Source of the DNA: Micromonospora sp. WMMD1120
GTDB lineage: Bacteria > Actinomycetota > Actinomycetes > Mycobacteriales > Micromonosporaceae
Direction of reading: 5' to 3'
Assembly: GCF_029626235.1 (NCBI RefSeq)
Contig: NZ_JARUBO010000005.1
Coordinates: 5,924,001-5,988,000, forward strand
DNA length: 64,000 nt
A model generated the notes under the pieces. It saw only the letters and a program-made list of their open reading frames with translations. It had not been told where the DNA came from and searched no databases. Positions 1 to 64,000 of the stretch are shown piece by piece; position 1 is the first letter of the stretch, and every line of letters begins with the position of its first letter. The translations under genes were made by a program, and so were the position numbers.

Positions 1-187
1 CGTCGGCACGGCGACCGTGCCGCCCCAGCCGCCCCAGCCGCGCCGGCTGCTCCCGGCGCGGCGGCCCCGCCGAGGCGGCGACGGGCCACGGTCCATCCGG
101 CCACCCCGGCACCTGAGCCACCTCACCCACCCGACCACCCCCACCACAGACCGCCCCACCATCGCCCACGTCAGAAAGTAGACATCT
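1..187. other. Unassigned left edge, no gene called
   Basis: This is C-rich sequence before the first confident start codon. Two forward frames stay open from the window edge, one to a TAG at about 180 and one to a TAG just inside the next gene. The stretch could therefore hold the Pro-rich end of a gene cut by the window edge, but composition does not decide the frame. No terminator hairpin or clear -35/-10 is visible. Confidence 0.3.
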
Positions 188-1051
188 ATGCCACGAGTTA
201 GATCCGGCCTCGCCCGCACCGCGGCGGTGCTGGCCGGCGGCCTCGCCCTGGCCGTCCTGGCGGCCTCCCCGGCCATGGCGGACACGTCCCAGTCCTCGGC
301 GTCCGCGCTCCAGATCAGCCTGCTCGGTGGTGGTGTCGCCAGCTCCGGCACCGCGTCGGCCAGCAACGACGGCACCACCGAGTCGATCTCCGGCAACCAG
401 AATCCCCCACTGGCCGTGCTCGGCGGCCAGACCGTCATCACCGCCGGGGTACTGGCCCAGAACGTCCGGGCCTTCAACGACGGCACCTCGGCGGCCTGCG
501 CCGGCGTGCTCGGCGTGGGCGGCACGGTGACCATCGGCCCTGGCGGATCGTGCCTGGTCACGCCCGGCGCCGCGGTGACCCTCAACCTCGGCACCAACGG
601 TCTGGCCACCATCGCCCTGGTCGCCGATGCCATCTACTCGTCGTGCACGGCCACCAGCAGCCCATCGGCGACCGGCACGACCTCGCTGGTCAACGCCCGG
701 ATCACCTCGACCCTGCTGGGCATCGAGACGACGCTGCTGAACCTGCCGGCGAACCCGGCGCCGAACACCGGACTGAGCGTGCCGGGGCTCATCGACCTGA
801 CGCTCAACGACCAGACCAGCTCGGACGTCGGCCAGCTCACCGTCACCGCGCTGAACCTCACGGCGCTCGGCGGCGCGCTGGCCGGGGTGACCATCGGCAC
901 GTCGAGCTGCGGCGTCAACGCTGTCGCGCCGCCCATCCCGGTGATCCCGCTCGCCGGGGCGCCGCTCGCGCTCGGCATCGGCGCGCTCGTGGCCGGCACC
1001 ACCGGCGGGTTCTCGCTCTACCGGCGTCGCCGCGCGGCACCCGGGAGCTGA
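188..1051 (+). CDS. Secreted, C-terminally membrane-anchored protein of unknown function
   Basis: The 287-residue protein opens with a signal peptide: an Arg-rich start, a hydrophobic stretch at about 10-27, and likely cleavage after Ala-Met-Ala at about 31. The mature part is rich in Gly, Ser, Thr, Ala and Leu, with alternating polar/non-polar stretches that suggest a beta-rich surface domain, and two or three Cys. It ends with a hydrophobic segment at about 252-277 followed by Tyr-Arg-Arg-Arg-Arg, like the membrane anchor of a cell-surface protein, although no LPxTG motif is seen. The epimerase gene starts only 6 bases downstream, so the two may be co-transcribed. The Shine-Dalgarno is weak. 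No enzymatic motif is recognised; a surface or spore-wall role is only a guess. Confidence 0.75.
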   Translation: MPRVRSGLARTAAVLAGGLALAVLAASPAMADTSQSSASALQISLLGGGVASSGTASASNDGTTESISGNQNPPLAVLGGQTVITAGVLAQNVRAFNDGTSAACAGVLGVGGTVTIGPGGSCLVTPGAAVTLNLGTNGLATIALVADAIYSSCTATSSPSATGTTSLVNARITSTLLGIETTLLNLPANPAPNTGLSVPGLIDLTLNDQTSSDVGQLTVTALNLTALGGALAGVTIGTSSCGVNAVAPPIPVIPLAGAPLALGIGALVAGTTGGFSLYRRRRAAPGS

Positions 1052-1057
1052 CCCGAC

Positions 1058-2218
1058 ATGTGTGCGAGCAGGTCGACCACGCGAGAGGTCCTGATCCTGG
1101 CCGGCACCAGGCCGGAGGGCGTCAAGACCGCGCCTCTGATCCGCCGTCTCCTCGACGATCCGAGGTTCACGGTACGGGTGGCGGACACCGGCCAACAGCC
1201 GGGACGCGTCGCCGAGGCACTCGACCCGTTCGACCTCCGTCCGGAGGTGAGCCTGCGCCCGCAACGGCGCACCGGCTCGCTCGCCGAGCTGGCGGCGGCC
1301 CTGATCACGGGGATCGACGACCTGCTCACACACCACCGTCCAGCGGCGGTCGTGGTGCAGGGGGACACCACGACCGCCCTGGCCGGCGGGACCGCCGCGT
1401 TCTGGCGGCGCGTACCCATCGTCCACCTGGAGGCCGGCCTGCGGACCAACGACCTGGACCGGCCGTTCCCGGAGGAGGCCAACCGGGCGATGCTCGCCCG
1501 GATCGCGGCGCTGCACCTGGCGCCCACCGAGGCGGCCCGGGTGAACCTCCTCGGCGAGGGCATCCCCGCCTCCGCCATCGCGGTGACCGGCAACACCGTC
1601 GTGGACGCGCTCGCGGACCTCGTCGACAGGGGCGTGGCCCGGCCGCCGGACTGGATCGATCCGGCCCGAAGGCTGGTGGTGGCCACCGCGCACCGGCGGG
1701 AGCACTGGGGGCACGGGGTGGCGGCCACCATCGACGGGCTCCGCCGTCTGGCACGACGGCGCCCCGACCTCCAGATCGTGATGGTCGCGCACCCGAACCC
1801 ACGCCTGAGCGCGGAGGTCACCGCGGGCCTCGCGGGCGTCGCCAACGCCCGCGTCACCCCGCCGCTGGCGTACCCGCAGATGGTCGGGCTGCTCCGGGTG
1901 GCCGACCTGGTCGTCACCGACTCCGGTGGGCTCCAGGAGGAGGCCGCCACCCTGGGGGTTCCGTTGCTGGTCACCAGGGACACCACGGAACGTCCGGAGG
2001 CGCTGGCGGCCGGCCGGGGCGAGCTGGTCGGCACCGATCCGGAGCGACTGCTGTCGGGAGCGCTCCGGCGCCTGGCCACGGGTCGCGGGTCGGCGGTCGG
2101 CTCGCCGTTCGGTGACGGGCGGGCCGCGCACCGGTGCGTCACCGCGATGGCGGGGCTGCTGGGTGTGCCGACCCCGCGCATCACCCAGCGCCACCGGACG
2201 GCCGCAGCGGTCCCGTGA
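1058..2218 (+). CDS. wecB: UDP-N-acetylglucosamine 2-epimerase (non-hydrolysing)
   Basis: The 386-residue protein has the expected family length (about 370-390) and both Rossmann halves of the GT-B-like epimerase fold. Visible landmarks are the N-terminal GTRPEGVK stretch, VVQGDTTTAL near 104-113, HLEAGLR near 127, THRREHWG near 212 (usually HRREN in the family), and the C-terminal VVTDSGGLQEEA loop that binds the UDP-sugar. The family interconverts UDP-GlcNAc and UDP-ManNAc in the cytoplasm, supplying ManNAc for cell-wall teichoic acids, teichuronic acids or capsule. It lies 6 bases after the anchored-protein gene, and a membrane acyltransferase follows at 2347, which fits an envelope-polysaccharide role. 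The ATG start is preceded by GGGAG at 1042-1046. Confidence 0.9.
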   Translation: MCASRSTTREVLILAGTRPEGVKTAPLIRRLLDDPRFTVRVADTGQQPGRVAEALDPFDLRPEVSLRPQRRTGSLAELAAALITGIDDLLTHHRPAAVVVQGDTTTALAGGTAAFWRRVPIVHLEAGLRTNDLDRPFPEEANRAMLARIAALHLAPTEAARVNLLGEGIPASAIAVTGNTVVDALADLVDRGVARPPDWIDPARRLVVATAHRREHWGHGVAATIDGLRRLARRRPDLQIVMVAHPNPRLSAEVTAGLAGVANARVTPPLAYPQMVGLLRVADLVVTDSGGLQEEAATLGVPLLVTRDTTERPEALAAGRGELVGTDPERLLSGALRRLATGRGSAVGSPFGDGRAAHRCVTAMAGLLGVPTPRITQRHRTAAAVP

Positions 2219-2346
2219 CGCCCTCCCGATTTGGACAATCATCCGAATATCCGGACAAACCTCCTTTACCGCCTGATAATTGGCACATCGATCGGTGGCG
2301 TTCCCACCGACGGTCCGAACAGGTCAGTGATCAGAGGAGTCGTCAG

Positions 2347-3831
2347 GTGCAGGCGTGGTTCAACGGGCAGCGGTCTCCGACTCTGCAGGGCAGATACTCG
2401 GCCCGGCACAACGCCTTCGGCGTGCTGCGCCTGGCGATGGCCTGCGGTGTGATCATCGCGCACGCCGGGCCGCTGGGCTTCGGCCAGGCGAACGTCGGGG
2501 CCGCGACGTTCGGCCGACAGAGCGACCTCGGCACCATGTGCCTGTACGGGTTCTTCCTGATCTCCGGCTTCCTCATCACCGACAGCGCGCTGCGCTCCAC
2601 GCTGCGCCAGTACGTCCGTGCGCGCGTCCTGCGGGTCTTCCCGGGGCTGTGGGTCTGCCTGCTGGTCACCGCCTTCGTCTTCGCCCCACTGGCGGCGCTC
2701 TACGAGAACGGCAACCTCGACGGGTTCTGGGGGCACCCGGAAGGGCCGTTCGACTACGTCACGACGAACATCCTCGCCTCGATGGAGCAGTTCCCCATCT
2801 CCGGGCTGCTGGCCGACACCCCGTACGGGCAGATCGTCGGCGGGCCGAGCGCGTTCGACGGGTCACTGTGGACCCTTCGGTACGACCTGGCGCTCTACGC
2901 GGTCGTCGGCATCCTCGTGGTGACCTCGGTGTTGCACCGCGCCCCGCGCGCGGTGCTCGTCCTGACCGTGGGCAGCTACGCGCTGATCCTGGCGGACTTC
3001 CTCGCCGCGCCGACCTGGACCTCCCGCCCCGCGCAGCACGGCGCGATCGGGCCGTTCCCGCTGATCGGGTCGTTCGCCGCGGACTGGACGTTGATGCTCG
3101 GCTTCTTCTTCCTGCTCGGCGCCGCAGCACGCCTGTACGCGCACCGCGTCCCGATGACCTCCGAGCTTGCCGTGTTGGCCGGTGTCGTGCTGGTCGGCTC
3201 GCTGTGGCTGGGCGGGTTCTTCGCCGTGGGCCTGCCGGCGTTCGCCTACCTCGTGCTCTTCGCGGCGGTAGCGCTGCCGAAGCGGCTGTCCACGATCAGC
3301 CGTCGCAACGACTACACCTACGGCATCTACATCTACGGCTTCCCGGTACAGCAGATGGTCGCCCTGTTCGGCGGCGCCCGGTTCGGGATGCTCGGTTACA
3401 TCGTGCTGAGCCTGCTCGGCGCCCTGCTGTTCGCCGCCCTCTCCTGGCACCTGGTGGAGCGTCCCGCGCTCGGGCTGAAGACCGGCAGCGGGCGCGCGCG
3501 GCACCGGGTCGCCAGGCAGGCCGCCCGCCGACGCCCGCTGACGACTCCCGGCCCGGAGACCGTGCGGAGCCCGGAGGGACGCCCGGGAACCAGTCGCGCC
3601 GGGCGACACCAGGCCGGTGCCCGGCACAGCCGGTCGGCCAGGAACGCGCTGCCGGTGCGGAGCACGTCGCGTCGCGCCAGCCGGTCCCGCGAGACGGACC
3701 TGACGTTCCTGGTCGCGCCGGGACGGGCGCCGCAGGGGGCCGCGCCAACCGGTTCGGGAACGCCGAGCGGGCAGGCCCCGACGGAACGGTCGGACCGCGA
3801 GCAGATCACCGTCACGCCGTCAGCACAGTGA
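2347..3831 (+). CDS. Acyltransferase family 3 membrane protein
   Basis: The 494-residue protein is an integral membrane O-acyltransferase of the AT3/OafA type. The first helix carries the family's Arg and His landmarks (FGVLRLAMACGVIIAHAG), and about ten hydrophobic segments follow to about residue 375. The last 110 residues are a basic, Arg/Pro/Ser-rich tail that is probably cytoplasmic and disordered. Such enzymes acetylate or acylate surface polysaccharides or secreted metabolites. I chose the GTG at 2347 because AGAGGAG at 2333-2339 sits 7 bases upstream; the longer open frame from 2134 overlaps the epimerase gene and lacks such a site. Its place after wecB suggests modification of an envelope polymer. 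The exact substrate cannot be read from sequence. Confidence 0.85.
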   Translation: MQAWFNGQRSPTLQGRYSARHNAFGVLRLAMACGVIIAHAGPLGFGQANVGAATFGRQSDLGTMCLYGFFLISGFLITDSALRSTLRQYVRARVLRVFPGLWVCLLVTAFVFAPLAALYENGNLDGFWGHPEGPFDYVTTNILASMEQFPISGLLADTPYGQIVGGPSAFDGSLWTLRYDLALYAVVGILVVTSVLHRAPRAVLVLTVGSYALILADFLAAPTWTSRPAQHGAIGPFPLIGSFAADWTLMLGFFFLLGAAARLYAHRVPMTSELAVLAGVVLVGSLWLGGFFAVGLPAFAYLVLFAAVALPKRLSTISRRNDYTYGIYIYGFPVQQMVALFGGARFGMLGYIVLSLLGALLFAALSWHLVERPALGLKTGSGRARHRVARQAARRRPLTTPGPETVRSPEGRPGTSRAGRHQAGARHSRSARNALPVRSTSRRASRSRETDLTFLVAPGRAPQGAAPTGSGTPSGQAPTERSDREQITVTPSAQ

Positions 3832-3833
3832 TG

Positions 3834-3872
3834 CCGACGGGGCCGGAGCCATCGCGGCTCCGGCCCCGTCGG
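3834..3872. terminator. Bidirectional terminator hairpin
   Basis: A perfect 17-bp inverted repeat (3834-3850 and 3856-3872) with a 5-base loop lies between the converging acyltransferase and beta-helix protein genes. It has no T-tract, as is common in actinobacteria. It should stop transcription from both sides. Confidence 0.85.
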
Positions 3873-3886
3873 TACGCCTAGATTCG

Positions 3887-5761
3887 CTACGACGTCGGAT
3901 ACTCCCGCAGGTAGACCGGAGCGCCGACCCTTGTCGTGTCGGCCGGATCGCCGACGCCGTTGACCACGTGGTCGATGGTCCCGGCGCTGAGGTTGACGGT
4001 CATGATGTGGCGCAGCCGCACACCCGGCCGGTTCGGCACCTCGAACCCGTTCTCGGTGTGGATCGACGGGTTGTTCTGGTTGAAGACGTACACCCCGCCG
4101 CCGTGCAGGGTGTGGTGGCGCACCCGGTCGGCGACCTTGTAACCGGCCCACCCCTCGACCGCGCCGTTCATCCAGTCGGCCTGCGTCGGCGGGTCGTACG
4201 GCAGCTCGTTCTGATAGAGGATCGTGGTGCCGTGCTCGCCGTTCCAGACCGTGTTGTAGCGCTGGAAGTGCTCGACGAACAGACCGGTCGCGGTGACGTG
4301 GTCGCCGTTGATGACCGCGCCGTAGCGGCCGGTGTTGGTGCGCCACCGGTCGGTGTCGCCGTTGACGCCCTCGGTGAAGCCCTCCACGCCGTGGTCGCCG
4401 CGCCACACCCAGGTGTGGTCGATGAGCACGTCGTCGCTGTTGACCTCCAACGCGGTGTGCGTCCGGCCGATGTGCGGGCCGCCGACCCGGAAGTACACGT
4501 CGGACAGCGTTGTCGGGTTGGCCGGGCTGCTGGCGTTGTGACCGTGCGGACGGCCGACACGCAGCAGCACCGGCGACTCGACGGTTCCGGCGTCGATGGT
4601 GACACCGGCGACGATCACACCGGGCACACCGGCGACGTCCAGCGGGACCGCGCCGTTCACGGCGGTGAGCGTGGCGTGCCCGATGCCGAGCACCACGGTG
4701 TCCGGACGTCGGACCTCGATACTGCGCGCGATGTCGTACACACCGGGGGTGAGCAGCAGGTGCTTGCCCCGCGCGAGCTGACTGTTGATCACGCGCACCG
4801 GGTCGGACGGCTTGGCGACGAAGAAGTCGTCGATCCCGATGGTTCGCCCCGGCGTCAGGCCGCCGGCCCAGGAGACGCCCCGGCTGTCCCGCCGCGCCGA
4901 GGGCACCCGTACCTGGTAGCGACCCTTGCCGTCGACGAAGAGGTACGGCTTCTCCCGACTGACCGGCGTGGTCTCCAGGGTGGTGTACGGCGGGTCCGGG
5001 AACGTGGCGTCGTCCGGTGCGCCCTCGACACCGGCGAAGACCTGGTTCCACACCGCGTTCGACCAGCCGGCGACCTCGCTGTTGCGGGTCAGCCACTGCT
5101 GCTGTGAGCCGTTGGTCGTGGCCGGCAGCCGCGAGTCGGCGATGAATCCGCCACTGGCGTACTGCGGGCCGGCGGTGCAGTAGTCCATCAGGGACAGCCC
5201 GCCACCGTCGATGTTGAGCCGACGCATCGACACCGCCTGGGACACCGCCCAGAAGTTCGCCGTCGACCGACAGCCGTCCTGACCGGTCGCGTTGACGGTC
5301 AGGGAGAGGTTGGACAGGGTGCGCCAGAAGTTGACCAGCGCGAGGCAGTTGCCGGTGCCGCCGTCGGCCAGGCAGCGGTTGTAGACCTCGAGTTTGCCGT
5401 TGACGGTGACGTCGGTGGGCGCGGCGCCGAGGCCGGAGACCTCGGTGTAGTAGCCGACCCGGGCCTGCAACGGCTGCTCGGCGGTGCCGTAGGCGCCCGG
5501 CCGGAACAGGTAGGCGTGCCGCTCGGCGCCCATCTCGTTGTCGACCTGCCGGGCGTGTGCCGCGTCGAGGGTCCGCTGGATCTCGTCGACCGGCATCGAC
5601 GGGTCGAAGACCGTCACGTTCGGACCGAAGTCGGGCGTGCCGTGCGTCGGTCGGCCGGCGACGGCCGGCGCGCCGGACATCGTGACGGCGGTGGTCAGCG
5701 CCACCGCGAGCAGGAGGGTACGCGCGGATCTCCGGCGCGTACCCCGGGACGGGATTGTCAT
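3887..5761 (-). CDS. Secreted beta-helix carbohydrate-active protein (GH55/pectate-lyase-like)
   Basis: The 624-residue protein has an Arg-rich signal peptide of about 32 residues (cleavage near APAVAG). The rest resembles right-handed parallel beta-helix proteins: many short strands ending in Asn/Asp/Gly turns, such as GVYDIARSIEVRRPDTVVLG and GNCLALVNFWRTLSNLSLTV. The fold and length match GH55-type exo-beta-1,3-glucanases and related secreted proteins often named pectate-lyase-like. I cannot identify the catalytic Glu with certainty, so the substrate is open. The ATG at 5761 is preceded by GGAGAGGA. The longer frame to 5944 would place a basic non-signal peptide ahead of the signal sequence and run across a likely operator. 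A CebR-like palindrome 55 bases upstream suggests control by a cello-oligosaccharide-type LacI repressor. Confidence 0.75.
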   Translation of the reverse strand: MTIPSRGTRRRSARTLLLAVALTTAVTMSGAPAVAGRPTHGTPDFGPNVTVFDPSMPVDEIQRTLDAAHARQVDNEMGAERHAYLFRPGAYGTAEQPLQARVGYYTEVSGLGAAPTDVTVNGKLEVYNRCLADGGTGNCLALVNFWRTLSNLSLTVNATGQDGCRSTANFWAVSQAVSMRRLNIDGGGLSLMDYCTAGPQYASGGFIADSRLPATTNGSQQQWLTRNSEVAGWSNAVWNQVFAGVEGAPDDATFPDPPYTTLETTPVSREKPYLFVDGKGRYQVRVPSARRDSRGVSWAGGLTPGRTIGIDDFFVAKPSDPVRVINSQLARGKHLLLTPGVYDIARSIEVRRPDTVVLGIGHATLTAVNGAVPLDVAGVPGVIVAGVTIDAGTVESPVLLRVGRPHGHNASSPANPTTLSDVYFRVGGPHIGRTHTALEVNSDDVLIDHTWVWRGDHGVEGFTEGVNGDTDRWRTNTGRYGAVINGDHVTATGLFVEHFQRYNTVWNGEHGTTILYQNELPYDPPTQADWMNGAVEGWAGYKVADRVRHHTLHGGGVYVFNQNNPSIHTENGFEVPNRPGVRLRHIMTVNLSAGTIDHVVNGVGDPADTTRVGAPVYLREYPTS

Positions 5762-5814
5762 GTGGTTCGTCCTCTCCGCTGGCCGGACCGCAGTTCCGGA
5801 GCAGCTGGGGGCGG

Positions 5815-5828
5815 TGAGAGCGCTCTCT
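5815..5828. promoter_or_regulatory. CebR-like LacI-family operator
   Basis: The core GAGAGCGCTCTC (5816-5827) is a perfect palindrome. Over 14 bases the site matches the known Streptomyces CebR box TGGGAGCGCTCCCA at 11 positions. It sits about 55 bases upstream of the ATG of the beta-helix protein, where a repressor site would be expected. No cebR gene is in the window, so the regulator would be encoded elsewhere. Confidence 0.6.
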
Positions 5829-6053
5829 TTCCTCCGCGATCGGAACCGGTCCGGGAACGAGGAGGTTGATACGTTTCTACCCGTCGAATCGATCGCACGC
5901 CATGAGCGGCACGTTCGAATATCAACAGACCAGATACGCGGCACTACGGATAGCCGACGATAACGATCTCCAGTAATGTGTCCCCGGCACCCCCGGTGAT
6001 CATTCAGTCACCCGCTTGACGCACGTTGTCTGCCCCTTCCGGAGGACCCCATC
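5829..6053. other. Intergenic region, divergent promoters expected
   Basis: This stretch separates the divergent beta-helix and permease units. It includes an AT-richer part (5860-5990) that probably holds the minus-strand promoter. A TTGACG at 6016-6021 is a possible plus-strand -35. No coding frame with actinobacterial codon bias was found. Confidence 0.4.
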
Positions 6054-6359
6054 ATGCTGAGCCTGACCGGCCCGGCCGCTTCGTCCGTCCACTCCAGATC
6101 AAAGATTTTGCGCACGTGGTGGAGAAGCGCCCGTTCTTGGGGATCATCGGGACCCACCGAACCGCTCGCCGGGCGCGAGACGTGGTCGGGGCACGCGATC
6201 CGCCGGGAGTGGCCACACGGACAGCGGGGATCGACGGCGTCGGCCCGGTGGCTGATCAATCCACAGGAGAGGGCCGGCGTGCGGCGTCCGGACCGGTCGG
6301 GACTCCGATCCGGTCCGTGGCCGATCGTCACGGCTCGTAGTGCGGGAGGCTCGCGGTGA
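6054..6359 (+). CDS. Doubtful small ORF ahead of the permease
   Basis: This ATG-started frame of 101 residues has a strong Shine-Dalgarno (GGAGGA at 6041-6046) and its TGA overlaps the permease GTG in a GTGA junction, as in translationally coupled genes. Against it, the product is rich in Arg, Ser, Trp and Gly with no recognisable domain, and third-position GC is clearly lower than in the neighbouring genes. It may be a lineage-specific small protein, a leader that couples translation into the permease, or chance. I do not recognise it. Confidence 0.25.
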   Translation: MLSLTGPAASSVHSRSKILRTWWRSARSWGSSGPTEPLAGRETWSGHAIRREWPHGQRGSTASARWLINPQERAGVRRPDRSGLRSGPWPIVTARSAGGSR

Positions 6360-7813
6360 GCATGCATGTGCAGGTGGCGCTGGCGCGGAAGACGCTCAGC
6401 GCGTGGGGTATGGGCGTCTTCGGCGCCGCGGCGTCGGCGCCCATGGTGGTGCTCGTCGGCGGCATCGTCGCCACCTACGCCAGCACCCAGGTGACCACCG
6501 TCCCGCTGGTGTTCCTGCTGGTGGGCAGCGTCGTCGCGCTGCTGCTGGTCGGCTACACGGCGATGTCGCGGCAGGTGCCGCACGCCGCCGCCTACTACGC
6601 CATCCTCACCCGGGGGTTGAGCCGGCGGTGGGGCGTGGCCGGTGGCGCGGTCGCCCTGGTCGCGTACAACGCCATCCAGATCAGCCTCTACGGGCTGCTC
6701 GGCGCCACCCTGGCCAGCCTCATCGGCGGAAGCTGGTGGGTCTGGGCCGGCGTCGGGCTGGTCCTGGTCGCCGTGCTGGGGGTACGCGCCGTCGCGCTCT
6801 CCACAGTGCTGCTGGCGGCCGTCCTGGCGGGCTCGCTGGTGATCATCGTGCTCTTCGTGGCGTCGGCGCTGGCCGATCCGGCCGGCGGCACGCTCTCCTG
6901 GCAGGGTTTCGCGGTCTCCGGGCTCGGCGTCAGCGGCATCGGTGGCGCCGTCGCGCTGTGCCTGGCCGCGCTGATGGGCGTGGACGCCCCCGCGAGCTTC
7001 GCCGAGGAGAGCCGGGACAACTCGGGTGTGACCCGGGCGGTCTTCGCCGGCGTGCTGTTCCTGACCGTCGTGTACGCCGGGACGGCGTGGGCGATGGGCG
7101 TCGCGGTCGGCACGGACCGGGTGGCGGCCGTCGCGGCCGACCCGGAGGGTGGCCTGCCGTTCTCGGTGCTGGAACGAGGGCTCGGCGGCTTCCTGACGCC
7201 GCTGGCGCAGATGATGCTGATCCTCGCCATCGTCACGTCCCTGCTGGCCTTCCACAACGTGGTGGCCCGTTACGTGTTCGCGATGGCCCGCGAGGGGGTG
7301 CTGCCGGCGGCCCTGGCCCGCTCGGGCAGCGGCACCCGGGTCAGCGCCCCGGTCGGCGGGTCGCTGCTCCAGACCGGGATCGCCGCGGTGGTGGTGGTCG
7401 TCTTCGCGGCGCTGCACGCCGATCCGGTGGCGACCCTGTTCACCTGGCTGTCCACGCTCGGCGCGCTCGGACTGCTCTGCCTGCTGCTGGCCGCCTCGGT
7501 CGCGGCGGTCGGCGCGCGCAACGGGGTGCTGTCCAGGGTCGGGGCCGGCACGTCCGTCATCGCGCCGCTGTGCGGCGTCGTCCTCGGCGCTGTCGTCCTC
7601 GGCGCGATGGTGGTCAACGTGGGGTCGCTGCTCGGCGCCGCCGAGGGGTCCTGGTCCCCCTTCCTGCTGCCCCTGATCATCGCGGGCGCCGCGCTCGGGG
7701 GAAGCCTCTGGGCGGGTGTGCTGCGGCGCTCCCGTCCGGACGTGTACCAGGGCATCAGCCAGGGCCGCCCAGACACCCACGCCGTGCCGGATGACGTCGG
7801 CGTCACCTTCTAG
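6356..7813 (+). CDS. APC-superfamily amino-acid permease
   Basis: The 485-residue protein has about 12 hydrophobic helices and the length of amino acid-polyamine-organocation permeases. The first helix has the Gly/Ala-rich pattern of the family, and a conserved PASFAEESRDNSGVTRA loop follows helix 6. It sits in the cytoplasmic membrane and exchanges or imports amino acids or amines. The GTG at 6356 is preferred because GGGAGG (6344-6349) lies 6 bases upstream; an ATG two codons later is too far from it. The next gene begins 14 bases after its stop, and the third encodes a histidine decarboxylase. A role as histidine importer or histidine/histamine antiporter is an inference from this context. 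Confidence 0.85.
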   Translation: MSMHVQVALARKTLSAWGMGVFGAAASAPMVVLVGGIVATYASTQVTTVPLVFLLVGSVVALLLVGYTAMSRQVPHAAAYYAILTRGLSRRWGVAGGAVALVAYNAIQISLYGLLGATLASLIGGSWWVWAGVGLVLVAVLGVRAVALSTVLLAAVLAGSLVIIVLFVASALADPAGGTLSWQGFAVSGLGVSGIGGAVALCLAALMGVDAPASFAEESRDNSGVTRAVFAGVLFLTVVYAGTAWAMGVAVGTDRVAAVAADPEGGLPFSVLERGLGGFLTPLAQMMLILAIVTSLLAFHNVVARYVFAMAREGVLPAALARSGSGTRVSAPVGGSLLQTGIAAVVVVVFAALHADPVATLFTWLSTLGALGLLCLLLAASVAAVGARNGVLSRVGAGTSVIAPLCGVVLGAVVLGAMVVNVGSLLGAAEGSWSPFLLPLIIAGAALGGSLWAGVLRRSRPDVYQGISQGRPDTHAVPDDVGVTF

Positions 7814-7827
7814 GACCGAGGTAGCCA

Positions 7828-8910
7828 ATGACCTACCCGACGACACCACCCTCAGGGCGACACCACATGAACGTGGACGAGCGCGGCAGACCGACGGTCA
7901 ACCAGCCGCCGGCCGAGTACGCCGGCGACGGCCCGACGGCGCGGCGCACCCCACCGGCGGGCAGCGCCGGGGGAAGCTGGACCGGGCAGCCCGGCTACGA
8001 CCCCGATCCCCCGTTCGACGCGACCAGGCGCTGGGCCCGGCCGCCGGCCTACGAGCCGGAACCGCAGGCGGGCGCGCCACAGCGGTGGTCGCCGCCACCA
8101 TCGCCGGAGCCGCCGCACCTCCCGCCGCCGATCGCCCCGCCGGCGCCGCCCGTGCCGAGCGAACCCGACGAGTACGGCCCGCAGGAACGCGTCTGGGTGG
8201 ACCTGCGCCTGCAGGTGGCGTCCCGCCTGCGGGGCGTCAACGCCCGGCACTGCCACGAGGCCTTCGACCGTATCGGCAAGCGCAACGCTCTCGGCCCGCA
8301 CGGGGTGGTGCTGTTCTACACCACCCCCGACCAGCACATGCCGCACGGATACCGGCTGTTGATCGCCACCCGGCTCTTTCTCGCCGGCCCGGAGTCCGAC
8401 GACCTGCCCCGGGTGCTGCACGACCTGTCCCGCACGGCCGCCGGCAACGTCGCCCGGGCCACCGCCCAGGGCCGGCGGTGGGACCCGCGCGGTCCGGAGG
8501 GCTCGATGGTCAACGGCGGTGACCTGGACATGCCCCGCGACGCCTCCTATGTCGGCGTGGGCGTGACCACCCTGGACAGCGACGAGGGACCATGGCACAC
8601 GGTGGCCAACTCGGTGCGGTCGCAACCGCTGAACACGCCGCGCCCCCGATCGGTCTTCGACCTGTCCGGGCAGGGACTGGCCTGGTTGATCGACGGCACC
8701 GCGCTGCGCATGGTGCGCGACCCGCACCGGCGCCTCGGCGACGACGGCATCACCAGCAACCGTCGCCTGGACGCCTCCCGCCGCTGGCCCTACGACCCGT
8801 ACGCCGACCTCACCGAGCAGGGTGACCAGTGGCTGCGCGCCGCCTGGGCGCAGCTCAACGGGCTGCACCGGATCCTCACCGAGCACCTGGTCCCCGGACG
8901 GCCTGCGTGA
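7828..8910 (+). CDS. Unknown protein between permease and histidine decarboxylase
   Basis: The 360-residue protein has no signal peptide or membrane helix. Residues 1-120 are Pro-, Gly- and Ala-rich and probably disordered. Residues 125-355 form a compact domain with several conserved-looking stretches (VWVDLRLQVASRLRG, HGVVLFYTTPDQHMPHGYRL, DRIGKRNALG). I do not recognise the family. It lies 14 bases after the permease and overlaps the decarboxylase start by 4 bases, so it is surely part of that operon. The initiating ATG has GAGG 7 bases ahead; a second in-frame ATG at 7867 is possible. It could be a regulator or accessory protein of amino-acid decarboxylation, but nothing in the sequence proves this. 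Confidence 0.7.
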   Translation: MTYPTTPPSGRHHMNVDERGRPTVNQPPAEYAGDGPTARRTPPAGSAGGSWTGQPGYDPDPPFDATRRWARPPAYEPEPQAGAPQRWSPPPSPEPPHLPPPIAPPAPPVPSEPDEYGPQERVWVDLRLQVASRLRGVNARHCHEAFDRIGKRNALGPHGVVLFYTTPDQHMPHGYRLLIATRLFLAGPESDDLPRVLHDLSRTAAGNVARATAQGRRWDPRGPEGSMVNGGDLDMPRDASYVGVGVTTLDSDEGPWHTVANSVRSQPLNTPRPRSVFDLSGQGLAWLIDGTALRMVRDPHRRLGDDGITSNRRLDASRRWPYDPYADLTEQGDQWLRAAWAQLNGLHRILTEHLVPGRPA

Positions 8911-10148
8911 GCGCACCGGAGCCGCCGGCCGAACTGGACGCCGCCGCCGTCGACCTGCGGTCCGACAGCATCAACGTGGCAGCGGTGGTCCGGGCGCTGC
9001 TCGACAACGCCGCCGACGGGCAGCGCACCGCCATCGGGTTTCCCGGGGCGGTGGACATGGACTACAGCGCGGTTCTGCCACTGTTCGGGCGGCTGTTCAA
9101 CAACGTCGGCGACCCGCTGTCGGATCCGGGCGGCACCGCGCACACCAAGGTGCTGGAGCGCGCGGTGGTCGACTGGTGCGCGGACCTGCTCGCCCTGCCG
9201 GCCGACGACCGGTGGGGCTACGTCACCGCCGGGGGCACCGAGGGCAACCTCGCCGCGCTGCACGCCGCGCACCGCCGGCACCCGGACGCTGTCGTCTACT
9301 ACTCCCGGGCGGCGCACTACTCGGTCGGAAAGATCCTCGACATCATCGGCGCCCCGGGTGAGCTGGTCGACGTCGACGAGGGTGGCGAGATGGACTACCG
9401 GCACCTCGCCACCCTCGTCGGGTGGCGCCGCCACCGCCCGGCGATCGTCGTGGCCACGGCCGGCACGACGATGACCGAGGCCGTCGACGACCCCGCCCGT
9501 GTGGACGCCGTGCTGCGGGAGGCCGGTGTGGACCGGCGGCACGTGCACGTCGACGCCGCCCTCGCCGGCATCCCGCTCGCCCTCGACGGTGTCCTGACCC
9601 TCGCGCCGGGCAGCGGCGTGGACAGCATCGCCGTGTCAGGTCACAAGTTCTTCGGCACCCCGATCCCGTGCGGTCTGGTGCTGATGCGCGACAGCATCCG
9701 CAGGCCGGGCCGGCACGTCGCCTACACCGCCACCCTCGACACCACGGTCAGCGGCTCCCGGTGCGGGCAGGCCGCCGCGCTGCTGTGGTGCGCCATCGCC
9801 GCGCACGGCCGGGACGGGCACCGGGCCCGCACCGCCCGTGCCCGGGACCTCGCCGCGTACGCCGTGGAGCAGCTCACCGCGATCGGTTGGCCCGCCTGGC
9901 GCCACCCGCACGCCTTCACCGTCGTGCTGGCCACCCCGCCGGCAGCGGTCACCGGCAAGTGGCTGTTGGCCACCGACGGTTCGTGGTCGCACACCATCTG
10001 CATGCCCGGCGTCACCCGGGGCCAGATCGACGCCCTCGTCGCCGACCTGCAGACCGCGAGCCGCGACGGCGTGCCGGTGCCGCAGCAACGGCGGTCGTCG
10101 CAGACCGCGGCCCCGCAGACCGTGGCCCCGCAGCCCGCCGGCGCCTAG
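8907..10148 (+). CDS. hdc: Histidine decarboxylase (PLP-dependent)
   Basis: The 413-residue protein belongs to the group II pyridoxal-phosphate decarboxylases. The Schiff-base lysine is Lys247 in SGHKFFGTPIPCG, a context typical of bacterial PLP histidine decarboxylases. Upstream lie the cofactor-binding TAGGTEGN motif, AAHYSVGK, and HVDAALAG, where the Asp pairs with the pyridine nitrogen. The predicted reaction is L-histidine to histamine plus CO2 in the cytoplasm. I use the GTG at 8907, which overlaps the preceding stop (GTGA), rather than the longer frame from 8829 inside the previous gene. With the permease it could form a proton-consuming histidine/histamine cycle or supply histamine to a metabolite. 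Another aromatic amino-acid substrate is not excluded. Confidence 0.85.
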   Translation: MSAPEPPAELDAAAVDLRSDSINVAAVVRALLDNAADGQRTAIGFPGAVDMDYSAVLPLFGRLFNNVGDPLSDPGGTAHTKVLERAVVDWCADLLALPADDRWGYVTAGGTEGNLAALHAAHRRHPDAVVYYSRAAHYSVGKILDIIGAPGELVDVDEGGEMDYRHLATLVGWRRHRPAIVVATAGTTMTEAVDDPARVDAVLREAGVDRRHVHVDAALAGIPLALDGVLTLAPGSGVDSIAVSGHKFFGTPIPCGLVLMRDSIRRPGRHVAYTATLDTTVSGSRCGQAAALLWCAIAAHGRDGHRARTARARDLAAYAVEQLTAIGWPAWRHPHAFTVVLATPPAAVTGKWLLATDGSWSHTICMPGVTRGQIDALVADLQTASRDGVPVPQQRRSSQTAAPQTVAPQPAGA

Positions 10149-10181
10149 CTCACGGTCGGCAGCGGGACGCCGCCGCGCGGC

Positions 10182-10187
10182 TAGGAT
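10182..10187 (+). promoter_or_regulatory. Leaderless -10 box of the SARP-type regulator
   Basis: TAGGAT lies 7 bases before the GTG at 10195, the spacing expected when the start codon is the first transcribed base. It supports that GTG over the ATG at 10186, which overlaps the box. Confidence 0.55.
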
Positions 10188-10194
10188 GACCGCC

Positions 10195-13100
10195 GTGCAG
10201 TTCGGGGTGCTCGGGCCGCTCGCCGTGACCACCGACGCCGGCGAGCCGGTGGTGGTGCCCGGCGCCAAGGTCCGTGCGTTGCTCGCCGACCTGCTGGTCA
10301 ACCGCAACCAGGTCGTCTCGGCGGACCGCCTGGTCGACGACCTGTGGGCAGACGATGCCCCCGCCAACCCGACCGGCGCCCTCCAGGTGCGCGTGTCGCA
10401 GCTGCGCAAGGCGCTCAACGACGCCGAGCCGGGCGCCCGCGAGCTGGTCGAGTCCCGCCCGCCCGGCTATCTGCTGCGGGTCGACGCGCTCGACGTGGTC
10501 CGGTTCGACGAGTTGGCCCGCAGCACCGACGTCGACCGGCTCACCGAGGCGCTGTCGCTGTGGCGCGGCGACGCGTACGCCGACGTCGCCGACGCGGAGT
10601 TCGTCCGGGCCGAGGTGGCCCGCCTGACCGAGCAGCGCCTCGTCGTGCAGGAACGGCTCGCCGCGGCCCGGCTGGCCCGGGGCGAGCACGACCTGGTCGT
10701 CGCCGACCTGGCCGAACTCGTCGCCCGGCATCCGCTCCGCGAGGGCCTGCGCGAGGTGCAGCTGCGCGCGCTGTACGCCGCCGGTCGCCAGTCCGAGGCG
10801 TTGGACAGCTACGCCGAGCTGCGTGAGCTTCTCGCCGAGGAGCTGGGCCTCGATCCCGGCCCGGAGCTGGTCGCCCTGCACCGCAGGATCCTCGAACAGG
10901 ACGCCGGCCTGAGCCCGCCGCCGAAGGCCACGACCCTGCGCGACAACCTGCCGCCCCCACTCGACGAGCTGGTCGGACGGGCCGAGGCGCTGGCCGAGCT
11001 GCGGGCCCTGCCACCCCGGCAGCGGTTGGTCACGCTCGTCGGGCCGGGTGGTGTCGGCAAGACCCGCCTGGCCACCGAGACGGCCCGCGCGCAGAGCTTC
11101 CCCGACGGCGTCCACCTCGTCGAGCTGGCGCCGCTGCCGGCGGGCGACGCCCGCGTGGCCGAGCACGTGCTCGGCGCGCTCGGCGTGCACGAGGGCGGCG
11201 GTAGGGACCTGTCCCCCACCGACCGGGTGGTCGCGGCCCTGCGGCACCGGCACCTGCTGCTGGTGCTGGACAACTGCGAACACGTCGTCGAGCCGGTGGC
11301 CGCGCTCGTCGCCCGGCTGCTGCGCGACGCGCCCGACGTGCGCGTGCTGGCGACCAGCCGGGAACCGCTGGGGCTGACCGGGGAACTGCTCTGGGAGGTA
11401 CCCCCGCTCTCCGTGCCGGACGACGCGGACCTGGACGCGGTCCGTCGCTCGGCGGCGGCGCGGTTGTTCGTCGCCCGCGCCGCCGCGCGGCAGCGCGGCT
11501 TCCGACTCGACGCGCGGACCGCGCCGGCGGTGGCCCAGCTCTGCCGCCGCCTCGACGGGCTTCCCCTGGCGTTGGAGCTGGCCGCCACCCGGGTCCGCGC
11601 GCTCGGTGTCCGCGGGGTGGTGGACCGCCTCGACGACCGGTTCCAGCTGCTCAGCACCGCGCAGCGGGACCTGCCGGCCCGGCAGCGGACGCTGACCGCG
11701 GTGATCGGCTGGAGCTGGGACCTGCTGGACGAGCCCGAGCGACAGGTGCTCGCCCGACTGGCGGTGTTCCCGGACGGCTGCGCCCCGGAGGCCGCCGAGG
11801 AGGTCTGCCGCACCGATCTGGACGTCCTCGCCCGGCTGGTGGACAGGTCGTTGGTGGTGCTCGACGACTCCGGCGCGGCCCCCCGCTACCGACTGCTCGA
11901 ATCGGTGGCCGCGTTCTGCCTGGAGCGACTGCGCGACGCCGACGAGGTACGCGCCCGCCACGCCGCCCACTACACCCGGCTGGCCGAGACCGCCGACGCC
12001 GGGCTGCGCGGCGCCGACCAGCGGCGGTGGCTGGCCCGCCTGGACACCGAGACCGGCAATCTGCGGTCGGCGCTGGCGCACGGCGGCGGCCTGCGGCTGG
12101 CGGTCGCGTTGAGCTGGTACTGGTTCCTGCGCGGTCGGCTCACCGAGGCGCGACGCGCGTTGGCGGTGCCCGGCGCTCCGGAGCAGGAGGCCCGCGCCGC
12201 GGCCTGGCGGGTCGGCTTCGCCCTGGCACAGGGCGAGACGATCGCACCGGACGAGGTCCGCGCCGCGGTTGCCGCCACCCCGGACAGCCACGCCGCGTGG
12301 TTCGCCGCCAACGCGGTGATCGAGAACGGCGACCTGGCCCTGGCGGCGGAGCTGCTGCCCACCGCCACCACCGACCGGTGGACCGAGGCCGCGGTGCTCA
12401 CCTCGCTGGCGCACATCGCACACGCCAACGGTGACCAGACCGCCCTGGAGCGCACCGCGACCCGTAGCGCCGCGCTCTTCGCCGATCTCGGCGACCGGTG
12501 GGGTCAACTCCGGGCAACCGAATGGGTGGCAGGGCTGGCCGACATGCGGGGCGAGCACGAGCGTGCCGTCGCGCTGCACCGGGAAGGGCTGCGCTGGGCC
12601 GAGGAGTTGGCGTTGTGGCCCCAGGTCTGCGCCGAGCTGTCCTGGCTGGCCTGGCTCGCCGTGCAGACCCGCGACTACGCCCAGGGTCGCGAACTCGCCG
12701 AACGCGCCTACGGCCTGGCGGTGGAGCAGGGTTCGCCCGGCGCGCTGATCTTCGCGGAGATGAGCCTCGGGCTGGCCGCCCGCCGCGACGGCAAGCTCGA
12801 CCTGGCCGTCACCCACCTCACCCACCTCGCCGACCTGGGCCGAGGAGAAAGCAGACCCGCGCTCTACCTGCCGATGATCCTCGTGGAGCTGGGCTACGCC
12901 GTCGAGCTGGGCGGTGACCCGGACGCCGCACTGGCCCTGCACATCGAGGCGTTCGACACCGCCGAGGCGATCGCCACGACGCGCGACGCTGTCGGCCCCC
13001 TGGAGGGCATGGCGGCGGCGGTGCGCTCCCCCGAGGTCGCCGCCCGCCTCCTGGGCGCCGCGGCCGCCGCCCGGCTCGCCGCGCGGTCCCCCGCCGCCCC

Positions 13101-13227
13101 GGCCGAACGCGACGACATCGACCGGGTGACCGCACGACTGCGGGCCGAGCTCGGGCAGGAACGCCTCGACGCGCTGGTCGCCGAGGGCGCGACGCTGAGC
13201 CCGGGCGAGGCCCGGGCCCAGCTCTGA
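10195..13227 (+). CDS. SARP/AfsR-type regulator: wHTH-BTAD-NTPase-TPR
   Basis: The 1010-residue protein has an OmpR-like winged helix (residues 1-90), a bacterial transcriptional activator domain (about 95-240), and an NB-ARC/STAND NTPase with Walker A GPGGVGKTRLA near 282. The kinase-2-like LLLVLDNCEHV follows near 360. The remainder is an alpha-helical TPR-like C-terminal part. Proteins of this architecture activate secondary-metabolite or morphogenetic genes, with the NTPase/TPR part sensing a signal. The frame is open much further upstream, but that part overlaps the decarboxylase gene. It starts 46 bases after hdc and has its own leaderless promoter, so it may regulate the decarboxylase operon or an unlinked target. 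Confidence 0.85.
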   Translation: MQFGVLGPLAVTTDAGEPVVVPGAKVRALLADLLVNRNQVVSADRLVDDLWADDAPANPTGALQVRVSQLRKALNDAEPGARELVESRPPGYLLRVDALDVVRFDELARSTDVDRLTEALSLWRGDAYADVADAEFVRAEVARLTEQRLVVQERLAAARLARGEHDLVVADLAELVARHPLREGLREVQLRALYAAGRQSEALDSYAELRELLAEELGLDPGPELVALHRRILEQDAGLSPPPKATTLRDNLPPPLDELVGRAEALAELRALPPRQRLVTLVGPGGVGKTRLATETARAQSFPDGVHLVELAPLPAGDARVAEHVLGALGVHEGGGRDLSPTDRVVAALRHRHLLLVLDNCEHVVEPVAALVARLLRDAPDVRVLATSREPLGLTGELLWEVPPLSVPDDADLDAVRRSAAARLFVARAAARQRGFRLDARTAPAVAQLCRRLDGLPLALELAATRVRALGVRGVVDRLDDRFQLLSTAQRDLPARQRTLTAVIGWSWDLLDEPERQVLARLAVFPDGCAPEAAEEVCRTDLDVLARLVDRSLVVLDDSGAAPRYRLLESVAAFCLERLRDADEVRARHAAHYTRLAETADAGLRGADQRRWLARLDTETGNLRSALAHGGGLRLAVALSWYWFLRGRLTEARRALAVPGAPEQEARAAAWRVGFALAQGETIAPDEVRAAVAATPDSHAAWFAANAVIENGDLALAAELLPTATTDRWTEAAVLTSLAHIAHANGDQTALERTATRSAALFADLGDRWGQLRATEWVAGLADMRGEHERAVALHREGLRWAEELALWPQVCAELSWLAWLAVQTRDYAQGRELAERAYGLAVEQGSPGALIFAEMSLGLAARRDGKLDLAVTHLTHLADLGRGESRPALYLPMILVELGYAVELGGDPDAALALHIEAFDTAEAIATTRDAVGPLEGMAAAVRSPEVAARLLGAAAAARLAARSPAAPAERDDIDRVTARLRAELGQERLDALVAEGATLSPGEARAQL

Positions 13228-13232
13228 CCGGC

Positions 13233-13787
13233 TCAGGCGACGGGCTTCGGCCGGTACGAGGCGACGATCACGCCGCTCTTGTGCACCCGGGTGTCGACCA
13301 GGTCGAACGCGGCCGTGAAGTCGGTCAGCGGCGCGGTCACGCTGGCGGCGCCCTCCAGGACGGGGTGGATCCAGAAGCGAACCTCGTCCACCAGTCCGGC
13401 CCGGATGAGCTGGGCGGTGACCGAGCCGAAGCCGTACTGGATGATGTTTTTGCCCTCCTGGGCCTTGAGCGCGGTGACCGCCTCGACCAGGTCGCCCTGG
13501 AGCACCTCGGTGTTCTTCCAGGTGGGGTTGGTCAGGGTGGTCGAGGCGACGTACTTCTTGACGTTGTTGAAGTAGGCCGCGCCGGTGTTGGGGTCGCTCT
13601 CGTCCTGCTGCGGCCAGGCGAGGGACATGCCGTCGTAGGTGGCCCGGCCCATCAGCATCGCGTCCGCCGCGTCGGTCTGCTCGCCGGCCAGGGCCATGGC
13701 CTCCGCGTCGAAGTACGGCGCCGTCCACATGGGGTTCTCGATGACGCCGTCGAGGGTGATGTAGGTCGAGTTGACGAGCTTGCGCAT
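13233..13787 (-). CDS. Dihydrofolate-reductase-like (RibD C-terminal domain) protein
   Basis: The 184-residue protein fits the RibD_C/DHFR-like family common in actinobacteria. It opens with RKLVNSTYITLDGVIENP, has MLMGRATYDGM near 60 and ends with a typical SGVIVASYRP strand. These are small NADPH-dependent reductases of mostly unknown substrate. The ATG at 13787 has AGGAG 8 bases upstream; the longer frame to 13841 lacks a site. It converges with the SARP regulator, leaving only 5 bases between stops, with no room for a terminator between them. It appears to be a single-gene unit. Confidence 0.85.
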   Translation of the reverse strand: MRKLVNSTYITLDGVIENPMWTAPYFDAEAMALAGEQTDAADAMLMGRATYDGMSLAWPQQDESDPNTGAAYFNNVKKYVASTTLTNPTWKNTEVLQGDLVEAVTALKAQEGKNIIQYGFGSVTAQLIRAGLVDEVRFWIHPVLEGAASVTAPLTDFTAAFDLVDTRVHKSGVIVASYRPKPVA

Positions 13788-13860
13788 CGGAATCTCCTGG
13801 GTGTTTGTCCTGCTCTCCGTTGACACCCAGAACTCTGCCAACCCCCGCTTACGATTCGCT

Positions 13861-14424
13861 TCAGGTGCCCTTACCGGCGTCCTCGACCGCTTCCGACGGC
13901 TCGGTCATCGGGATCGGCAGCGCCTGCGCGGCGAGCGTGCCGCCGCCGGCGGAGTGGGCCGGCGCGGGGCGCTCGCCGACCCGGCTGTGCAGGCGTCCGC
14001 GCCCCGCCGGCCCGGCCCGCCGGGTCACCTCGACGGTCACCATCCGCACCGGCGGTCCGGGCTCGGTGAACCGGCCGACGCCCCAGCGCACCCAGAGCGG
14101 AATCCGGCCGGCGTCGGCCTCGGCGAGCAGCTTGCGCACCGTGCGCGCCCGGTCGGTGTGGTCCACCTCTACCACCACCGGCGGGCCGTCCGGCCGGGCG
14201 CACGCCACGTCGAGGACGGACTGCCGCTGCTCGAGTGGCGGTGGCAGCGGCAGCACGCTGGGCGCGCGCCGGTAGACCCGCCAGCCCCGCGCCTCGGCCC
14301 ACCGCGCCACCGAGTCGATCACCAGTGCGGTGACCTGGTCGGTGTCCAGGTCGACGAAGGTCACCTCGGCCAGCCAGCGGCCCAGGTCGGCGGCCAACCG
14401 CTCACCGTCCGCCGTGACCTCCAC
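13861..14424 (-). CDS. Small protein of unknown function, possible nuclease-like fold
   Basis: The 187-residue cytoplasmic protein has no recognised family. Residues 40-115 look like a compact alpha/beta domain (VIDSVARWAEARGWRVYRR, VLDVACARPDGPPVVVEVDHTD, RTVRKLLAEADAGRIPLWVRWG). The VLDVA and VVVEVDH strands with acidic residues resemble the core of PD-(D/E)xK-type folds, but a full catalytic set is not visible. Residues 125-187 are low complexity. A TATCCT -10 box 6 bases ahead of the GTG makes this start convincing and gives the gene a promoter separate from the S9 peptidase gene ending 16 bases upstream. Confidence 0.65.
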   Translation of the reverse strand: MEVTADGERLAADLGRWLAEVTFVDLDTDQVTALVIDSVARWAEARGWRVYRRAPSVLPLPPPLEQRQSVLDVACARPDGPPVVVEVDHTDRARTVRKLLAEADAGRIPLWVRWGVGRFTEPGPPVRMVTVEVTRRAGPAGRGRLHSRVGERPAPAHSAGGGTLAAQALPIPMTEPSEAVEDAGKGT

Positions 14425-14430
14425 CGGCGC

Positions 14431-14436
14431 AGGATA
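14431..14436 (-). promoter_or_regulatory. Leaderless -10 box
   Basis: On the minus strand this reads TATCCT, six bases before the GTG at 14424. It is a close match to the actinobacterial TAnnnT -10 with a leaderless start, overlapping the end of the upstream peptidase unit. Confidence 0.55.
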
Positions 14437-14440
14437 CGCC

Positions 14441-16279
14441 TCAGACGACGGCGGTCGCGCTCCCGGTGAGGTGCCGGGTCAACCAGGCGGTGGTGGCCGT
14501 CCGCGCCGCCTCGACGTTGGCGCGCGCCAGGAAGTCGTGCCCCTCACCGGCGAGCACCAGGTGCCCGTGCGGGACGCCCCGCGCCGCCAACGCGGCGGCG
14601 ACCTGGGCCGACTCGCCGGCCGGCACGTTCGTGTCGTTGGCGCCGTGGATCAGCAGCAGCGGCACGTCGAGCCGGTCGATGTGGGTCAGTGGCGACAGGT
14701 CGCGCAGCAGCTCGGCGTCGCGCACCGGGTCGCCGTACTTGCTGACCGCCGCGGCGGCGATCCACGGCTCGGTGCCGGCGAAGAAGGTGCGGAAGTCGGA
14801 GATGCCGCACTCGGCCACCCCGGCGGCGAACAGCCCGGGGAACCGGGCCAACACCGCGAGAACCAGGTATCCGCCGTAGGAACGGCCCAGACAGCCGAGC
14901 TGGCCGGGCCGGGCGACGCCGGTGTCGACGAGGAAGTCGGCGCAGGCCGCCACGTCGGCGATGGCCGCGTACCGGCCGGCGAGGTTGTCGGCGGTGACGA
15001 AGGAGCGACCGAATCCGGATGATCCCCGGACGTTGGGCGCGAAGACCGCGACGCCCTGCGCCACCAGCGCCTGGAACAGCGGTTGGTAACCCGGGCGCTC
15101 CTGCGCCTCCGGGCCGCCGTGCAGGCTGATCGCCGTCGGCCAGGGACCCCGACCCGCCGGCCGGTACAGCCACCCGGAGAGCGGCAGCCCGTCGCGGGCA
15201 CGCAGATCGACGAGCTGTGGGGCGACGCCCCGGTCGGTCGTACCGGCAGCACTGGCGGGCGGGCGCAGCGGGCGCGGCGTCGGGGTCGACGGGTCGACCA
15301 GCCAGACCCGCCTGGGCCGCACCGGCCCCTGCGCGGTGAGGCAGAGCAGGCCGCCGTGGGCGGCGAAGACGACGTCGTCGAGCACCTCACCGGGGGCGGC
15401 GACCGCCCGCTGCACGCCGGCGGCGACGTCGAGCAGGCTCAGCTCGCCGCGCCCGCCGTAGGTGTTCCACAGCAACGCCGCCCGCCGCCGGTCGGCGGAC
15501 GGGACGGCCTGCTCCAGCTCGGCGTCCGGTCGCGAGGCGAGCCGGGTCGGCGGCGCGTCCGGGCGGTTCGGGTCGACGAGGACCAGCGCGGCCAGCTCGC
15601 TGAACACGTCGGTGCGGGCCAGCACGCCGGTGCCGTCCGGGCCGAACCACCCCTGGTCGGTGGTGCCCTGCCCGGTGTCCGGGAGCAGTCGCCGCCGGTG
15701 CCCGCTGGCCACGTCGAGCAGTTCCAGCCAGCGGGCGTTGCGGGGGCCACGACGCAGCAGCGCGGTCCGGGCGTCCGGGGTGACGTCCAGCAGGGTGAGC
15801 AGGTCGCCCTCGGCGAGCACGCGGCGGTGCCCGGTGTCCGCGTCGACCAGGACCGCCGCACCCCGCTCGGCGCTCTCGGTGACCAGCATCGTCGCGCTCG
15901 CGGGCAGCCAACCGGCGAGCGTCGCGCTGCGCCGACCGAGCCCGGCCACCTGGCGGCGGCCGGTGCCGTCCGGACGCAGCACCCACAGCTCGGTCCGGGG
16001 CGCCCCGCCGGGGGCGACGACGCACCCCAACCACCGTCCGTCCGGGGACCAGCTCACCGCCAGCACCGGTTCGTCGCCGACGGGCAGCGCGACGGCCGCG
16101 CCGGTCGCGACGTCGGCGACCCAGACGCCCGGCGCGCCGGCCCGGTCGGAGATGAACGCCACCCGGTCGCCGTCCGGGGAGGGCGCTGGCGCGAAGTCTT
16201 GGACGACGGGCCGCGGTGGGCGCGATCCGGCCGTCCTGGTCCGGTGGGCGCGGGTGGGCACCCCGGTCTGCACGGTCAT
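14441..16279 (-). CDS. S9 family prolyl-oligopeptidase-type peptidase
   Basis: The 612-residue protein has an N-terminal beta-propeller of TolB-like strands (FAPAPSPDGDRVAFISD, VSWSPDGRWLGCV) over residues 1-350. A C-terminal alpha/beta-hydrolase domain follows. The nucleophile is Ser467 in GRSYGGY, with Asp in HGANDTN near 548 and His in GEGHDF near 583. No signal peptide is present, so it acts in the cytoplasm on short peptides or acyl-amino acids. Its ATG begins directly after the TAG of the amidotransferase gene, so the two are translationally coupled. In this operon it may trim or recycle the peptide made by the upstream enzymes, as a peptidase accompanies the NAGGN osmolyte genes in other bacteria. 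That role is inferred. Confidence 0.85.
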   Translation of the reverse strand: MTVQTGVPTRAHRTRTAGSRPPRPVVQDFAPAPSPDGDRVAFISDRAGAPGVWVADVATGAAVALPVGDEPVLAVSWSPDGRWLGCVVAPGGAPRTELWVLRPDGTGRRQVAGLGRRSATLAGWLPASATMLVTESAERGAAVLVDADTGHRRVLAEGDLLTLLDVTPDARTALLRRGPRNARWLELLDVASGHRRRLLPDTGQGTTDQGWFGPDGTGVLARTDVFSELAALVLVDPNRPDAPPTRLASRPDAELEQAVPSADRRRAALLWNTYGGRGELSLLDVAAGVQRAVAAPGEVLDDVVFAAHGGLLCLTAQGPVRPRRVWLVDPSTPTPRPLRPPASAAGTTDRGVAPQLVDLRARDGLPLSGWLYRPAGRGPWPTAISLHGGPEAQERPGYQPLFQALVAQGVAVFAPNVRGSSGFGRSFVTADNLAGRYAAIADVAACADFLVDTGVARPGQLGCLGRSYGGYLVLAVLARFPGLFAAGVAECGISDFRTFFAGTEPWIAAAAVSKYGDPVRDAELLRDLSPLTHIDRLDVPLLLIHGANDTNVPAGESAQVAAALAARGVPHGHLVLAGEGHDFLARANVEAARTATTAWLTRHLTGSATAVV

Positions 16280-18058
16280 CTAGACCCCGATCCGCTGCAA
16301 CCAGAGCTCCAGCAGCCCGAGCTGCCAGAGCGCGTTGGAACCCAGTGTGGTCCGCCGGGCGTTCGGCGCGTCCAGCAATTCCTCCAGGTAGTCCTTGCCG
16401 AACAGGCCCCGCTCGCGGGCCGGACGGGCGGTCAGCGCGTCCCGGACGTCGTCGAGCAGCGGGCCGGACAGGTGCCGGATGGCGGGCACCGGGAAATAGC
16501 CCTTCGGACGGTCGATCACCTCGTCCGGGACGATGCCCCGGCTGCCCGCCTTGAGCACGCCCTTGCCGCCCTGGGCCAGCTTGAGCGCGGGTGGGCAGGC
16601 GGCGGCCAGCTCGACGACCTCGTGGTCGAGGAACGGCACCCGGGCCTCCAGCCCCCAGGCCATCGTCATGTTGTCGACCCGCTTGACCGGGTCGTCGACG
16701 AGCATCACCAGGCTGTCCAGGCGCAGCGCCGCGTCCAGCGCGGTGTCCGCCCCGGGCGCGCCGAAGTGCGCGGCGACGAACTCCAGGCTGGCGTCGTGGT
16801 CGAGCATCCACTCCGGCGCCAGGTGTCCGGCGAGCGCGTCGTGGCGACGGTCGAAGAACACCCGGGCGTACGCCTCCAGGGCGTCCGGGCGGGCCACGTT
16901 GGCCAGCGGGGGGTACCAGTCGTAGCCGGCGAATATCTCGTCGGCGCCCTGGCCGGACTGCACCACGCTGATCCGCTGCGACACCTCCTCGGAGAGCAGG
17001 TGGAACGCGACGCAGTCGTGGCTGACCATCGGCTCGCTCATCGCCGCGATGGCCCGGTGGACAGCGGGGACGAACCGGTCCGCGCCGATGCGGATCTGCT
17101 GGTGGTCGGTGTCGAAGTGGCGGGCCACCAGGTCGGAGTAGTGGAACTCGTCGCCGCTCTCCCCCGCCGCCGCCTCGAACCCGATGCTGAAGGTCGCCAG
17201 CCCGGTCTGGCCCTGCTCGGCGAGCAGGGCGACGATCAGGCTGGAGTCCAGACCGCCGGAGAGCAGCACGCCCACCGGCACGTCGGCGACCATCCGGCGG
17301 CGTACGGCGGTCCGCAGCGCCGCCATGATCTCCTCCTGCCACTCGGCGGCGGACCTCGCCTCGGCGGCGTCCCGGGTGAACCGCGGCCGCCAGTACGTGG
17401 TGTCGGTGCTGCGGCCGTCCGCGGTGATCACCCGCACGGTGGCCGGCGGCAGCTTGCGGACCCCGGCGAGGATGGTCCGCGGCGGCGGCACCACCGAGTG
17501 AAAGCTCATGTAGTGGTGCAGCGCCACCGGGTCGAGGTCGGTGTTCACCTCGCCGGCGGCGAGCAGCGCCGGCAGGGTCGAGGCGAAGCGCACCCGGCCC
17601 GGCCGCTCGGCCAGGTAGAGCGGCTTGATGCCGAGCCGGTCGCGGGCCAGCACCAGAGTGTGTGTCGCCAGCTCCACCAGGGCGAACGCGAACATCCCGA
17701 AGAACCGCTCGACGCAGGCGGTCCCCCACCTGTGGTACGCCTTGAGGATCACCTCGGTGTCGGAGGTGGATCGGAAGGAGTAGCCGAGCCCGGTCAGCTC
17801 GTCGCGCAGCTCACGGTAGTTGTAGACGCACCCGTTGAAGACCAGGGCCAGACCCAGTTCGGTGTCGACCATCGGCTGGGCGCCGGAGTCGGACAGGTCG
17901 ATGATGCGCAGCCTGCGGTGCGCCAGCGCCGCCGGCCCCTGCTGCCACCGACCCTCGCCGTCCGGGCCCCGCGCGGCCAGGACCGGCAGCATCCGCTCCA
18001 CGGCGGCCAGGTCCGCCGGCATCCCGTCGAACCGGAACTCGCCTCCGAAACCGCACAC
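16280..18058 (-). CDS. Asparagine-synthetase-like glutamine amidotransferase
   Basis: The 592-residue protein is a two-domain class II amidotransferase. Cys2 is the glutaminase nucleophile exposed after Met removal, with RGPDGEG and LAHRRLRIIDLS in the N-terminal domain (2-215). The ATP-pyrophosphatase loop SGGLDSS is at 267-273. The family adenylates a carboxylate and transfers ammonia from glutamine. Length and layout fit both AsnB and the related N-acetylglutaminylglutamine amidotransferases. The GTG start lies 1 base after the stop of the GCS2/ATP-grasp gene, and the S9 peptidase follows with no gap. Association with two peptide-ligase modules suggests that the substrate is a small peptide rather than free aspartate; this is inference. 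I give no symbol because asnB and asnO cannot be separated here. Confidence 0.85.
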   Translation of the reverse strand: MCGFGGEFRFDGMPADLAAVERMLPVLAARGPDGEGRWQQGPAALAHRRLRIIDLSDSGAQPMVDTELGLALVFNGCVYNYRELRDELTGLGYSFRSTSDTEVILKAYHRWGTACVERFFGMFAFALVELATHTLVLARDRLGIKPLYLAERPGRVRFASTLPALLAAGEVNTDLDPVALHHYMSFHSVVPPPRTILAGVRKLPPATVRVITADGRSTDTTYWRPRFTRDAAEARSAAEWQEEIMAALRTAVRRRMVADVPVGVLLSGGLDSSLIVALLAEQGQTGLATFSIGFEAAAGESGDEFHYSDLVARHFDTDHQQIRIGADRFVPAVHRAIAAMSEPMVSHDCVAFHLLSEEVSQRISVVQSGQGADEIFAGYDWYPPLANVARPDALEAYARVFFDRRHDALAGHLAPEWMLDHDASLEFVAAHFGAPGADTALDAALRLDSLVMLVDDPVKRVDNMTMAWGLEARVPFLDHEVVELAAACPPALKLAQGGKGVLKAGSRGIVPDEVIDRPKGYFPVPAIRHLSGPLLDDVRDALTARPARERGLFGKDYLEELLDAPNARRTTLGSNALWQLGLLELWLQRIGV

Positions 18059-18059
18059 G

Positions 18060-20714
18060 TCAGGAACCTCCCCCGAGTAGCCAGGTGTCCTTCGACCCGC
18101 CGCCCCGCGACGAGTTGACGATCATGCTGCCGGCCGGGGCCACCCGGGTCAGCGCCGCCGGGGCGACCTCGGCGGTGTCGCCGAGGAAGACGAAGGCGCG
18201 CAGGTCGACGTGGCGGGGGGCGAGGGCCGTGCCGTCGAAGACCGGATGGGTGGTGAGCGCGACCATCTCCTGCGCGATCCACCGGTGCGGGGCGGCCAGG
18301 ATCTGCTCACGGACGGCGTCCAGCTCCTCCGCCTCGGCCCGGGGGCCGATCACCACCCGGTCGCCGCCGTACCCGTCGACCGGTTTCAGCACCAGCTCGT
18401 CCAGCCGCCCCAACACCTCGGCCCGCTGCTCGGGCAGCCCGCACAGGTACGTCGGCACGTCGCCCAGCAGCGGCTTCTCCCCCAGGTAGTACTCGATCAG
18501 CCGGGGCACGAACGCGTACAGCGCCTTGTCGTCGCCGACCCCGTTGCCCAGCGCGTTGGCGAGTGTCAGCCGCCCGGCGTGCACCGCCGCGAGCAGCGGC
18601 CAGCCCAGCGGCACCCCGTCCGCGCCCGGCGCGTGCAGCAGCGCGTCCTCGTCCATCCGCAGGTAGATCACGTCGATCTGGCTGCGCCGCCCCTCCCGGA
18701 CCAGGTGGACGCGACCCTCCTCGACAAGCAGGTCGCCGCTCTCGGTCAGCGGCACACCCATCTCGTCGGCGAGCAGCCGGTGCTCGAACCAGGCGGGATC
18801 GCCGGGGCCGGCGCTGAGCACCACCACGGCGGGCTCCTCGACGGCGGCGGGCGCGGCGGCCAGCAACGCCCGGCGCAGCATCGCCGGTGTCTCCTCGGCG
18901 GGCAGCAGGTCCTGCGGCACCGGCAGCTCCGGCACCACCGCCTGGGTCAGCCGGCGGTTCTGCACCGCGTAGCCGATGCCGGACGGCACCCGCAGGTTGT
19001 CCTCCAACACGTACCAGGTGCCGTCCGGGTCCCGGACGAGGTCGGTGCCGGAGACCTGGGCCCGGGTGCCCCGCCGCCCCATCAGCGCCCCGGTCGGGCG
19101 CAGCCCGGGAGAGGACTCCACCACCCACGACGGCACCACGCCGTCGGCCACCACGGCCCGGTCGGCGTAGACGTCGCGCAGAAAGGCGTCGAGCGCGCGG
19201 GCACGTTGCACCAGACCGGCGCCCAGGTCCCGCCAGTCGGCGGCGGCCACCACCCGGGGCACCAGGTCGACCGGGAACAGCCGGGTGCTCGCCTCGCCGG
19301 CCACGCTGAACGTCACTCCCCGGGCGCGTTGCTCCTCGTCCCGGTCGTGCTCCCGTTGCCGGAGGGTGACCGCGCCGAGGTTCCGTAGCGCCGCGAGCAT
19401 CGGGCCCACCGCCGGCTGCGGGCCGGCCGGTCCGAAGACCTCGTCGCCGGCGCTGGCGTACGTGGGCAGCGCGGGCGGCGGCGGCGCGCCGAGCAACGGC
19501 GCCGCCGCCCTGCCCCGGGTCTCGTCGAGCAGCAGGTCGACCACGTCGGCCAGTCGACCGCGCCGCTCGTACGCCCGCCGCTGCCGTGCCGCCGAGCTGC
19601 CGCGGTCCAGCGCGTACCGGGCCAACTCGCTGACCTGCTCCCAGTCGCCGGTCGCGGTGAGCTGCGGGCGCAGGTCGGTCACCAGGCGGCGGACCGCCTC
19701 GGCGGCCGGCACCGGTCGCGCCGACCGGGGCAGGTCGAGCAGGTCACCCTCCAGCCCCGAGCGGGCGGCCCGCCACACGGCGGCGCGCAGCACCGGTGGT
19801 CGTACCGCGGTCCGCTCCACCCCGGCGCGCAGGGCGGCGACCTCCCGCCGCACGAGCGCCCGGAACAGGCCGGTGAGCAGGACGACCGTCTCCACGTCCG
19901 GGTTGGCGTCGGTGATCCGCAGCTCCACGGTGGGCACGTGCGCGGACGGCCGGACGTCGAAATAGATCATCGCCGGATCGGTGATGGTGCCGGAGGAGAT
20001 CAGCTCGGACACCAGCGCCTCGTGGTCCGCCGCGCTGGTCACCTCGCCCGGGTCACCCGCCGTGGGCCAGCGCTGCCAGACCAGCGACCGGACGCTCGCA
20101 TAGCCGCTGTCCTGGCCCATCCAGTACGGCGAGCTGGTGGAGAGGGCGAGCAGCACCGGCAGCCACGGCTGGACCCGGCGGGTGACCGCCACCGCGAGAT
20201 CCCGGTCGGCCACACCGACGTGCACCTGCGCGCCGCAGATCAGTTGCTCCCGGGCGAGGAGTTGATATTCGTCGACCATCCGCCGGTAGCGCGAGGTGGG
20301 GGTGACGCTCGGGTCGCCGTCGGCGCGCAGCGGCACCGTGCCGGCCCCCACGATGCCCAGGTCGATCCGGTCGGCGACCTGGACCGCCATCTGACGCAGC
20401 CCGGTCAGCTCGGCGCGGATCTCGTCCAGGGTGCGGCAGACGGCGGTGTTGGTCTCCACCACGCTGCGGTGCAACTCGGCGGTGAACGAGGCCGCCGGCA
20501 ACCGGTCGAGCAGCTCCCCGGCGCGGGGCGCCAGCTCCCGGGTGTGCCTGTCGACGACGTGGAACTCCTCCTCCACGCCGATGGTGGCCAGATCCGCGGG
20601 GTCGTCGTCGAGTGCCACTGCCGCGCTGGTGCGGGGCGCGGGCGGTGTCCGACCGTTACCCGAGGGCCGCGGCGGCCCGTCGACGGTGGACGCGTTGGTG
20701 GTGTTGTCGGCCAT
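18060..20714 (-). CDS. Fusion of GCS2-type carboxylate-amine ligase and circularly permuted ATP-grasp
   Basis: The 884-residue protein joins two ligase modules. Residues about 40-390 match the glutamate-cysteine ligase 2 (YbdK/EgtA-like) family, with TIGVEEEFHVVD at the start, LICGAQVHVGV near 185 and PTVELRITDANPD near 265. Residues about 430-884 match circularly permuted type 2 ATP-grasp proteins, with PSWVVESSPGLRP, DLVRDPDGTWYVLEDNLRVPSGIGY and the C-terminal VLKPVDGYGGDRVVIGP and NSSRGGGSKDTWLL. Both families form amide bonds using ATP. ATG at 20714 is preceded by GGGGTG; a GTG two codons earlier is possible. The usual partners of such ATP-grasp proteins (alpha-E domain, transglutaminase) are absent. 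Instead, amidotransferase and peptidase genes follow tightly. The product is unknown. Confidence 0.85.
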   Translation of the reverse strand: MADNTTNASTVDGPPRPSGNGRTPPAPRTSAAVALDDDPADLATIGVEEEFHVVDRHTRELAPRAGELLDRLPAASFTAELHRSVVETNTAVCRTLDEIRAELTGLRQMAVQVADRIDLGIVGAGTVPLRADGDPSVTPTSRYRRMVDEYQLLAREQLICGAQVHVGVADRDLAVAVTRRVQPWLPVLLALSTSSPYWMGQDSGYASVRSLVWQRWPTAGDPGEVTSAADHEALVSELISSGTITDPAMIYFDVRPSAHVPTVELRITDANPDVETVVLLTGLFRALVRREVAALRAGVERTAVRPPVLRAAVWRAARSGLEGDLLDLPRSARPVPAAEAVRRLVTDLRPQLTATGDWEQVSELARYALDRGSSAARQRRAYERRGRLADVVDLLLDETRGRAAAPLLGAPPPPALPTYASAGDEVFGPAGPQPAVGPMLAALRNLGAVTLRQREHDRDEEQRARGVTFSVAGEASTRLFPVDLVPRVVAAADWRDLGAGLVQRARALDAFLRDVYADRAVVADGVVPSWVVESSPGLRPTGALMGRRGTRAQVSGTDLVRDPDGTWYVLEDNLRVPSGIGYAVQNRRLTQAVVPELPVPQDLLPAEETPAMLRRALLAAAPAAVEEPAVVVLSAGPGDPAWFEHRLLADEMGVPLTESGDLLVEEGRVHLVREGRRSQIDVIYLRMDEDALLHAPGADGVPLGWPLLAAVHAGRLTLANALGNGVGDDKALYAFVPRLIEYYLGEKPLLGDVPTYLCGLPEQRAEVLGRLDELVLKPVDGYGGDRVVIGPRAEAEELDAVREQILAAPHRWIAQEMVALTTHPVFDGTALAPRHVDLRAFVFLGDTAEVAPAALTRVAPAGSMIVNSSRGGGSKDTWLLGGGS

Positions 20715-20854
20715 CCTCACCCCAGTTCGCGTGTCGGTGGTGTCGGCTGTCCGACGAGCGTTCCCAGGTTTGGTACCGAGACTGTTTCCGCCGCGTTAAG
20801 GTGACGCGCCGTTCTGGCCGGGCTGCGGTCCGCAGCGGAGGGACGACGGCAGGA

Positions 20855-20906
20855 AGGGGCGGTGGACCGGTCAGCCAGTTGCCTGGCGCACCGGTCCGCC
20901 GCCCCT
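20855..20906. terminator. Terminator hairpin after the GH5 gene
   Basis: Arms 20855-20871 and 20890-20906 pair over 17 bp with one G-T wobble, and the loop contains a second small GCCAG/CTGGC stem. It begins 34 bases beyond the stop of the minus-strand cellulase gene and also insulates the following minus-strand operon. Confidence 0.75.
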
Positions 20907-20939
20907 ACGACCTGCCCGCTCCGCGCGGGATCGTCGAGG

Positions 20940-22280
20940 TCACCTCATGTTGGACACCACGAACGGCGCGTGTCCGTGCAGGTAGTTGGTCCACCCGCCG
21001 GTCACCGGCGCGCCGGGGCTGAGCAGGTTGGTGGTGTCGGTGCCGACGTCGAGCTTCCACGCCGTCCAGGAGATGCCGTTCGCCCTCATCCAGTCGATCC
21101 AGGACTGCGCCTCGGGCAGGCAGGCCCGGCCGTCGAGGCCGCCGTCGGCGTTGCTGGCGCCCCACTCGGTGACGAAGAGGGCCAGGCCCGCGCGGATCGC
21201 GGCGTCCCCCTTGGCGCGCAGCGCCGCGCCGTGCGTGCACGAGTAGAAGTGCAGTGTGTACATCAGGTTGGTGCCGCTGACCGGGCTGGCCGCCGCCACG
21301 TCCACGTCCTGTGACCAGGTCGGGGTGCCGAGCACCACGATGTTGTCCGGGTCGGCGGCGCGGATCGCGGAAACCACCGCCTGGTGGTACGGCTTGATCA
21401 CGCTGGTCCAGCTGACCTGCAACGGCTCGTTGTACGGCTCCCAGATGACGTTGGGCAGGTGACCGTAGCGGCGGGCCAGGTCACCGAAGAACGCCACCGC
21501 CTGGGACTGGTTGTGCTGCGCCTCGTGGGCGTGCCAGTCGACGATCACGTAGACCCCCGCGGTGACCGCGTTGTTGATGATGGTCTCCACCTGCGTACGC
21601 GCCCTGTTCGGGTCGCTGAGGTAGGCGCCCGCCGGCTCCACGCCCATGGCCGCGCGGATCACCTGCAGGTTCCAGTTGTCGCGCATCCAGCGCAGCGCGG
21701 AGAGGTTCTCGGCGTACGGGGCGGTCTCCCAGTTCAGCCACATGCTGCTGATGCCGCGCAACTGCACCCGCGCACCGGTCTTGTCGCACATCGTCGTACC
21801 GCAGACCCGAAGCTGGCCGTGCCGCTCGACCGGCGTGCCGGTGGCCGGTGGTGGGGTGGTCGTCGGCGGCGGGGTGGTCGGTGGGGTGCCGCCGGCGCAG
21901 GAGGCGCCGTTGACAGTGCAGTTCAGTGGCGTGCCGGTGCCGTTGACGAGGAAGCCGAACGAGGTCGACGCCCCGGCGGCGAGGGTGCCGTTCCAGGACA
22001 CGTTGGCGAACGTGTAGTGGCTGCCGGAGGCCGTCTGCTGGGCGTTCCACGACTGCGTGACGCTCGACGAGGACGGCAGGTCGAACTCGACGCGCCAGCC
22101 GGTGATCTGGGCCGAGGTGTTGTTGGTGACGGTGACCTGGCCCTGGTAGCCGTTGCCCCAGTTGTTCGTCACCGAGAACACGGCGGTCGCCGCGCTCGCC
22201 GGTGCGGCGGTGACCACTGCCACCCCGCCGGCGAGCAGGCCGGCGACGGCCAGCGTGGTGACAAGTCTCAGTGTGCGCAT
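20940..22280 (-). CDS. Secreted GH5 endoglucanase with N-terminal CBM2
   Basis: The 446-residue protein has a signal peptide (1-31), a family 2 carbohydrate-binding module (about 32-129, with Trp41, Trp62 and Trp79 and a Cys pair), and a Pro/Thr linker (131-150). A GH5 catalytic domain follows (about 152-446). Acid/base Glu285 is in WEPYNEP and nucleophile Glu372 in VTEWGAS; WYVN-type and HxHE features such as DWHAHEA precede them. It hydrolyses beta-1,4-glucan outside the cell, with CBM2 holding crystalline cellulose. The promoter region lacks the CebR-like palindrome seen at 5816, so control may differ. It stands alone between a terminator and a GNAT gene, and it complements the xylanolytic genes near 42-56 kb. 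Confidence 0.93.
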   Translation of the reverse strand: MRTLRLVTTLAVAGLLAGGVAVVTAAPASAATAVFSVTNNWGNGYQGQVTVTNNTSAQITGWRVEFDLPSSSSVTQSWNAQQTASGSHYTFANVSWNGTLAAGASTSFGFLVNGTGTPLNCTVNGASCAGGTPPTTPPPTTTPPPATGTPVERHGQLRVCGTTMCDKTGARVQLRGISSMWLNWETAPYAENLSALRWMRDNWNLQVIRAAMGVEPAGAYLSDPNRARTQVETIINNAVTAGVYVIVDWHAHEAQHNQSQAVAFFGDLARRYGHLPNVIWEPYNEPLQVSWTSVIKPYHQAVVSAIRAADPDNIVVLGTPTWSQDVDVAAASPVSGTNLMYTLHFYSCTHGAALRAKGDAAIRAGLALFVTEWGASNADGGLDGRACLPEAQSWIDWMRANGISWTAWKLDVGTDTTNLLSPGAPVTGGWTNYLHGHAPFVVSNMR

Positions 22281-22418
22281 GCTGAACCCGCTTCGGATCG
22301 ACGGTGGTGGTCTGCGGCGGGGCGGCGCCTTGGCGCACCATATCGATCAATGACGATGACGACAAGGCGGGGTGGCTGTTCGGCGGCCGGGCCGCGGCGC
22401 GCGCCCGCCGCAGCGGAG

Positions 22419-22835
22419 CTAGCCGCGCGCGGCGCCCAGCGGCTTGGTGCAGAGCACGTCCGGCTGGGGCAGGTAGCCCAGCGCCCGCCAGAACCCCAAC
22501 GCCACCGTGTCCTGCGGCAGGACCAGCAGGTTGACCCGGGGGCAACCCAACGCGGTGAACCGCTTCTCCAGCTCGGTGACCAGCAGCGTGGCCAGGCCCC
22601 GCCTGCGGTACGTCGGGTCCACGGCCAGCCGCAGGATCATCCCGCGCCGGCCGTCGTAGGTGCCCAGCACGACTCCGGCGAGCACCTGGTCGACCTCGGC
22701 GACCAGGAACAGCTGCGGGTCCCGGGTCAGCTTGGCCGCCAACTCCGGGCGGGGCAGCACGTCACGACCCGTCGCGGTCCACAACCGCGCGACACCGTCG
22801 TAGTCCTGCCAGCCGAACTCGCGAATGTGCGCCAT
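22419..22835 (-). CDS. GNAT-family N-acetyltransferase
   Basis: The 138-residue protein has the single-domain GNAT layout. It starts IREFGWQDYDGVARLW, carries the strand-4 VLGTYDGRRGMILRLAV, and has the acetyl-CoA pyrophosphate loop YRRRGLATLL near 77-86. The late VNLLVLPQDTVALGFWRALGY is typical of the last helices. It would acetylate a small molecule or protein amine in the cytoplasm. I take the ATG at 22835 with GGGAGG just upstream; the longer open frame to 23465 is antisense to the aldo/keto reductase gene. It diverges from that reductase gene. Substrate unknown. Confidence 0.85.
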   Translation of the reverse strand: MAHIREFGWQDYDGVARLWTATGRDVLPRPELAAKLTRDPQLFLVAEVDQVLAGVVLGTYDGRRGMILRLAVDPTYRRRGLATLLVTELEKRFTALGCPRVNLLVLPQDTVALGFWRALGYLPQPDVLCTKPLGAARG

Positions 22836-22918
22836 GCCGCCTCCCCGCCAGGTGCCGACGGTCGTCGCACCGCCGACCATGACGCTACGTGACCGCTGGC
22901 CGGGCCGGTGCTCCGGCG

Positions 22919-22924
22919 TAGCGT
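22919..22924 (+). promoter_or_regulatory. Leaderless -10 box of the aldo/keto reductase
   Basis: TAGCGT lies 7 bases before the ATG at 22932, and no Shine-Dalgarno is present, consistent with a leaderless transcript. Confidence 0.5.
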
Positions 22925-22931
22925 GGGGCGC

Positions 22932-23909
22932 ATGCGAACCACCACGTTGGGCAGTGCAGGTCCGGAGGTCGGCGTCATCGGTCTCGGGTGCATGGGCATG
23001 AGCCACGGGTACGACACCAGCGGTCCCCGCGACGACGACACCTCGATCTCGGTCGTCCGACAGGCCCTCGACCTGGGCGCGACGCTGATCGACACGTCCG
23101 ACGTGTACGGGCCGTACACCAACGAGGAGCTGGTCGGGCGGGCGTTGACCGGTGGGCACCGGGAGCGGGCCGTGCTCGCGACGAAGGTCGGGCTGGTGGC
23201 GACCTCCCGCACGGGCGGTCCCGGCAACTCGCCGACGACCGGCAACAACGGCCGCCCGGAGCACATCCGCGCGGCGATCGACGCGAGCCTGCGCCGGCTC
23301 GGCACCGACCACGTCGACCTCTACCAGCTGCACCGGGTCGACCCGGAGGTGCCCATCGAGGAGTCCTGGGGCGCGCTGGCGGAGGTGGTGGCCGCGGGCA
23401 AGGCGCGGCACATCGGGCTCTCCGAGGTGACGGTGGCCCAGATCGCGCGCGCCCAGGCGGTGCACCCGGTGGCGTCGGTGCAGTCCGAGCTGTCGCTGTG
23501 GACCCGCGACCCGCTGGCCGAGGTGCTGCCGTACTGCGCCGAGCAGGGCATCGCCTTCCTGCCGTTCTCCCCGCTCGGGCGCGGCTTCCTCGCCGGTCGT
23601 TTCGCCTCGTTCGACGACCTGCCCGCCGACGACTTCCGACGCGGCCTACCGCGCTTCCAACAGGACGCGCTGCGGGCCAACCTCGCCATCGTCGCGAGGG
23701 TGCGGGAAATCGCCGGCCGGGCCGGGGTGAGCCCCGCGCAGGTCGCGCTCGCCTGGGTGATCGCCCAGGGCGACCGGGTCATCCCGATCCCCGGCACGAA
23801 GACGCCGAAATACCTGGTGGACAACTGCGCCGCCGGCGATGTGCGGCTCAGCGCCGAGGACCTGACCGACCTGGACGCGCTGCCGGCGCCGCAGGGCGGC
23901 CGCTACTGA
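22932..23909 (+). CDS. Aldo/keto reductase
   Basis: The 325-residue protein is a TIM-barrel oxidoreductase of the AKR superfamily. It shows the catalytic series in order: GLGCMGMSHGY, LIDTSDVYGPYTNEELVGRAL (Asp and Tyr), LATKVG (Lys), and LYQLHRVDP (His). The C-terminal NADPH site IPIPGTKTPKYLVDNCAA is also present. It reduces aldehydes or ketones, or oxidises sugars or alcohols, in the cytoplasm. The ATG at 22932 fits a leaderless promoter; the frame to 22908 adds residues upstream of the fold. It ends ahead of a good terminator and is a single-gene unit. Substrate unknown; this subgroup (YajO/PdxI-like) is broad. Confidence 0.92.
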   Translation: MRTTTLGSAGPEVGVIGLGCMGMSHGYDTSGPRDDDTSISVVRQALDLGATLIDTSDVYGPYTNEELVGRALTGGHRERAVLATKVGLVATSRTGGPGNSPTTGNNGRPEHIRAAIDASLRRLGTDHVDLYQLHRVDPEVPIEESWGALAEVVAAGKARHIGLSEVTVAQIARAQAVHPVASVQSELSLWTRDPLAEVLPYCAEQGIAFLPFSPLGRGFLAGRFASFDDLPADDFRRGLPRFQQDALRANLAIVARVREIAGRAGVSPAQVALAWVIAQGDRVIPIPGTKTPKYLVDNCAAGDVRLSAEDLTDLDALPAPQGGRY

Positions 23910-23930
23910 GCGCCAGCACGTAGCCGCCCC

Positions 23931-23974
23931 GCCCCCGGTCGCGGATGTCGGGGCACGCACCGCGGCCGGGGGGC
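23931..23974. terminator. Terminator hairpin after the aldo/keto reductase
   Basis: Arms 23931-23944 and 23960-23974 pair strongly (GCCCCCGG with CCGGGGGGC and CGCGG with CCGCG) around a 15-base loop. It lies 22 bases after the reductase stop. Confidence 0.65.
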
Positions 23975-23998
23975 GCTCGTCACCCCGCGTAAGGCATC

Positions 23999-24010
23999 CT
24001 AGGAACCTAG
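23999..24010. promoter_or_regulatory. Palindrome ahead of the ECF sigma factor
   Basis: CTAGGAACCTAG is a 5+2+5 palindrome in an otherwise empty region 158 bases before the sigma-factor start. It could be an operator or part of a promoter. GGAAC is the usual -35 core of ECF promoters and occurs here inside the palindrome. Confidence 0.3.
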
Positions 24011-24167
24011 TGAACGACGCTGACGGCACTGCGGCCCCGCCGATCTCCTGACGCCTCTGACGATCGATCTCCTCACCCGCCGTAGGCTTGGCAGCGATGA
24101 CGCCAGCAGCCACCGCGTCGAAATCGGTACCGGTGGGGACAGATCGGCACGTGCGGGAGGTCCACGC

Positions 24168-25091
24168 GTGACGCACGGTGACGCGGAACTGGTGGCGCTC
24201 GCCCAAGCGGGTGACCCGGCGGCGCTCGGCGCGCTGCTGAGCCGGCACGAAGCCGGGATGCGGGCCGTCGCGCTGAGCGTCCTCGGCTACGGCCCGGACG
24301 CCGAGGACGCCGTGCAGGACGCCGTGGTGGTGGCGGTGCGTCGCATCGGCGAGGTCCGCGACCCGGCGGCCGTCGGCCCGTGGCTGCGTACCGTCGTGCG
24401 CAACACCAGCAGGATGGCGCTACGCCGACCCCGGGCGGTCCCGGTCGCCGAGCCGGAGTGGTTCGCCCGCCCCGCCGACGACCCCACCCCGGAGGAGGCG
24501 CTGGACCGGACCGCGCTACGCGACTGGGTCTGGCACGCCCTCGGGCAACTGTCCGAGACCGACCGGCTCGTCACCATGCTCCGCCATTTCAGCGACGCGT
24601 CCTCGTACCACGAGATCGCGGCCCTGTGTGGCGTCCCGGTCGGCACCGTCCGCAGCCGCCTCAGCCACGCCCGTCGGGCTCTCGCCGACGGGCTGCGCGC
24701 GGCCACCAGCGCCGCGCACACCGACGTCGCCGCGTCGCGCGCGTCGCGGTGGCGGGAGGGCAGCGACGTGATCGCCGCCGCGATGCACGGCGACTTCGCC
24801 CGGGTAATCCGGGACAGGTGGTGGCCGGAGGCCGAGATGATCGTTCCGGGCGGCCGCCGGGGCGGCCGCGACCTGGCGATCGCCGGCATGGACTCCGACC
24901 TGGCCGCCGGGGTTCGTCAGCGGCTGCGCAACGTGGTGGCCAGCGGCGACGTGCTGATCTGGGAGACCGACCTGATCAGCCCGCCGGACGACCCGGAGCA
25001 CTGCCCGCCCGCGGCGCTGTGGTTGCAGATCCTGCGCGAGGGCCGGGTGCGCCGGATGACGCTCTTCCACCCGGCGCCGGCGCTGGTCTAG
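24168..25091 (+). CDS. ECF sigma factor with C-terminal NTF2-like extension
   Basis: The 307-residue protein carries sigma region 2 (residues 10-80, with DAEDAVQDAVVVAVRRI) and region 4 (about 120-180, with SYHEIAALCGVPVGTVRSRLSHARRAL). An extension of about 110 residues (195-305) includes AAAMHGDFARVIRDRWW and ends LHP-like near the C-terminus. The layout matches ECF groups with a SnoaL/NTF2-like C-terminal domain that regulates the sigma factor in place of an anti-sigma protein. GTG at 24168 has GGGAGG about 10 bases ahead. No anti-sigma gene adjoins; an alpha/beta hydrolase follows 114 bases later and may be a target. Confidence 0.88.
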   Translation: MTHGDAELVALAQAGDPAALGALLSRHEAGMRAVALSVLGYGPDAEDAVQDAVVVAVRRIGEVRDPAAVGPWLRTVVRNTSRMALRRPRAVPVAEPEWFARPADDPTPEEALDRTALRDWVWHALGQLSETDRLVTMLRHFSDASSYHEIAALCGVPVGTVRSRLSHARRALADGLRAATSAAHTDVAASRASRWREGSDVIAAAMHGDFARVIRDRWWPEAEMIVPGGRRGGRDLAIAGMDSDLAAGVRQRLRNVVASGDVLIWETDLISPPDDPEHCPPAALWLQILREGRVRRMTLFHPAPALV

Positions 25092-25205
25092 AAAAAGATT
25101 CGCCCGGCGAGCGAACTTCTCCCCCGGCCCGCGCATCTGGTCCGCGTCAGGCACCAGTCGCCGTGTCGGCGGACGCCGCGCGGATCTCGGATCGGGAGAG
25201 CAACA

Positions 25206-26090
25206 ATGAGTTCCACCAGCCACGACGTCAGCGCCCTCGCGCCGGGCGCGCACACCATCACCGTCGACGGCGTGTCGCAGGTCTACCACGTCGCCGGCAC
25301 CGGCCCAGTCTGCGTGGCGCACTCCGGCGGGCCGGGCATCGAGTGGGCCTACCTGCGCGCGCCCCGCCTGGAGGAGCACTTCACGATGGTGTACCTGGAG
25401 CCGGTGGGCACGGGCGCCTCGGGGCGGCTCGACAATCCCACCGATTACCGTATGGACACGTATGTCCGGTTCCTCGACGCTGTCGTCGCGCACCTCGGCG
25501 AGCCCCATGTGTATCTCCTCGGGCACTCGTACGGCGGGTTCGTCGTCCAGCGGTACGCCCTCGACCACCCCGACCGGGTCGCCGGTCTCGCCCTGTACGA
25601 CACCTCACCCGTCACCGGGGCCGAGTTCTGGGCCGAGGCGGTGGCCGGTGTCGCCGCGTACCCGCAGCGGCACCCGGACCGACCGGAGGCGGCGGCGATC
25701 CCGGCAGCCTTCGATCAGCTCCACGCGGCGACCGACGACGAGTCGTTGGGCGCCGCGCTGCGCGCCGTCCTGCCGGTGTACCTCGCGGACTTCTGGGGCC
25801 GACAGCACGAATTCGCCCCGCTCCAGGCCGGCGTCCGGATCTGGGCGACGCCGGCCACCGCCCAGGACCCGACCCCCTTCGACGTTCGGGACAGGCTCGG
25901 TGAGATCACCGCGCCCGCCGTGGTGATCGTCGGGGCGTACGACTTCATCTGCGGCCCGCGCTGGGCGGAGCAGTTGCACGCGGGGCTCACTGACTCGCGG
26001 CTGGTCGTGCTGGAGCGCAGCGGGCACTTCGCCCACATCGAGCAGCCGGCGGAGTTCACCGAGGCGGTCGTCGGGCTGCTCCGGCGCTGA
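25206..26090 (+). CDS. Alpha/beta hydrolase, proline-iminopeptidase-like
   Basis: The 294-residue protein has the alpha/beta-hydrolase fold. The oxyanion stretch HSGGPGIEW (near 39) is typical of proline iminopeptidase-like members, the nucleophile elbow is GHSYGGF (near 105), and a late SGHFAHIEQP supplies the His. It has no signal peptide and should cleave an ester, amide or N-terminal proline peptide in the cytoplasm. The ATG has GGGAGAG 6 bases upstream. It follows the ECF sigma gene on the same strand. The physiological substrate is not clear; haloalkane or lactone hydrolases share the fold. Confidence 0.88.
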   Translation: MSSTSHDVSALAPGAHTITVDGVSQVYHVAGTGPVCVAHSGGPGIEWAYLRAPRLEEHFTMVYLEPVGTGASGRLDNPTDYRMDTYVRFLDAVVAHLGEPHVYLLGHSYGGFVVQRYALDHPDRVAGLALYDTSPVTGAEFWAEAVAGVAAYPQRHPDRPEAAAIPAAFDQLHAATDDESLGAALRAVLPVYLADFWGRQHEFAPLQAGVRIWATPATAQDPTPFDVRDRLGEITAPAVVIVGAYDFICGPRWAEQLHAGLTDSRLVVLERSGHFAHIEQPAEFTEAVVGLLRR

Positions 26091-26203
26091 CCCTCGTCGC
26101 CCGGAAGGTCGGTCCGTCACAGCGGGCACACCCGGGTCCGCTGCCGCGTTGCACGGTCATAGGCTGGGGCACTTTGGTGCACCGTGACGAGGAGGAGACC
26201 GCC

Positions 26204-26665
26204 GTGAGCCAGACCGAGCGGATGGATTCCGTCGACGAATGGAACGTCGCCGAGGACGACGGCGTCCTGGACGCCTCGGACACGCTCGACGACGACCGGG
26301 TGGGTGACCCGCTCGACACCGGCATCGTCGCCGCAGACCACTGGACCGCCGCCAACCGGTTCGGCACCACGCCGGCCGAGGAGCGGGCCGGTGAGTCCCT
26401 GGAGCAGCACCTCGCGCAGGAGGTGCCGGATGTCGACCCGTACGCCGAGGCGGACGACGACGAGGACGAGCTGACCCGCCGGGGATACGAGGCGGAGGCC
26501 CGCGCCGGCCGTCTCGTGGAGTACGACGAGGGTGTCCGCGAGGACGACGAGGACGAGTCGGTGGCGTGGGACGCCGGGATCGACGCGGGTGCCGCGAGCG
26601 CGGAGGAGGCGGCGATCCACGTGGTGGAGGACCCGGACGGGCCGGGCGACGGCCCGCTGCGCTGA
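26204..26665 (+). CDS. DUF5709-type acidic protein
   Basis: The 153-residue protein is very acidic, with runs of Asp and Glu, and has no signal peptide or membrane helix. It resembles the DUF5709 family of actinobacteria, in which motifs such as VLDASDTLDDDRVGDPLDTG and WDAGIDAGAASAEEAAIH recur. Function is unknown. I chose the GTG at 26204 because GAGGAGGAG lies about 7 bases upstream; a likely -10 (TAGGCT at 26160-26165) places transcription start near 26172, leaving a short leader. Upstream TTG/GTG codons at 26174-26177 are alternatives. It converges with the efflux-pump gene at a strong terminator. Confidence 0.75.
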   Translation: MSQTERMDSVDEWNVAEDDGVLDASDTLDDDRVGDPLDTGIVAADHWTAANRFGTTPAEERAGESLEQHLAQEVPDVDPYAEADDDEDELTRRGYEAEARAGRLVEYDEGVREDDEDESVAWDAGIDAGAASAEEAAIHVVEDPDGPGDGPLR

Positions 26666-26684
26666 CCCCGACCGTACCGCTGTC

Positions 26685-26714
26685 GGGCCCGGCGCCTCGT
26701 GCGGCGCCGGGCCC
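26685..26714. terminator. Bidirectional terminator hairpin
   Basis: A perfect 12-bp GC stem (26685-26696 and 26703-26714) with a 6-base loop lies midway between the converging DUF5709 and MFS genes. Flanking TGTC and GACA extend it imperfectly. Confidence 0.85.
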
Positions 26715-26729
26715 GCGACACCGGTCGTC

Positions 26730-28310
26730 TCAGTGCATGACGACAGGCGTCTTGACCTGCTCACCCTGCGGATCGTCGAGCCGTGCCGGCTGACGCCGAC
26801 GCGGCAGCAGGGCGGCCGGGATGAACGTGAGCACGACCAGCGCGAACGCGACCCAGAACGTGTTCGCGAACGACGAGGCGGCGAAGTCGAGCCCGCGCTC
26901 GATGAGCGACGGGTCGACAGGCATCTGCTGGAGCAGCTCGGGCCGCTGCTGGGAGGCGATGGCCAGGCCGGCCTCGGTGACCGGCTTGCCGCTCTCGTCC
27001 ACCAGGCCCGGGATCTGCCGGGAACCGTTCAGCTCGTTGGTGAGGATCACCGACATCACCGCGGCGCCGACCGACCCGCCGATCTGCTGGAGGATGTTGA
27101 CCAGCGTCGAGCCCCGGGCCACCTCCTGCGCCTGCAACGTCCGCAGCGCCGACGTCATGATCGGCATCATGGTGCCGCCCATGCCGAGGCCCATCACGAA
27201 CAGCGACGCGCCGAGCAGCCAGTACGAGGTCTGCGGGTCGACCTGGGTGAAGCTGAAGAACCCGACGACGATGAGCGCCAGCGCGAACGGGACGGTGCGC
27301 CCGATCGGCACCCGGTCGGCGAGCGTGCCGGCGATCGGCATGGTGATCATCGCGCCGAGGCCCTGCGGGGCCATCAGCAGACCGGCCGCCAGCGTCGACT
27401 CCCCGCGCACCTGCAGGAAGTAGCTCGGGAAGAGCAGGCCCGCGCCCATGAACGCGATGATGAACACGAACAGCGTCAACGAGGCGACGGTCAGGCTCCG
27501 GTTACGGAACAGCCGCAGGTCGAGCAGCGGGTGCCGGGGCTTGAACGAGTAGAGCACGAACGCCACGACCAGGGCGGCGCCGACGAGCATCGGGGCCCAG
27601 ACCTCGGAGTCGGTGAAGGTGCCCGCCTCCGGCAGGGACGAGACGCCGTACAGGAAGAGCGCCAGACCCGGCGAGAGCATGAGCATGCCGACGAAGTCGA
27701 ACGACTCGGACGGCTCGGGGGCGTCCTTCGGCAGCGCGACCTGCGCGTAGATCAGCGCGATCACACCGATCGGCAGGTTGATCAGGAAGATCCAGTGCCA
27801 GCTCGCGGTGTCGATCAGCCAGCCGCCGAGGATCGGGCCGCCGATCGGGCCGAGCAGCATCGGGATGCCGAGGACGGCCATCAGCCGGCCGATCCGGTGC
27901 GGGCCGGCCGCCCGGGTCATGATGGTCATGCCCAGCGGCATGAGCATGCCGCCGCCGAGCCCCTGCAGGACGCGGTAGCCGATCAGCTCGCCGATCGTGT
28001 CGGCCGTGGCGCAGAGCCCCGAGCCGATGGTGAACAGGGCCAGCGCCACCATGTAGAGCCGTTTGGTGCCGAACCGGTCGGCCGCCCACCCGCTGAGCGG
28101 GATCACCGTGGCGAGGGCGAGGGTGTAACCGGTCATGGTCCACGCGACCCGGGCGTAGGACGCGTCGAACTCGCTCTGGAATGTGGGCAGCGCCACGCTG
28201 ACCACCGTCACGTCGAGGATCGACATGATCGCGCCAAGAACGACGACGCCCGCCACCTTGAGCACCGCGGCGTCGAGTTTGTCCGATGTCGCGACGGATT
28301 GCTGTGTCAC
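26730..28310 (-). CDS. DHA2-family MFS drug efflux transporter (EmrB/QacA type)
   Basis: The 526-residue protein has 14 predicted helices, as in the DHA2 subgroup. Landmarks are LDVTVVSVALP in helix 1 (the family's D-x-T-V-V-N/S-V-A-L-P signature), AADRFGTKR in the first cytoplasmic loop, and GLGGGMLMPLGMTIM in helix 5, the antiporter motif C region. It exports drugs or metabolites using the proton gradient. The GTG at 28310 has AGGAGA 4 bases upstream. No TetR or MarR regulator adjoins, which is unusual for this family. The C-terminus is cytoplasmic and basic. Substrate unknown. Confidence 0.92.
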   Translation of the reverse strand: MTQQSVATSDKLDAAVLKVAGVVVLGAIMSILDVTVVSVALPTFQSEFDASYARVAWTMTGYTLALATVIPLSGWAADRFGTKRLYMVALALFTIGSGLCATADTIGELIGYRVLQGLGGGMLMPLGMTIMTRAAGPHRIGRLMAVLGIPMLLGPIGGPILGGWLIDTASWHWIFLINLPIGVIALIYAQVALPKDAPEPSESFDFVGMLMLSPGLALFLYGVSSLPEAGTFTDSEVWAPMLVGAALVVAFVLYSFKPRHPLLDLRLFRNRSLTVASLTLFVFIIAFMGAGLLFPSYFLQVRGESTLAAGLLMAPQGLGAMITMPIAGTLADRVPIGRTVPFALALIVVGFFSFTQVDPQTSYWLLGASLFVMGLGMGGTMMPIMTSALRTLQAQEVARGSTLVNILQQIGGSVGAAVMSVILTNELNGSRQIPGLVDESGKPVTEAGLAIASQQRPELLQQMPVDPSLIERGLDFAASSFANTFWVAFALVVLTFIPAALLPRRRQPARLDDPQGEQVKTPVVMH

Positions 28311-28580
28311 TAACTCTCCTGAAGTCGATTGAGCCGGCCAAGGGTGCGGTGGCGGCGATGCCGTGCCTGCCTGGCGCGGGGCGCGCCGTGCCAGGACGAC
28401 GACGCGCGCAGGAAGAGTATCGGGCGGGTGTGACGGTTCGCCGCCGGTTTACGTGTCGACGCGGCGTCGCAGCCGAACGGCCGTCCGATCGGGGCCGGAC
28501 GGTCGGGCCCAGCCAGGGATCGCTGATCCCTGGACAGAGCGCGCCTGGTTGGGGTTCCGGGGCGGTGCGACGGTCGGTCC
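28311..28580. other. Divergent promoter region of efflux pump and aldehyde dehydrogenase
   Basis: This 270-base region between divergent genes shows a CCTGGC...GCCAGG repeat near 28370-28396 and the palindrome at 28513-28533. No coding sequence with the expected codon bias is seen. Confidence 0.45.
28513..28533. promoter_or_regulatory. Palindromic operator candidate ahead of the aldehyde dehydrogenase
   Basis: Two perfect 9-bp arms (CCAGGGATC and GATCCCTGG) flank 3 bases, ending 47 bases before the ATG. Size and symmetry suit a dimeric repressor such as TetR, GntR or MarR. No regulator gene is next to it. Confidence 0.45.
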
Positions 28581-30005
28581 ATGACACCTTTCACCCACAC
28601 CGTCACCGGCCACTGGATCGGCGGCGAGACCGTCGCCGGCACGGCCGGCACCGTTCCCGTCGTGAACCCGGCGACCGGCGAGGTCGTCGCGGAGACTCCG
28701 GCCGGCACCGCCGCCGACGTCGACCGGGCCGTCGCCGCGGCCCGGGCGGCGTTCCCCGGCTGGGCGGCGACCACGCCGCAGCACCGCGCGGGCGTGCTGC
28801 GACGCCTCGGCGCCGGCCTCGCCGCCCGACAGGAGGAGATCGCCCAGGCGATCACCGCCGAGATGGGCTCGCCGATCGGCATGTCCCGCACCGCCCAGGT
28901 CGCCTTCCCGGCCGCCGTGGTCGAGTCCGTCGCCACCCTGGCCGACGACTTCGCCTGGACCGAGGAGGTGGGCAACTCGCTGATCGTCCGTGAGCCGATC
29001 GGCGTCGTCGGCGCGATCACCCCCTGGAACTTTCCGTTGCAGCAGATCGTCTCCAAGCTGGCGCCGGCGCTGCTCGCGGGCGACACGATGGTCTTCAAGC
29101 CCTCCGAGAACGCCCCGCTGACCGCGCGGATCCTCGCCGAGGTCGCCGCCGACGCGGGCGTGCCGGCGGGCGTGCTCAACGTGGTGTACGGCACCGGGGC
29201 GGTCGTCGGCGAGGCCATCTCCGCGCACCCGGACATCGACATGATCTCCTTCACCGGCTCCACCCGGGCCGGCCGGCGCATCGGCGCGGTGGCCGCGGAG
29301 ACCGTCAAGCGGGTCGCGCTCGAACTGGGCGGCAAGGGCGCGACCATCATCCTGGACGACGCCGACCTGCCCGAGGCTGTCAACCGGTCACTGCTGATGG
29401 CGTTCAGCAACGGTGGCCAGGTGTGCGGCGCGTGGCCGCGGATGCTGGTGCCCGCCTCCCGCCAGGAGGAGGTCGTCGCACTCGCCGTCGAGGCGGCGAA
29501 GCAGTACACCGTCGGCGACCCGACCGACGTGGCCACCCGGATCGGCCCGATGGCGTCCGAGGCCCACCGGGAGAAGGTCGTCGGGTACATCCGGAGGGGC
29601 ATCGCCGACGGCGCCCGGCTCGTGTTCGGCGGCCCGGACCGACCCGAGGGCCTGCCCACCGGGGCCTACGTCCAGCCGACGATCTTCGCCGACGTCGACC
29701 CGACCACGCCCATCGCCCAGGAGGAGATCTTCGGCCCGGTGCTGACGATCATCCCGTACGCCGACGAGGAGGAGGCCGTGGCGATCGCCAACGGCACCCC
29801 GTACGGCCTGACCAGCGGTGTCTTCGGCGAGCCGGAGCACGCTCTGGCCATCGCCCGGCGGTTGCGGGTGGGGCAGGTCGACGTGAACGCCGGCCACTGG
29901 AACCCAATGGCTCCCTTCGGCGGTTACAAGCAGTCCGGTAACGGTCGCGAGTTCGGCCGCTTCGGCCTGGAGGAGTTCCTGGAGACCAAGTCGATCCAGC
30001 GCTGA
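28581..30005 (+). CDS. NAD(P)-dependent aldehyde dehydrogenase
   Basis: The 474-residue protein has the full ALDH superfamily set. TPWNFPLQQ is near 148, the coenzyme stretch SFTGSTRAGRRIG is near 222, and the general-base Glu lies in ELGGKG near 248. The catalytic Cys282 is in GGQVCGAW, and EEIFGPVLTIIPY is near 383. It oxidises an aldehyde to the acid in the cytoplasm. The ATG is not preceded by a strong Shine-Dalgarno. It is transcribed divergently from the efflux pump. The closest general class is the betaine/aryl-aldehyde type; the substrate cannot be read out. Confidence 0.92.
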   Translation: MTPFTHTVTGHWIGGETVAGTAGTVPVVNPATGEVVAETPAGTAADVDRAVAAARAAFPGWAATTPQHRAGVLRRLGAGLAARQEEIAQAITAEMGSPIGMSRTAQVAFPAAVVESVATLADDFAWTEEVGNSLIVREPIGVVGAITPWNFPLQQIVSKLAPALLAGDTMVFKPSENAPLTARILAEVAADAGVPAGVLNVVYGTGAVVGEAISAHPDIDMISFTGSTRAGRRIGAVAAETVKRVALELGGKGATIILDDADLPEAVNRSLLMAFSNGGQVCGAWPRMLVPASRQEEVVALAVEAAKQYTVGDPTDVATRIGPMASEAHREKVVGYIRRGIADGARLVFGGPDRPEGLPTGAYVQPTIFADVDPTTPIAQEEIFGPVLTIIPYADEEEAVAIANGTPYGLTSGVFGEPEHALAIARRLRVGQVDVNAGHWNPMAPFGGYKQSGNGREFGRFGLEEFLETKSIQR

Positions 30006-30148
30006 GGTTCGTCGCCCCGACGAGTCGACGGGACGAGGCGGGGTCGGCCCCGGTGGCGGGGGCGGGCGGGACCCGGAACAGGGTGGCCGGGTCCCACTGT
30101 TGCACTCCAGGTGCCGGCCACCGCCGGCGCCCACCGATCGGAGACACC

Positions 30149-30982
30149 GTGAACCGCGCACAGCTCGCCAGCTTCCTGCGTACGCGGCGGGAGGCGCTGC
30201 AACCCGAGGACGTGGGGCTGCCCCGGGGGCGGCGCCGACGCACCGGTGGGCTGCGGCGCGAGGAGGTGGCCACGTTGAGTGGTATGTCCACCGACTACTA
30301 CAGCCGGCTGGAGCAGCAGCGCGGGCCGCGCCCGTCGGAGCAGATGCTCGCCGCGTTGGCCCGTGGCCTGCGGCTCTCGCTGGCCGAACGGGACCACCTG
30401 TTCCTGCTCGCCGGGCACGCCGCACCGCACCGCACCGTACGGGCCGACCACGTCAACCCGGGAATGATGCGCATCCTCGACCGGATGCACGACACGCCGG
30501 CCCAGGTGGTGAACCACCTCGGCGAGACCCTGGCGCAGACCGCGCCGGCCGTCGCCCTGCTGGGTGACGAGACCCGCTACACCGGGCTGGCGCGCAGCGC
30601 CCACCACCGCTGGTTCACCGACCCGTCGGTTCGGCGGCGGCACCCGGAGGAGGACCACCACACGCAGAGCCGCCTGCTCGTGGGGCACCTGCACGCGTCG
30701 TACACCCGCGACGGGCGCGGTTCGCGGGCCGCGACCCTCGTCGACGACCTGCTGGCCAGGAGCCCGGAGTTCGCCGAGCTGTGGCGCGGGCATCCGGTGC
30801 CGGCCGGCTACTGCCCGGCGAAACGCTTCCTCCATCCGGAGGTCGGGGCGTTGGAGTTGCACTGCCAGACGCTCGTCGACCCGGACCAGTCCCAGACGCT
30901 GCTGGTTTTCACCGCCGCTCCCGGCTCGCCGAGCGACGAGAAGCTGCGGTTGCTCTCCGTCATCGGCGGACAGCTCATCTGA
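30149..30982 (+). CDS. XRE-family regulator with MmyB-like ligand-binding domain
   Basis: The 277-residue protein has an N-terminal Cro/XRE helix-turn-helix (10-75), including GLRREEVATLSGMSTDYYSRLEQQRG. A C-terminal domain of about 190 residues is typical of MmyB-like regulators, with NPGMMRILDRMHDTPAQVVNHLGETLAQT and the ending LLSVIGGQLI. Members bind fatty acids or small ligands and often control nearby oxidoreductase genes. The GTG at 30149 has GGAG about 6 bases upstream; the longer frame from 30053 has no support. It follows the aldehyde dehydrogenase on the same strand by 143 bases and may control it, possibly through the palindrome at 28513. That link is inference. Confidence 0.88.
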   Translation: MNRAQLASFLRTRREALQPEDVGLPRGRRRRTGGLRREEVATLSGMSTDYYSRLEQQRGPRPSEQMLAALARGLRLSLAERDHLFLLAGHAAPHRTVRADHVNPGMMRILDRMHDTPAQVVNHLGETLAQTAPAVALLGDETRYTGLARSAHHRWFTDPSVRRRHPEEDHHTQSRLLVGHLHASYTRDGRGSRAATLVDDLLARSPEFAELWRGHPVPAGYCPAKRFLHPEVGALELHCQTLVDPDQSQTLLVFTAAPGSPSDEKLRLLSVIGGQLI

Positions 30983-31224
30983 CCTCCCGAGCGGAGGGCG
31001 GCGGCCGGGACGAACCCGACCTGGTGGGCCTGGCGCTGCACGCGCCACGCGCCGTGGTGGACAAGGCGCTCAAGGGGGCCACCACGCACCGGTGACGCCG
31101 ACGCCCGGACGGGATCGTGCACGGGGTGTTCAGGCGACGTTCCGGTGGGAGTTCCACTGTGGTGGGCGACGGGCGCTTGCATCGGCGCGGCGGTACCGAC
31201 CGCCGACTCGAAGCTGGAGGCAAT

Positions 31225-33483
31225 GTGCGTACGACTTCCACAGGAGCCCGCGCCGTCGCGGCGGCCGTGGTGGCGATCTCGCTGCTCGCGGCCGCGCCGG
31301 CACTCGGCGCGCCGGCACCGGAGAGCCCGCAACGACCAGGCCCCGGGGCGAGCTGCGCGCCGGACGCGGCGCTGCTCGGCTTCACCGACGCCCTCGACAA
31401 GACCAGCTTCCGGGGCCAGCCGGTCGCCGGACTCTCCGCGCTGGCCCCCACCCGGCCCGGACGCGCGCTCGCGCTGGTGGACAACATCGGCGCCACGCCC
31501 GCCCGGGTGTTCGGCCTGGGCCTGGAGAACGGCCGGCACGGGGTGCGGGCGGCGGTCCGCGACGTCACTGTCCTCACCCGTCCGGACGGCACGCCGTACA
31601 CCGGGGTGGACTTCGACGGTGAGGGGCTGGTCGCGGAGCGCGGCGGGGCGACGATCCTGGCGAGCTCGGAGCGGGAGCCGTCGATCCGGCGGTTCCGGCT
31701 CTCCGACGGCCGGGAGGTCGCGTCGCTGCCGGTGCCGGAGCGGTTCCGGGTCACCCCGGCCGGCGGGGCCGCCGTCAACCAGACGTTCGAGGCGCTGGCC
31801 GGCACCCCGGACCACCGGACGCTCTACGCCGGGATGGAGGGCCCGCTCGCCGAGGACGGCCGCGACGCCGCCGGTCGCGGCCTCAACCGGATCATCCGGT
31901 ACGACGGCCGCGAGGGCGGGGCGTACGCCCCCGGCGTCCAGTACGCCTACCGGACCGACAGCGAGCTGGGCCTGGTCGAGCTGATCGCGCTCGGTGGCGA
32001 CCAGTTGCTCGCCGTGGAGCGCGGCTTCACCACCGGAGTGGGCAACACCGTCCGGGTCTACCGGGTGTCCGCCACCGGCGCGCCGGACGTCTCCGGCGTG
32101 CCGTCGCTGTCGACGGTGACCGACCCGCGCGCGTGGCTCGGCAAGGAGCTGCTCGTCGACCTGGTCACCTGCCCGCCGTCGGGCGCGACCACGAAGCAAC
32201 CCCAGCCGAACCCGCTGCTGGACAACATCGAGGGCGCGGCGCTCGGCGGCACCCTGCCGGGCGGTCGTCGGGAGTTGTTCCTGGTCTCCGACGACAACGG
32301 CAGCGCCACCCAGACCACCAGGGTGTACGCGCTGTCGGTGCGGCTGCGACCGGAGGTGACGCTGCGGGAGCGGGCGCTGCTGTCGGCGACCGCGTACCAG
32401 CCGGGCCCGGTCTCCGGCACCCAGCTCGCCACCGCCCCGGTCAACGGGATCAGCGCGCCCTTCCCCGGGCAGCCCATCCCCGGGTTCTCCGCAGTGATCC
32501 CGGCCCGGCCGGGTGACCGCTCCGGCCGGCGGCTGCTCGCCATGCCGGACAACGGTTTCGGCGCGAAGACCAACTCCGCCGACTTCCTGCTGCGGGCGTA
32601 CGAGATCGAGCCCGACTACCCCCGCCGTGGCGTGAACGTGCGCGGGCACATCAGCTTCCGCGACCCGGACCACCGGGTGCCGTTCCCGATCGTCAACGAG
32701 AACACCGCGGACCGCCTGCTCACCGGCGCGGACTTCGACATCGAGTCGCTGGCCCGCGGCGCGCGCGGCGACCTGTGGATCGGCGACGAGTTCGGCCCGT
32801 ACCTGGTCCACGTGGACCGGACCGGGAAGGTGCTCCAGGCGCCGATCCCGCTGCCAGACGGGACGAAGTCCCCGCAGTCGCCGGACCTGGCTCCGGGCGA
32901 GACGCCGACGGTGCGCGCCAGCAACGGGTTCGAGGCGATGGCGGCCAGCGAGGACGGCTGGACGCTCTATCCGATCCTGGAGGGCGCCCGCGTCGACGAC
33001 CCGGACCAGCGTCGCCGGGTGGTCTACGAGTTCGACGTGCGGCGCAACCGGTACACCGGTCGCACCTGGTCGTTCCGGGTGGACGACCCGTCCCTGCTGG
33101 TCGGCGACGCGGCGGTGCTCGACGGCCGGCGGCTGCTGCTGATCGAGCGGGACAACGGCATGGGTCCGCAGTCGCTGGTGAAGCGCCTGGTCGTGACCGA
33201 CCTGGACGAGGTCGGCGCGGACGGCTACCTGAAGCGGCGGACCGCTGTCGACCTGATGCGCGTCGCCGACCCGACGGGCGTCTCCACCCCGGCCCGGCCG
33301 GGCGAGTACGGCGTCGGTCCGCTCTTCTCGTTCCCGTTGCAGTCGGTCGAGTCGGTGCTGCCGCTCGGCGGTGACCGGGTGCTCGTCGCCAACGACAACA
33401 ACTTCCCGGGCAACGACGGGCGCATCCCGGGGCGCGCGGACGACACCGAGCTGATCGTGATCGGCGTACCCGGTCTGCGGTAG
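31225..33483 (+). CDS. Secreted phytase/esterase-like beta-propeller protein
   Basis: The 752-residue protein has a signal peptide (about 1-28, ending APALGAPA). Two similar halves follow: each contains the pattern of a released enzyme described as esterase-like activity of phytase, with GQPVAGLSALAPTRPG near 60 and GQPIPGFSAVIPARPG near 415. Acidic turns such as DFDGEGL, DFDIESLARG, WIGDEFGPYLV and ANDNNFPG are typical of calcium-binding propeller phosphoesterases. The predicted role is extracellular release of phosphate from organic phosphates. GTG at 31225 has CTGGAGG just upstream. The gene ends with a strong hairpin and stands alone. The repeated half suggests an internal duplication. 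Specific activity is unproven. Confidence 0.8.
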   Translation: MRTTSTGARAVAAAVVAISLLAAAPALGAPAPESPQRPGPGASCAPDAALLGFTDALDKTSFRGQPVAGLSALAPTRPGRALALVDNIGATPARVFGLGLENGRHGVRAAVRDVTVLTRPDGTPYTGVDFDGEGLVAERGGATILASSEREPSIRRFRLSDGREVASLPVPERFRVTPAGGAAVNQTFEALAGTPDHRTLYAGMEGPLAEDGRDAAGRGLNRIIRYDGREGGAYAPGVQYAYRTDSELGLVELIALGGDQLLAVERGFTTGVGNTVRVYRVSATGAPDVSGVPSLSTVTDPRAWLGKELLVDLVTCPPSGATTKQPQPNPLLDNIEGAALGGTLPGGRRELFLVSDDNGSATQTTRVYALSVRLRPEVTLRERALLSATAYQPGPVSGTQLATAPVNGISAPFPGQPIPGFSAVIPARPGDRSGRRLLAMPDNGFGAKTNSADFLLRAYEIEPDYPRRGVNVRGHISFRDPDHRVPFPIVNENTADRLLTGADFDIESLARGARGDLWIGDEFGPYLVHVDRTGKVLQAPIPLPDGTKSPQSPDLAPGETPTVRASNGFEAMAASEDGWTLYPILEGARVDDPDQRRRVVYEFDVRRNRYTGRTWSFRVDDPSLLVGDAAVLDGRRLLLIERDNGMGPQSLVKRLVVTDLDEVGADGYLKRRTAVDLMRVADPTGVSTPARPGEYGVGPLFSFPLQSVESVLPLGGDRVLVANDNNFPGNDGRIPGRADDTELIVIGVPGLR

Positions 33484-33493
33484 TCCCGCCGAC

Positions 33494-33531
33494 CGACGGC
33501 CCTCGGCGCCCACCCGTGCCGGGGGCCGTCG
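33494..33531. terminator. Terminator hairpin after the phytase-like gene
   Basis: Arms 33494-33507 and 33518-33531 form a 14-bp stem with one T-G wobble and a 10-base loop, 10 bases after the stop codon. Confidence 0.75.
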
Positions 33532-33584
33532 CGTTGCGGGGGCCGATGTCCGGACACGTAGGACATTGATATCGATGGGCGTCG

Positions 33585-33609
33585 CTGTAATGATTAACAG
33601 ACTTTACAG
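33585..33609. promoter_or_regulatory. AT-rich regulatory region ahead of the alginate lyase
   Basis: CTGTAA at 33585-33590 and TTACAG at 33604-33609 form an inverted repeat, with a TTAACAG between them. This stands out as the most AT-rich stretch nearby, directly upstream of the ATG at 33637. It could be a GntR/FadR-like operator overlapping the promoter. Confidence 0.4.
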
Positions 33610-33636
33610 TTAACTCGTCCCCGGGAAGGACCAGAG

Positions 33637-35241
33637 ATGACGCGACGACGGGCCGGAGCCCTCCCCCGCATCCGCTGGACCGCCGTGCTCGCGGCGGTCG
33701 TCCTCACCCTGCCGGCCGGGCTGGTGCTCGGCGCCCCGGCCGCGACGGCGGCCGCGACCGGCGCCATCACCGGGTACGGCGGCAAGTGCGTCGACGTGGC
33801 CGCCGCGAACCCGGCCAACGGCACAGCGGTGCAGCTCTTCACCTGCAACGGCTCCGCCGCGCAGCAGTGGACCGTGGCCGACGACGGCACCATCCGGGCG
33901 CTCGGCAAGTGCCTCGACATCGCCGCCGGCAGCACCGCCAACGGCGCCCGCGCCCAGATCTACGACTGCAACGGCACCGGGGCACAGCAGTGGTCGGCCG
34001 GTGCCGGGCAGCTGGTCAACCCGGTCTCCGGGAAGTGCCTCGACGCGACCGGCCCCAGCTCGGCCGACGGCACCCCGCTCCAGCTCTGGAGCTGCACCGG
34101 CGCCGCCAACCAGACCTGGACGCTGCCCACCGGCGGCGGCACCCCGCCACCGTCGTCGGGCGGCTTCACCCACCCTGGCGTGCTGGTCAGCCGGGGCCAG
34201 CTCGACTTCGTCAAGGGCCGGGTGCAGGCCGGCGCGCAGCCGTGGGCGGCGGCCCACAACCAGATGATGACCAGCCGGTACGCCTCCCTGTCGCGCACCC
34301 CGGCCCCCCGGTCGGTGGTGGAGTGCGGTTCCTACTCGAACCCCAACAACGGCTGCACCGACGAGCGTGAGGACGCCATCGCCGCGTACACCCACGCGCT
34401 CGCCTGGTATCTCACCGGGGACGCCCGGTACGCGCAGAAGTCGATCCAGATCATGGACGCCTGGTCGGCCACCATCACCGCGCACACCGGCAGCAACGCC
34501 CCGTTGCAGACCGGCTGGGCCGCCTCGGTCTGGCCCCGGGCCGCCGAGATCATCAAGTACACGTACGCGAGTTGGCCCAACGCCAACCGCTTCGCCACCA
34601 TGCTGCGCAACGTCTACCTGCCGGTGGTGCGCAACGGCTCGAACAGCAACGGCAACGGGGAGCTGACCATGATGGAGGCCACCGTCGGCATCGCGGTGTT
34701 CCTGGAGGACCGGTCCGCCTACGACGCGGCGGTCACCCGCTTCCTCAACCGCGCCCGCGCGTTCGTCTACCTGCCCAGCGACGGCGCGCTGCCGTACACG
34801 GTGCCCGGCAGCGGCCTGGACACCAACGCGGAGATCATCGGCTACTGGCAGGGCCAGTCCACCTTCGTCGCCGGCCTCGCCCAGGAGACCTGCCGCGACT
34901 TCACGCACACCGGGTACGGCATCTCCGCCATCTCGCACGTCGCCGAGACCTCCCGCATCCAGGGACGTGACCTGTACCCGCAGGTCGGCGAGCGGCTGCG
35001 GCAGGCGCTCGGGTTCCACTCGCGCTACCAGCTCGGCGAGACGCCGCCCTCCTGGCTCTGCGGCGGCAGCCTCACCCGGGGCCTCGGCCCGATCACCGAG
35101 GTCGGCTTCAACGCGATGAGCACCCGGCTGGGCAACGTCATGACCAACACCCAGACCCTCACGCTGCAACAGCGTCCCGCCGGCACGAACAACCTCTTCG
35201 TCGCCTGGGAGACGCTGACCCACGCCAACAACCCCAACTGA
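33637..35241 (+). CDS. Secreted alginate-lyase-family protein with ricin-type CBM13
   Basis: The 534-residue protein has a long Arg-rich signal peptide (1-40). A beta-trefoil ricin-type lectin domain follows (about 42-165) with three repeats showing KCVDVAA/KCLDIAA/KCLDATG and Q-x-W motifs. After a Gly/Pro/Ser linker comes an all-alpha toroid catalytic domain (about 175-534) of the alginate lyase superfamily, with DEREDAIAAYTHALAWYLTGD and NGNGELTMMEATVGIAVFLED. It likely cleaves uronate-containing polysaccharide outside the cell; whether the natural substrate is alginate, another uronan or a plant polymer is open. GGGAAGGA lies upstream of the ATG. It is a single gene between two terminators, with an AT-rich operator-like region upstream. 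Confidence 0.85.
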   Translation: MTRRRAGALPRIRWTAVLAAVVLTLPAGLVLGAPAATAAATGAITGYGGKCVDVAAANPANGTAVQLFTCNGSAAQQWTVADDGTIRALGKCLDIAAGSTANGARAQIYDCNGTGAQQWSAGAGQLVNPVSGKCLDATGPSSADGTPLQLWSCTGAANQTWTLPTGGGTPPPSSGGFTHPGVLVSRGQLDFVKGRVQAGAQPWAAAHNQMMTSRYASLSRTPAPRSVVECGSYSNPNNGCTDEREDAIAAYTHALAWYLTGDARYAQKSIQIMDAWSATITAHTGSNAPLQTGWAASVWPRAAEIIKYTYASWPNANRFATMLRNVYLPVVRNGSNSNGNGELTMMEATVGIAVFLEDRSAYDAAVTRFLNRARAFVYLPSDGALPYTVPGSGLDTNAEIIGYWQGQSTFVAGLAQETCRDFTHTGYGISAISHVAETSRIQGRDLYPQVGERLRQALGFHSRYQLGETPPSWLCGGSLTRGLGPITEVGFNAMSTRLGNVMTNTQTLTLQQRPAGTNNLFVAWETLTHANNPN

Positions 35242-35249
35242 CCAGGCCG

Positions 35250-35285
35250 GGCGGGTCGACGCCGGGCGTTTGGCGTCGACCCGCC
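35250..35285. terminator. Bidirectional terminator hairpin
   Basis: A perfect 14-bp stem (35250-35263 and 35272-35285) with an 8-base loop lies between the converging alginate-lyase and ABC-permease genes. Confidence 0.85.
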
Positions 35286-35292
35286 GAGCCGC

Positions 35293-37827
35293 TCAGCCGT
35301 CGGCCCCCAGCGCGGCCACCGGGCTGACCCGCGACGCGCGCCGCGCCGGCAGCACCCCGGCCAGCGCGGTCAGCGCCACGAGCGTCACGAAGAGCCCGGC
35401 CAGCGGCAGCGTCGGCGCGGTCAGCGGGGCCTCGATCCCGAGCGTCCGCACCGCCAACCAGGCGTACGGCACGCCGAGCAGCAGGCCGATGGTCGCGCCG
35501 ATGACCCCGTACAGGCCGGACTCGACGGTCAGCATGGTCCGCAGGCCGGTCCGGGACAGCCCGATCGCCCGCAGCAGCCCGGACTCGCGGACCCGCTCCA
35601 CGACCGAGAGCGCGGTCGTGGAGCCCACGCCGACGACAGCGATCAGCACGGTCAGGCCGACCAGGCCGACGGCTACCCAGACCAGGGTACGTACCAGCGA
35701 CTCGCTGCGGTCCCGTTCGTCGGCGAGCACCGCGAGACCCACGCCCTCGCTGCCGGCGATCGCCTGGCGCAGCGCCCGCACACCGGCGGTCCGACCGTTC
35801 TCGCCGGCGCCGGCCGCGTCGGCCAACAGACCGGTGTACGCGGCTGGCACTCCGAGCCGGTCCAGGTCGGCCGGATCGGCGAGGATGCCCGCGTGCAGCG
35901 GACCACCACCGGGCAGGACCGCGGCGACCCGTACCTCCACCCGGCGCCCGTCGACGGCGAGCGCGACGCTGTCGCCGGCCCGCAGCCCGGCGTCCCAGGC
36001 GACCCACGCGCTGAGCACGATGCGGCCGGGACCCCGGTCGGTGAGCGTTCCCTGGGCCACGTCCAGGTCACCGGTGGTGGGTAGCGCCGCCAGGTCCAGG
36101 TCGTTGGTCGGGTAACCGGAATCCCCGTCGCCCAACTCCTCGGTGCCGCGCAGCAGCCGGACGCCGTCGACCCGCCGGTACGGCACCACCTGCGCCAGCG
36201 CGCCGTGCGCCGCCTCGACCCGGGACACGACATCCGCCGGAAGCGCCTCTCCGCTGCCGCTGGTGACCTCGAAGTCGGTCGGCGCCGAGAGCGCCATCTC
36301 GCGGTCGGTGAGGATCCGCAACGATGCCCCACCGATGACCACCCCGGTGATCAGGGTGACGCCCAGCGCGACCACCACCGAGACCGCCGCCGCCCGGCGC
36401 GGCGCGCCGCCGACGCCGCCGAGGGACATCCGCCCGATCGGCCCGAGTTGGCGCAGCGGCCAACCCACCACGGCCAGCACCGGTCGGACCAGCAGCGGCC
36501 CGAGGGTCACCAGCGCGAAGAACGCCAGGGCGCCGGACGCCACCAGCAGCAGCAGTGGCGCCATCGGATCGTAGTTCTCCTGCTCCGGCGTCGGCAGTTG
36601 GCTGATTGTCGCGACGGCGGCCAGCACCGCGCCGCCGGCGAGGAGCAACCCGCACACCAGGCGCGGCGTCCCGACGCCGCGCCGGCCGGCGGTGGTGCCC
36701 GCCGCGCGCAGCGCCTCCAGCGGGGAGACCCGGGCGGCCGAGAACGCGGGCGCCAGGACGGCCAGCGTGGTGAGCACGACGGCGCCGACCACCACCTGGA
36801 CGGCCGCCGCCACCGGTAGGCCCGGTGACGACACCGCGTGGCCGGCGGCGCGCAGGACCGCCGGCAGCGCGTACCCGAGGGCGAGGGCGCCGGCCACCCC
36901 GACGACGCCGGAGACGAGCCCGGTCAGGGCCCCCTCGGCGGTCAACGCCCGGACCAGCGTGCCCCGACCCGCGCCGACGGCCCGCAGCAGCGCGAGTTGC
37001 CGCATCCGCTGGGCGAAGACGATCCGGAACGTCGAGGTGACCACCAGCGCCGCCGCCGCGACGGCGATGGCGACGAAGACGCCGACCAGGACGAACAGCC
37101 GGCTGACCTGGTCGGCGGCCGCTTCGGCCTCCGCCTGGCGCACCTCGGCGCCGGTGCGGATCGGTTGACCGGTGACCGCCGCGAGGAGCCGCTGACGGAC
37201 CTCCCCGGTCGACGCGTCGGACGCCACGCGTACGTCGACGCGCTCCACAGTGGTCAGGCGCGCCCAGGTGGTCACCGCGGTGTCCGGGGCGTACGCGTCG
37301 GAGCCGGCGTCGGCGCCGCTTCCGACCATGCCGGTCACGGTGAGCCGCGCGGGCGCGGTGAGCTCACCGCCCGTGCCGCTGGTGGTGCTGCCGACGGCCA
37401 GCCCCAGCCGCTCGGCGGTACGCGGCGTGATCGCGATCTCGCCGGGGCGTTCGGGGTAGCGCCCCGCGGTGACCCGGACCGTGGCCAGCGGGCCGGCGCC
37501 CGGGTCGGATCGCAGGTTGAGGTAGCCCTCGCCGACGGACACCCCGGTCGCGACCCGGCCGACGACCTCGGCCACCCCGGGCACGGCGCGTACGCGCTGC
37601 CAGTCGGTGACCGTCGGTGGTGGGTGCTCGGTGTCGCCGAGCACCAGGTCGGTGGCGGCCGGGGTGCCGCTCAGGTTGTCCCGCACGGTCCGTTCGGTGA
37701 TCTGCTGCACCAGCACGGTGCCGAACACCACGAAGGACGCGACGAGGATCGCCAGGCCGGTCAGGACCAACCGGCCGGGGCGCCGGGCGGCGGCGGCCGT
37801 CTGGGTACGCAGCACCGGCGCCCTCAT
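35293..37827 (-). CDS. ABC transporter permease with two FtsX domains
   Basis: The 844-residue protein starts with a membrane anchor (RPGRLVLTGLAILVASFVVFGTVL). A large extracytoplasmic domain follows, then an FtsX three-helix block (about 265-400), a second periplasmic-type domain, and a C-terminal FtsX block (about 720-844) with LRAIGLSRTGLRTMLTVESGLYG. This is the MacB/FtsX mechanotransmission layout in the form common in actinobacteria. It likely exports lipids, peptides or antibiotics, or senses them. Its ATG overlaps the ATPase stop (ATGA), so the two form one transporter. A two-component system diverges from the pair at 38.6 kb, a typical arrangement for inducible antibiotic-peptide exporters. 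Confidence 0.9.
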   Translation of the reverse strand: MRAPVLRTQTAAAARRPGRLVLTGLAILVASFVVFGTVLVQQITERTVRDNLSGTPAATDLVLGDTEHPPPTVTDWQRVRAVPGVAEVVGRVATGVSVGEGYLNLRSDPGAGPLATVRVTAGRYPERPGEIAITPRTAERLGLAVGSTTSGTGGELTAPARLTVTGMVGSGADAGSDAYAPDTAVTTWARLTTVERVDVRVASDASTGEVRQRLLAAVTGQPIRTGAEVRQAEAEAAADQVSRLFVLVGVFVAIAVAAAALVVTSTFRIVFAQRMRQLALLRAVGAGRGTLVRALTAEGALTGLVSGVVGVAGALALGYALPAVLRAAGHAVSSPGLPVAAAVQVVVGAVVLTTLAVLAPAFSAARVSPLEALRAAGTTAGRRGVGTPRLVCGLLLAGGAVLAAVATISQLPTPEQENYDPMAPLLLLVASGALAFFALVTLGPLLVRPVLAVVGWPLRQLGPIGRMSLGGVGGAPRRAAAVSVVVALGVTLITGVVIGGASLRILTDREMALSAPTDFEVTSGSGEALPADVVSRVEAAHGALAQVVPYRRVDGVRLLRGTEELGDGDSGYPTNDLDLAALPTTGDLDVAQGTLTDRGPGRIVLSAWVAWDAGLRAGDSVALAVDGRRVEVRVAAVLPGGGPLHAGILADPADLDRLGVPAAYTGLLADAAGAGENGRTAGVRALRQAIAGSEGVGLAVLADERDRSESLVRTLVWVAVGLVGLTVLIAVVGVGSTTALSVVERVRESGLLRAIGLSRTGLRTMLTVESGLYGVIGATIGLLLGVPYAWLAVRTLGIEAPLTAPTLPLAGLFVTLVALTALAGVLPARRASRVSPVAALGADG

Positions 37828-38582
37828 CGACCGGCCGCCAGATCGCGCAGCGCGTCGGTGACCGACACCTGGTCCGGCTTGTCGATCTCGCCGGCGACCC
37901 GACCGTCGGCGAGCAGCACCACCCGGTCGGCGTACGCGGCGGCGACCGGGTCGTGGGTGACCATGACGACGGTCTGGCCGAGGTCGCGGACGGAGTCGCG
38001 CAGGATGGTGAGCACCTCCGCGCCGGAGCGGGAGTCGAGGTTGCCGGTCGGCTCGTCGGCGAAGACCACGGCGGGTCGCGCCACCAGGGCGCGGGCCAGC
38101 GCCACCCGCTGCTGCTGGCCGCCGGACAGCTCGCTGGGCCGGTGGGCGAGCCGGTCGCCGAGGCCCAGCACCCGCACCAGGTGCTCCAGCAGGTCCGGGT
38201 CGGGCTGCCGGCCGGCGAGGTCCAGCGGGAGGGTGATGTTCTGCGCGGCGGTGAGCTGTGGCAGCAGGTTGAAGGACTGGAACACGAACCCGATGCGCTC
38301 CCGGCGCAGCCGGGTCAGCGTCCGGTCCGACTGACCGGTCAGGTCGGTGCCGTCGAGCAGGACCCGGCCGGAGGTGGCGGTGTCGAGGCCGGCGAGGCAG
38401 TGCATGAGGGTCGACTTGCCGGACCCGGACGAGCCCATGATGGCGGTGAACGCGGCCCGGTCGAAGCCGACCGAGACCCGGTCCAGGGCACGGACGGCGG
38501 TGTCGCCGCTGCCGTACACCTTCGTCAGGTCGACGGCGGCGACGGCGGCGTGGCCGAGGTCCGGCGGGGCCTGGGTTGTCAT
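37824..38582 (-). CDS. ABC transporter ATP-binding protein (MacB/LolD type)
   Basis: The 252-residue protein shows Walker A GSSGSGKSTLMH near 49-60, a Q-loop FVFQSFNLLPQL, the ABC signature LSGGQQQRVALARAL, Walker B VVFADEPTGNLDS and the switch His in MVTHDP. The VFQSFNLLP form is characteristic of the LolD/MacB/FtsE group that pairs with FtsX permeases. It powers the permease encoded immediately after it. The ATG at 38582 has GGAGGA 4 bases upstream; the longer frame to 38708 overlaps the divergent promoter. Confidence 0.93.
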   Translation of the reverse strand: MTTQAPPDLGHAAVAAVDLTKVYGSGDTAVRALDRVSVGFDRAAFTAIMGSSGSGKSTLMHCLAGLDTATSGRVLLDGTDLTGQSDRTLTRLRRERIGFVFQSFNLLPQLTAAQNITLPLDLAGRQPDPDLLEHLVRVLGLGDRLAHRPSELSGGQQQRVALARALVARPAVVFADEPTGNLDSRSGAEVLTILRDSVRDLGQTVVMVTHDPVAAAYADRVVLLADGRVAGEIDKPDQVSVTDALRDLAAGR

Positions 38583-38712
38583 TGTTCCTCCAGTGGCTGC
38601 GTGTGACGGTGGAAGCGTCGCCGCCGCCGGCGGGTGCGCACATCGGCCCGGGGCGGGGTAGCGCCGCCGCCGGGTCTGCCTTTCGGCCGATCTACGGTCC
38701 CGCCGCACTGGC

Positions 38713-38718
38713 TACGCT
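38713..38718 (+). promoter_or_regulatory. Leaderless -10 box of the histidine kinase
   Basis: TACGCT lies 8 bases before the ATG at 38727, with no Shine-Dalgarno between, so the kinase is probably translated from a leaderless transcript. Confidence 0.5.
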
Positions 38719-38726
38719 GGGTCATC

Positions 38727-39920
38727 ATGAGCACGCCGGATCTTCGACGTTGGTGGGTGCGCCTGGCGCAGGCCGCCGGGCTGGTGGCCATCGGGCTGCT
38801 CGCCCTCTTCGACCTGCGGTTCAGTTCGCCGCAGAGCCCGGCCGCCCTCCTGCTTCTGGTGGTGCGGGTGGGGCTGGCGGCGGCGACGGTGCCGCTCTGG
38901 CTGCCGGCGCACCGGCTGGGCTCCCGACGGCTGCCGCTGGCCGCGCTGGCGCTCGCCGTCGCCTCACTGACCGTGACCACCGGGATCATGGTCCTCGCCA
39001 GCGGCGGCTACCTGCTCGGCGGCACCTGGGGGCTGGCCGAGTCGGCCGGGCTGATCGGGGTGGTGTTCGTGGTCACCCGCTGGGGCGCGGCGCGGCTCGT
39101 CCCGTGGGCGGCGGGCGCCGCCGGGCTCGCCGTCGCGGCGCTGCCGCTGCGCGCCGGCACCGAGAACCTGCTGGTGATCTTCGGTCTGCTCCAGGTGATC
39201 GGCGCGGCCGGCGCCGCCGGGGTGGGGCTCTACCTGCGGGTCATGGCCGCCGGGCGGGACCGGGCGATCGCCCTGGTCCGGGCCGAGCAGCGCGCCGAGT
39301 TCGCCCGTGACCTGCACGATTTCATCGCCCACCATGTCACCGGCATCGTGGTGCAGGCGCAGGGCGCGCGGTTCGTCGCCGAGCGGGACCCGCGCCGGGT
39401 GATCGTCGCCCTGGAGCAGATCGAGCGGGCCGGCGCGGAGACGATGGCCTCGATGCGGCGGATGGTCGGCGTCCTGCGCAACCCGGACGCGCCGCCGGAC
39501 GCGCCGCTGGCTCCGCTGGCCGGGGTCACCGACCTGGAGCCGCTGGTGGCCGGATTCAACGGCGCGGCGAGCGTCCCGGTGCGGCTGCACCTCGACGGTG
39601 ACCTGGACGGGCTGCCGGTGGAGGTGTCCACCTCCGCGTACCGGGTGGTGATGGAGGGGTTGACCAACACCCGTCAGCACGCGCCGGACGCCCGGTCGGT
39701 GCGGGTGGCGGTGCGTCGTACCCCGGACTGGTTGCTCGTCCGGGTGGCCGACGACGGCGCGTCGCCGCGCACCGCGCCGGCCCGGGGGCACGGCTTCGGC
39801 CTGATCGGCCTCAGCGAGCGGGTCCGCGCCCTCGGCGGCACGATCACCGCGGGTCCGGGCGTCACCGGTGGCTGGGTGCTCGACGTGGCGTTCCCGCTGC
39901 ACCCGGCGGTGACCGCGTGA
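38727..39920 (+). CDS. NarL-type sensor histidine kinase
   Basis: The 397-residue protein has four or five membrane helices in residues 10-170, with almost no external loop, so it probably senses a signal within or at the membrane. The HisKA_3 motif ARDLHDFIAHHVTGIVVQAQ carries the phosphorylated His197. The HATPase domain (about 290-395) contains EGLTNTRQHAPDA, VRVADDG and GHGFGLIGLSERV. It is translationally coupled (GTGA overlap) to the response regulator. Its divergent position next to the ABC exporter suggests that it responds to a compound handled by that exporter. The start at 38727 is supported by a leaderless -10 box. Confidence 0.92.
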   Translation: MSTPDLRRWWVRLAQAAGLVAIGLLALFDLRFSSPQSPAALLLLVVRVGLAAATVPLWLPAHRLGSRRLPLAALALAVASLTVTTGIMVLASGGYLLGGTWGLAESAGLIGVVFVVTRWGAARLVPWAAGAAGLAVAALPLRAGTENLLVIFGLLQVIGAAGAAGVGLYLRVMAAGRDRAIALVRAEQRAEFARDLHDFIAHHVTGIVVQAQGARFVAERDPRRVIVALEQIERAGAETMASMRRMVGVLRNPDAPPDAPLAPLAGVTDLEPLVAGFNGAASVPVRLHLDGDLDGLPVEVSTSAYRVVMEGLTNTRQHAPDARSVRVAVRRTPDWLLVRVADDGASPRTAPARGHGFGLIGLSERVRALGGTITAGPGVTGGWVLDVAFPLHPAVTA

Positions 39921-40555
39921 TCCGGGTGTTGATCGCCGACGACCAGGCCATGGTCCGGACCGGCTTCGGCATGATCATCGGCGCCCAGCCGGACATGGTA
40001 GTGGTCGGCGAGGCCGCCGACGGGGTCCTCGCCGTCGAACTGGCCCGGCGACTGCGCCCGGACGTGGTGCTGCTGGACATCCGGATGCCCCGCCTCGACG
40101 GTCTCGAAGCCCTGCGGCTGCTCGCCGGCCCGGGCGTCGCCGACCCGGTCCGGGTGGTCGTGGTGACGACCTTCGACCTCGACGAGTACGTGCACACCGC
40201 GCTCGGCAACGGCGCGTGCGGCTTCCTGCTGAAGGACTCCGGGCCCGCGCTGCTGGTGGAGGCCGTCCGCGCGGCCGTGTCCGGCGACGCGTTGATCAGC
40301 CCCTCCATCACGGTACGACTGCTGGAGCACCTCAGCTCACCCGCCCCGGCCCTGGACCACTGTGGGTTGTCACCGCGGGAACTCGACGTCGTGAAGCTCG
40401 TCGCCCGGGGACTGACGAATGCCGAGATCGCCGGGCAGCTCTTCATCGCGGTCGGCACCGTCAAGACCCACCTGGCGAGCGTGCAGTCGAAGCTCGGGGC
40501 CCGCAACCGGGTCGAGATCGCCGCCTGGGCCTGGGCGCGCCGCCTCGTCGACTGA
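39917..40555 (+). CDS. NarL/LuxR-family response regulator
   Basis: The 212-residue protein has a receiver domain (1-125) with the acidic pair Asp8-Asp9, the phosphorylated Asp54 in VLLDIRMPR, and Lys in LLKDSGP near 109. A LuxR helix-turn-helix (about 145-205) carries LSPRELDVVKLVARGLTNAEIAGQLFIAVGTVKTHL. It is the DNA-binding partner of the kinase encoded just upstream, overlapping it by 4 bases. The likely target is the divergent ABC exporter operon and its own promoter. Confidence 0.93.
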   Translation: MIRVLIADDQAMVRTGFGMIIGAQPDMVVVGEAADGVLAVELARRLRPDVVLLDIRMPRLDGLEALRLLAGPGVADPVRVVVVTTFDLDEYVHTALGNGACGFLLKDSGPALLVEAVRAAVSGDALISPSITVRLLEHLSSPAPALDHCGLSPRELDVVKLVARGLTNAEIAGQLFIAVGTVKTHLASVQSKLGARNRVEIAAWAWARRLVD

Positions 40556-40593
40556 CGGGACAACGACCGGGTGAGACGCCGCAGGAGGTCACT

Positions 40594-40629
40594 GTGAACG
40601 GAGGTAACCGCGTGATGACGGACGGGTAA
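40594..40629 (+). CDS. Possible 11-codon leader ORF
   Basis: A GTG at 40594 follows GCAGGAGG at 40581-40588 with good spacing, and after 11 codons a TAA stops it. Inside, GGAGGT (40600-40605) again precedes GTG-ATG. Two strong ribosome-binding sites over so short a frame are unusual. It sits 52 bases before the transhydrogenase start. It could be a leader peptide or a chance remnant. Confidence 0.2.
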
Positions 40630-40681
40630 CGCCCACCGGCGGGGTCTGGCGCGCGCCACGACCTCTTGCGACGCTAACCGT

Positions 40682-42085
40682 GTGTATGACTACGACGTGG
40701 TGGTGCTGGGGTCCGGGCCGAGCGGCCAGAAGGCCGCGATCGCCGCCGCCAAGCTCGGCAGGCGGGTCGGCATCGTGGACCGCCGCGACATGATCGGTGG
40801 GGTGTGCATCAACACCGGCACCGTCCCCTCCAAGACGTTGCGCGAGGCCGTGCTCTACCTGACCGGCCTGAGCCAGCGGGACCTGTACGGCAGCAGCTAC
40901 CGGGTCAAGGAGGACATCACCGTCAGCGACCTGGCCGCCCGGACCCAGCACGTCATCACCCGGCAGACCGACGTCATCCGCAACCAGCTCGCCCGCAACC
41001 GGGTCACGATGATCACCGGCACCGGCCGCTTCGCCGACGCGCACTCGATCTGGGTCGACGGCGGCGCCGGCCGCGAGTCGAAGGTGACCTTCGACAAGGC
41101 CATCATCGCCGCCGGCACCCGCCCGGCCCGCCCGGACAGCGTCGACTTCGACGACCGGACCATCGTGGACTCCGACGGCGTGATCAACCTGCAGGCCGTG
41201 CCGCGCAGCATGGTCGTGGTCGGGGCCGGTGTGATCGGCATGGAGTACGCGTCGATGTTCGCCGCGCTCGGCACCAAGGTGACGGTGGTGGAGCGCCGCG
41301 AACGGATGCTCGACTTCTGCGACGACGAGGTCGTCGAGTCGCTGAAATACCACCTGCGCGACCTGTCGGTGGCGTTCCGCTTCGGCGAGGAGGTCGCCGC
41401 GGTGGAGAAGCACCAGACGGCGGCGCTGTGCGTCCTCAAGAGCGGCAAGAAGATCGTCGCGGATACGGTGATGTACTCGGCCGGGCGGCAGGGCCAGACC
41501 GACGACCTGGCCCTGGAGGCGGCCGGGCTGGCGGCGGACCGGCGTGGCCGGATCGCCGTCGACGCCACCTACCGCACCCCGGTGGAGAACATCTACGCCG
41601 TCGGCGACGTGATCGGCTTTCCGGCGCTCGCGTCCACCTCGATGGAGCAGGGCCGGCTCGCCGCCCAACACGCCTGCGGCGAGCCGATCCGGGAGATGCA
41701 CGACCTGCAACCGATCGGCATCTACACCATCCCGGAGATCAGCTTCGTCGGGCAGACCGAGGCGCAGCTCACCGAGTCCTCGACCCCGTTCGAGGTGGGC
41801 GTCGCCCGCTACCGGGAGCTGGCCCGCGGCCAGATCGTCGGCGACTCGTACGGCATGCTCAAGCTGCTCGTCTCCCCCGACGACGGTCGGCTGCTCGGGG
41901 TGCACGTGTTCGGCACCGCGGCCACCGAGATCGTCCACATCGGGCAGGCCGTGATCGGCTGCGGCGGCACCATCGACTACCTCATCGACGCGGTGTTCAA
42001 CTACCCGACGCTGGCCGAGGCGTACAAGGTCGCCGCTCTGGACGCCTCCAACAAGATCCGCAACATCACCCGCATCGACGGTTGA
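40682..42085 (+). CDS. sthA: Soluble (Si-specific) pyridine nucleotide transhydrogenase
   Basis: The 467-residue flavoprotein belongs to the dihydrolipoamide-dehydrogenase-like family. It has an N-terminal FAD motif ([20 protein letters not shown]), and the active-site segment [17 protein letters not shown] keeps only one of the two redox Cys, as in SthA. The NAD(P) motif [19 protein letters not shown] is near 179, and the C-terminal dimerisation domain carries the second FAD contact [14 protein letters not shown]. It exchanges reducing equivalents between NADPH and NADH in the cytoplasm. The GTG at 40682 has no Shine-Dalgarno nearby. It ends before a strong two-way terminator. Confidence 0.93.
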
Positions 42086-42096
42086 GCGCACAAGAG

Positions 42097-42137
42097 GCTC
42101 GGCCGGCGCGGGAGAGGCTCCTCCGCGCCGGCCGAGC
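42097..42137. terminator. Bidirectional terminator hairpin
   Basis: A perfect 15-bp stem (42097-42111 and 42123-42137) with an 11-base loop separates the converging transhydrogenase and xylanase genes. Confidence 0.85.
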
Positions 42138-42142
42138 GTTGG

Positions 42143-44871
<2,729 letters not shown>

Positions 44872-44968
44872 CGTCGCGATCCCTTGAGAAAGGCGCGTGG
44901 AAGGGACGTGAGTCGAGGAGTGCCCTTCGCCCGACCGGTGACCGCGGCTCGCGTGACCAGGTCAGCTT

Positions 44969-44988
44969 CAATCGAGCACGCTCGATTG
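44969..44988 (-). promoter_or_regulatory. Promoter with 9-bp inverted-repeat operator
   Basis: CAATCGAGC and GCTCGATTG (perfect 9-bp arms, 2-base gap) lie 98 bases before the CE1 esterase start. On the minus strand a consensus TTGACA (44992 to 44987) overlaps one arm, so the repeat fills the -35/-10 spacer, the classic place for a repressor. The -10 (near GAAGCT) is weak. The operator differs from that of the LacI operon. Confidence 0.5.
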
Positions 44989-44997
44989 TCAAGGATT

Positions 44998-45012
44998 CCG
45001 GAAACCTTTCGG
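44998..45012. promoter_or_regulatory. Near match to the xylan LacI operator
   Basis: CCGGAAACCTTTCGG resembles CCGAAACTTTCGG found at the LacI gene, with two inserted bases. It lies just upstream of the TTGACA of the CE1-xylanase unit and may bring that unit under the same repressor. Confidence 0.4.
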
Positions 45013-45118
45013 CGTCACGGTCCCGGCGACGACCTGCGCGTCGGCGGCCGACGACGGCGGTCGCCGGCGGCGCCGGGCGGGGCCCGATTATCGGCGGGTT
45101 TTCCGGAACGCCGAGCCG

Positions 45119-47230
45119 TCAGTGGATCTCGCGCCCCCGCTTGTCCGGCACCCCGGACTTGCGGAAGAAGTACGTGTTGATCTGGTCGCGCCACTCGGTG
45201 GCGGAGCGCACCTGCTCGTCGAGGCGTTCGGCGACCCGCTCGTACACGCTCGGGTCGATCGTCCCGCGCAACGTCTGCCACCGCCGTCGCATCGCCGTCA
45301 CCTCCTCGACACCGGCGAAGTGGGTGTCGTAGATGTGCTGGATGACCGTCGACCCACTGTGCAGCACATGCCCGTACGGCACGTGGTGGAAGAAGAGCAG
45401 CAGCTCGTCCGGGCAGCTCTCGGGGGACTCGTAAGTCGTCGCCCAGTGCGGCGGGTACTGCCCGGCGAAGCCGGTGCCGGTCGCCCGGCTGCGGTCCACG
45501 CCCACGCCGTCGCGGTCGGCGAAGTGGTAGGTGCCCCACCGGGTGTACTCGTACCCGTCCACCCCGGGCCCGTAGTGGTCACCGGGGTTGACCATGAAGC
45601 CGACGCCCAGCGGGGCGGTGTATCGCTCGTACGTGCGCCACGAGTCGTCCATGATCTCGTGCAGGACCCGCCGGACCAGTTCCGGATCGGCGGTCGCCGA
45701 CGGCGGGAAGGTCAGTGTGATCCACTCGTCGAGGATCGCCGCCGGGTCCCGTCCGGGGTCCCAGGCCAGCCGGCCGAACGTGTACAGGTTGGCCTGCGCC
45801 AGCGGATGCCCGGTCCAGAAGGGATCGTCGCCGACGTTGGCGACCGCCACCAGCCCGCCGCCCACCGCCCCCGCGACCACGTCGGCTATCGTCCGCCCGT
45901 CCGGACCCCAGGGCGCGAAGCGCAGCACCTCGCTCCACCAGGGCCCGAGGTGGCAGACGTGCCGCTGTTGACCCGTGTACTCCTGGGTGACCTGCAACTC
46001 CACCGCCAGTCGGGTGGCCGGCATCGCGGCGAGCACCGGCGACACCGGCTCCCGGGTCTGGAAGTCCACCGGGCCGTGCTTCACCTGCACGATGACGTTC
46101 GTCCGGAAGCGCCCGTCGAGCGGCGCGAAGTGGTCGTACGCGGCGCGGGCCCGGTCCGTGGAGCGGTCCCGCCAGTCCTGGTGGTGGTTGTAGACGAACG
46201 CCCGCCAGTGCACCACTCCCCCGTACGGGGCGAGCGCCTCGGCGAGGAGGTTCGCACCGTCGGCGTGGTCCCGACCGTAGCTGAACGGGCCGGGTTGACC
46301 CTCCGAGTCGGCCTTCACCAGGTAGCCGCCGAAGTCCGGGATGCGCTCGTACACCCGGCGGGTGGTGACGGACCACCAGGTCCGCACCGCCGCGTCCAGC
46401 GGGTCGGCGGTCGGCAGGCCGCCCAGCACGATCGGCGCGGCGAAGCTGACCGACAGGTGCACCCGGATGCCGTACGGGCGCAGCACGTCGGCGATCTCGG
46501 CGACGTCCCCGAGCCGGTCGGTGAGCAGCCGCGCCTCGGTGTGGCCCACATTGACGTTGTTCACCGAGATCGCGTTGACGCCGCTGGCGGCCAGCAGCCT
46601 GCCGTACTCCCGCAACCGGGCCCGGTCGTCGCGCGGACGGCCCTCCCGCCACAAGATCGAGCCACCCGCGTACCCCCGTTCCACCTGGCCCATCACCGGG
46701 TGCACGGCGACGTTGTCCCAGTGGTTGAGCATCCGCCGACGCAGCGCCGGCCGGTGCCGCTCCGCCGGGCGGGCCGGATCGAAGGCCGCCGCGCAGAGCC
46801 GCACCACGTGGAAGAGCCCGTACAGCAGGCCGGCGGGCGCGTCGGCCAGCACCACGGTCACGTCGCCGTCGCGCGTCAGCAGGAACCCCTCGTCGCCGAG
46901 GGGCTCGCCGTCGCCCCCGTCGGCCAGCGCCGCCCGTACCGCCGCGCCGGGTAACTCGTCGGTCCCGCGCAGCGCGAACACCAGGTCGACGTCGACGTCC
47001 CAGGTCGGGGAGTGCCAGACCCGCCCGCCGTAGCGCGCGCAGGCCCGCGACACCTCGTCCAGCACCGTGTCGACGAGCAGTCCGTCGCCGTGGATGAGGA
47101 CGCGGCGCGAGCCGAGCGCCCGGAACGCCTCCGGCGGCAACCAGGCCGGGTGTACGCGCACCTCGTCCGCCTCGATCGGTTCCTCGACGAAGAGCAGCCG
47201 ATCCAACTCCATCGACTCCTCGGCGTTCAT
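45119..47230 (-). CDS. aguA: GH67 alpha-glucuronidase
   Basis: The 703-residue protein has the GH67 length (about 680-720) and landmarks. The barrel starts RRRMLNHWDNV, continues NAISVNNVNV, DFGGYLVKADSEGQPGP and YNHHQDWRDRS, and has KHGPVDFQTREP, which holds the conserved acidic catalytic region. There is no signal peptide, so it acts inside the cell, cutting 4-O-methylglucuronic acid from the non-reducing end of imported aldouronates. Its ATG overlaps the DUF624 stop (ATGA) and it is last in the six-gene operon. The pairing with an LplA/YtcP-type transporter parallels the aldouronate cluster of Paenibacillus. Confidence 0.95.
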   Translation of the reverse strand: MNAEESMELDRLLFVEEPIEADEVRVHPAWLPPEAFRALGSRRVLIHGDGLLVDTVLDEVSRACARYGGRVWHSPTWDVDVDLVFALRGTDELPGAAVRAALADGGDGEPLGDEGFLLTRDGDVTVVLADAPAGLLYGLFHVVRLCAAAFDPARPAERHRPALRRRMLNHWDNVAVHPVMGQVERGYAGGSILWREGRPRDDRARLREYGRLLAASGVNAISVNNVNVGHTEARLLTDRLGDVAEIADVLRPYGIRVHLSVSFAAPIVLGGLPTADPLDAAVRTWWSVTTRRVYERIPDFGGYLVKADSEGQPGPFSYGRDHADGANLLAEALAPYGGVVHWRAFVYNHHQDWRDRSTDRARAAYDHFAPLDGRFRTNVIVQVKHGPVDFQTREPVSPVLAAMPATRLAVELQVTQEYTGQQRHVCHLGPWWSEVLRFAPWGPDGRTIADVVAGAVGGGLVAVANVGDDPFWTGHPLAQANLYTFGRLAWDPGRDPAAILDEWITLTFPPSATADPELVRRVLHEIMDDSWRTYERYTAPLGVGFMVNPGDHYGPGVDGYEYTRWGTYHFADRDGVGVDRSRATGTGFAGQYPPHWATTYESPESCPDELLLFFHHVPYGHVLHSGSTVIQHIYDTHFAGVEEVTAMRRRWQTLRGTIDPSVYERVAERLDEQVRSATEWRDQINTYFFRKSGVPDKRGREIH

Positions 47231-47916
47231 CGGGTGAACTCCTTCCGGATCAGGTGGATCATCGGGTCGCTGACGCGCAGGAGGGCCCAGACCGCGATCG
47301 AGGCGAACAGGGCCAGCACCGCCTCGGAGAAGACCGCGGTGATCCCGGCCGCCGCGGCCAGCAGCAGGACGTTGCCGACTGTCACCCCGGGGGTACGCGC
47401 GAGGAAGTGCACGGCCAGCCGGAGCACGTCGCGGGTGCGGAAGTCGAACAGCGAGGCGATCACCAGGGCGTTGGCCCCGCCGAGCGTCACCCCCACGGCG
47501 ACCAGCACCAGCGGCGCCACCCACCAGCCGGCGAGGCCGATCGCGTCGCGGTGGGCCAGGTTGATGGCGAGCACCGTCAGCCACAGCAGCGTCGGCACCC
47601 AGACCCGCAGGACACCCCGCGCGTTCGCCCGGTAGCCGCGCCAGAAGCGGGCGGCGGGCCGCAGGTCGGTCAGGTCGGGGCGCTGGTGGCGCAGGGCGTA
47701 CACGGCGGCGGAGAGCGCCGGCCCGACCGGCACCAGGAAGAGCGCGACCAGTGGCAGGTTGCTGGGGTCGCGGCCGAGCAGCAGCACCGGGAGCAGGGCG
47801 GGCACCGTGGTGAGCAGCAGCAACAGCTCGACCACGAGCAGGATGTGGACGCGGGCGGTGATCCGGGACAGCGGCCCGTCGCCGAACTGTCGCCAGGCCT
47901 GGGCGGCCCCGCTCAT
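47227..47916 (-). CDS. DUF624 (YesL-like) membrane protein
   Basis: The 229-residue protein has five or six membrane helices and the DUF624/YesL pattern: an N-terminal SRITARVHILLVVELLLLLTTVP, a middle FWRGYRANARGVLRVW loop and a last membrane segment near the C-terminus. Such genes often accompany LplABC-type sugar transporters. Their role is unknown; an accessory transport or assembly function has been suggested from context only. ATG at 47916 has GGAGGGAG ahead. It sits between the binding protein and the alpha-glucuronidase and overlaps the latter by 4 bases. Confidence 0.85.
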   Translation of the reverse strand: MSGAAQAWRQFGDGPLSRITARVHILLVVELLLLLTTVPALLPVLLLGRDPSNLPLVALFLVPVGPALSAAVYALRHQRPDLTDLRPAARFWRGYRANARGVLRVWVPTLLWLTVLAINLAHRDAIGLAGWWVAPLVLVAVGVTLGGANALVIASLFDFRTRDVLRLAVHFLARTPGVTVGNVLLLAAAAGITAVFSEAVLALFASIAVWALLRVSDPMIHLIRKEFTR

Positions 47917-47994
47917 CCGCGCTCCCTCCGGTCCGTCCCGGTCCGGCAGGTCCGGTCGGGCGCGTACCAGCCGCCCGACCGGACCCCCGTCCAC

Positions 47995-49632
47995 TCAGCC
48001 GTTCTTCTTCTGGAACCGCTCGTACGCCTTGTTGACCAGGTCGATGTACTGCTCGGAGTTCTTGGCCTTCAACTCCGAGACGTACGCGTCCCACTCGCTC
48101 AGCGGCCGTTGGCCGAGGGCGAACTTCAACGTGTTCTGGGTGACGAAGTCCTTCAGTGGAGTCTCCCAGAGCGACACCTGCTCGCGCTCCTCGTCGGTGA
48201 ACGGGCGCGGCGGGGGGACCGCCCTCGGCGTGCGGGCGTCCATCACCTTCTGGAACTCGAGCTCCTCCGGCGAGAAGAACCCACGGACCAGGTCGGGCGT
48301 GCCGCCGTAGGCGAAGACGCCGTTGTGGAAGCCGAAGTCCTTCTGCAGGTGCTTGGGCGCCTTGGGGTTGAGGCCGAGGAAGTCGACGCCCGGGTTGAGC
48401 GTACGCTTGCCGGTGGCGTCCTTGGTGAAGGTGGTGCCCTCGACGCCCCAGCGGGCGAACTCCATACCGGCGTCCGAATACCAGAGCCAGTCGATGAACT
48501 GCATCATGGCGACGAAGTTCTTGCTCTCCCGGGCCTTCGAGGAGATCATGATGCCGTTCTCCAGCCGGGGGAACGGGTTGACCTCACCGGCCGGGCCGAT
48601 CGGCAGCGGGATCTTGGCCATCTTCGCGTTCGGCAGGGTCTTCGCCAGGTCGGGACGGTGGTTGTTGACAAGGGTCTGCGCGTTGCCGGTGACCACGAAG
48701 GACTTGCCGTTGGCGAGCTTCTGGCGCGCCTGGTCGTCGGTCTGGGTGAAGCTCTCCGGGTCGAGCAGACCCTCGGAGACGAGCTTGTGCAGGTACGTGA
48801 CCACCTGCTTGTACTGCTCGGACGCGCCGGTGTAGGTGAACTTCTTCGCCGCCGGGTCCCAGGTGGCGTGCTGGAAGTCCCAGCCCGCGTAGGTGCCGTG
48901 CGACGAGCCGAGGATGCCGAGCAGGGCGCCCGCCGGGTTGGGCTTGCTGAAGAGGTCCGAGTACGGGTAGACGTTCGGGTACTTCGCCTTCATCGCCTTG
49001 AGCACCGCGTACAGGTCGTCCCAGGTCTTCGGCGTGGCGAGGTTCAGCTCCTGCATGATGTCGGTGCGCACCAGCACCGTGTAGTCCTGGGTCGGCTTCT
49101 CGTGCAGACCGGGCAGCAGGTAGAACTTACCGTCGGCCTGCCGCAGGTTGTCGATCTCCGGCTGGAGGTTCCACTTGGTGATCTTTTCCTTCAGGTTGGG
49201 CATCAGGTCCAGGTAGTCGCTGACCGGGAGGATGGCCCCGGAGGACACGAACGCGTCCTCCTGCGGGTGGTACGTCTTCGGAATGATCAGCGGGGCGTCC
49301 CCCGCGCCGATCAGCAGGCTGCGCTTCTGCTCGTAGTCGCTCAGCGGCACCGCGACGGGCTCGATCTTCACGTTCGTCCGCTTGGTGAGTTCCGACCAGA
49401 ACAGCCAGTCCTCCTTCAGCGGATAGAAGGTGTGGTTGTTGTACAGCGTGGAGAAGGAGAGCGGCTCGGTGGCCTTGAACTGGTCGCCGACGCCGTAGGT
49501 GGCCATCGCGCCGACCCGGTTCTCGGCGAGGTCGGTCGACTCGCCGGGATCGTCGGAACAGGCGGTGGTGAGGGTGAGCGCGAGCAGACCCGCGGTGGCT
49601 AACGCCACAGGGCGCCACGTCTTGTGGAGCAT
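47995..49632 (-). CDS. Sugar-binding lipoprotein, LipO/LplA-type ABC transporter component
   Basis: The 545-residue lipoprotein has a signal peptide with lipobox LTTAC and acylated Cys25. It is a long extracellular solute-binding protein (about 500 residues mature), as in the LipO/LplA group rather than the usual 400-residue family. The hinge-rich sequence includes LADGK-like RQADGKFYLLPGL and PKTWDDLYAVLKAMK. It captures oligosaccharide at the membrane for the two permeases encoded upstream. Placement next to GH67 and GH3 genes points to aldouronates or xylo-oligosaccharides. AAAGGA lies ahead of its ATG. Confidence 0.92.
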   Translation of the reverse strand: MLHKTWRPVALATAGLLALTLTTACSDDPGESTDLAENRVGAMATYGVGDQFKATEPLSFSTLYNNHTFYPLKEDWLFWSELTKRTNVKIEPVAVPLSDYEQKRSLLIGAGDAPLIIPKTYHPQEDAFVSSGAILPVSDYLDLMPNLKEKITKWNLQPEIDNLRQADGKFYLLPGLHEKPTQDYTVLVRTDIMQELNLATPKTWDDLYAVLKAMKAKYPNVYPYSDLFSKPNPAGALLGILGSSHGTYAGWDFQHATWDPAAKKFTYTGASEQYKQVVTYLHKLVSEGLLDPESFTQTDDQARQKLANGKSFVVTGNAQTLVNNHRPDLAKTLPNAKMAKIPLPIGPAGEVNPFPRLENGIMISSKARESKNFVAMMQFIDWLWYSDAGMEFARWGVEGTTFTKDATGKRTLNPGVDFLGLNPKAPKHLQKDFGFHNGVFAYGGTPDLVRGFFSPEELEFQKVMDARTPRAVPPPRPFTDEEREQVSLWETPLKDFVTQNTLKFALGQRPLSEWDAYVSELKAKNSEQYIDLVNKAYERFQKKNG

Positions 49633-49686
49633 GGCTGGTCCTTTCGGTCGGGTTCGGGGTGGAGGTTGGTGCGGGTCGGCCGGCGA

Positions 49687-50601
49687 CTACCCCTTGACCG
49701 CTCCGAGCAGCACGCCGCGGACGAAGTACCGCTGCACGAAGGGGTAGACCGCCAGGATGGGCAGGGTGGTGAGCACTATCGTCACGGCCTGGAGGGTGGC
49801 CGCCGCCTGGACCTTGTCGGCGTCGGCGGCGCCGGACGACTCGGCGCTGGTGGCGCCCGCGATCAGGTTGCGCAGGTACACGGTCACCGGCAGCAGGTCC
49901 TGCTTGTCGATGTAGAGGAACGCGGTGAACCACGAGTTCCAGAAGGCGACGGCGTAGAAGAGCACCATCGTGGCGATGATCGCCTTCGACAGCGGCAGCA
50001 CGATCCGCAGCAGGATGCCGTACGTGTTCAGCCCGTCGACGGCGGCGGCCTCCTCCAACTCGCTCGGCAGGCTCTCGAAGAACGCCTTCATCACCAGCAG
50101 GTTGAACACGCTGATCGCGTTGGGGATCACCACGGCCCAGATGGTGTTCTTCATCCCCAGGCTGGTGACCAGCACGTAGTTGGGGATCAGACCACCGGAG
50201 AAGAACATGGTGAACAGCGCGACGCCGACCAGGAAGCCGCGTCCCTTGAGCTGGGGCTTCGACAGCACGTACGCGTAACACGTGGTGAGCACTATCGAGA
50301 TGAGCGTGGCGACCACCGTGTACACCACGGTGTTGCGGTAGTTCGTCCAGAACATCGCGTCGGACGTCACCAGGTCGTACGCCGTGAGGTCGAAGCCGCG
50401 CGGGATGATGGTGACCTTGCCCGCGATGATGGACGCCTCGTCGCTGAGCGACCGGGCCACGATGTTCAGGAACGGGAACAGCGTCACGGCCACGACACCG
50501 AGCAGGACGATCGTGTTGACCACGCGGAAGATCCGGTATCCGCGGCTGTCCACCGCTCCCCGGGTCTTCGGGGCCTCGCGCTTCGTACCGAGGATCACCA
50601 C
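49687..50601 (-). CDS. Carbohydrate ABC transporter permease (YtcP/LplC type)
   Basis: The 304-residue protein has six membrane helices and the EAA loop ELEEAAAVDGLNTYGILLRIVLPLSKA near 180-205, by which it contacts the ATPase. The ending QRYFVRGVLLGAVKG is typical of the LplC/YtcP subgroup. It starts 7 bases inside the end of the preceding permease gene. Together with that gene and the lipoprotein it forms an importer whose ATP-binding subunit is not encoded in the operon. Confidence 0.93.
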   Translation of the reverse strand: MVILGTKREAPKTRGAVDSRGYRIFRVVNTIVLLGVVAVTLFPFLNIVARSLSDEASIIAGKVTIIPRGFDLTAYDLVTSDAMFWTNYRNTVVYTVVATLISIVLTTCYAYVLSKPQLKGRGFLVGVALFTMFFSGGLIPNYVLVTSLGMKNTIWAVVIPNAISVFNLLVMKAFFESLPSELEEAAAVDGLNTYGILLRIVLPLSKAIIATMVLFYAVAFWNSWFTAFLYIDKQDLLPVTVYLRNLIAGATSAESSGAADADKVQAAATLQAVTIVLTTLPILAVYPFVQRYFVRGVLLGAVKG

Positions 50602-51581
50602 AGGCTCGTCCCCACCGTGCGCCGGGAGATGAGGTTCGCCGTCAGGACCAGGATCAGCCCGATCACCGCCTCGAAGAGGCCGATCGCGGCGGCGTAGCTG
50701 AAGTTGCTGGACTGGAAGCCCATCCGGAACAGGTACGTGGAGATCACGTCCGCGGTCGGGTAGGTGAGCGGGTTGTAGAGCAGCAGGATCTTCTCGAAAC
50801 CGACCGCCAGGAAGTTGCCGATGTTGAGGATCAGCAACGTCATCATCGTGGGCCGGATCCCGGGCAACGTGATGTGCCAGGTCTGCCGCAGGCGGCTCGC
50901 GCCGTCGATCCGCGCGGCCTCGTACAGGTCCTCATCGATGGTGGTGAGAGCGGCGAGGTAGAGGATGGTGCCCCAGCCGACGGTCTGCCACACCTCGGAG
51001 GAGACGTAGATGGTGCGGAACCACTCCGGCTGTTGCAGGAACGCGACCGGGTCGCCGCCCACCAGCCGGACGATCTGGTTGGCGGTGCCGTCGATCAGGG
51101 TGAACTGCGCGACCATCGCCGCCACGATCACGATCGACAGGAAGTGCGGCAGGTACGAGACGGACTGGACGAACCGCTTGAAGCGGCGCGCCCGCACCTC
51201 GTTGAGCATCAGCGCCAGCACGATGGGCAGCGGGAAGCAGAACAGCAGGGTCAACGTCCCGAGCACCAGCGTGTTGGTGAACGCCTCCCAGAACGTCGGG
51301 TCGGCGAGGAACATCCGGAAGTACCGCAGACCGACCCAGTACTCGCCGAAGATGCTGCCGCCCGGCTTGAACCGACGGAAGGCGATGACGTTGCCGATCA
51401 TCGGCAAATATCGGAAGACCAGGAAGAACAGCAACGGCAGGATGGCGAGCGAGTAGAGCTGCCAGTCCCGACGTAACGCCTGCCGCCAACTGCGGCGCCG
51501 GCGCGGCGACCGCGGCGCGGGGCTTCCGGTCTCCTCCGGCGGACGGGGCGGCGCCGGCGGCGGCCGCAACGTGGATGTCAT
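50595..51581 (-). CDS. Carbohydrate ABC transporter permease (LplB type)
   Basis: The 328-residue protein has a basic, Pro-rich N-terminus (1-45) and six membrane helices. FRYLPMIGNVIAFRRFKPGGSIFG is typical of LplB permeases, and the EAA loop is DEDLYEAARIDGASRLRQTWHITLPGIRP. ATG at 51581 is preceded by AGGAGG that overlaps the region just after the GH3 stop, 10 bases upstream; the longer frame to 51677 lies within GH3. It forms a heterodimer with the next permease. Confidence 0.93.
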   Translation of the reverse strand: MTSTLRPPPAPPRPPEETGSPAPRSPRRRRSWRQALRRDWQLYSLAILPLLFFLVFRYLPMIGNVIAFRRFKPGGSIFGEYWVGLRYFRMFLADPTFWEAFTNTLVLGTLTLLFCFPLPIVLALMLNEVRARRFKRFVQSVSYLPHFLSIVIVAAMVAQFTLIDGTANQIVRLVGGDPVAFLQQPEWFRTIYVSSEVWQTVGWGTILYLAALTTIDEDLYEAARIDGASRLRQTWHITLPGIRPTMMTLLILNIGNFLAVGFEKILLLYNPLTYPTADVISTYLFRMGFQSSNFSYAAAIGLFEAVIGLILVLTANLISRRTVGTSLW

Positions 51582-51591
51582 CCTCGGCCTC

Positions 51592-53955
51592 CTATGCCGA
51601 CTGGGGAACGGCCACGAGAGGTTCGACCCGCACCGACGTGAGCAGCTTCCGCTGGTGACCGACCTGCCGCTCGGCACCGACCAGCCGCAGCGGCAGGACC
51701 CCCGCCCACTGCCCGCTGGACCGACCGAAGCGCAGCTCCACCGCGCCCGGCTCGACGATCCGCCGGCCGGACCGGCCGGTGAAGGAGGCCACGTCGGCGG
51801 GTACGTCGAAGGTCACCCGCGCCGCCTCGCCGGGCTCCAGCGACACCCGGGCGTAACCGACCAGCCGGACCACCGGGCGGGTGGTCTGCGCGACCGGGTC
51901 GTGCAGGTAGAGCTGCACGACCTCGACGCCGGCCCGGTCCCCGGTGTTGGCGACGGTGATCCGGGCCCGCACCTCGCCGTCGACCGACCAGGACGCCGGC
52001 TCGTCCGTCGCCTCCACCACCTCGGCGTCGGACCACTCGAACGTGGTGTAGCTCAGTCCGTGGCCGAACGGGAACGTCGGCGTCGGGTCGACCGAGGAGA
52101 CCTTGTTGCGCAGCCCGAGCGGCGGCGCCAGGTAGGTGCTCGGCAGGCCGCCGGCGTCGCGGGGCACACTGACCGGCAGCCGGCCGGACGGGTTGACCGC
52201 GCCGGTGAGCACCTCGGCGAGCGCCTGCCCACCGCGCTGCCCGAGGAAGAACGCCTGCACCACGGCCGCCGCGCCGTCGAACTCAGCGCCGATCGCGTAC
52301 GGGCGACCGGTCATCAGCACCAGCACGACCGGGGTGCCGGTGGCGAGCACGGCCCGGACGAGGTCGGCCTGCACGCCGGGCAGTCGCAGGTCGGCGGCGT
52401 CGCAGCCCTCGCCGGAGGTGCCCCGGCCGAACATTCCCGCCCGGTCGCCGACGGCGAGCACGCACACGTCGGCGTCGGCGGCAGCGGCCACCGCGGCCGC
52501 GATACCCGAGGTGTCCGTGCCGGTGATGGCGCAGCCCGGCTCGTACCTGAGGGTCGGGACGTGGCGGGCCAACTCGTCGCGCAGCGAGGGAATGTCCACC
52601 CCGACCTCGACCTCGCTGTGGTGCACGCCGACGTGGTTGGGGAACGAGTAGCAGCCCAGCATCGCCATCGGGTCGTCGGCCGCCGGGCCGACCAGCGCCA
52701 CCCGGCCGCTCGTCGCCAGCGGCAGGACGCCGGTGTTGCGCAGCAGGACGACGGACTCCCGGGCCAGCCGTAGCGCGACGTCCCGGCTGGCCTCGTCGTC
52801 GAAGCTCAACGAGGCCACGTCGTCGGGCGTCTCCCGCCAGTCCTCGTCCAGCAGACCCAGCTCGGTCTTCTGCACCAGCACCCGGCGCACCGCGCGGTCG
52901 ACGAGCGCCTCGTCCACCTCACCGGCGCGCACCGCCGCCACCAGCGCGGCCCCGAACGTGTCCACTGTGGGCAACTCGACGTCGATCCCGGCGTGCAGGG
53001 CGAGCCGGGCCGCGTCGACGGCGTTCTCGGCGACACCGTGCAGCGTCTGCAGGAACCGTACGGAGAAGTAGTCGGCCACCACCGTGCCGGTGAAGCCCCA
53101 CTCGTCGCGCAACAACCCGGTCAGCAGCGCGCGGTCGGCGGCGACGGGCACCCCGTCGATCTCGGCGTAGGAGTTCATCACCGAGCGGGCGCCGCCGTGC
53201 CGCAGCGCCATCTCGAACGGCGGCAGGATGACGTCGGCCAGCTCCCGGGCGCCCATCGGCACCGGCGCGAGGTTGCGCCCGCCCCGGGAGGCGGAGTAAC
53301 CGGCGAAGTGCTTCAACGTGGCCACCACGCCGGCGCGTTCCAGGCCCCGCACGTACGCGGCGCCGGTCGTCCCCACCAGGTACGGGTCCTCGCCGATCGT
53401 CTCCTCGGTGCGACCCCACCGGTAGTCGCGGGTGACGTCGAGGACCGGTGCGAGGCCCTGGTGCACGCCGGCGGCACGCATGGCACGCCCGATCCGGTCG
53501 GCCATCTCCTCGACCAGGTCGGGGTCGAAGGCGGCCCCCCAGCTGAGCGGGGTCGGGTAGACGGTGGCCCGCCACGCCGCGAACCCGGTCAGGCACTCCT
53601 CGTGCACCTGGGCGGGAATGCCGAACCGGCTGGCGGCCACGATCTGCGCCTGTGACGCCGCCAGCGACCGGGCGCCCAGCACCGGGTCGACCGGCGCGGT
53701 GCCGAACGGACGGGTGAGCTGGCCGAGCCCGTGCTCGATGGCGTTGCTCCACTGTGGCGGCTCTTTGATCATGTCGGTCTGGTGCGGCGCCACGCCCTCG
53801 CCGGTCGCCTCGGCGCCGACCCAGACTCCGACGAGCTGGGCGACCTTCTCCTCGATCGACAGCATCGGCAGGAGCGCCTCGGCCCGCTCGGTCGGCGACA
53901 GCCGCTGGTCGCGCCACGGCGCGGCGCCGCCGTCCTCGGGCAACTGACTTCCCAT
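51592..53955 (-). CDS. GH3 beta-xylosidase/beta-glucosidase
   Basis: The 787-residue protein has the GH3 N-terminal barrel (about 40-330) with GLAPVLDVTRDYRWGRTEETIGEDP, KHFAGY and the nucleophile Asp295 in VVADYFSV. The C-terminal alpha/beta sandwich (about 380-600) has VGDRAGMFGRGTSGEGCD. A fibronectin type III-like domain (about 670-770) follows. There is no signal peptide, so it acts on imported oligosaccharides. The DYFSV context and xylan neighbours favour beta-xylosidase, though GH3 also includes beta-glucosidases. ATG at 53955 has AGGGG 7 bases ahead; in-frame alternatives lie upstream. It is first in the operon, behind a TTGACA-17-TAGGTT promoter with operator. Confidence 0.92.
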   Translation of the reverse strand: MGSQLPEDGGAAPWRDQRLSPTERAEALLPMLSIEEKVAQLVGVWVGAEATGEGVAPHQTDMIKEPPQWSNAIEHGLGQLTRPFGTAPVDPVLGARSLAASQAQIVAASRFGIPAQVHEECLTGFAAWRATVYPTPLSWGAAFDPDLVEEMADRIGRAMRAAGVHQGLAPVLDVTRDYRWGRTEETIGEDPYLVGTTGAAYVRGLERAGVVATLKHFAGYSASRGGRNLAPVPMGARELADVILPPFEMALRHGGARSVMNSYAEIDGVPVAADRALLTGLLRDEWGFTGTVVADYFSVRFLQTLHGVAENAVDAARLALHAGIDVELPTVDTFGAALVAAVRAGEVDEALVDRAVRRVLVQKTELGLLDEDWRETPDDVASLSFDDEASRDVALRLARESVVLLRNTGVLPLATSGRVALVGPAADDPMAMLGCYSFPNHVGVHHSEVEVGVDIPSLRDELARHVPTLRYEPGCAITGTDTSGIAAAVAAAADADVCVLAVGDRAGMFGRGTSGEGCDAADLRLPGVQADLVRAVLATGTPVVLVLMTGRPYAIGAEFDGAAAVVQAFFLGQRGGQALAEVLTGAVNPSGRLPVSVPRDAGGLPSTYLAPPLGLRNKVSSVDPTPTFPFGHGLSYTTFEWSDAEVVEATDEPASWSVDGEVRARITVANTGDRAGVEVVQLYLHDPVAQTTRPVVRLVGYARVSLEPGEAARVTFDVPADVASFTGRSGRRIVEPGAVELRFGRSSGQWAGVLPLRLVGAERQVGHQRKLLTSVRVEPLVAVPQSA

Positions 53956-54029
53956 GCCATGACCCCTTAGCTCCGGCCACATCCCCGCGCCCTCGTGGAG
54001 CCAGCTCCGTGGCGGACGTTTGTCCCGAT

Positions 54030-54046
54030 CCGAAACTTTCCGGAAA
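54030..54046. promoter_or_regulatory. Double LacI operator of the GH3 operon
   Basis: CCGAAACTTTCCGGAAA contains a near-perfect CGAAA-N-TTTCG site overlapping the perfect palindrome TTTCCGGAAA (54037-54046). It lies downstream of the expected transcription start of the minus-strand operon, where a bound repressor would block elongation. The core agrees with the CGAA-N-TTCG site reported for the Streptomyces xylobiose regulator BxlR. Confidence 0.65.
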
Positions 54047-54065
54047 CCTGCGCAACCTTTTCGGC

Positions 54066-54094
54066 AACCTAAGTGGCCCATCGATGCGTGTCAA
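54066..54094 (-). promoter_or_regulatory. Sigma-70-type promoter of the GH3-transporter-GH67 operon
   Basis: On the minus strand TTGACA (54094 to 54089) and TAGGTT (54071 to 54066) are separated by exactly 17 bases. This is the best promoter match in the window, about 110 bases before the GH3 ATG. Transcription should start near 54059, just before the operator. Confidence 0.7.
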
Positions 54095-54161
54095 GGCCTC
54101 GTTCGGGCCGTCCATGGTCGTGCTACACATCGGACGGACTGGCGCTGATGGTCGATCGTGT

Positions 54162-54183
54162 TAAGGTCTGCCGAAACTTTCGG
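54162..54183 (+). promoter_or_regulatory. LacI promoter -10 and autoregulatory operator
   Basis: TAAGGT (54162-54167) is a likely -10. CCGAAACTTTCGG (54171-54183), a perfect 6+1+6 palindrome, covers the expected start site. The repressor would thus control its own gene and the CE7 esterase behind it. Confidence 0.65.
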
Positions 54184-54201
54184 ATGTCGTATGAGGCCGC
54201 G

Positions 54202-55254
54202 ATGACAGAGCACGACCGGCTCGACCCACCCGCCTCGACCACCATCGCGACCATAGCCAGCGAGGTTGGCGTCTCGGTCGCGACGGTCTCCAAAGTCCTC
54301 AACGGCCGGGGTGATGTCGCTCCCGGCACCAGGGCGCGGGTGGAGGCGAGCCTCGACCGCCACCAGTACCAGCGCCGCACCCGTCGACCGTCGACCAGCG
54401 GCGGCCGGATCGACCTGGTGTTCCACGAGTTCGACACCGGGTGGGCGATGGAGATCCTGCGCGGCGTCGAGGCGGTGACCAGCGCGGCCGGCATCGGCCT
54501 GTCGGTCGCCCAGCTCGACGGCGCGCACCGCCCGCCGACCCGCTGGCTGGAGGCGCTGGTCGCCGACCGGCCGTTGGGGGTCGTCTTCGTGCTCTCCCAC
54601 CTGGCCGAGGCCCAACAGCAGCACCTGCGCCGCCAGGGCATCCCGTTCGTCGTCGTCGACACCGACAGCGCGACCTCGGCGTCCGTACCCACCGTCGGGT
54701 CGAACAACTGGAACGGCGGCCTGCTGGCCGCGCGGCACCTGTTGGAGTTGGGGCACCGGCGGATCGCCATCATTTCCGGTCCGCCGGACGTGCTCTGCAG
54801 CCGCGCCCGCGCCGCCGGCTTCCAGTCGGCCCACGAGGAGGCCGGGCTCCCCGTCGACCGTGAGCTGATCCGCTACGGCAGCTTCTCCGCGGGCGCCGGG
54901 CACACCCACGGTCTGCCGCTGCTGAGCCGGCCGGACCGACCCACCGCGATCTTCGCCGGGTCGGACATCCAGGCGATGGGGGTGCTCCGGGCCGCCCGGC
55001 AGTGCGGCCTGCGCGTGCCCGAGGACCTCTCGGTGATCGGGTACGACAACCTGCCGGTCTCGGCGTGGACGGACCCGGCCCTCACCACCATCAACCAGCC
55101 GCTGCGCGACATGGCCGGCATCGCCACCCAGATGCTGCTCGACCTGGCCCGGGGCAACGAGCCGGCGACCAGCCGGATCGACCTGGTCACCGAGCTGGTC
55201 GTGCGGGAGAGCACCGCACCCCCGCCGGCGCGCACCGACCCCCGGCCCCGGTGA
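54202..55254 (+). CDS. LacI-family repressor of xylan utilisation (BxlR-like)
   Basis: The 350-residue protein has a LacI helix-turn-helix (about 14-70) with TIATIASEVGVSVATVSKVLNGRGDVAPGTRARV, and a periplasmic-binding-like sensor domain (75-340) with GSNNWNGGLLAARHLLELGHRRIAIISGP and SVIGYDN. I take ATG 54202; an ATG at 54184 directly after the operator is possible, and the frame upstream of that would run through the promoter. The divergent GH3 operon and near-identical operators on both sides indicate that it represses xylo-oligosaccharide genes until the inducer, probably xylobiose or an aldouronate, binds. The esterase gene begins 6 bases after its stop. Confidence 0.9.
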   Translation: MTEHDRLDPPASTTIATIASEVGVSVATVSKVLNGRGDVAPGTRARVEASLDRHQYQRRTRRPSTSGGRIDLVFHEFDTGWAMEILRGVEAVTSAAGIGLSVAQLDGAHRPPTRWLEALVADRPLGVVFVLSHLAEAQQQHLRRQGIPFVVVDTDSATSASVPTVGSNNWNGGLLAARHLLELGHRRIAIISGPPDVLCSRARAAGFQSAHEEAGLPVDRELIRYGSFSAGAGHTHGLPLLSRPDRPTAIFAGSDIQAMGVLRAARQCGLRVPEDLSVIGYDNLPVSAWTDPALTTINQPLRDMAGIATQMLLDLARGNEPATSRIDLVTELVVRESTAPPPARTDPRPR

Positions 55255-55260
55255 GGGCCC

Positions 55261-56262
55261 GTGCCCGACACGACAGGCATCGCCGACGACCTGCGCCGGT
55301 ACGCTCCGCGGGTCGCCGAGCCCGACGACTTCGACGAGTTCTGGCGGGGCACGCTCGCCCGGGCGAGCGCTGTGCCGGTGCTCGTCGACGTCCACCCGGA
55401 GCCCACCGACCTGCGGCTGCTCGACTGCTGGGACGTCACGTTCGCCGGCTTCGACGGTGAACCGGTGCGCGCCTGGTACACCCGCCCGGCCGGGGTGGCG
55501 ACGGCGCTGCCGGCGGTGGTCGAGTACGCCGGCTACGGTCGCGGCCGAGGACTGCCGCACGAGCGGCTGACCTGGCCGGTAGCCGGGTACGCGCACCTGC
55601 TGATGGACAACCGGGGCCAGGCGGGGCAGTACGCCCCCGGCGACACCCCGGACCCGCACGGCGCGCCCGGCGGGCCCTGGCCGGCCACCTGGGGGATCCT
55701 CGACCCACGCGACTACCACTACCGGCGTCTGATCACCGACGCGGTCCGGGCGGTCGAGGCGGTCCGGGCCCTGCCCGGCGTCGACGACCGGGTGGCGGTG
55801 GTGGGCAACAGCCAGGGCGGCGGTCTCGCCCTGGCCGTCGCCGGTCTGGTCGACGACCTCAGCGCGGTGTTGACCACCGCGCCGTTCCTCTGCGACATCC
55901 GGCGGGCGGTCCAGTCCACCGATCCCGCGCCGTACGGTGAGATCGCCCGGTACCTGGCGGTGCACCGGGAGGCCGAGGAGGCGGTGTGGCACACGTTGTC
56001 CTATGTGGACGCGGTGAGCTTCGCCCGCCGGGCCACCGCGCCGGCCCAGTTCGGGGTCGGCGGGCGCGACACCGTCTGCCCGCCGCGAGGCGCCTTCGCG
56101 GCCTACAACCACTACGGCGCGTCGAACGGGCGGCCGGTGCCACCCGAGCGGGAGATGCACGTCTACCCGTTCAACGGCCACGAGGGCGGCGAAGCGGCGC
56201 ACGTCCGGCGTCAGATGCGCTGGCTGGACACCGTGCTGCACCCTGACGACACCTCCGGGTGA
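55261..56262 (+). CDS. axeA: CE7 acetyl-xylan esterase (AXE1/cephalosporin-deacetylase family)
   Basis: The 333-residue protein has the CE7 layout: an opening DEFWRGTLARA, the RGQ motif in MDNRGQAGQY near 118, the nucleophile Ser184 in GNSQGGG, Asp in GGRDTVCPP near 276 and His in FNGHEGG near 306. It lacks a signal peptide and removes acetyl groups from imported xylo-oligosaccharides, preparing them for GH3 and GH67. The GTG start lies 6 bases after the repressor stop, with GTGAGG as ribosome-binding site, so the two are co-transcribed and share the operator at 54171. Confidence 0.92.
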   Translation: MPDTTGIADDLRRYAPRVAEPDDFDEFWRGTLARASAVPVLVDVHPEPTDLRLLDCWDVTFAGFDGEPVRAWYTRPAGVATALPAVVEYAGYGRGRGLPHERLTWPVAGYAHLLMDNRGQAGQYAPGDTPDPHGAPGGPWPATWGILDPRDYHYRRLITDAVRAVEAVRALPGVDDRVAVVGNSQGGGLALAVAGLVDDLSAVLTTAPFLCDIRRAVQSTDPAPYGEIARYLAVHREAEEAVWHTLSYVDAVSFARRATAPAQFGVGGRDTVCPPRGAFAAYNHYGASNGRPVPPEREMHVYPFNGHEGGEAAHVRRQMRWLDTVLHPDDTSG

Positions 56263-56301
56263 CGGGCGCCCCCGGACGACGAGGTCAGGGAGGTGCGCCG
56301 G

Positions 56302-59300
56302 TCAGGGCTCCAGCAGACTGCGGACGGGGGCGCACGCCCGGCAGGGCCAGACGCGTACCGTCCCGTCGTCGTGGGTGGAGACGAGCTGCTCGCCGTCGGG
56401 GCTGAAGTCGACGGTCTCCACCGAGGCGCCGAATCCCTCGAAGGTCACCGACCGCGCGGCCTCCGAAGCCCGCCACAGACGAGCGGTGCCGTCCTTACCG
56501 GAGCTGACCACCCACCGCCCGTCCGGGCTGAACGACACGTGCCAGACCGGACCTTCGTGTCCCCGCAGCGTCAGCGGAGCGACGCCCCCGGAGATGGGGT
56601 GGATCTGCACAGTGCCGTCGAAGCCGGCACTGGCGACAAGTTGTCCGTCCGGGCTGAAGGCCACCGCCCACACCAGTCCCTCGTGACCGGGGAGAAGCAG
56701 AGGTTCGCCCGCGCCGAGGGCGTCCCAGATCCGTAGCGTGCCGTCCGCGCCGGCGGTGGCGACCTTCCTGCCGTCCGGACCGAAGGCGACGTACCGGATC
56801 TCTTCGGCGACCCGGTGGACGACCGGGCCGTCGCGGCCGGTGAGGTCCCAGATGCGCAGGCTCCCGTCGTTGCTGACGCTGGCCAGACGCCGGCCGTCCG
56901 GGCTGAAGTCGGCGATCCACGCCTGCTTCTCGTGCCCGCGCAGCACCAGGGGACCACGTCTACCGGCGAGGTCCCAGACCCGCACGCTGCCGTCGCGGCC
57001 ACCGGTGGCCACACTCGTCCCGTCCGGACTCACAGTGAGGCCGTAGACGTCGCCGTCGTGGCGGCCCAGCACCTGGGGCTCGGCCGGTGTGGCCAGGTTC
57101 CAGACTCGTACCGTGCCGTCCTCGCCGCCACTGACCACCCGCCGCCCGTCCGGCGTGAAGGCGGCGGACCAGGTGGCCTTCCGGTGCCCCCGCAGGATCA
57201 GACGGTCGCTGCCCGGGTCCCAGATCCGTAGCGTGCCGTCGTCGGCGGCGCTGACCAGCCGCGATCCGTCCGGACTGAAGGCCAGCGCCCAGACCCGGTT
57301 GGTGTGGCCGCGCAACACCAGCGGGTCACCGGCGCCGTCGGCGTTCCAGATCCGTACGGTCAGATCGTCGCTGGTGGTCGCGATCCACCGCTCGTCCGGA
57401 CTCAGCGCGAGGCCCTCCACGGTGCCCTCGTGCCCCCGCAGCACCACCGGAGCCGCCGATCCGGTCAGCGGCCACACCCACGCCGTGCCGTCGCTGCTGG
57501 AGCAGGCCAGGCGGGTGCCGTCCCGGCTGAACACCAGTGTCCTGGTGCCCTCGCGCGGCCCGGTGAGAACCGATCGGGTCGATCGCTCGGCCACATCCCA
57601 CAGCCGTACCGTCGCGTCGTGGCTGCTGCTGGCCAGTCGACGGCCGTCCGGGCTGAAGGCCACACCGACCGCGACCCGCTTGTGCCCACGCAGCACCACC
57701 GGTCGATCGACGTTCCGAACGTCCCAGATCCGGACCGTGGTGTCCTCGCCAGCGCTGGCGACCAGCCGCCCATCAGGACTGAATGCCACACCCCACACCG
57801 GCCCCTGGTGTCCCCGGAGGACGACAGGCTGATCGGCGGTTCCATCCAAGGGCCAGATGTGGACGGTGCCATCGGAGCCGGCGGCGGCCAACCGCCTCCC
57901 GTCCGGACTGAAGACCGGCGTCCACACCTGGCCCTCCGGCCCACCGGTCAGCGCCACCCCTGTGCCGGAGACGCCGTGCCCGGACCAGGACCAGACCCGG
58001 ACCTCACCGTCCGTTCCGGTGGCGGCCAGCCGTGCGCCGTCCGGACTGAACGCCACGCCCAGCGCCTTCTTGCTGGTCATCGGCACCACTGCGCGCAGCC
58101 GGTCGTCAACGGTGGCCTGGCGGAGCACCATCTCCGCGTCGACGGTCGGATGCGTGGTCAGGGCACGTCTGGCCAGACGTTGCGCCTGTCGCGGATCGAT
58201 GAGCAGTTGGTTGCCGGCCTCCACCGTCAACTGGCGGGCGACAGCGAGGTCCCGTTCGGCGGCTGCCCGGTCGGCCTGCACCAGTGCGACTCCCGCAAGG
58301 ACGCTCACCACGCCAGCGGTTGCCGTGAGACCGGTCAGGGCAACGCTGGTCCGTCGCCGCCTGGCCCGCCGTCGCCGGGCGTCCCGTGCCCGACTGACCT
58401 CCAAGAACTCACGTTCGAGGTCGCTGAGCTCCAGCGCCGGGTCGACCTTCCACGGCGCGAGGTGGACGTCGCGATACAGGAAGCCGTCCACGCGGTCGTG
58501 GCGGTCCCACTCGGCGGCGGCCTCGGTCAGCCTCCGGTGCGCACGCAGCAACTCCCGATCCTCGGCCAGCCAACCCCGCAGCCGAGCCCACTCCTGGATC
58601 AGCGCCTCATGGGCCACCATGACGCCCTTCTCGTCGGCCGTGACCAGCCGCGCAGCCGTCAACCGACCCAGGACCGTCGCCGCCGCCGACGGGTCGGCCC
58701 CACTCACCAATTCGGCCAGTGACGCCCGGCGCCGGGTGTCCTCCGTCCCGTCGCCGAGGGCGGTCAGGCGCAGGAAGATGTCCCGTGCGATCTGTCGCTG
58801 GCCCTCGTCGAGCTGGGTGTACACCCCTTCGGCGGTGCGCGTGATGGCGCCGTGCACGCCGCCGGACTCCCGGTAGTGGACCAGTGTCAACCGATTGCCC
58901 TGCCGCAGGCGGGCGGTCTCCAGGAGCGCGTGGGACAGCAGCGGTAGCGTGCCCGTCTGACCGCCGGCCTCCGCCACGGCCACCTCCACCAACGCCGGGT
59001 CCACCTGTAACCCGGCTCGCTTGGCGGGGCCGCTGATCGCCCGGCGCAGGTCGTCGTCGTCCATCGGACCGATCAGCAACTGGCGCCCGTGCAGAGCGGT
59101 CACCAGCGCCGGGTAGGCCGCACAGCGACCATAGAAGTCGGCCCGTACTCCCAGCACCACGCGCACCTCACGAACCTCCGCGGCGGCGAGCAGCACGGCG
59201 ATGAACGCCGATCGCTCCTCTTCGTCCCGGCAGAGCGTGAACAGCTCTTCGAACTGGTCCACCACGATGAGCATGGTGGCGACCGAGGGACGGAGATCGA

Positions 59301-59964
59301 GAATCCTTTCGATTGTCCGACGGATGTTCATCGGGTCATCGGCCAGTTGGCGGCACACCGCGTCAGAGGGCTCGTCCTGACAGTTCCCCAGGTGCAGTGC
59401 GAGCTCTTCGATCGGGTGTTCACCGGGGGTCATCAGCACAGTGGCCCAGGCCGGCCCCCCTTTGGCGGGATGCTCGGCCACGGCTGCCAACAGACCCGCC
59501 CGAAGCAGCGATGACTTGCCCGCGCCGGACGGAGCGAAAACCGCGACGAACCGTAGGCGGGTGAGCATCTCACGCAGTTGGTCCACCATGCGCTCGCGTC
59601 CGAAGAACCATTCGGAGTCCTCCGGCTGATAGGCCGCCATCCCCCAGTACGGTCCGGGGGCGGTCGCCGTCGTGCCGACGGACGTCACGTCCGCTATCAA
59701 CCGGTGCCACCGCTCGGTCCATTCGGCTGGATCACCGCCACAGGCGGCCACGTACGCCAGTGTCACCTGAAGGCTTGGCACGGTCTCGCCGCTGGCCGCC
59801 TTCGCCAGCGTGGTCACCGAGAAGTGCGCACGTTTGGCCAGCTGGCGGTAGGTAGGCCCGCCCGCCTTCGTCCGCAGTTGGCGCAGGTCGAGTGCGAACC
59901 GCTCCAGTTCGCCTGCCTCGGGGTCGAGCGGCCGCTCAGGTCTCCCCACGTTGTCCCCCGTCAC
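56302..59964 (-). CDS. HTH-STAND ATPase with 14 WD40 repeats
   Basis: The 1220-residue protein has an N-terminal XRE-like helix-turn-helix (about 20-75, with TYRQLAKRAHFSVTTLAKAASG) and a nSTAND1-type ATPase (about 105-470). Its Walker A is APSGAGKSS with Lys150, and Walker B is LIVVDQFEELF. A single membrane-like segment lies near 550. Fourteen WD40 repeats, each with FSPDG...DGTVRIW, fill about 620-1215, enough for two seven-bladed propellers. Such proteins act as signal-responsive scaffolds, and some STAND relatives are antiphage sensors. GTG at 59964 is chosen because the fold begins there and TATAGT lies 50 bases upstream; the frame to 60084 crosses that promoter. Function not established. 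Confidence 0.85.
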   Translation of the reverse strand: MTGDNVGRPERPLDPEAGELERFALDLRQLRTKAGGPTYRQLAKRAHFSVTTLAKAASGETVPSLQVTLAYVAACGGDPAEWTERWHRLIADVTSVGTTATAPGPYWGMAAYQPEDSEWFFGRERMVDQLREMLTRLRFVAVFAPSGAGKSSLLRAGLLAAVAEHPAKGGPAWATVLMTPGEHPIEELALHLGNCQDEPSDAVCRQLADDPMNIRRTIERILDLRPSVATMLIVVDQFEELFTLCRDEEERSAFIAVLLAAAEVREVRVVLGVRADFYGRCAAYPALVTALHGRQLLIGPMDDDDLRRAISGPAKRAGLQVDPALVEVAVAEAGGQTGTLPLLSHALLETARLRQGNRLTLVHYRESGGVHGAITRTAEGVYTQLDEGQRQIARDIFLRLTALGDGTEDTRRRASLAELVSGADPSAAATVLGRLTAARLVTADEKGVMVAHEALIQEWARLRGWLAEDRELLRAHRRLTEAAAEWDRHDRVDGFLYRDVHLAPWKVDPALELSDLEREFLEVSRARDARRRRARRRRTSVALTGLTATAGVVSVLAGVALVQADRAAAERDLAVARQLTVEAGNQLLIDPRQAQRLARRALTTHPTVDAEMVLRQATVDDRLRAVVPMTSKKALGVAFSPDGARLAATGTDGEVRVWSWSGHGVSGTGVALTGGPEGQVWTPVFSPDGRRLAAAGSDGTVHIWPLDGTADQPVVLRGHQGPVWGVAFSPDGRLVASAGEDTTVRIWDVRNVDRPVVLRGHKRVAVGVAFSPDGRRLASSSHDATVRLWDVAERSTRSVLTGPREGTRTLVFSRDGTRLACSSSDGTAWVWPLTGSAAPVVLRGHEGTVEGLALSPDERWIATTSDDLTVRIWNADGAGDPLVLRGHTNRVWALAFSPDGSRLVSAADDGTLRIWDPGSDRLILRGHRKATWSAAFTPDGRRVVSGGEDGTVRVWNLATPAEPQVLGRHDGDVYGLTVSPDGTSVATGGRDGSVRVWDLAGRRGPLVLRGHEKQAWIADFSPDGRRLASVSNDGSLRIWDLTGRDGPVVHRVAEEIRYVAFGPDGRKVATAGADGTLRIWDALGAGEPLLLPGHEGLVWAVAFSPDGQLVASAGFDGTVQIHPISGGVAPLTLRGHEGPVWHVSFSPDGRWVVSSGKDGTARLWRASEAARSVTFEGFGASVETVDFSPDGEQLVSTHDDGTVRVWPCRACAPVRSLLEP

Positions 59965-60013
59965 AGAGTTGTTTGTCAGCCTGACGACATGATTGGCAAA
60001 CAATCCAAACACG

Positions 60014-60019
60014 ACTATA
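60014..60019 (-). promoter_or_regulatory. -10 box of the STAND-WD40 gene
   Basis: TATAGT on the minus strand lies in an AT-rich stretch 49 bases before the GTG. A palindrome GTCAG-C-CTGAC (59975-59985) sits between it and the start codon and could be an autoregulatory site for the helix-turn-helix. No good -35 is seen. Confidence 0.45.
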
Positions 60020-60133
60020 TCTAGTTTCGTGGACGCCGATCGATGAGTGTCGGATAGCAGCCACAGCGCAGCCAGGCGCCCCACGTCCGTAAACCAACGC
60101 TATCGACACACGGAGAAGAGCTGAAAGGGATGT

Positions 60134-60286
60134 GTGATACGCGCCAGAAACGGCCTCGACATCGCCTTCAACGGCGCTGCGGTCGTCACGGGTTCGGGGG
60201 GTATCACCGGTCCCAAAAGGGAGGAGTGGTATTTACCGAGTTATGAGTTCGCCGTCTACCAAAATACATGCTTCAAGCACTGGTAG
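60134..60286 (+). CDS. 50-codon ORF of unknown function
   Basis: A GTG start with AAAGGGA just upstream opens a 50-residue frame ending FAVYQNTCFKHW at a TAG. The product has a balanced composition, with aromatic residues and one Cys, unlike the Arg-rich shadows elsewhere. Codon use is less GC-biased than in neighbouring genes, as in the secreted protein 36 bases downstream. It may be a genuine small protein of the same acquired segment or the end of a lost gene. I do not recognise it. Confidence 0.35.
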   Translation: MIRARNGLDIAFNGAAVVTGSGGITGPKREEWYLPSYEFAVYQNTCFKHW

Positions 60287-60322
60287 ACCTGCTTCATAGT
60301 CACACCGACAAGAGGAGAAGTA

Positions 60323-60760
60323 ATGAAGGCTAGGTCTTTAGCGACCTTGGCGACGGTCGCCGCGCTACTCATGGGGGCTGTGGTCACCACATCTCCAGCC
60401 AACGCGTCGGCTGCCGCGGACAACTGCAACTACAACGCCGCCGGCATGAAGTACTTTTACTACTCGACATCTGGCCCTGTCGTACAATGGCCCACCAAGT
60501 ACTGTTACGGCGAATACAATGTCAACTCCGACGGGCACCGGATCGAACCGGGCGATTGGTCCGGATGGGTCGACTTTCGCGATGGAAGCTGGACCTACTT
60601 CTGCGATCGGAAAACCACGTGGCTCGGCGGAAAGCGCGTAATCAAGATTGAGATGAGCCCGACAAAGATTCCGTTGTGCGGTGGCAGCTTGGCCCCCGAT
60701 GAGGCTTCTTTGGGGCAGTCAAATTCGGGCCGTTCACTGTCAGACCTGGTTCGAGAGTGA
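60323..60760 (+). CDS. Small secreted cysteine-containing protein
   Basis: The 145-residue protein has a signal peptide (1-32, cleavage near ASAAA-D). The mature part of about 113 residues is rich in Tyr, Trp, Gly and Asp and has four Cys at 35, 61, 94 and 119, enough for two disulfides. It resembles small extracellular actinobacterial proteins of unknown function; protease inhibitor, bacteriocin or spore-coat roles are only possibilities. The ribosome-binding site AGAGGAGAAG is strong, and CATAGT at about 60292 could be the -10. Base composition is clearly lower in GC than its neighbours, suggesting acquisition. It diverges from the STAND-WD40 gene. Confidence 0.7.
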   Translation: MKARSLATLATVAALLMGAVVTTSPANASAAADNCNYNAAGMKYFYYSTSGPVVQWPTKYCYGEYNVNSDGHRIEPGDWSGWVDFRDGSWTYFCDRKTTWLGGKRVIKIEMSPTKIPLCGGSLAPDEASLGQSNSGRSLSDLVRE

Positions 60761-61008
60761 ACGCACTGGCTGGCGCATCCCGGACACGAAGGTTCCCGCT
60801 TGGGCAGTCCCGGCCATAATTGCCGTCCCAGGCTCAGTCGTTAGCGACAGGACGACGGTCATGCGTTCGACCCGCGCCGCCGTGTGCTCCTGGGCAGATG
60901 ATCGTCCCGCAAAGTATGTGGATCCACTCTCACCGCTGGCAGACCAGCGGTTGTTGCTGAGCTTATTGGCACTAGCGAGGCGACCGACGCGATTCGTTTT
61001 CGACAGCT
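60761..61008. pseudogene. Non-coding or decayed segment
   Basis: Between the small secreted protein and a strong terminator lie about 250 bases of mixed composition. One plus-strand frame runs to a TGA at 61008-61010, immediately before the hairpin, with an ending (LALARRPTRFVFDS) that looks like a protein C-terminus, but it has no start of its own outside the preceding gene. This would fit a remnant of a lost or frameshifted gene. No family is recognised. Confidence 0.3.
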
Positions 61009-61041
61009 GATGGGCGGCGGCGGATTCCGTCGCCGCCCATC
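61009..61041. terminator. Terminator hairpin
   Basis: GATGGGCGGCG (61009-61019) and CGCCGCCCATC (61031-61041) form an 11-bp perfect stem with an 11-base loop. It lies between the acquired-looking segment and the minus-strand fatty-acid genes. Confidence 0.75.
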
Positions 61042-61157
61042 GGAGTGCTGAGGTGCTCTGGCGGCGGGGCAGCAGGGGCATCGCGATTTCGGGAACCTCT
61101 TTGATAACGCCTACCCGGAGCCGACGGCACCTTGCCAGCTCCCGCCGAACTGGTCGG

Positions 61158-61622
61158 TCATTGCTCCACGGCGCGATAGAGCCGACTCACCGTCTCCGCC
61201 ACGCAGACCGGCTTGCCGCCACTGTCGCTCTCCACGGTGACCGCCGCGACGAGCTGGACACCGCCGTCCACCGGTGACACCTCGGCGATGGTGACGGTGG
61301 CGCGGACGGCGGCGCCGACCCGGACCGGCGCGGGGAAGCGCACCCGGTTCAGTCCGTAGTTGACCCCCATCGCCACCCCCTCGACCCGGTAGAGCCGACC
61401 GGCCAACGCCGGCAGCAGCGACAGGGTCAGGTACCCGTGCGCGATCGTCCCGCCGAACGGCCCCGCCGCGGCCCGGGCCGGGTCGAGGTGGATCCACTGG
61501 TGGTCGTCGGTGGCGTCGGCGAAGAGGTCGACGCGGCTCTGCTCGATGCGCTGCCACGGGCCGGGGCCGATGCTCTCGCCGGTGGCGGCGGCCAACTCCG
61601 CGAACGAGGTGAAGACTCGCAT
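61158..61622 (-). CDS. MaoC-family (R)-specific enoyl-CoA hydratase-like protein
   Basis: The 154-residue hot-dog-fold protein carries the catalytic Asp and His in FADATDDHQWIHLDPARAAAGPFGGTIAHGYLTLSLLP (near 33-70). The family hydrates trans-2-enoyl-CoA to (R)-3-hydroxyacyl-CoA. The ATG at 61622 has AGGAG 7 bases upstream, and the gene lies 17 bases after the acyl-CoA dehydrogenase stop, so both act in one fatty-acid or branched-acid degradation step. The longer frame to 62462 is a shadow inside the dehydrogenase. Its acyl chain preference is unknown. Confidence 0.9.
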   Translation of the reverse strand: MRVFTSFAELAAATGESIGPGPWQRIEQSRVDLFADATDDHQWIHLDPARAAAGPFGGTIAHGYLTLSLLPALAGRLYRVEGVAMGVNYGLNRVRFPAPVRVGAAVRATVTIAEVSPVDGGVQLVAAVTVESDSGGKPVCVAETVSRLYRAVEQ

Positions 61623-61639
61623 GCCTGATCTCCTTTGCA

Positions 61640-62788
61640 CTAGAAGGCGTTGACGCCGGTGAGCGCCCGCCCGATCAGGAGTTGCTGGATCTGGCTGGTG
61701 CCCTCGTAGAGCGTGGCGACCCGCGCGTCCCGCAGGTACTTGCCGACCGGGTACTCGTCGATGTACCCGTACCCCCCGAAGACCTGGACCGCGTTGTTGG
61801 CCGCGCGGACCGCGGCCTCGCTGGCGAAGAGCTTGGCCATCGAGGCCTCGGCGGCGAACGGCTGGTCGCGGTCGATCAGGTCGGCCACCTGCCAGACCAG
61901 CAGCCGGGCTGCGGCGGCGTCCACCGCGATGGCGGCGAGTAGCTGCTGGACGAGCTGGTGCCCGGCGATGGGCTTGCCGAACTGGGTCCGCTGCCCGGCG
62001 TAGCCGACCGCCGCGTCGAGGCAGCCCTGGGCGATGCCGACGCACCCGGCGGCCACCGACATCCGGCCCTTGGCGAGGGTGGCGAGGGCGAGGCGGAAGC
62101 CGGCGCCCTCGTCGCCGAGGCGGGCGGTGTCGGGCACCCGCACCTCGTCGAAGCGCAGCTCGCCGGTGGCCTGACCGCGCAGGCCCAGCTTGCCGTGGAT
62201 CTCCCGACGGGTCAGCCCCGGACTGTCCGTGGGCGCCAGGAACGCGGTGATCCCGCGGTGCCCCGGGCCGCCGGTGCGGGCGAAGACCAGCGCGACGTCG
62301 GCGGTGGTGCCGTTGGTGATGAACGTCTTCGTGCCGGTGAGCAACCAGTCGGCGCCGTCGCGGACCGCGCGGGTCCGCAGCGCGGCGGCGTCGGAGCCAC
62401 TGTCGGGCTCGGTCAGCGCGAAGCAACCCAGCGCGTCGCCGGCGCAGAGCCGGGGCAGCCACTCGGCCCGCTGCGCCTCGGTGCCGTGCGCGGCGATCGA
62501 CTTGGCGACCAGCCCGAGGGAGACCGACACGATGCCGCGCACCGCGGAGTCGCCGCGGCCGAGCTCTTCCAGGACCAGGCAGTACGCGAGGTGGTCGCCG
62601 CCGGAACCGCCGTCCGCCTCGGCGATCGTCAGCCCCAGGAAACCCAGGTCACCGAGCTGGCTGACGATGGCGGGGTCGACCGACTCGCGTCGGTCCCAGG
62701 CAGCCGCGTGCGGCAGCAGCTCCCGGTCGGCGAACTCGGCGGCCAACTGGCGGACCGCCGCCTGCTCGGCGGAGAGGGTGAGGTCCAT
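61640..62788 (-). CDS. Acyl-CoA dehydrogenase
   Basis: The 382-residue flavoprotein has the usual length and motifs: CFALTEPDSGSD near 132, the strand WLLTGTKTFITNG near 148, the FAD-contact RTQFGKPIAGHQLVQ near 270 and VFGGYGYIDEYPVGKYLRDARV near 340, with YEGTSQIQQLLIGRAL at the end. The catalytic base Glu is in YEGTS. It introduces a trans-2 double bond into an acyl-CoA; the adjacent MaoC protein can hydrate the product. The ATG follows a leaderless -10 box (TAGTTT). Chain-length specificity cannot be judged. Confidence 0.93.
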   Translation of the reverse strand: MDLTLSAEQAAVRQLAAEFADRELLPHAAAWDRRESVDPAIVSQLGDLGFLGLTIAEADGGSGGDHLAYCLVLEELGRGDSAVRGIVSVSLGLVAKSIAAHGTEAQRAEWLPRLCAGDALGCFALTEPDSGSDAAALRTRAVRDGADWLLTGTKTFITNGTTADVALVFARTGGPGHRGITAFLAPTDSPGLTRREIHGKLGLRGQATGELRFDEVRVPDTARLGDEGAGFRLALATLAKGRMSVAAGCVGIAQGCLDAAVGYAGQRTQFGKPIAGHQLVQQLLAAIAVDAAAARLLVWQVADLIDRDQPFAAEASMAKLFASEAAVRAANNAVQVFGGYGYIDEYPVGKYLRDARVATLYEGTSQIQQLLIGRALTGVNAF

Positions 62789-62795
62789 GCCCGAT

Positions 62796-62801
62796 AAACT
62801 A
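62796..62801 (-). promoter_or_regulatory. Leaderless -10 box of the acyl-CoA dehydrogenase
   Basis: On the minus strand TAGTTT lies 7 bases before the ATG at 62788, with no Shine-Dalgarno, matching the leaderless pattern seen at four other genes here. Confidence 0.5.
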
Positions 62802-62834
62802 GCGGTGATAGTTTTCGGCGTCCAGACCGGAGTG

Positions 62835-64000
62835 TCACCGCTCGGAGGCCAGCCCGGCAGGCCGTCCGGCGGTGAAGGCGCGGGCCAGTTCGGTGCGCGA
62901 GCGGATGCCCAACCGGTGGAAGACGTTGCGCAGGTGGTGGTCGACGGTGCGGGTGGAGAGGAACATCCGGGCGGCGATCTCCCGGTTGGTGGCGCCCTCC
63001 GCGACCAGTTCGGCGATCCGCAGCTGCTGCCCGGTCAGCAGCCGCGCCGCCGGCAGGTCCGGCGACCCGACCGACTCACCGGCGGCCCGCAGCTCCGTGG
63101 TGGCCTGCTCGGCCCAGCGCTCCACCCCGAGCAGGCCGAACATCTCACGGGCCTGGTGCAGGTGGGTACGCGCGTCGCGGGGGCGTCGGCTGCGCCGCAG
63201 CTCCTGGCCGAAGAGCAGCTCGGTGCGGGCCCGCTCGAACATGCCGGCCTCGGCCGGGTGCAGCCGCAGGGCCGCCTGGAAATCCCGCTCCGCCTCGGCG
63301 CCGCCCCGGGCCGCCAGCAGTGCGTGGCACCGTGCGGACAGGGCCCGGCGCAGCGGGCTCGCGGTGCTGCTGGCCCACCTGTCGAACACCGCGAGCGCGG
63401 CCGTCGCCGCCGGGCGGTGCGCCACGTGCGCCGCCGCCTCCACCAGGTACGGGGTGGCCATCACCTGCACCAGAACCTGACCGCGACCGGTGCCGAGCCG
63501 GGCCAGCGACACCAGCCGCTCCGCGGCCTCGGCGTGCCGGCCGTCGACCAGGTCGAGCACCGCCAGCGCCCAGCCGGCGAGCGCGTGCGGGCGGCTACCC
63601 GGCGGGGGCGACTCACCGATCTCGTGGATCCATCGCAGGCTGCTGTCCCGGTCGGCCCGGATCGCGGCGAGCACCGCGAGCATGCCCAGGTGGACGTTGG
63701 CGCAGTTGACCTGTCCCGTGGCGCGGGCCACGCGCAGCCCCGCCCGGGAGGTCTCCGCCGCCGCCTCGTGCCGACCCAGCCAGTACTCGGCGATCGCCCG
63801 CAGCTCCAACGCGCGGGACAGCATGGACAACTCGCCCCGCTCCCGCGCCAGCCCGACCGCCTGGTCGGCGAGGCGGTGCGCCGCGCCGTCCACGGCCACC
63901 AGCAGGCCGGCCGCCGCGGCACAGGTGAGCGCCGTGGACGTCAGCGCCCACCCGTTCAGCCGACCGCCCAGCACGACCGCGCGGCGCAGCGCCGGCCCGG
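62835..64000 (-). CDS. LuxR-family regulator, C-terminal part (cut by window end)
   Basis: The reading frame stays open to the right edge, so the start lies outside. The visible 388 codons are an alpha-helical TPR-like region and then a C-terminal LuxR helix-turn-helix with LRIAELVAEGATNREIAARMFLSTRTVDHHLRNVFHRLGIRSRTELA. This is the end of a LAL-type (large ATP-binding LuxR) regulator; the AAA domain would be upstream, beyond the window. A GTG at 63974 is in frame but is probably internal. It lies 46 bases before the acyl-CoA dehydrogenase start and may control that pair. Confidence 0.85.
   Translation of the reverse strand, partial: GPALRRAVVLGGRLNGWALTSTALTCAAAAGLLVAVDGAAHRLADQAVGLARERGELSMLSRALELRAIAEYWLGRHEAAAETSRAGLRVARATGQVNCANVHLGMLAVLAAIRADRDSSLRWIHEIGESPPPGSRPHALAGWALAVLDLVDGRHAEAAERLVSLARLGTGRGQVLVQVMATPYLVEAAAHVAHRPAATAALAVFDRWASSTASPLRRALSARCHALLAARGGAEAERDFQAALRLHPAEAGMFERARTELLFGQELRRSRRPRDARTHLHQAREMFGLLGVERWAEQATTELRAAGESVGSPDLPAARLLTGQQLRIAELVAEGATNREIAARMFLSTRTVDHHLRNVFHRLGIRSRTELARAFTAGRPAGLASER

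Follow-up and report, generated by a model that had tools for sequence, protein, structure and literature searches.

What might a bacterium make with a double amide-forming ligase, a glutamine-dependent amidotransferase, and a peptidase that are encoded end to end? Three such genes lie on the minus strand of the window, by which we mean the whole 64,000-nucleotide stretch of Micromonospora DNA analyzed here, from a genome of 7.15 Mb. The first-pass annotation of this DNA had described three abutting genes with intergenic gaps of 1 base and 0 bases and had assigned them to a GCS2/ATP-grasp fusion, an AsnB-like amidotransferase, and an S9 peptidase. The open reading frames bear out the former statement and Pfam the latter, and the features are as follows.

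18060..20714, minus strand: gene 1, fusion ligase of 884 aa, a GCS2 half plus a circularly permuted ATP-grasp half (open reading frames, Pfam, NCBIfam, predicted structure)
19752..20579, minus strand: GCS2 domain (PF04107) of the fusion (Pfam, E 7e-58)
18138..19259, minus strand: CP_ATPgrasp_2 domain (PF14403) of the fusion, glutathione-synthetase-like (Pfam, E 3e-126)
16280..18058, minus strand: gene 2, glutamine-dependent amidotransferase of 592 aa, TIGR03104 family, GTG start; Asn_synthase and GATase_7/6 (Pfam)
14441..16279, minus strand: gene 3, S9 (prolyl-oligopeptidase family) peptidase of 612 aa, ATG start; Peptidase_S9 (Pfam)

The fusion gene starts with the ATG at 20714 (an upstream GTG would give 20720), and its closest named relative, from Micromonospora noduli, is 92% identical. 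The start of the S9 gene is less sure, a composition-based gene caller having favored 16162; in sister locus L197, the S9 protein has 613 aa and starts immediately at the end of the amidotransferase. Its nearest solved relatives are an amino acyl peptidase (5l8s), an S9 peptidase (8wt1), and acylamino-acid-releasing enzymes. Comparison with three sister loci in the genus gave dN/dS values of 0.15 to 0.18 for the fusion and the amidotransferase and of 0.29 to 0.32 for S9, and comparison with the more distant L130 gave 0.38, 0.28, and 0.51 for the fusion, the amidotransferase, and S9, respectively. All three genes are under purifying selection.

Two further genes of the window, both on the minus strand, may be recorded here. 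A GH5 cellulase with a CBM2 module (20940-22280) lies immediately upstream of the fusion gene, with a relative farther upstream in L198 and L201, and a 1220-aa protein (56302-59964) combines an nSTAND1 NTPase (PF20703) with many WD40 repeats.

Conservation and distribution of the three genes

The first-pass annotation had tied its operon reading to homologs staying together in other genomes, which indeed they do. Regions around fusion genes were gathered from many genomes, with genes called by a simple codon-composition caller. This yielded 69 parsed fusion loci that are not independent, many coming from the same genera, and all except the window and L109 had been selected by the fusion and not by its neighbors. 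At 62 of the 69 loci, the amidotransferase lies no more than five genes away from the fusion and on its strand, accompanied by S9 at 54 and without it at 8; another 4 loci have S9 only and 3 have neither. The amidotransferase directly follows the fusion at 59/69, and S9 comes next after it at 51/69. The three-gene order occurs in several families, and the association is beyond chance.

Contig ends explain some of the missing partners (L153, L156, L159, and L212), while others are real misses. The f95 loci L092-L095 carry the fusion and S9 without the amidotransferase, the f85 loci L102 and L103 carry the fusion without either partner, and none of these six genomes has a TIGR03104 protein above cut-off. 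L092-L095 could represent a version without amidation or one served by another amidating enzyme. No S9 gene lies near the fusion at L104, L162, L163, and L164, which belong to f86, a label that we take to stand for Frankia.

Across the 61 clustered loci, whose flanks are mostly unannotated, no fourth gene recurs widely: other families have at most 7 members, the exception being a standalone GCS2 family (16 members). A 187-aa open reading frame (13861-14424) is found beside the trio in three sister loci (L197, L198, and L201) only, and a RibD_C gene accompanies the trio in the same three, apart from a single weak relative (32% identity) outside them. The GNAT gene of the window (22419-22880) was considered as a pathway component and rejected, having no relative in the parsed loci, L197, L198, and L201 included. 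A different, 141-aa GNAT-type gene (PF00583) is present at 17/69 fusion loci, all f86, downstream of the amidotransferase or of S9 and the trio. It has no match in the genome of the window at E 1e-8 and was present in 3 of 14 genomes tested, again all f86. The loci carrying it are as follows.

f86 GNAT loci: L097-L099, L104, L106, L108, L150-L152, L154, L155, L157, L158, L161-L164

The amidotransferase family of gene 2 is that of the NAGGN (N-acetylglutaminylglutamine amide) pathway, and we compared the distribution of the fusion with that of the NAGGN ligase (TIGR03103) and the NAGGN M42 peptidase (TIGR03106). The genome of the window has no TIGR03103 protein above cut-off (best score, 30.7 versus 569 bits; none at 1e-150) and no match to TIGR03106 at 1e-60. 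Among 14 genomes searched, TIGR03106 was found in 3 (G204, G466, and G319), always beside the amidotransferase and the NAGGN ligase.

In a class sample of 296 genomes, with fusions counted by hand and the fusion of G494 cut by its contig, TIGR03104 was above cut-off in 86, the NAGGN ligase was present in 45, and the fusion was present in 34. The 86 genomes with TIGR03104 divide into 44 with the NAGGN ligase, 28 with the fusion, none with both confirmed, and 14 with neither, such that in 42/86 genomes a "NAGGN amidotransferase" occurs without any NAGGN ligase at 1e-150. One genome counted with the NAGGN ligase, G353, has a GCS2 protein that is 59% identical to the fusion half and breaks off where the contig ends; it may be part of a truncated fusion. 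At this level the mutual exclusivity of the two ligases (Fisher p 0.04) is weak on its own and is not used as main evidence.

Of the 14 genomes with neither ligase, eleven have a standalone GCS2 gene beside the amidotransferase (L110-L117 and L190-L192), and in G443 a GCS2 gene lies six genes away from it. In G460, the amidotransferase and S9 are present (L194, 4035-7971), but the fusion upstream of them is reduced to 71 residues from its C terminus, and in G409 none of the searched ligases occurs within the 19-kb locus. Conversely, TIGR03104 does not reach its cut-off in 6 of the 34 class genomes with the fusion, of which four keep the fusion with S9 and two have neither partner nearby, and because of these six, amidation is not obligatory. 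One of them, G349, has an orphan NAGGN ligase (TIGR03103; L196, 8194-9990) adjoining a gene that by eye resembles argininosuccinate synthase.

Within the genus (121 genomes), the fusion occurs in 21, the NAGGN ligase in 84, both in 1, and neither in 17, a table far from independence. Since the 20 other fusion proteins are 88 to 92% identical to that of the window, this pattern may reflect one clade event, that is, a single exchange of ligases. The sole member with both, G771, carries the fusion trio at L197 and an amidotransferase adjoining the NAGGN ligase at L293 (8069-11624), without a match to the M42 peptidase. In the family sample, the fusion was counted by hand in 17/121 genomes. Possibly, a third type of ligase exists: at the f18 loci L122-L124, from a deep lineage, a lone CP_ATPgrasp_2 protein is paired with the amidotransferase. 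At L122 a DUF1028 protein adjoins the pair, and L124 has a member of the same family.

Ancestry of the amidotransferase and the ligase

The first-pass annotation had drawn the NAGGN osmolyte system in as an analogy only. The connection stands, but it is closer than that, as the amidotransferase is homologous to its NAGGN counterpart at the equivalog level. It scores 943.7 bits against TIGR03104, the N-acetylglutaminylglutamine amidotransferase equivalog (cut-off, 570.1), and 272.9 bits against the housekeeping AsnB equivalog NF006949, under the cut-off of 499, while passing the general asparagine synthase model TIGR01536 (423.9 versus 267.1 bits). It keeps Cys2 and the SGGLDS, GQGADE, and Lys motifs, and its N terminus is Met-Cys, as expected of a glutaminase with an N-terminal nucleophile.

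A FastTree phylogeny of 124 tips was rooted with two other AsnB-like proteins of the same genome. The amidotransferases linked to the NAGGN ligase form a basal grade in which several deep nodes are poorly supported (0.09 to 0.2), and all those linked to GCS2 or the fusion fall into one clade (support, 0.993). This clade also contains two tips labeled with the NAGGN ligase, L121, where GNAT and RimK-type ATP-grasp were called as separate genes, and L030. On this tree, the GCS2- and fusion-linked clade is placed as arising from among the NAGGN-ligase-linked forms. Between 31 NAGGN-ligase-linked and 61 fusion-linked sequences, only 1 of 592 columns discriminates at 90%, and 6 do so at 80%. The family has 201 columns that are at least 95% uniform, and two further AsnB-like proteins from the same genome have 104 and 106 of these in common with it. 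Because the amidotransferase is so strongly conserved, its sequence suggests that the residue amidated is still glutamine.

The same genome encodes a second TIGR03104 protein (896 bits; L090, G000:C5:5766000-5785900, 8700-11633), the gene of which lies tail to tail with a standalone GCS2 gene whose product is 41% identical to the fusion half. In other members of the genus (L195 and L199), amidotransferase and GCS2 genes are likewise close together, in varying orientation.

The fusion itself scores above cut-off against YbdK-type models, with 286 versus 176.4 bits for TIGR02050 and 375.2 versus 332 bits for NF010041, an NCBIfam subfamily model named glutamate--cysteine ligase. Its GCS2 half is under the cut-offs of the NCBIfam equivalog models that bear this name, and membership in the YbdK subfamily of GCS2 alone does not establish a gamma-glutamyl product. 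The predicted fold consists of a glutamate-cysteine-ligase-like half followed by a glutathione-synthetase-like half. At E 0.001, 10 NCBIfam families were listed for this protein, and the GshF models NF002688 and TIGR01435 are not among them. In Pfam, only GCS2 and ATP-grasp families matched and no acetyltransferase domain was found, whereas the canonical NAGGN ligase of one genus member consists of GNAT and RimK.

All 69 fusion ATP-grasp halves belong to a single clade (support, 0.979) that stands apart from 67/68 standalone forms, and the sole tip within it that is labeled standalone, L220, begins at a contig end. Among the GCS2 domains, the GCS2-only partners of L114-L117 nest with the fusion domains of L102, L103, L205, and L212 (support, 0.981). 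Because of this nesting among fusion domains, the tree suggests that the ATP-grasp half was lost in the lineage of L114-L117, and it thus seems to be dispensable in one family. The GCS2 gene of G530 was also considered as a broken fusion; with a 435-aa open reading frame that lies inside the contig, it is GCS2-only.

The first-pass annotation had further pointed to the missing alpha-E partner (PF04168) as unusual for this ATP-grasp family. The absence is real, no match being found in the genome of the window at 1e-20, but its significance fades on comparison: alpha-E was present in 3 of 10 genomes examined (G610, G665, and G327), each time adjoining a separate standalone ATP-grasp gene and not the fusion.

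A proposed pathway and its alternatives

The three-gene system is real, widespread, and specialized. We give about an even chance to the reading that the trio is a NAGGN-type pathway with a swapped ligase, whose product would be a gamma-glutamyl dipeptide or tripeptide with an amidated C terminus, used probably as a compatible solute. To judge from its fold and family, the N-terminal half of the fusion would use ATP to couple glutamate, through its gamma-carboxylate, with an amino acid X, giving gamma-Glu-X. The glutathione-synthetase-like C-terminal half would then extend the C terminus by a further residue, a step that GCS2-only lineages would lack, such that their product would remain a dipeptide. 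Given its relationship to TIGR03104, the amidotransferase would use glutamine to convert the C-terminal carboxylate to an amide, as it does for NAGGN, and the S9 enzyme would take over the breakdown of the peptide, which at NAGGN loci falls to the M42 peptidase. Such a product, a small glutamate/glutamine peptide with a capped end and no net charge, would most likely serve as a compatible solute against salt or drought. The core of the operon proposed in the first-pass annotation, which was to make, amidate, and recycle a peptide, is thus retained as conserved (54/69 loci) and NAGGN related (TIGR03104).

The alternative that survives best, although we consider it unlikely, is that the trio makes NAGGN itself or an isomer by means of a different ligase. 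The fusion would join two glutamines and the acetyl group would come from an enzyme encoded elsewhere. This would fit an amidotransferase that is nearly unchanged between the fusion-linked and NAGGN-ligase-linked types, the near substitution of one ligase for the other within the genus, and the GNAT acetyltransferase at 17/69 fusion loci. That gene is confined to f86, however, and unmatched in the genome of the window, whose trio has no acetyltransferase and whose GNAT gene at 22419-22880 has no relatives in the parsed loci. In addition, the ligase halves are of glutathione-type and not of RimK-type ancestry.

Another alternative is a thiol such as glutathione amide, in which gamma-Glu-Cys would receive a third residue and a C-terminal amide and the product would serve a redox use. 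Glutathione amide is a product of purple sulfur bacteria (PMC8877833), undetected in one of them (PMC4213376). Both the domain order and the predicted folds of the fusion mirror glutathione synthesis, and the GCS2 half passes NF010041. Nonetheless, we judge this decidedly improbable: that half is under the equivalog cut-offs for glutamate--cysteine ligase, the conserved columns of the amidotransferase are nearly identical to those of forms that amidate glutamine and not glycine, and in the 61 clustered loci, for all that their flanks are mostly unannotated, a widely shared redox partner of the trio is not seen.

Amidoligase families also serve natural product and tagging pathways, and instead of a bulk solute the product might accordingly be a specialized metabolite or a tag that is attached to a protein as a peptide. 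The kinship of the amidotransferase points instead to an osmolyte pathway, and at the same 61 loci, mostly unannotated in their flanks, no fourth gene is widely shared beside the trio. We found no support for a protein-tag role, which the first-pass annotation had floated, and regard this alternative as highly unlikely. Least probable of all is that three ordinary enzymes are merely neighbors, namely, a YbdK-like ligase not committed to any one pathway, a surplus asparagine synthetase, and an oligopeptidase of general use: GCS2, AsnB, and S9 are common families with a broad range of functions, TIGR01536 is passed by the amidotransferase, and 6/34 class genomes have the fusion without TIGR03104, but the same order recurs in several families, the amidotransferase is specialized at the equivalog level in a genome with other AsnB-like genes, and the trio is under purifying selection.

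A wider version of the ligase-swap reading is one that we hold tentatively, at somewhat less than even. Actinobacteria may make an unrecognized group of C-terminally amidated gamma-glutamyl peptides, in which a glutathione-synthetase-like double enzyme displaced the NAGGN ligase before the same amidotransferase; lineages that lost the ATP-grasp half would make dipeptides and those that kept it tripeptides, and about half of the actinomycete annotations as "NAGGN amidotransferase" would name the wrong compound. If so, this bacterial osmolyte pathway is modular, one amidotransferase serving at least two unrelated ligases, namely, GNAT-RimK and GCS2 with or without ATP-grasp, and perhaps, in one lineage, also a CP-ATP-grasp that stands alone. 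Actinomycetes would then have a new compatible solute, and an annotation would be corrected in the 42/86 class genomes that have this amidotransferase and no NAGGN ligase at 1e-150. Members of the genus that differ in their ligase offer a direct natural comparison for metabolomics, and G771, which carries both systems, could tell whether the two make different compounds.

Comparison with known systems

At the level of search results, a literature search on the trio and the fusion turned up no paper in which the fusion is described or assigned a product. The first-pass annotation had called the pathway undescribed, which is too strong: the fusion already has a name at NCBI and, in the available text of PMC5563000, a probably equivalent cluster of Frankia is filed under NAGGN. 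The NCBI name, "carboxylate--amine ligase/circularly permuted type 2 ATP-grasp protein," is based on domains and gives no pathway or function. Of 7995 candidates scored, 2167 are related at E no higher than 1e-100, and some of these are perhaps not fusions.

NAGGN is familiar in this setting. Its genes and osmotic role are known from Pseudomonas aeruginosa (available text of PMC8070244), Micromonospora provocatoris is reported to produce it, and accessible portions of PMC11537254 and PMC12915310 term the NAGGN clusters of Micromonospora conserved or core. Casuarina-infective Frankia strains, as presented in PMC5563000, have asnO, a dipeptidase gene, and an "ngg" in an unusual order, with the dipeptidase gene between the other two; AsnO is >60% identical to known ones and "Ngg" is <15% identical. 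That paper interprets the cluster as NAGGN, and its main text mentions neither ATP-grasp nor glutamate-cysteine ligase. The described asnO-dipeptidase-ngg arrangement fits the f86 loci found here (fusion, amidotransferase, S9, and small GNAT), and so it is probably the same system as the trio, in which case "Ngg" may be the small f86 GNAT. Two other reports were set aside. ABAGG, which is salt induced in Micromonospora profundi, is an anthranilate-glycine-glycerol compound according to the available text of PMC10513789 and provides no evidence for the trio, and two NAGGN proteins in the Frankia alni proteome could not be mapped to the trio from the accessible part of PMC5768760 and were not used.

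With bifunctional glutathione synthetase GshF (e.g., 3ln6 and 3ln7), the fusion shares a common logic and not membership. Both have a ligase of the glutamate-cysteine ligase fold followed by an ATP-grasp in one chain, but the fusion has GCS2 and not the GshF-type ligase domain, its ATP-grasp is circularly permuted, and it matches no GshF model. Standalone CP_ATPgrasp_2 proteins with alpha-E belong to the same ATP-grasp family, in which the fusion halves are a clade of their own. The closest parallel is the NAGGN pathway (AsnO/TIGR03104, Ngg/TIGR03103, and M42 peptidase/TIGR03106), with which the trio shares the amidotransferase equivalog and a three-gene logic of making, amidating, and degrading. 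The NAGGN ligase, however, combines GNAT with a RimK-type ATP-grasp, whereas that of the trio combines GCS2 with a circularly permuted ATP-grasp and has no acetyltransferase domain; the peptidase is M42 in the one and S9 in the other; and the ligase comes first in the trio, whereas the amidotransferase comes first in NAGGN loci (L119). Because the trio works like the NAGGN pathway and yet lacks the ligase and the peptidase that define membership in it, the appropriate name is a NAGGN-type pathway with a swapped ligase.
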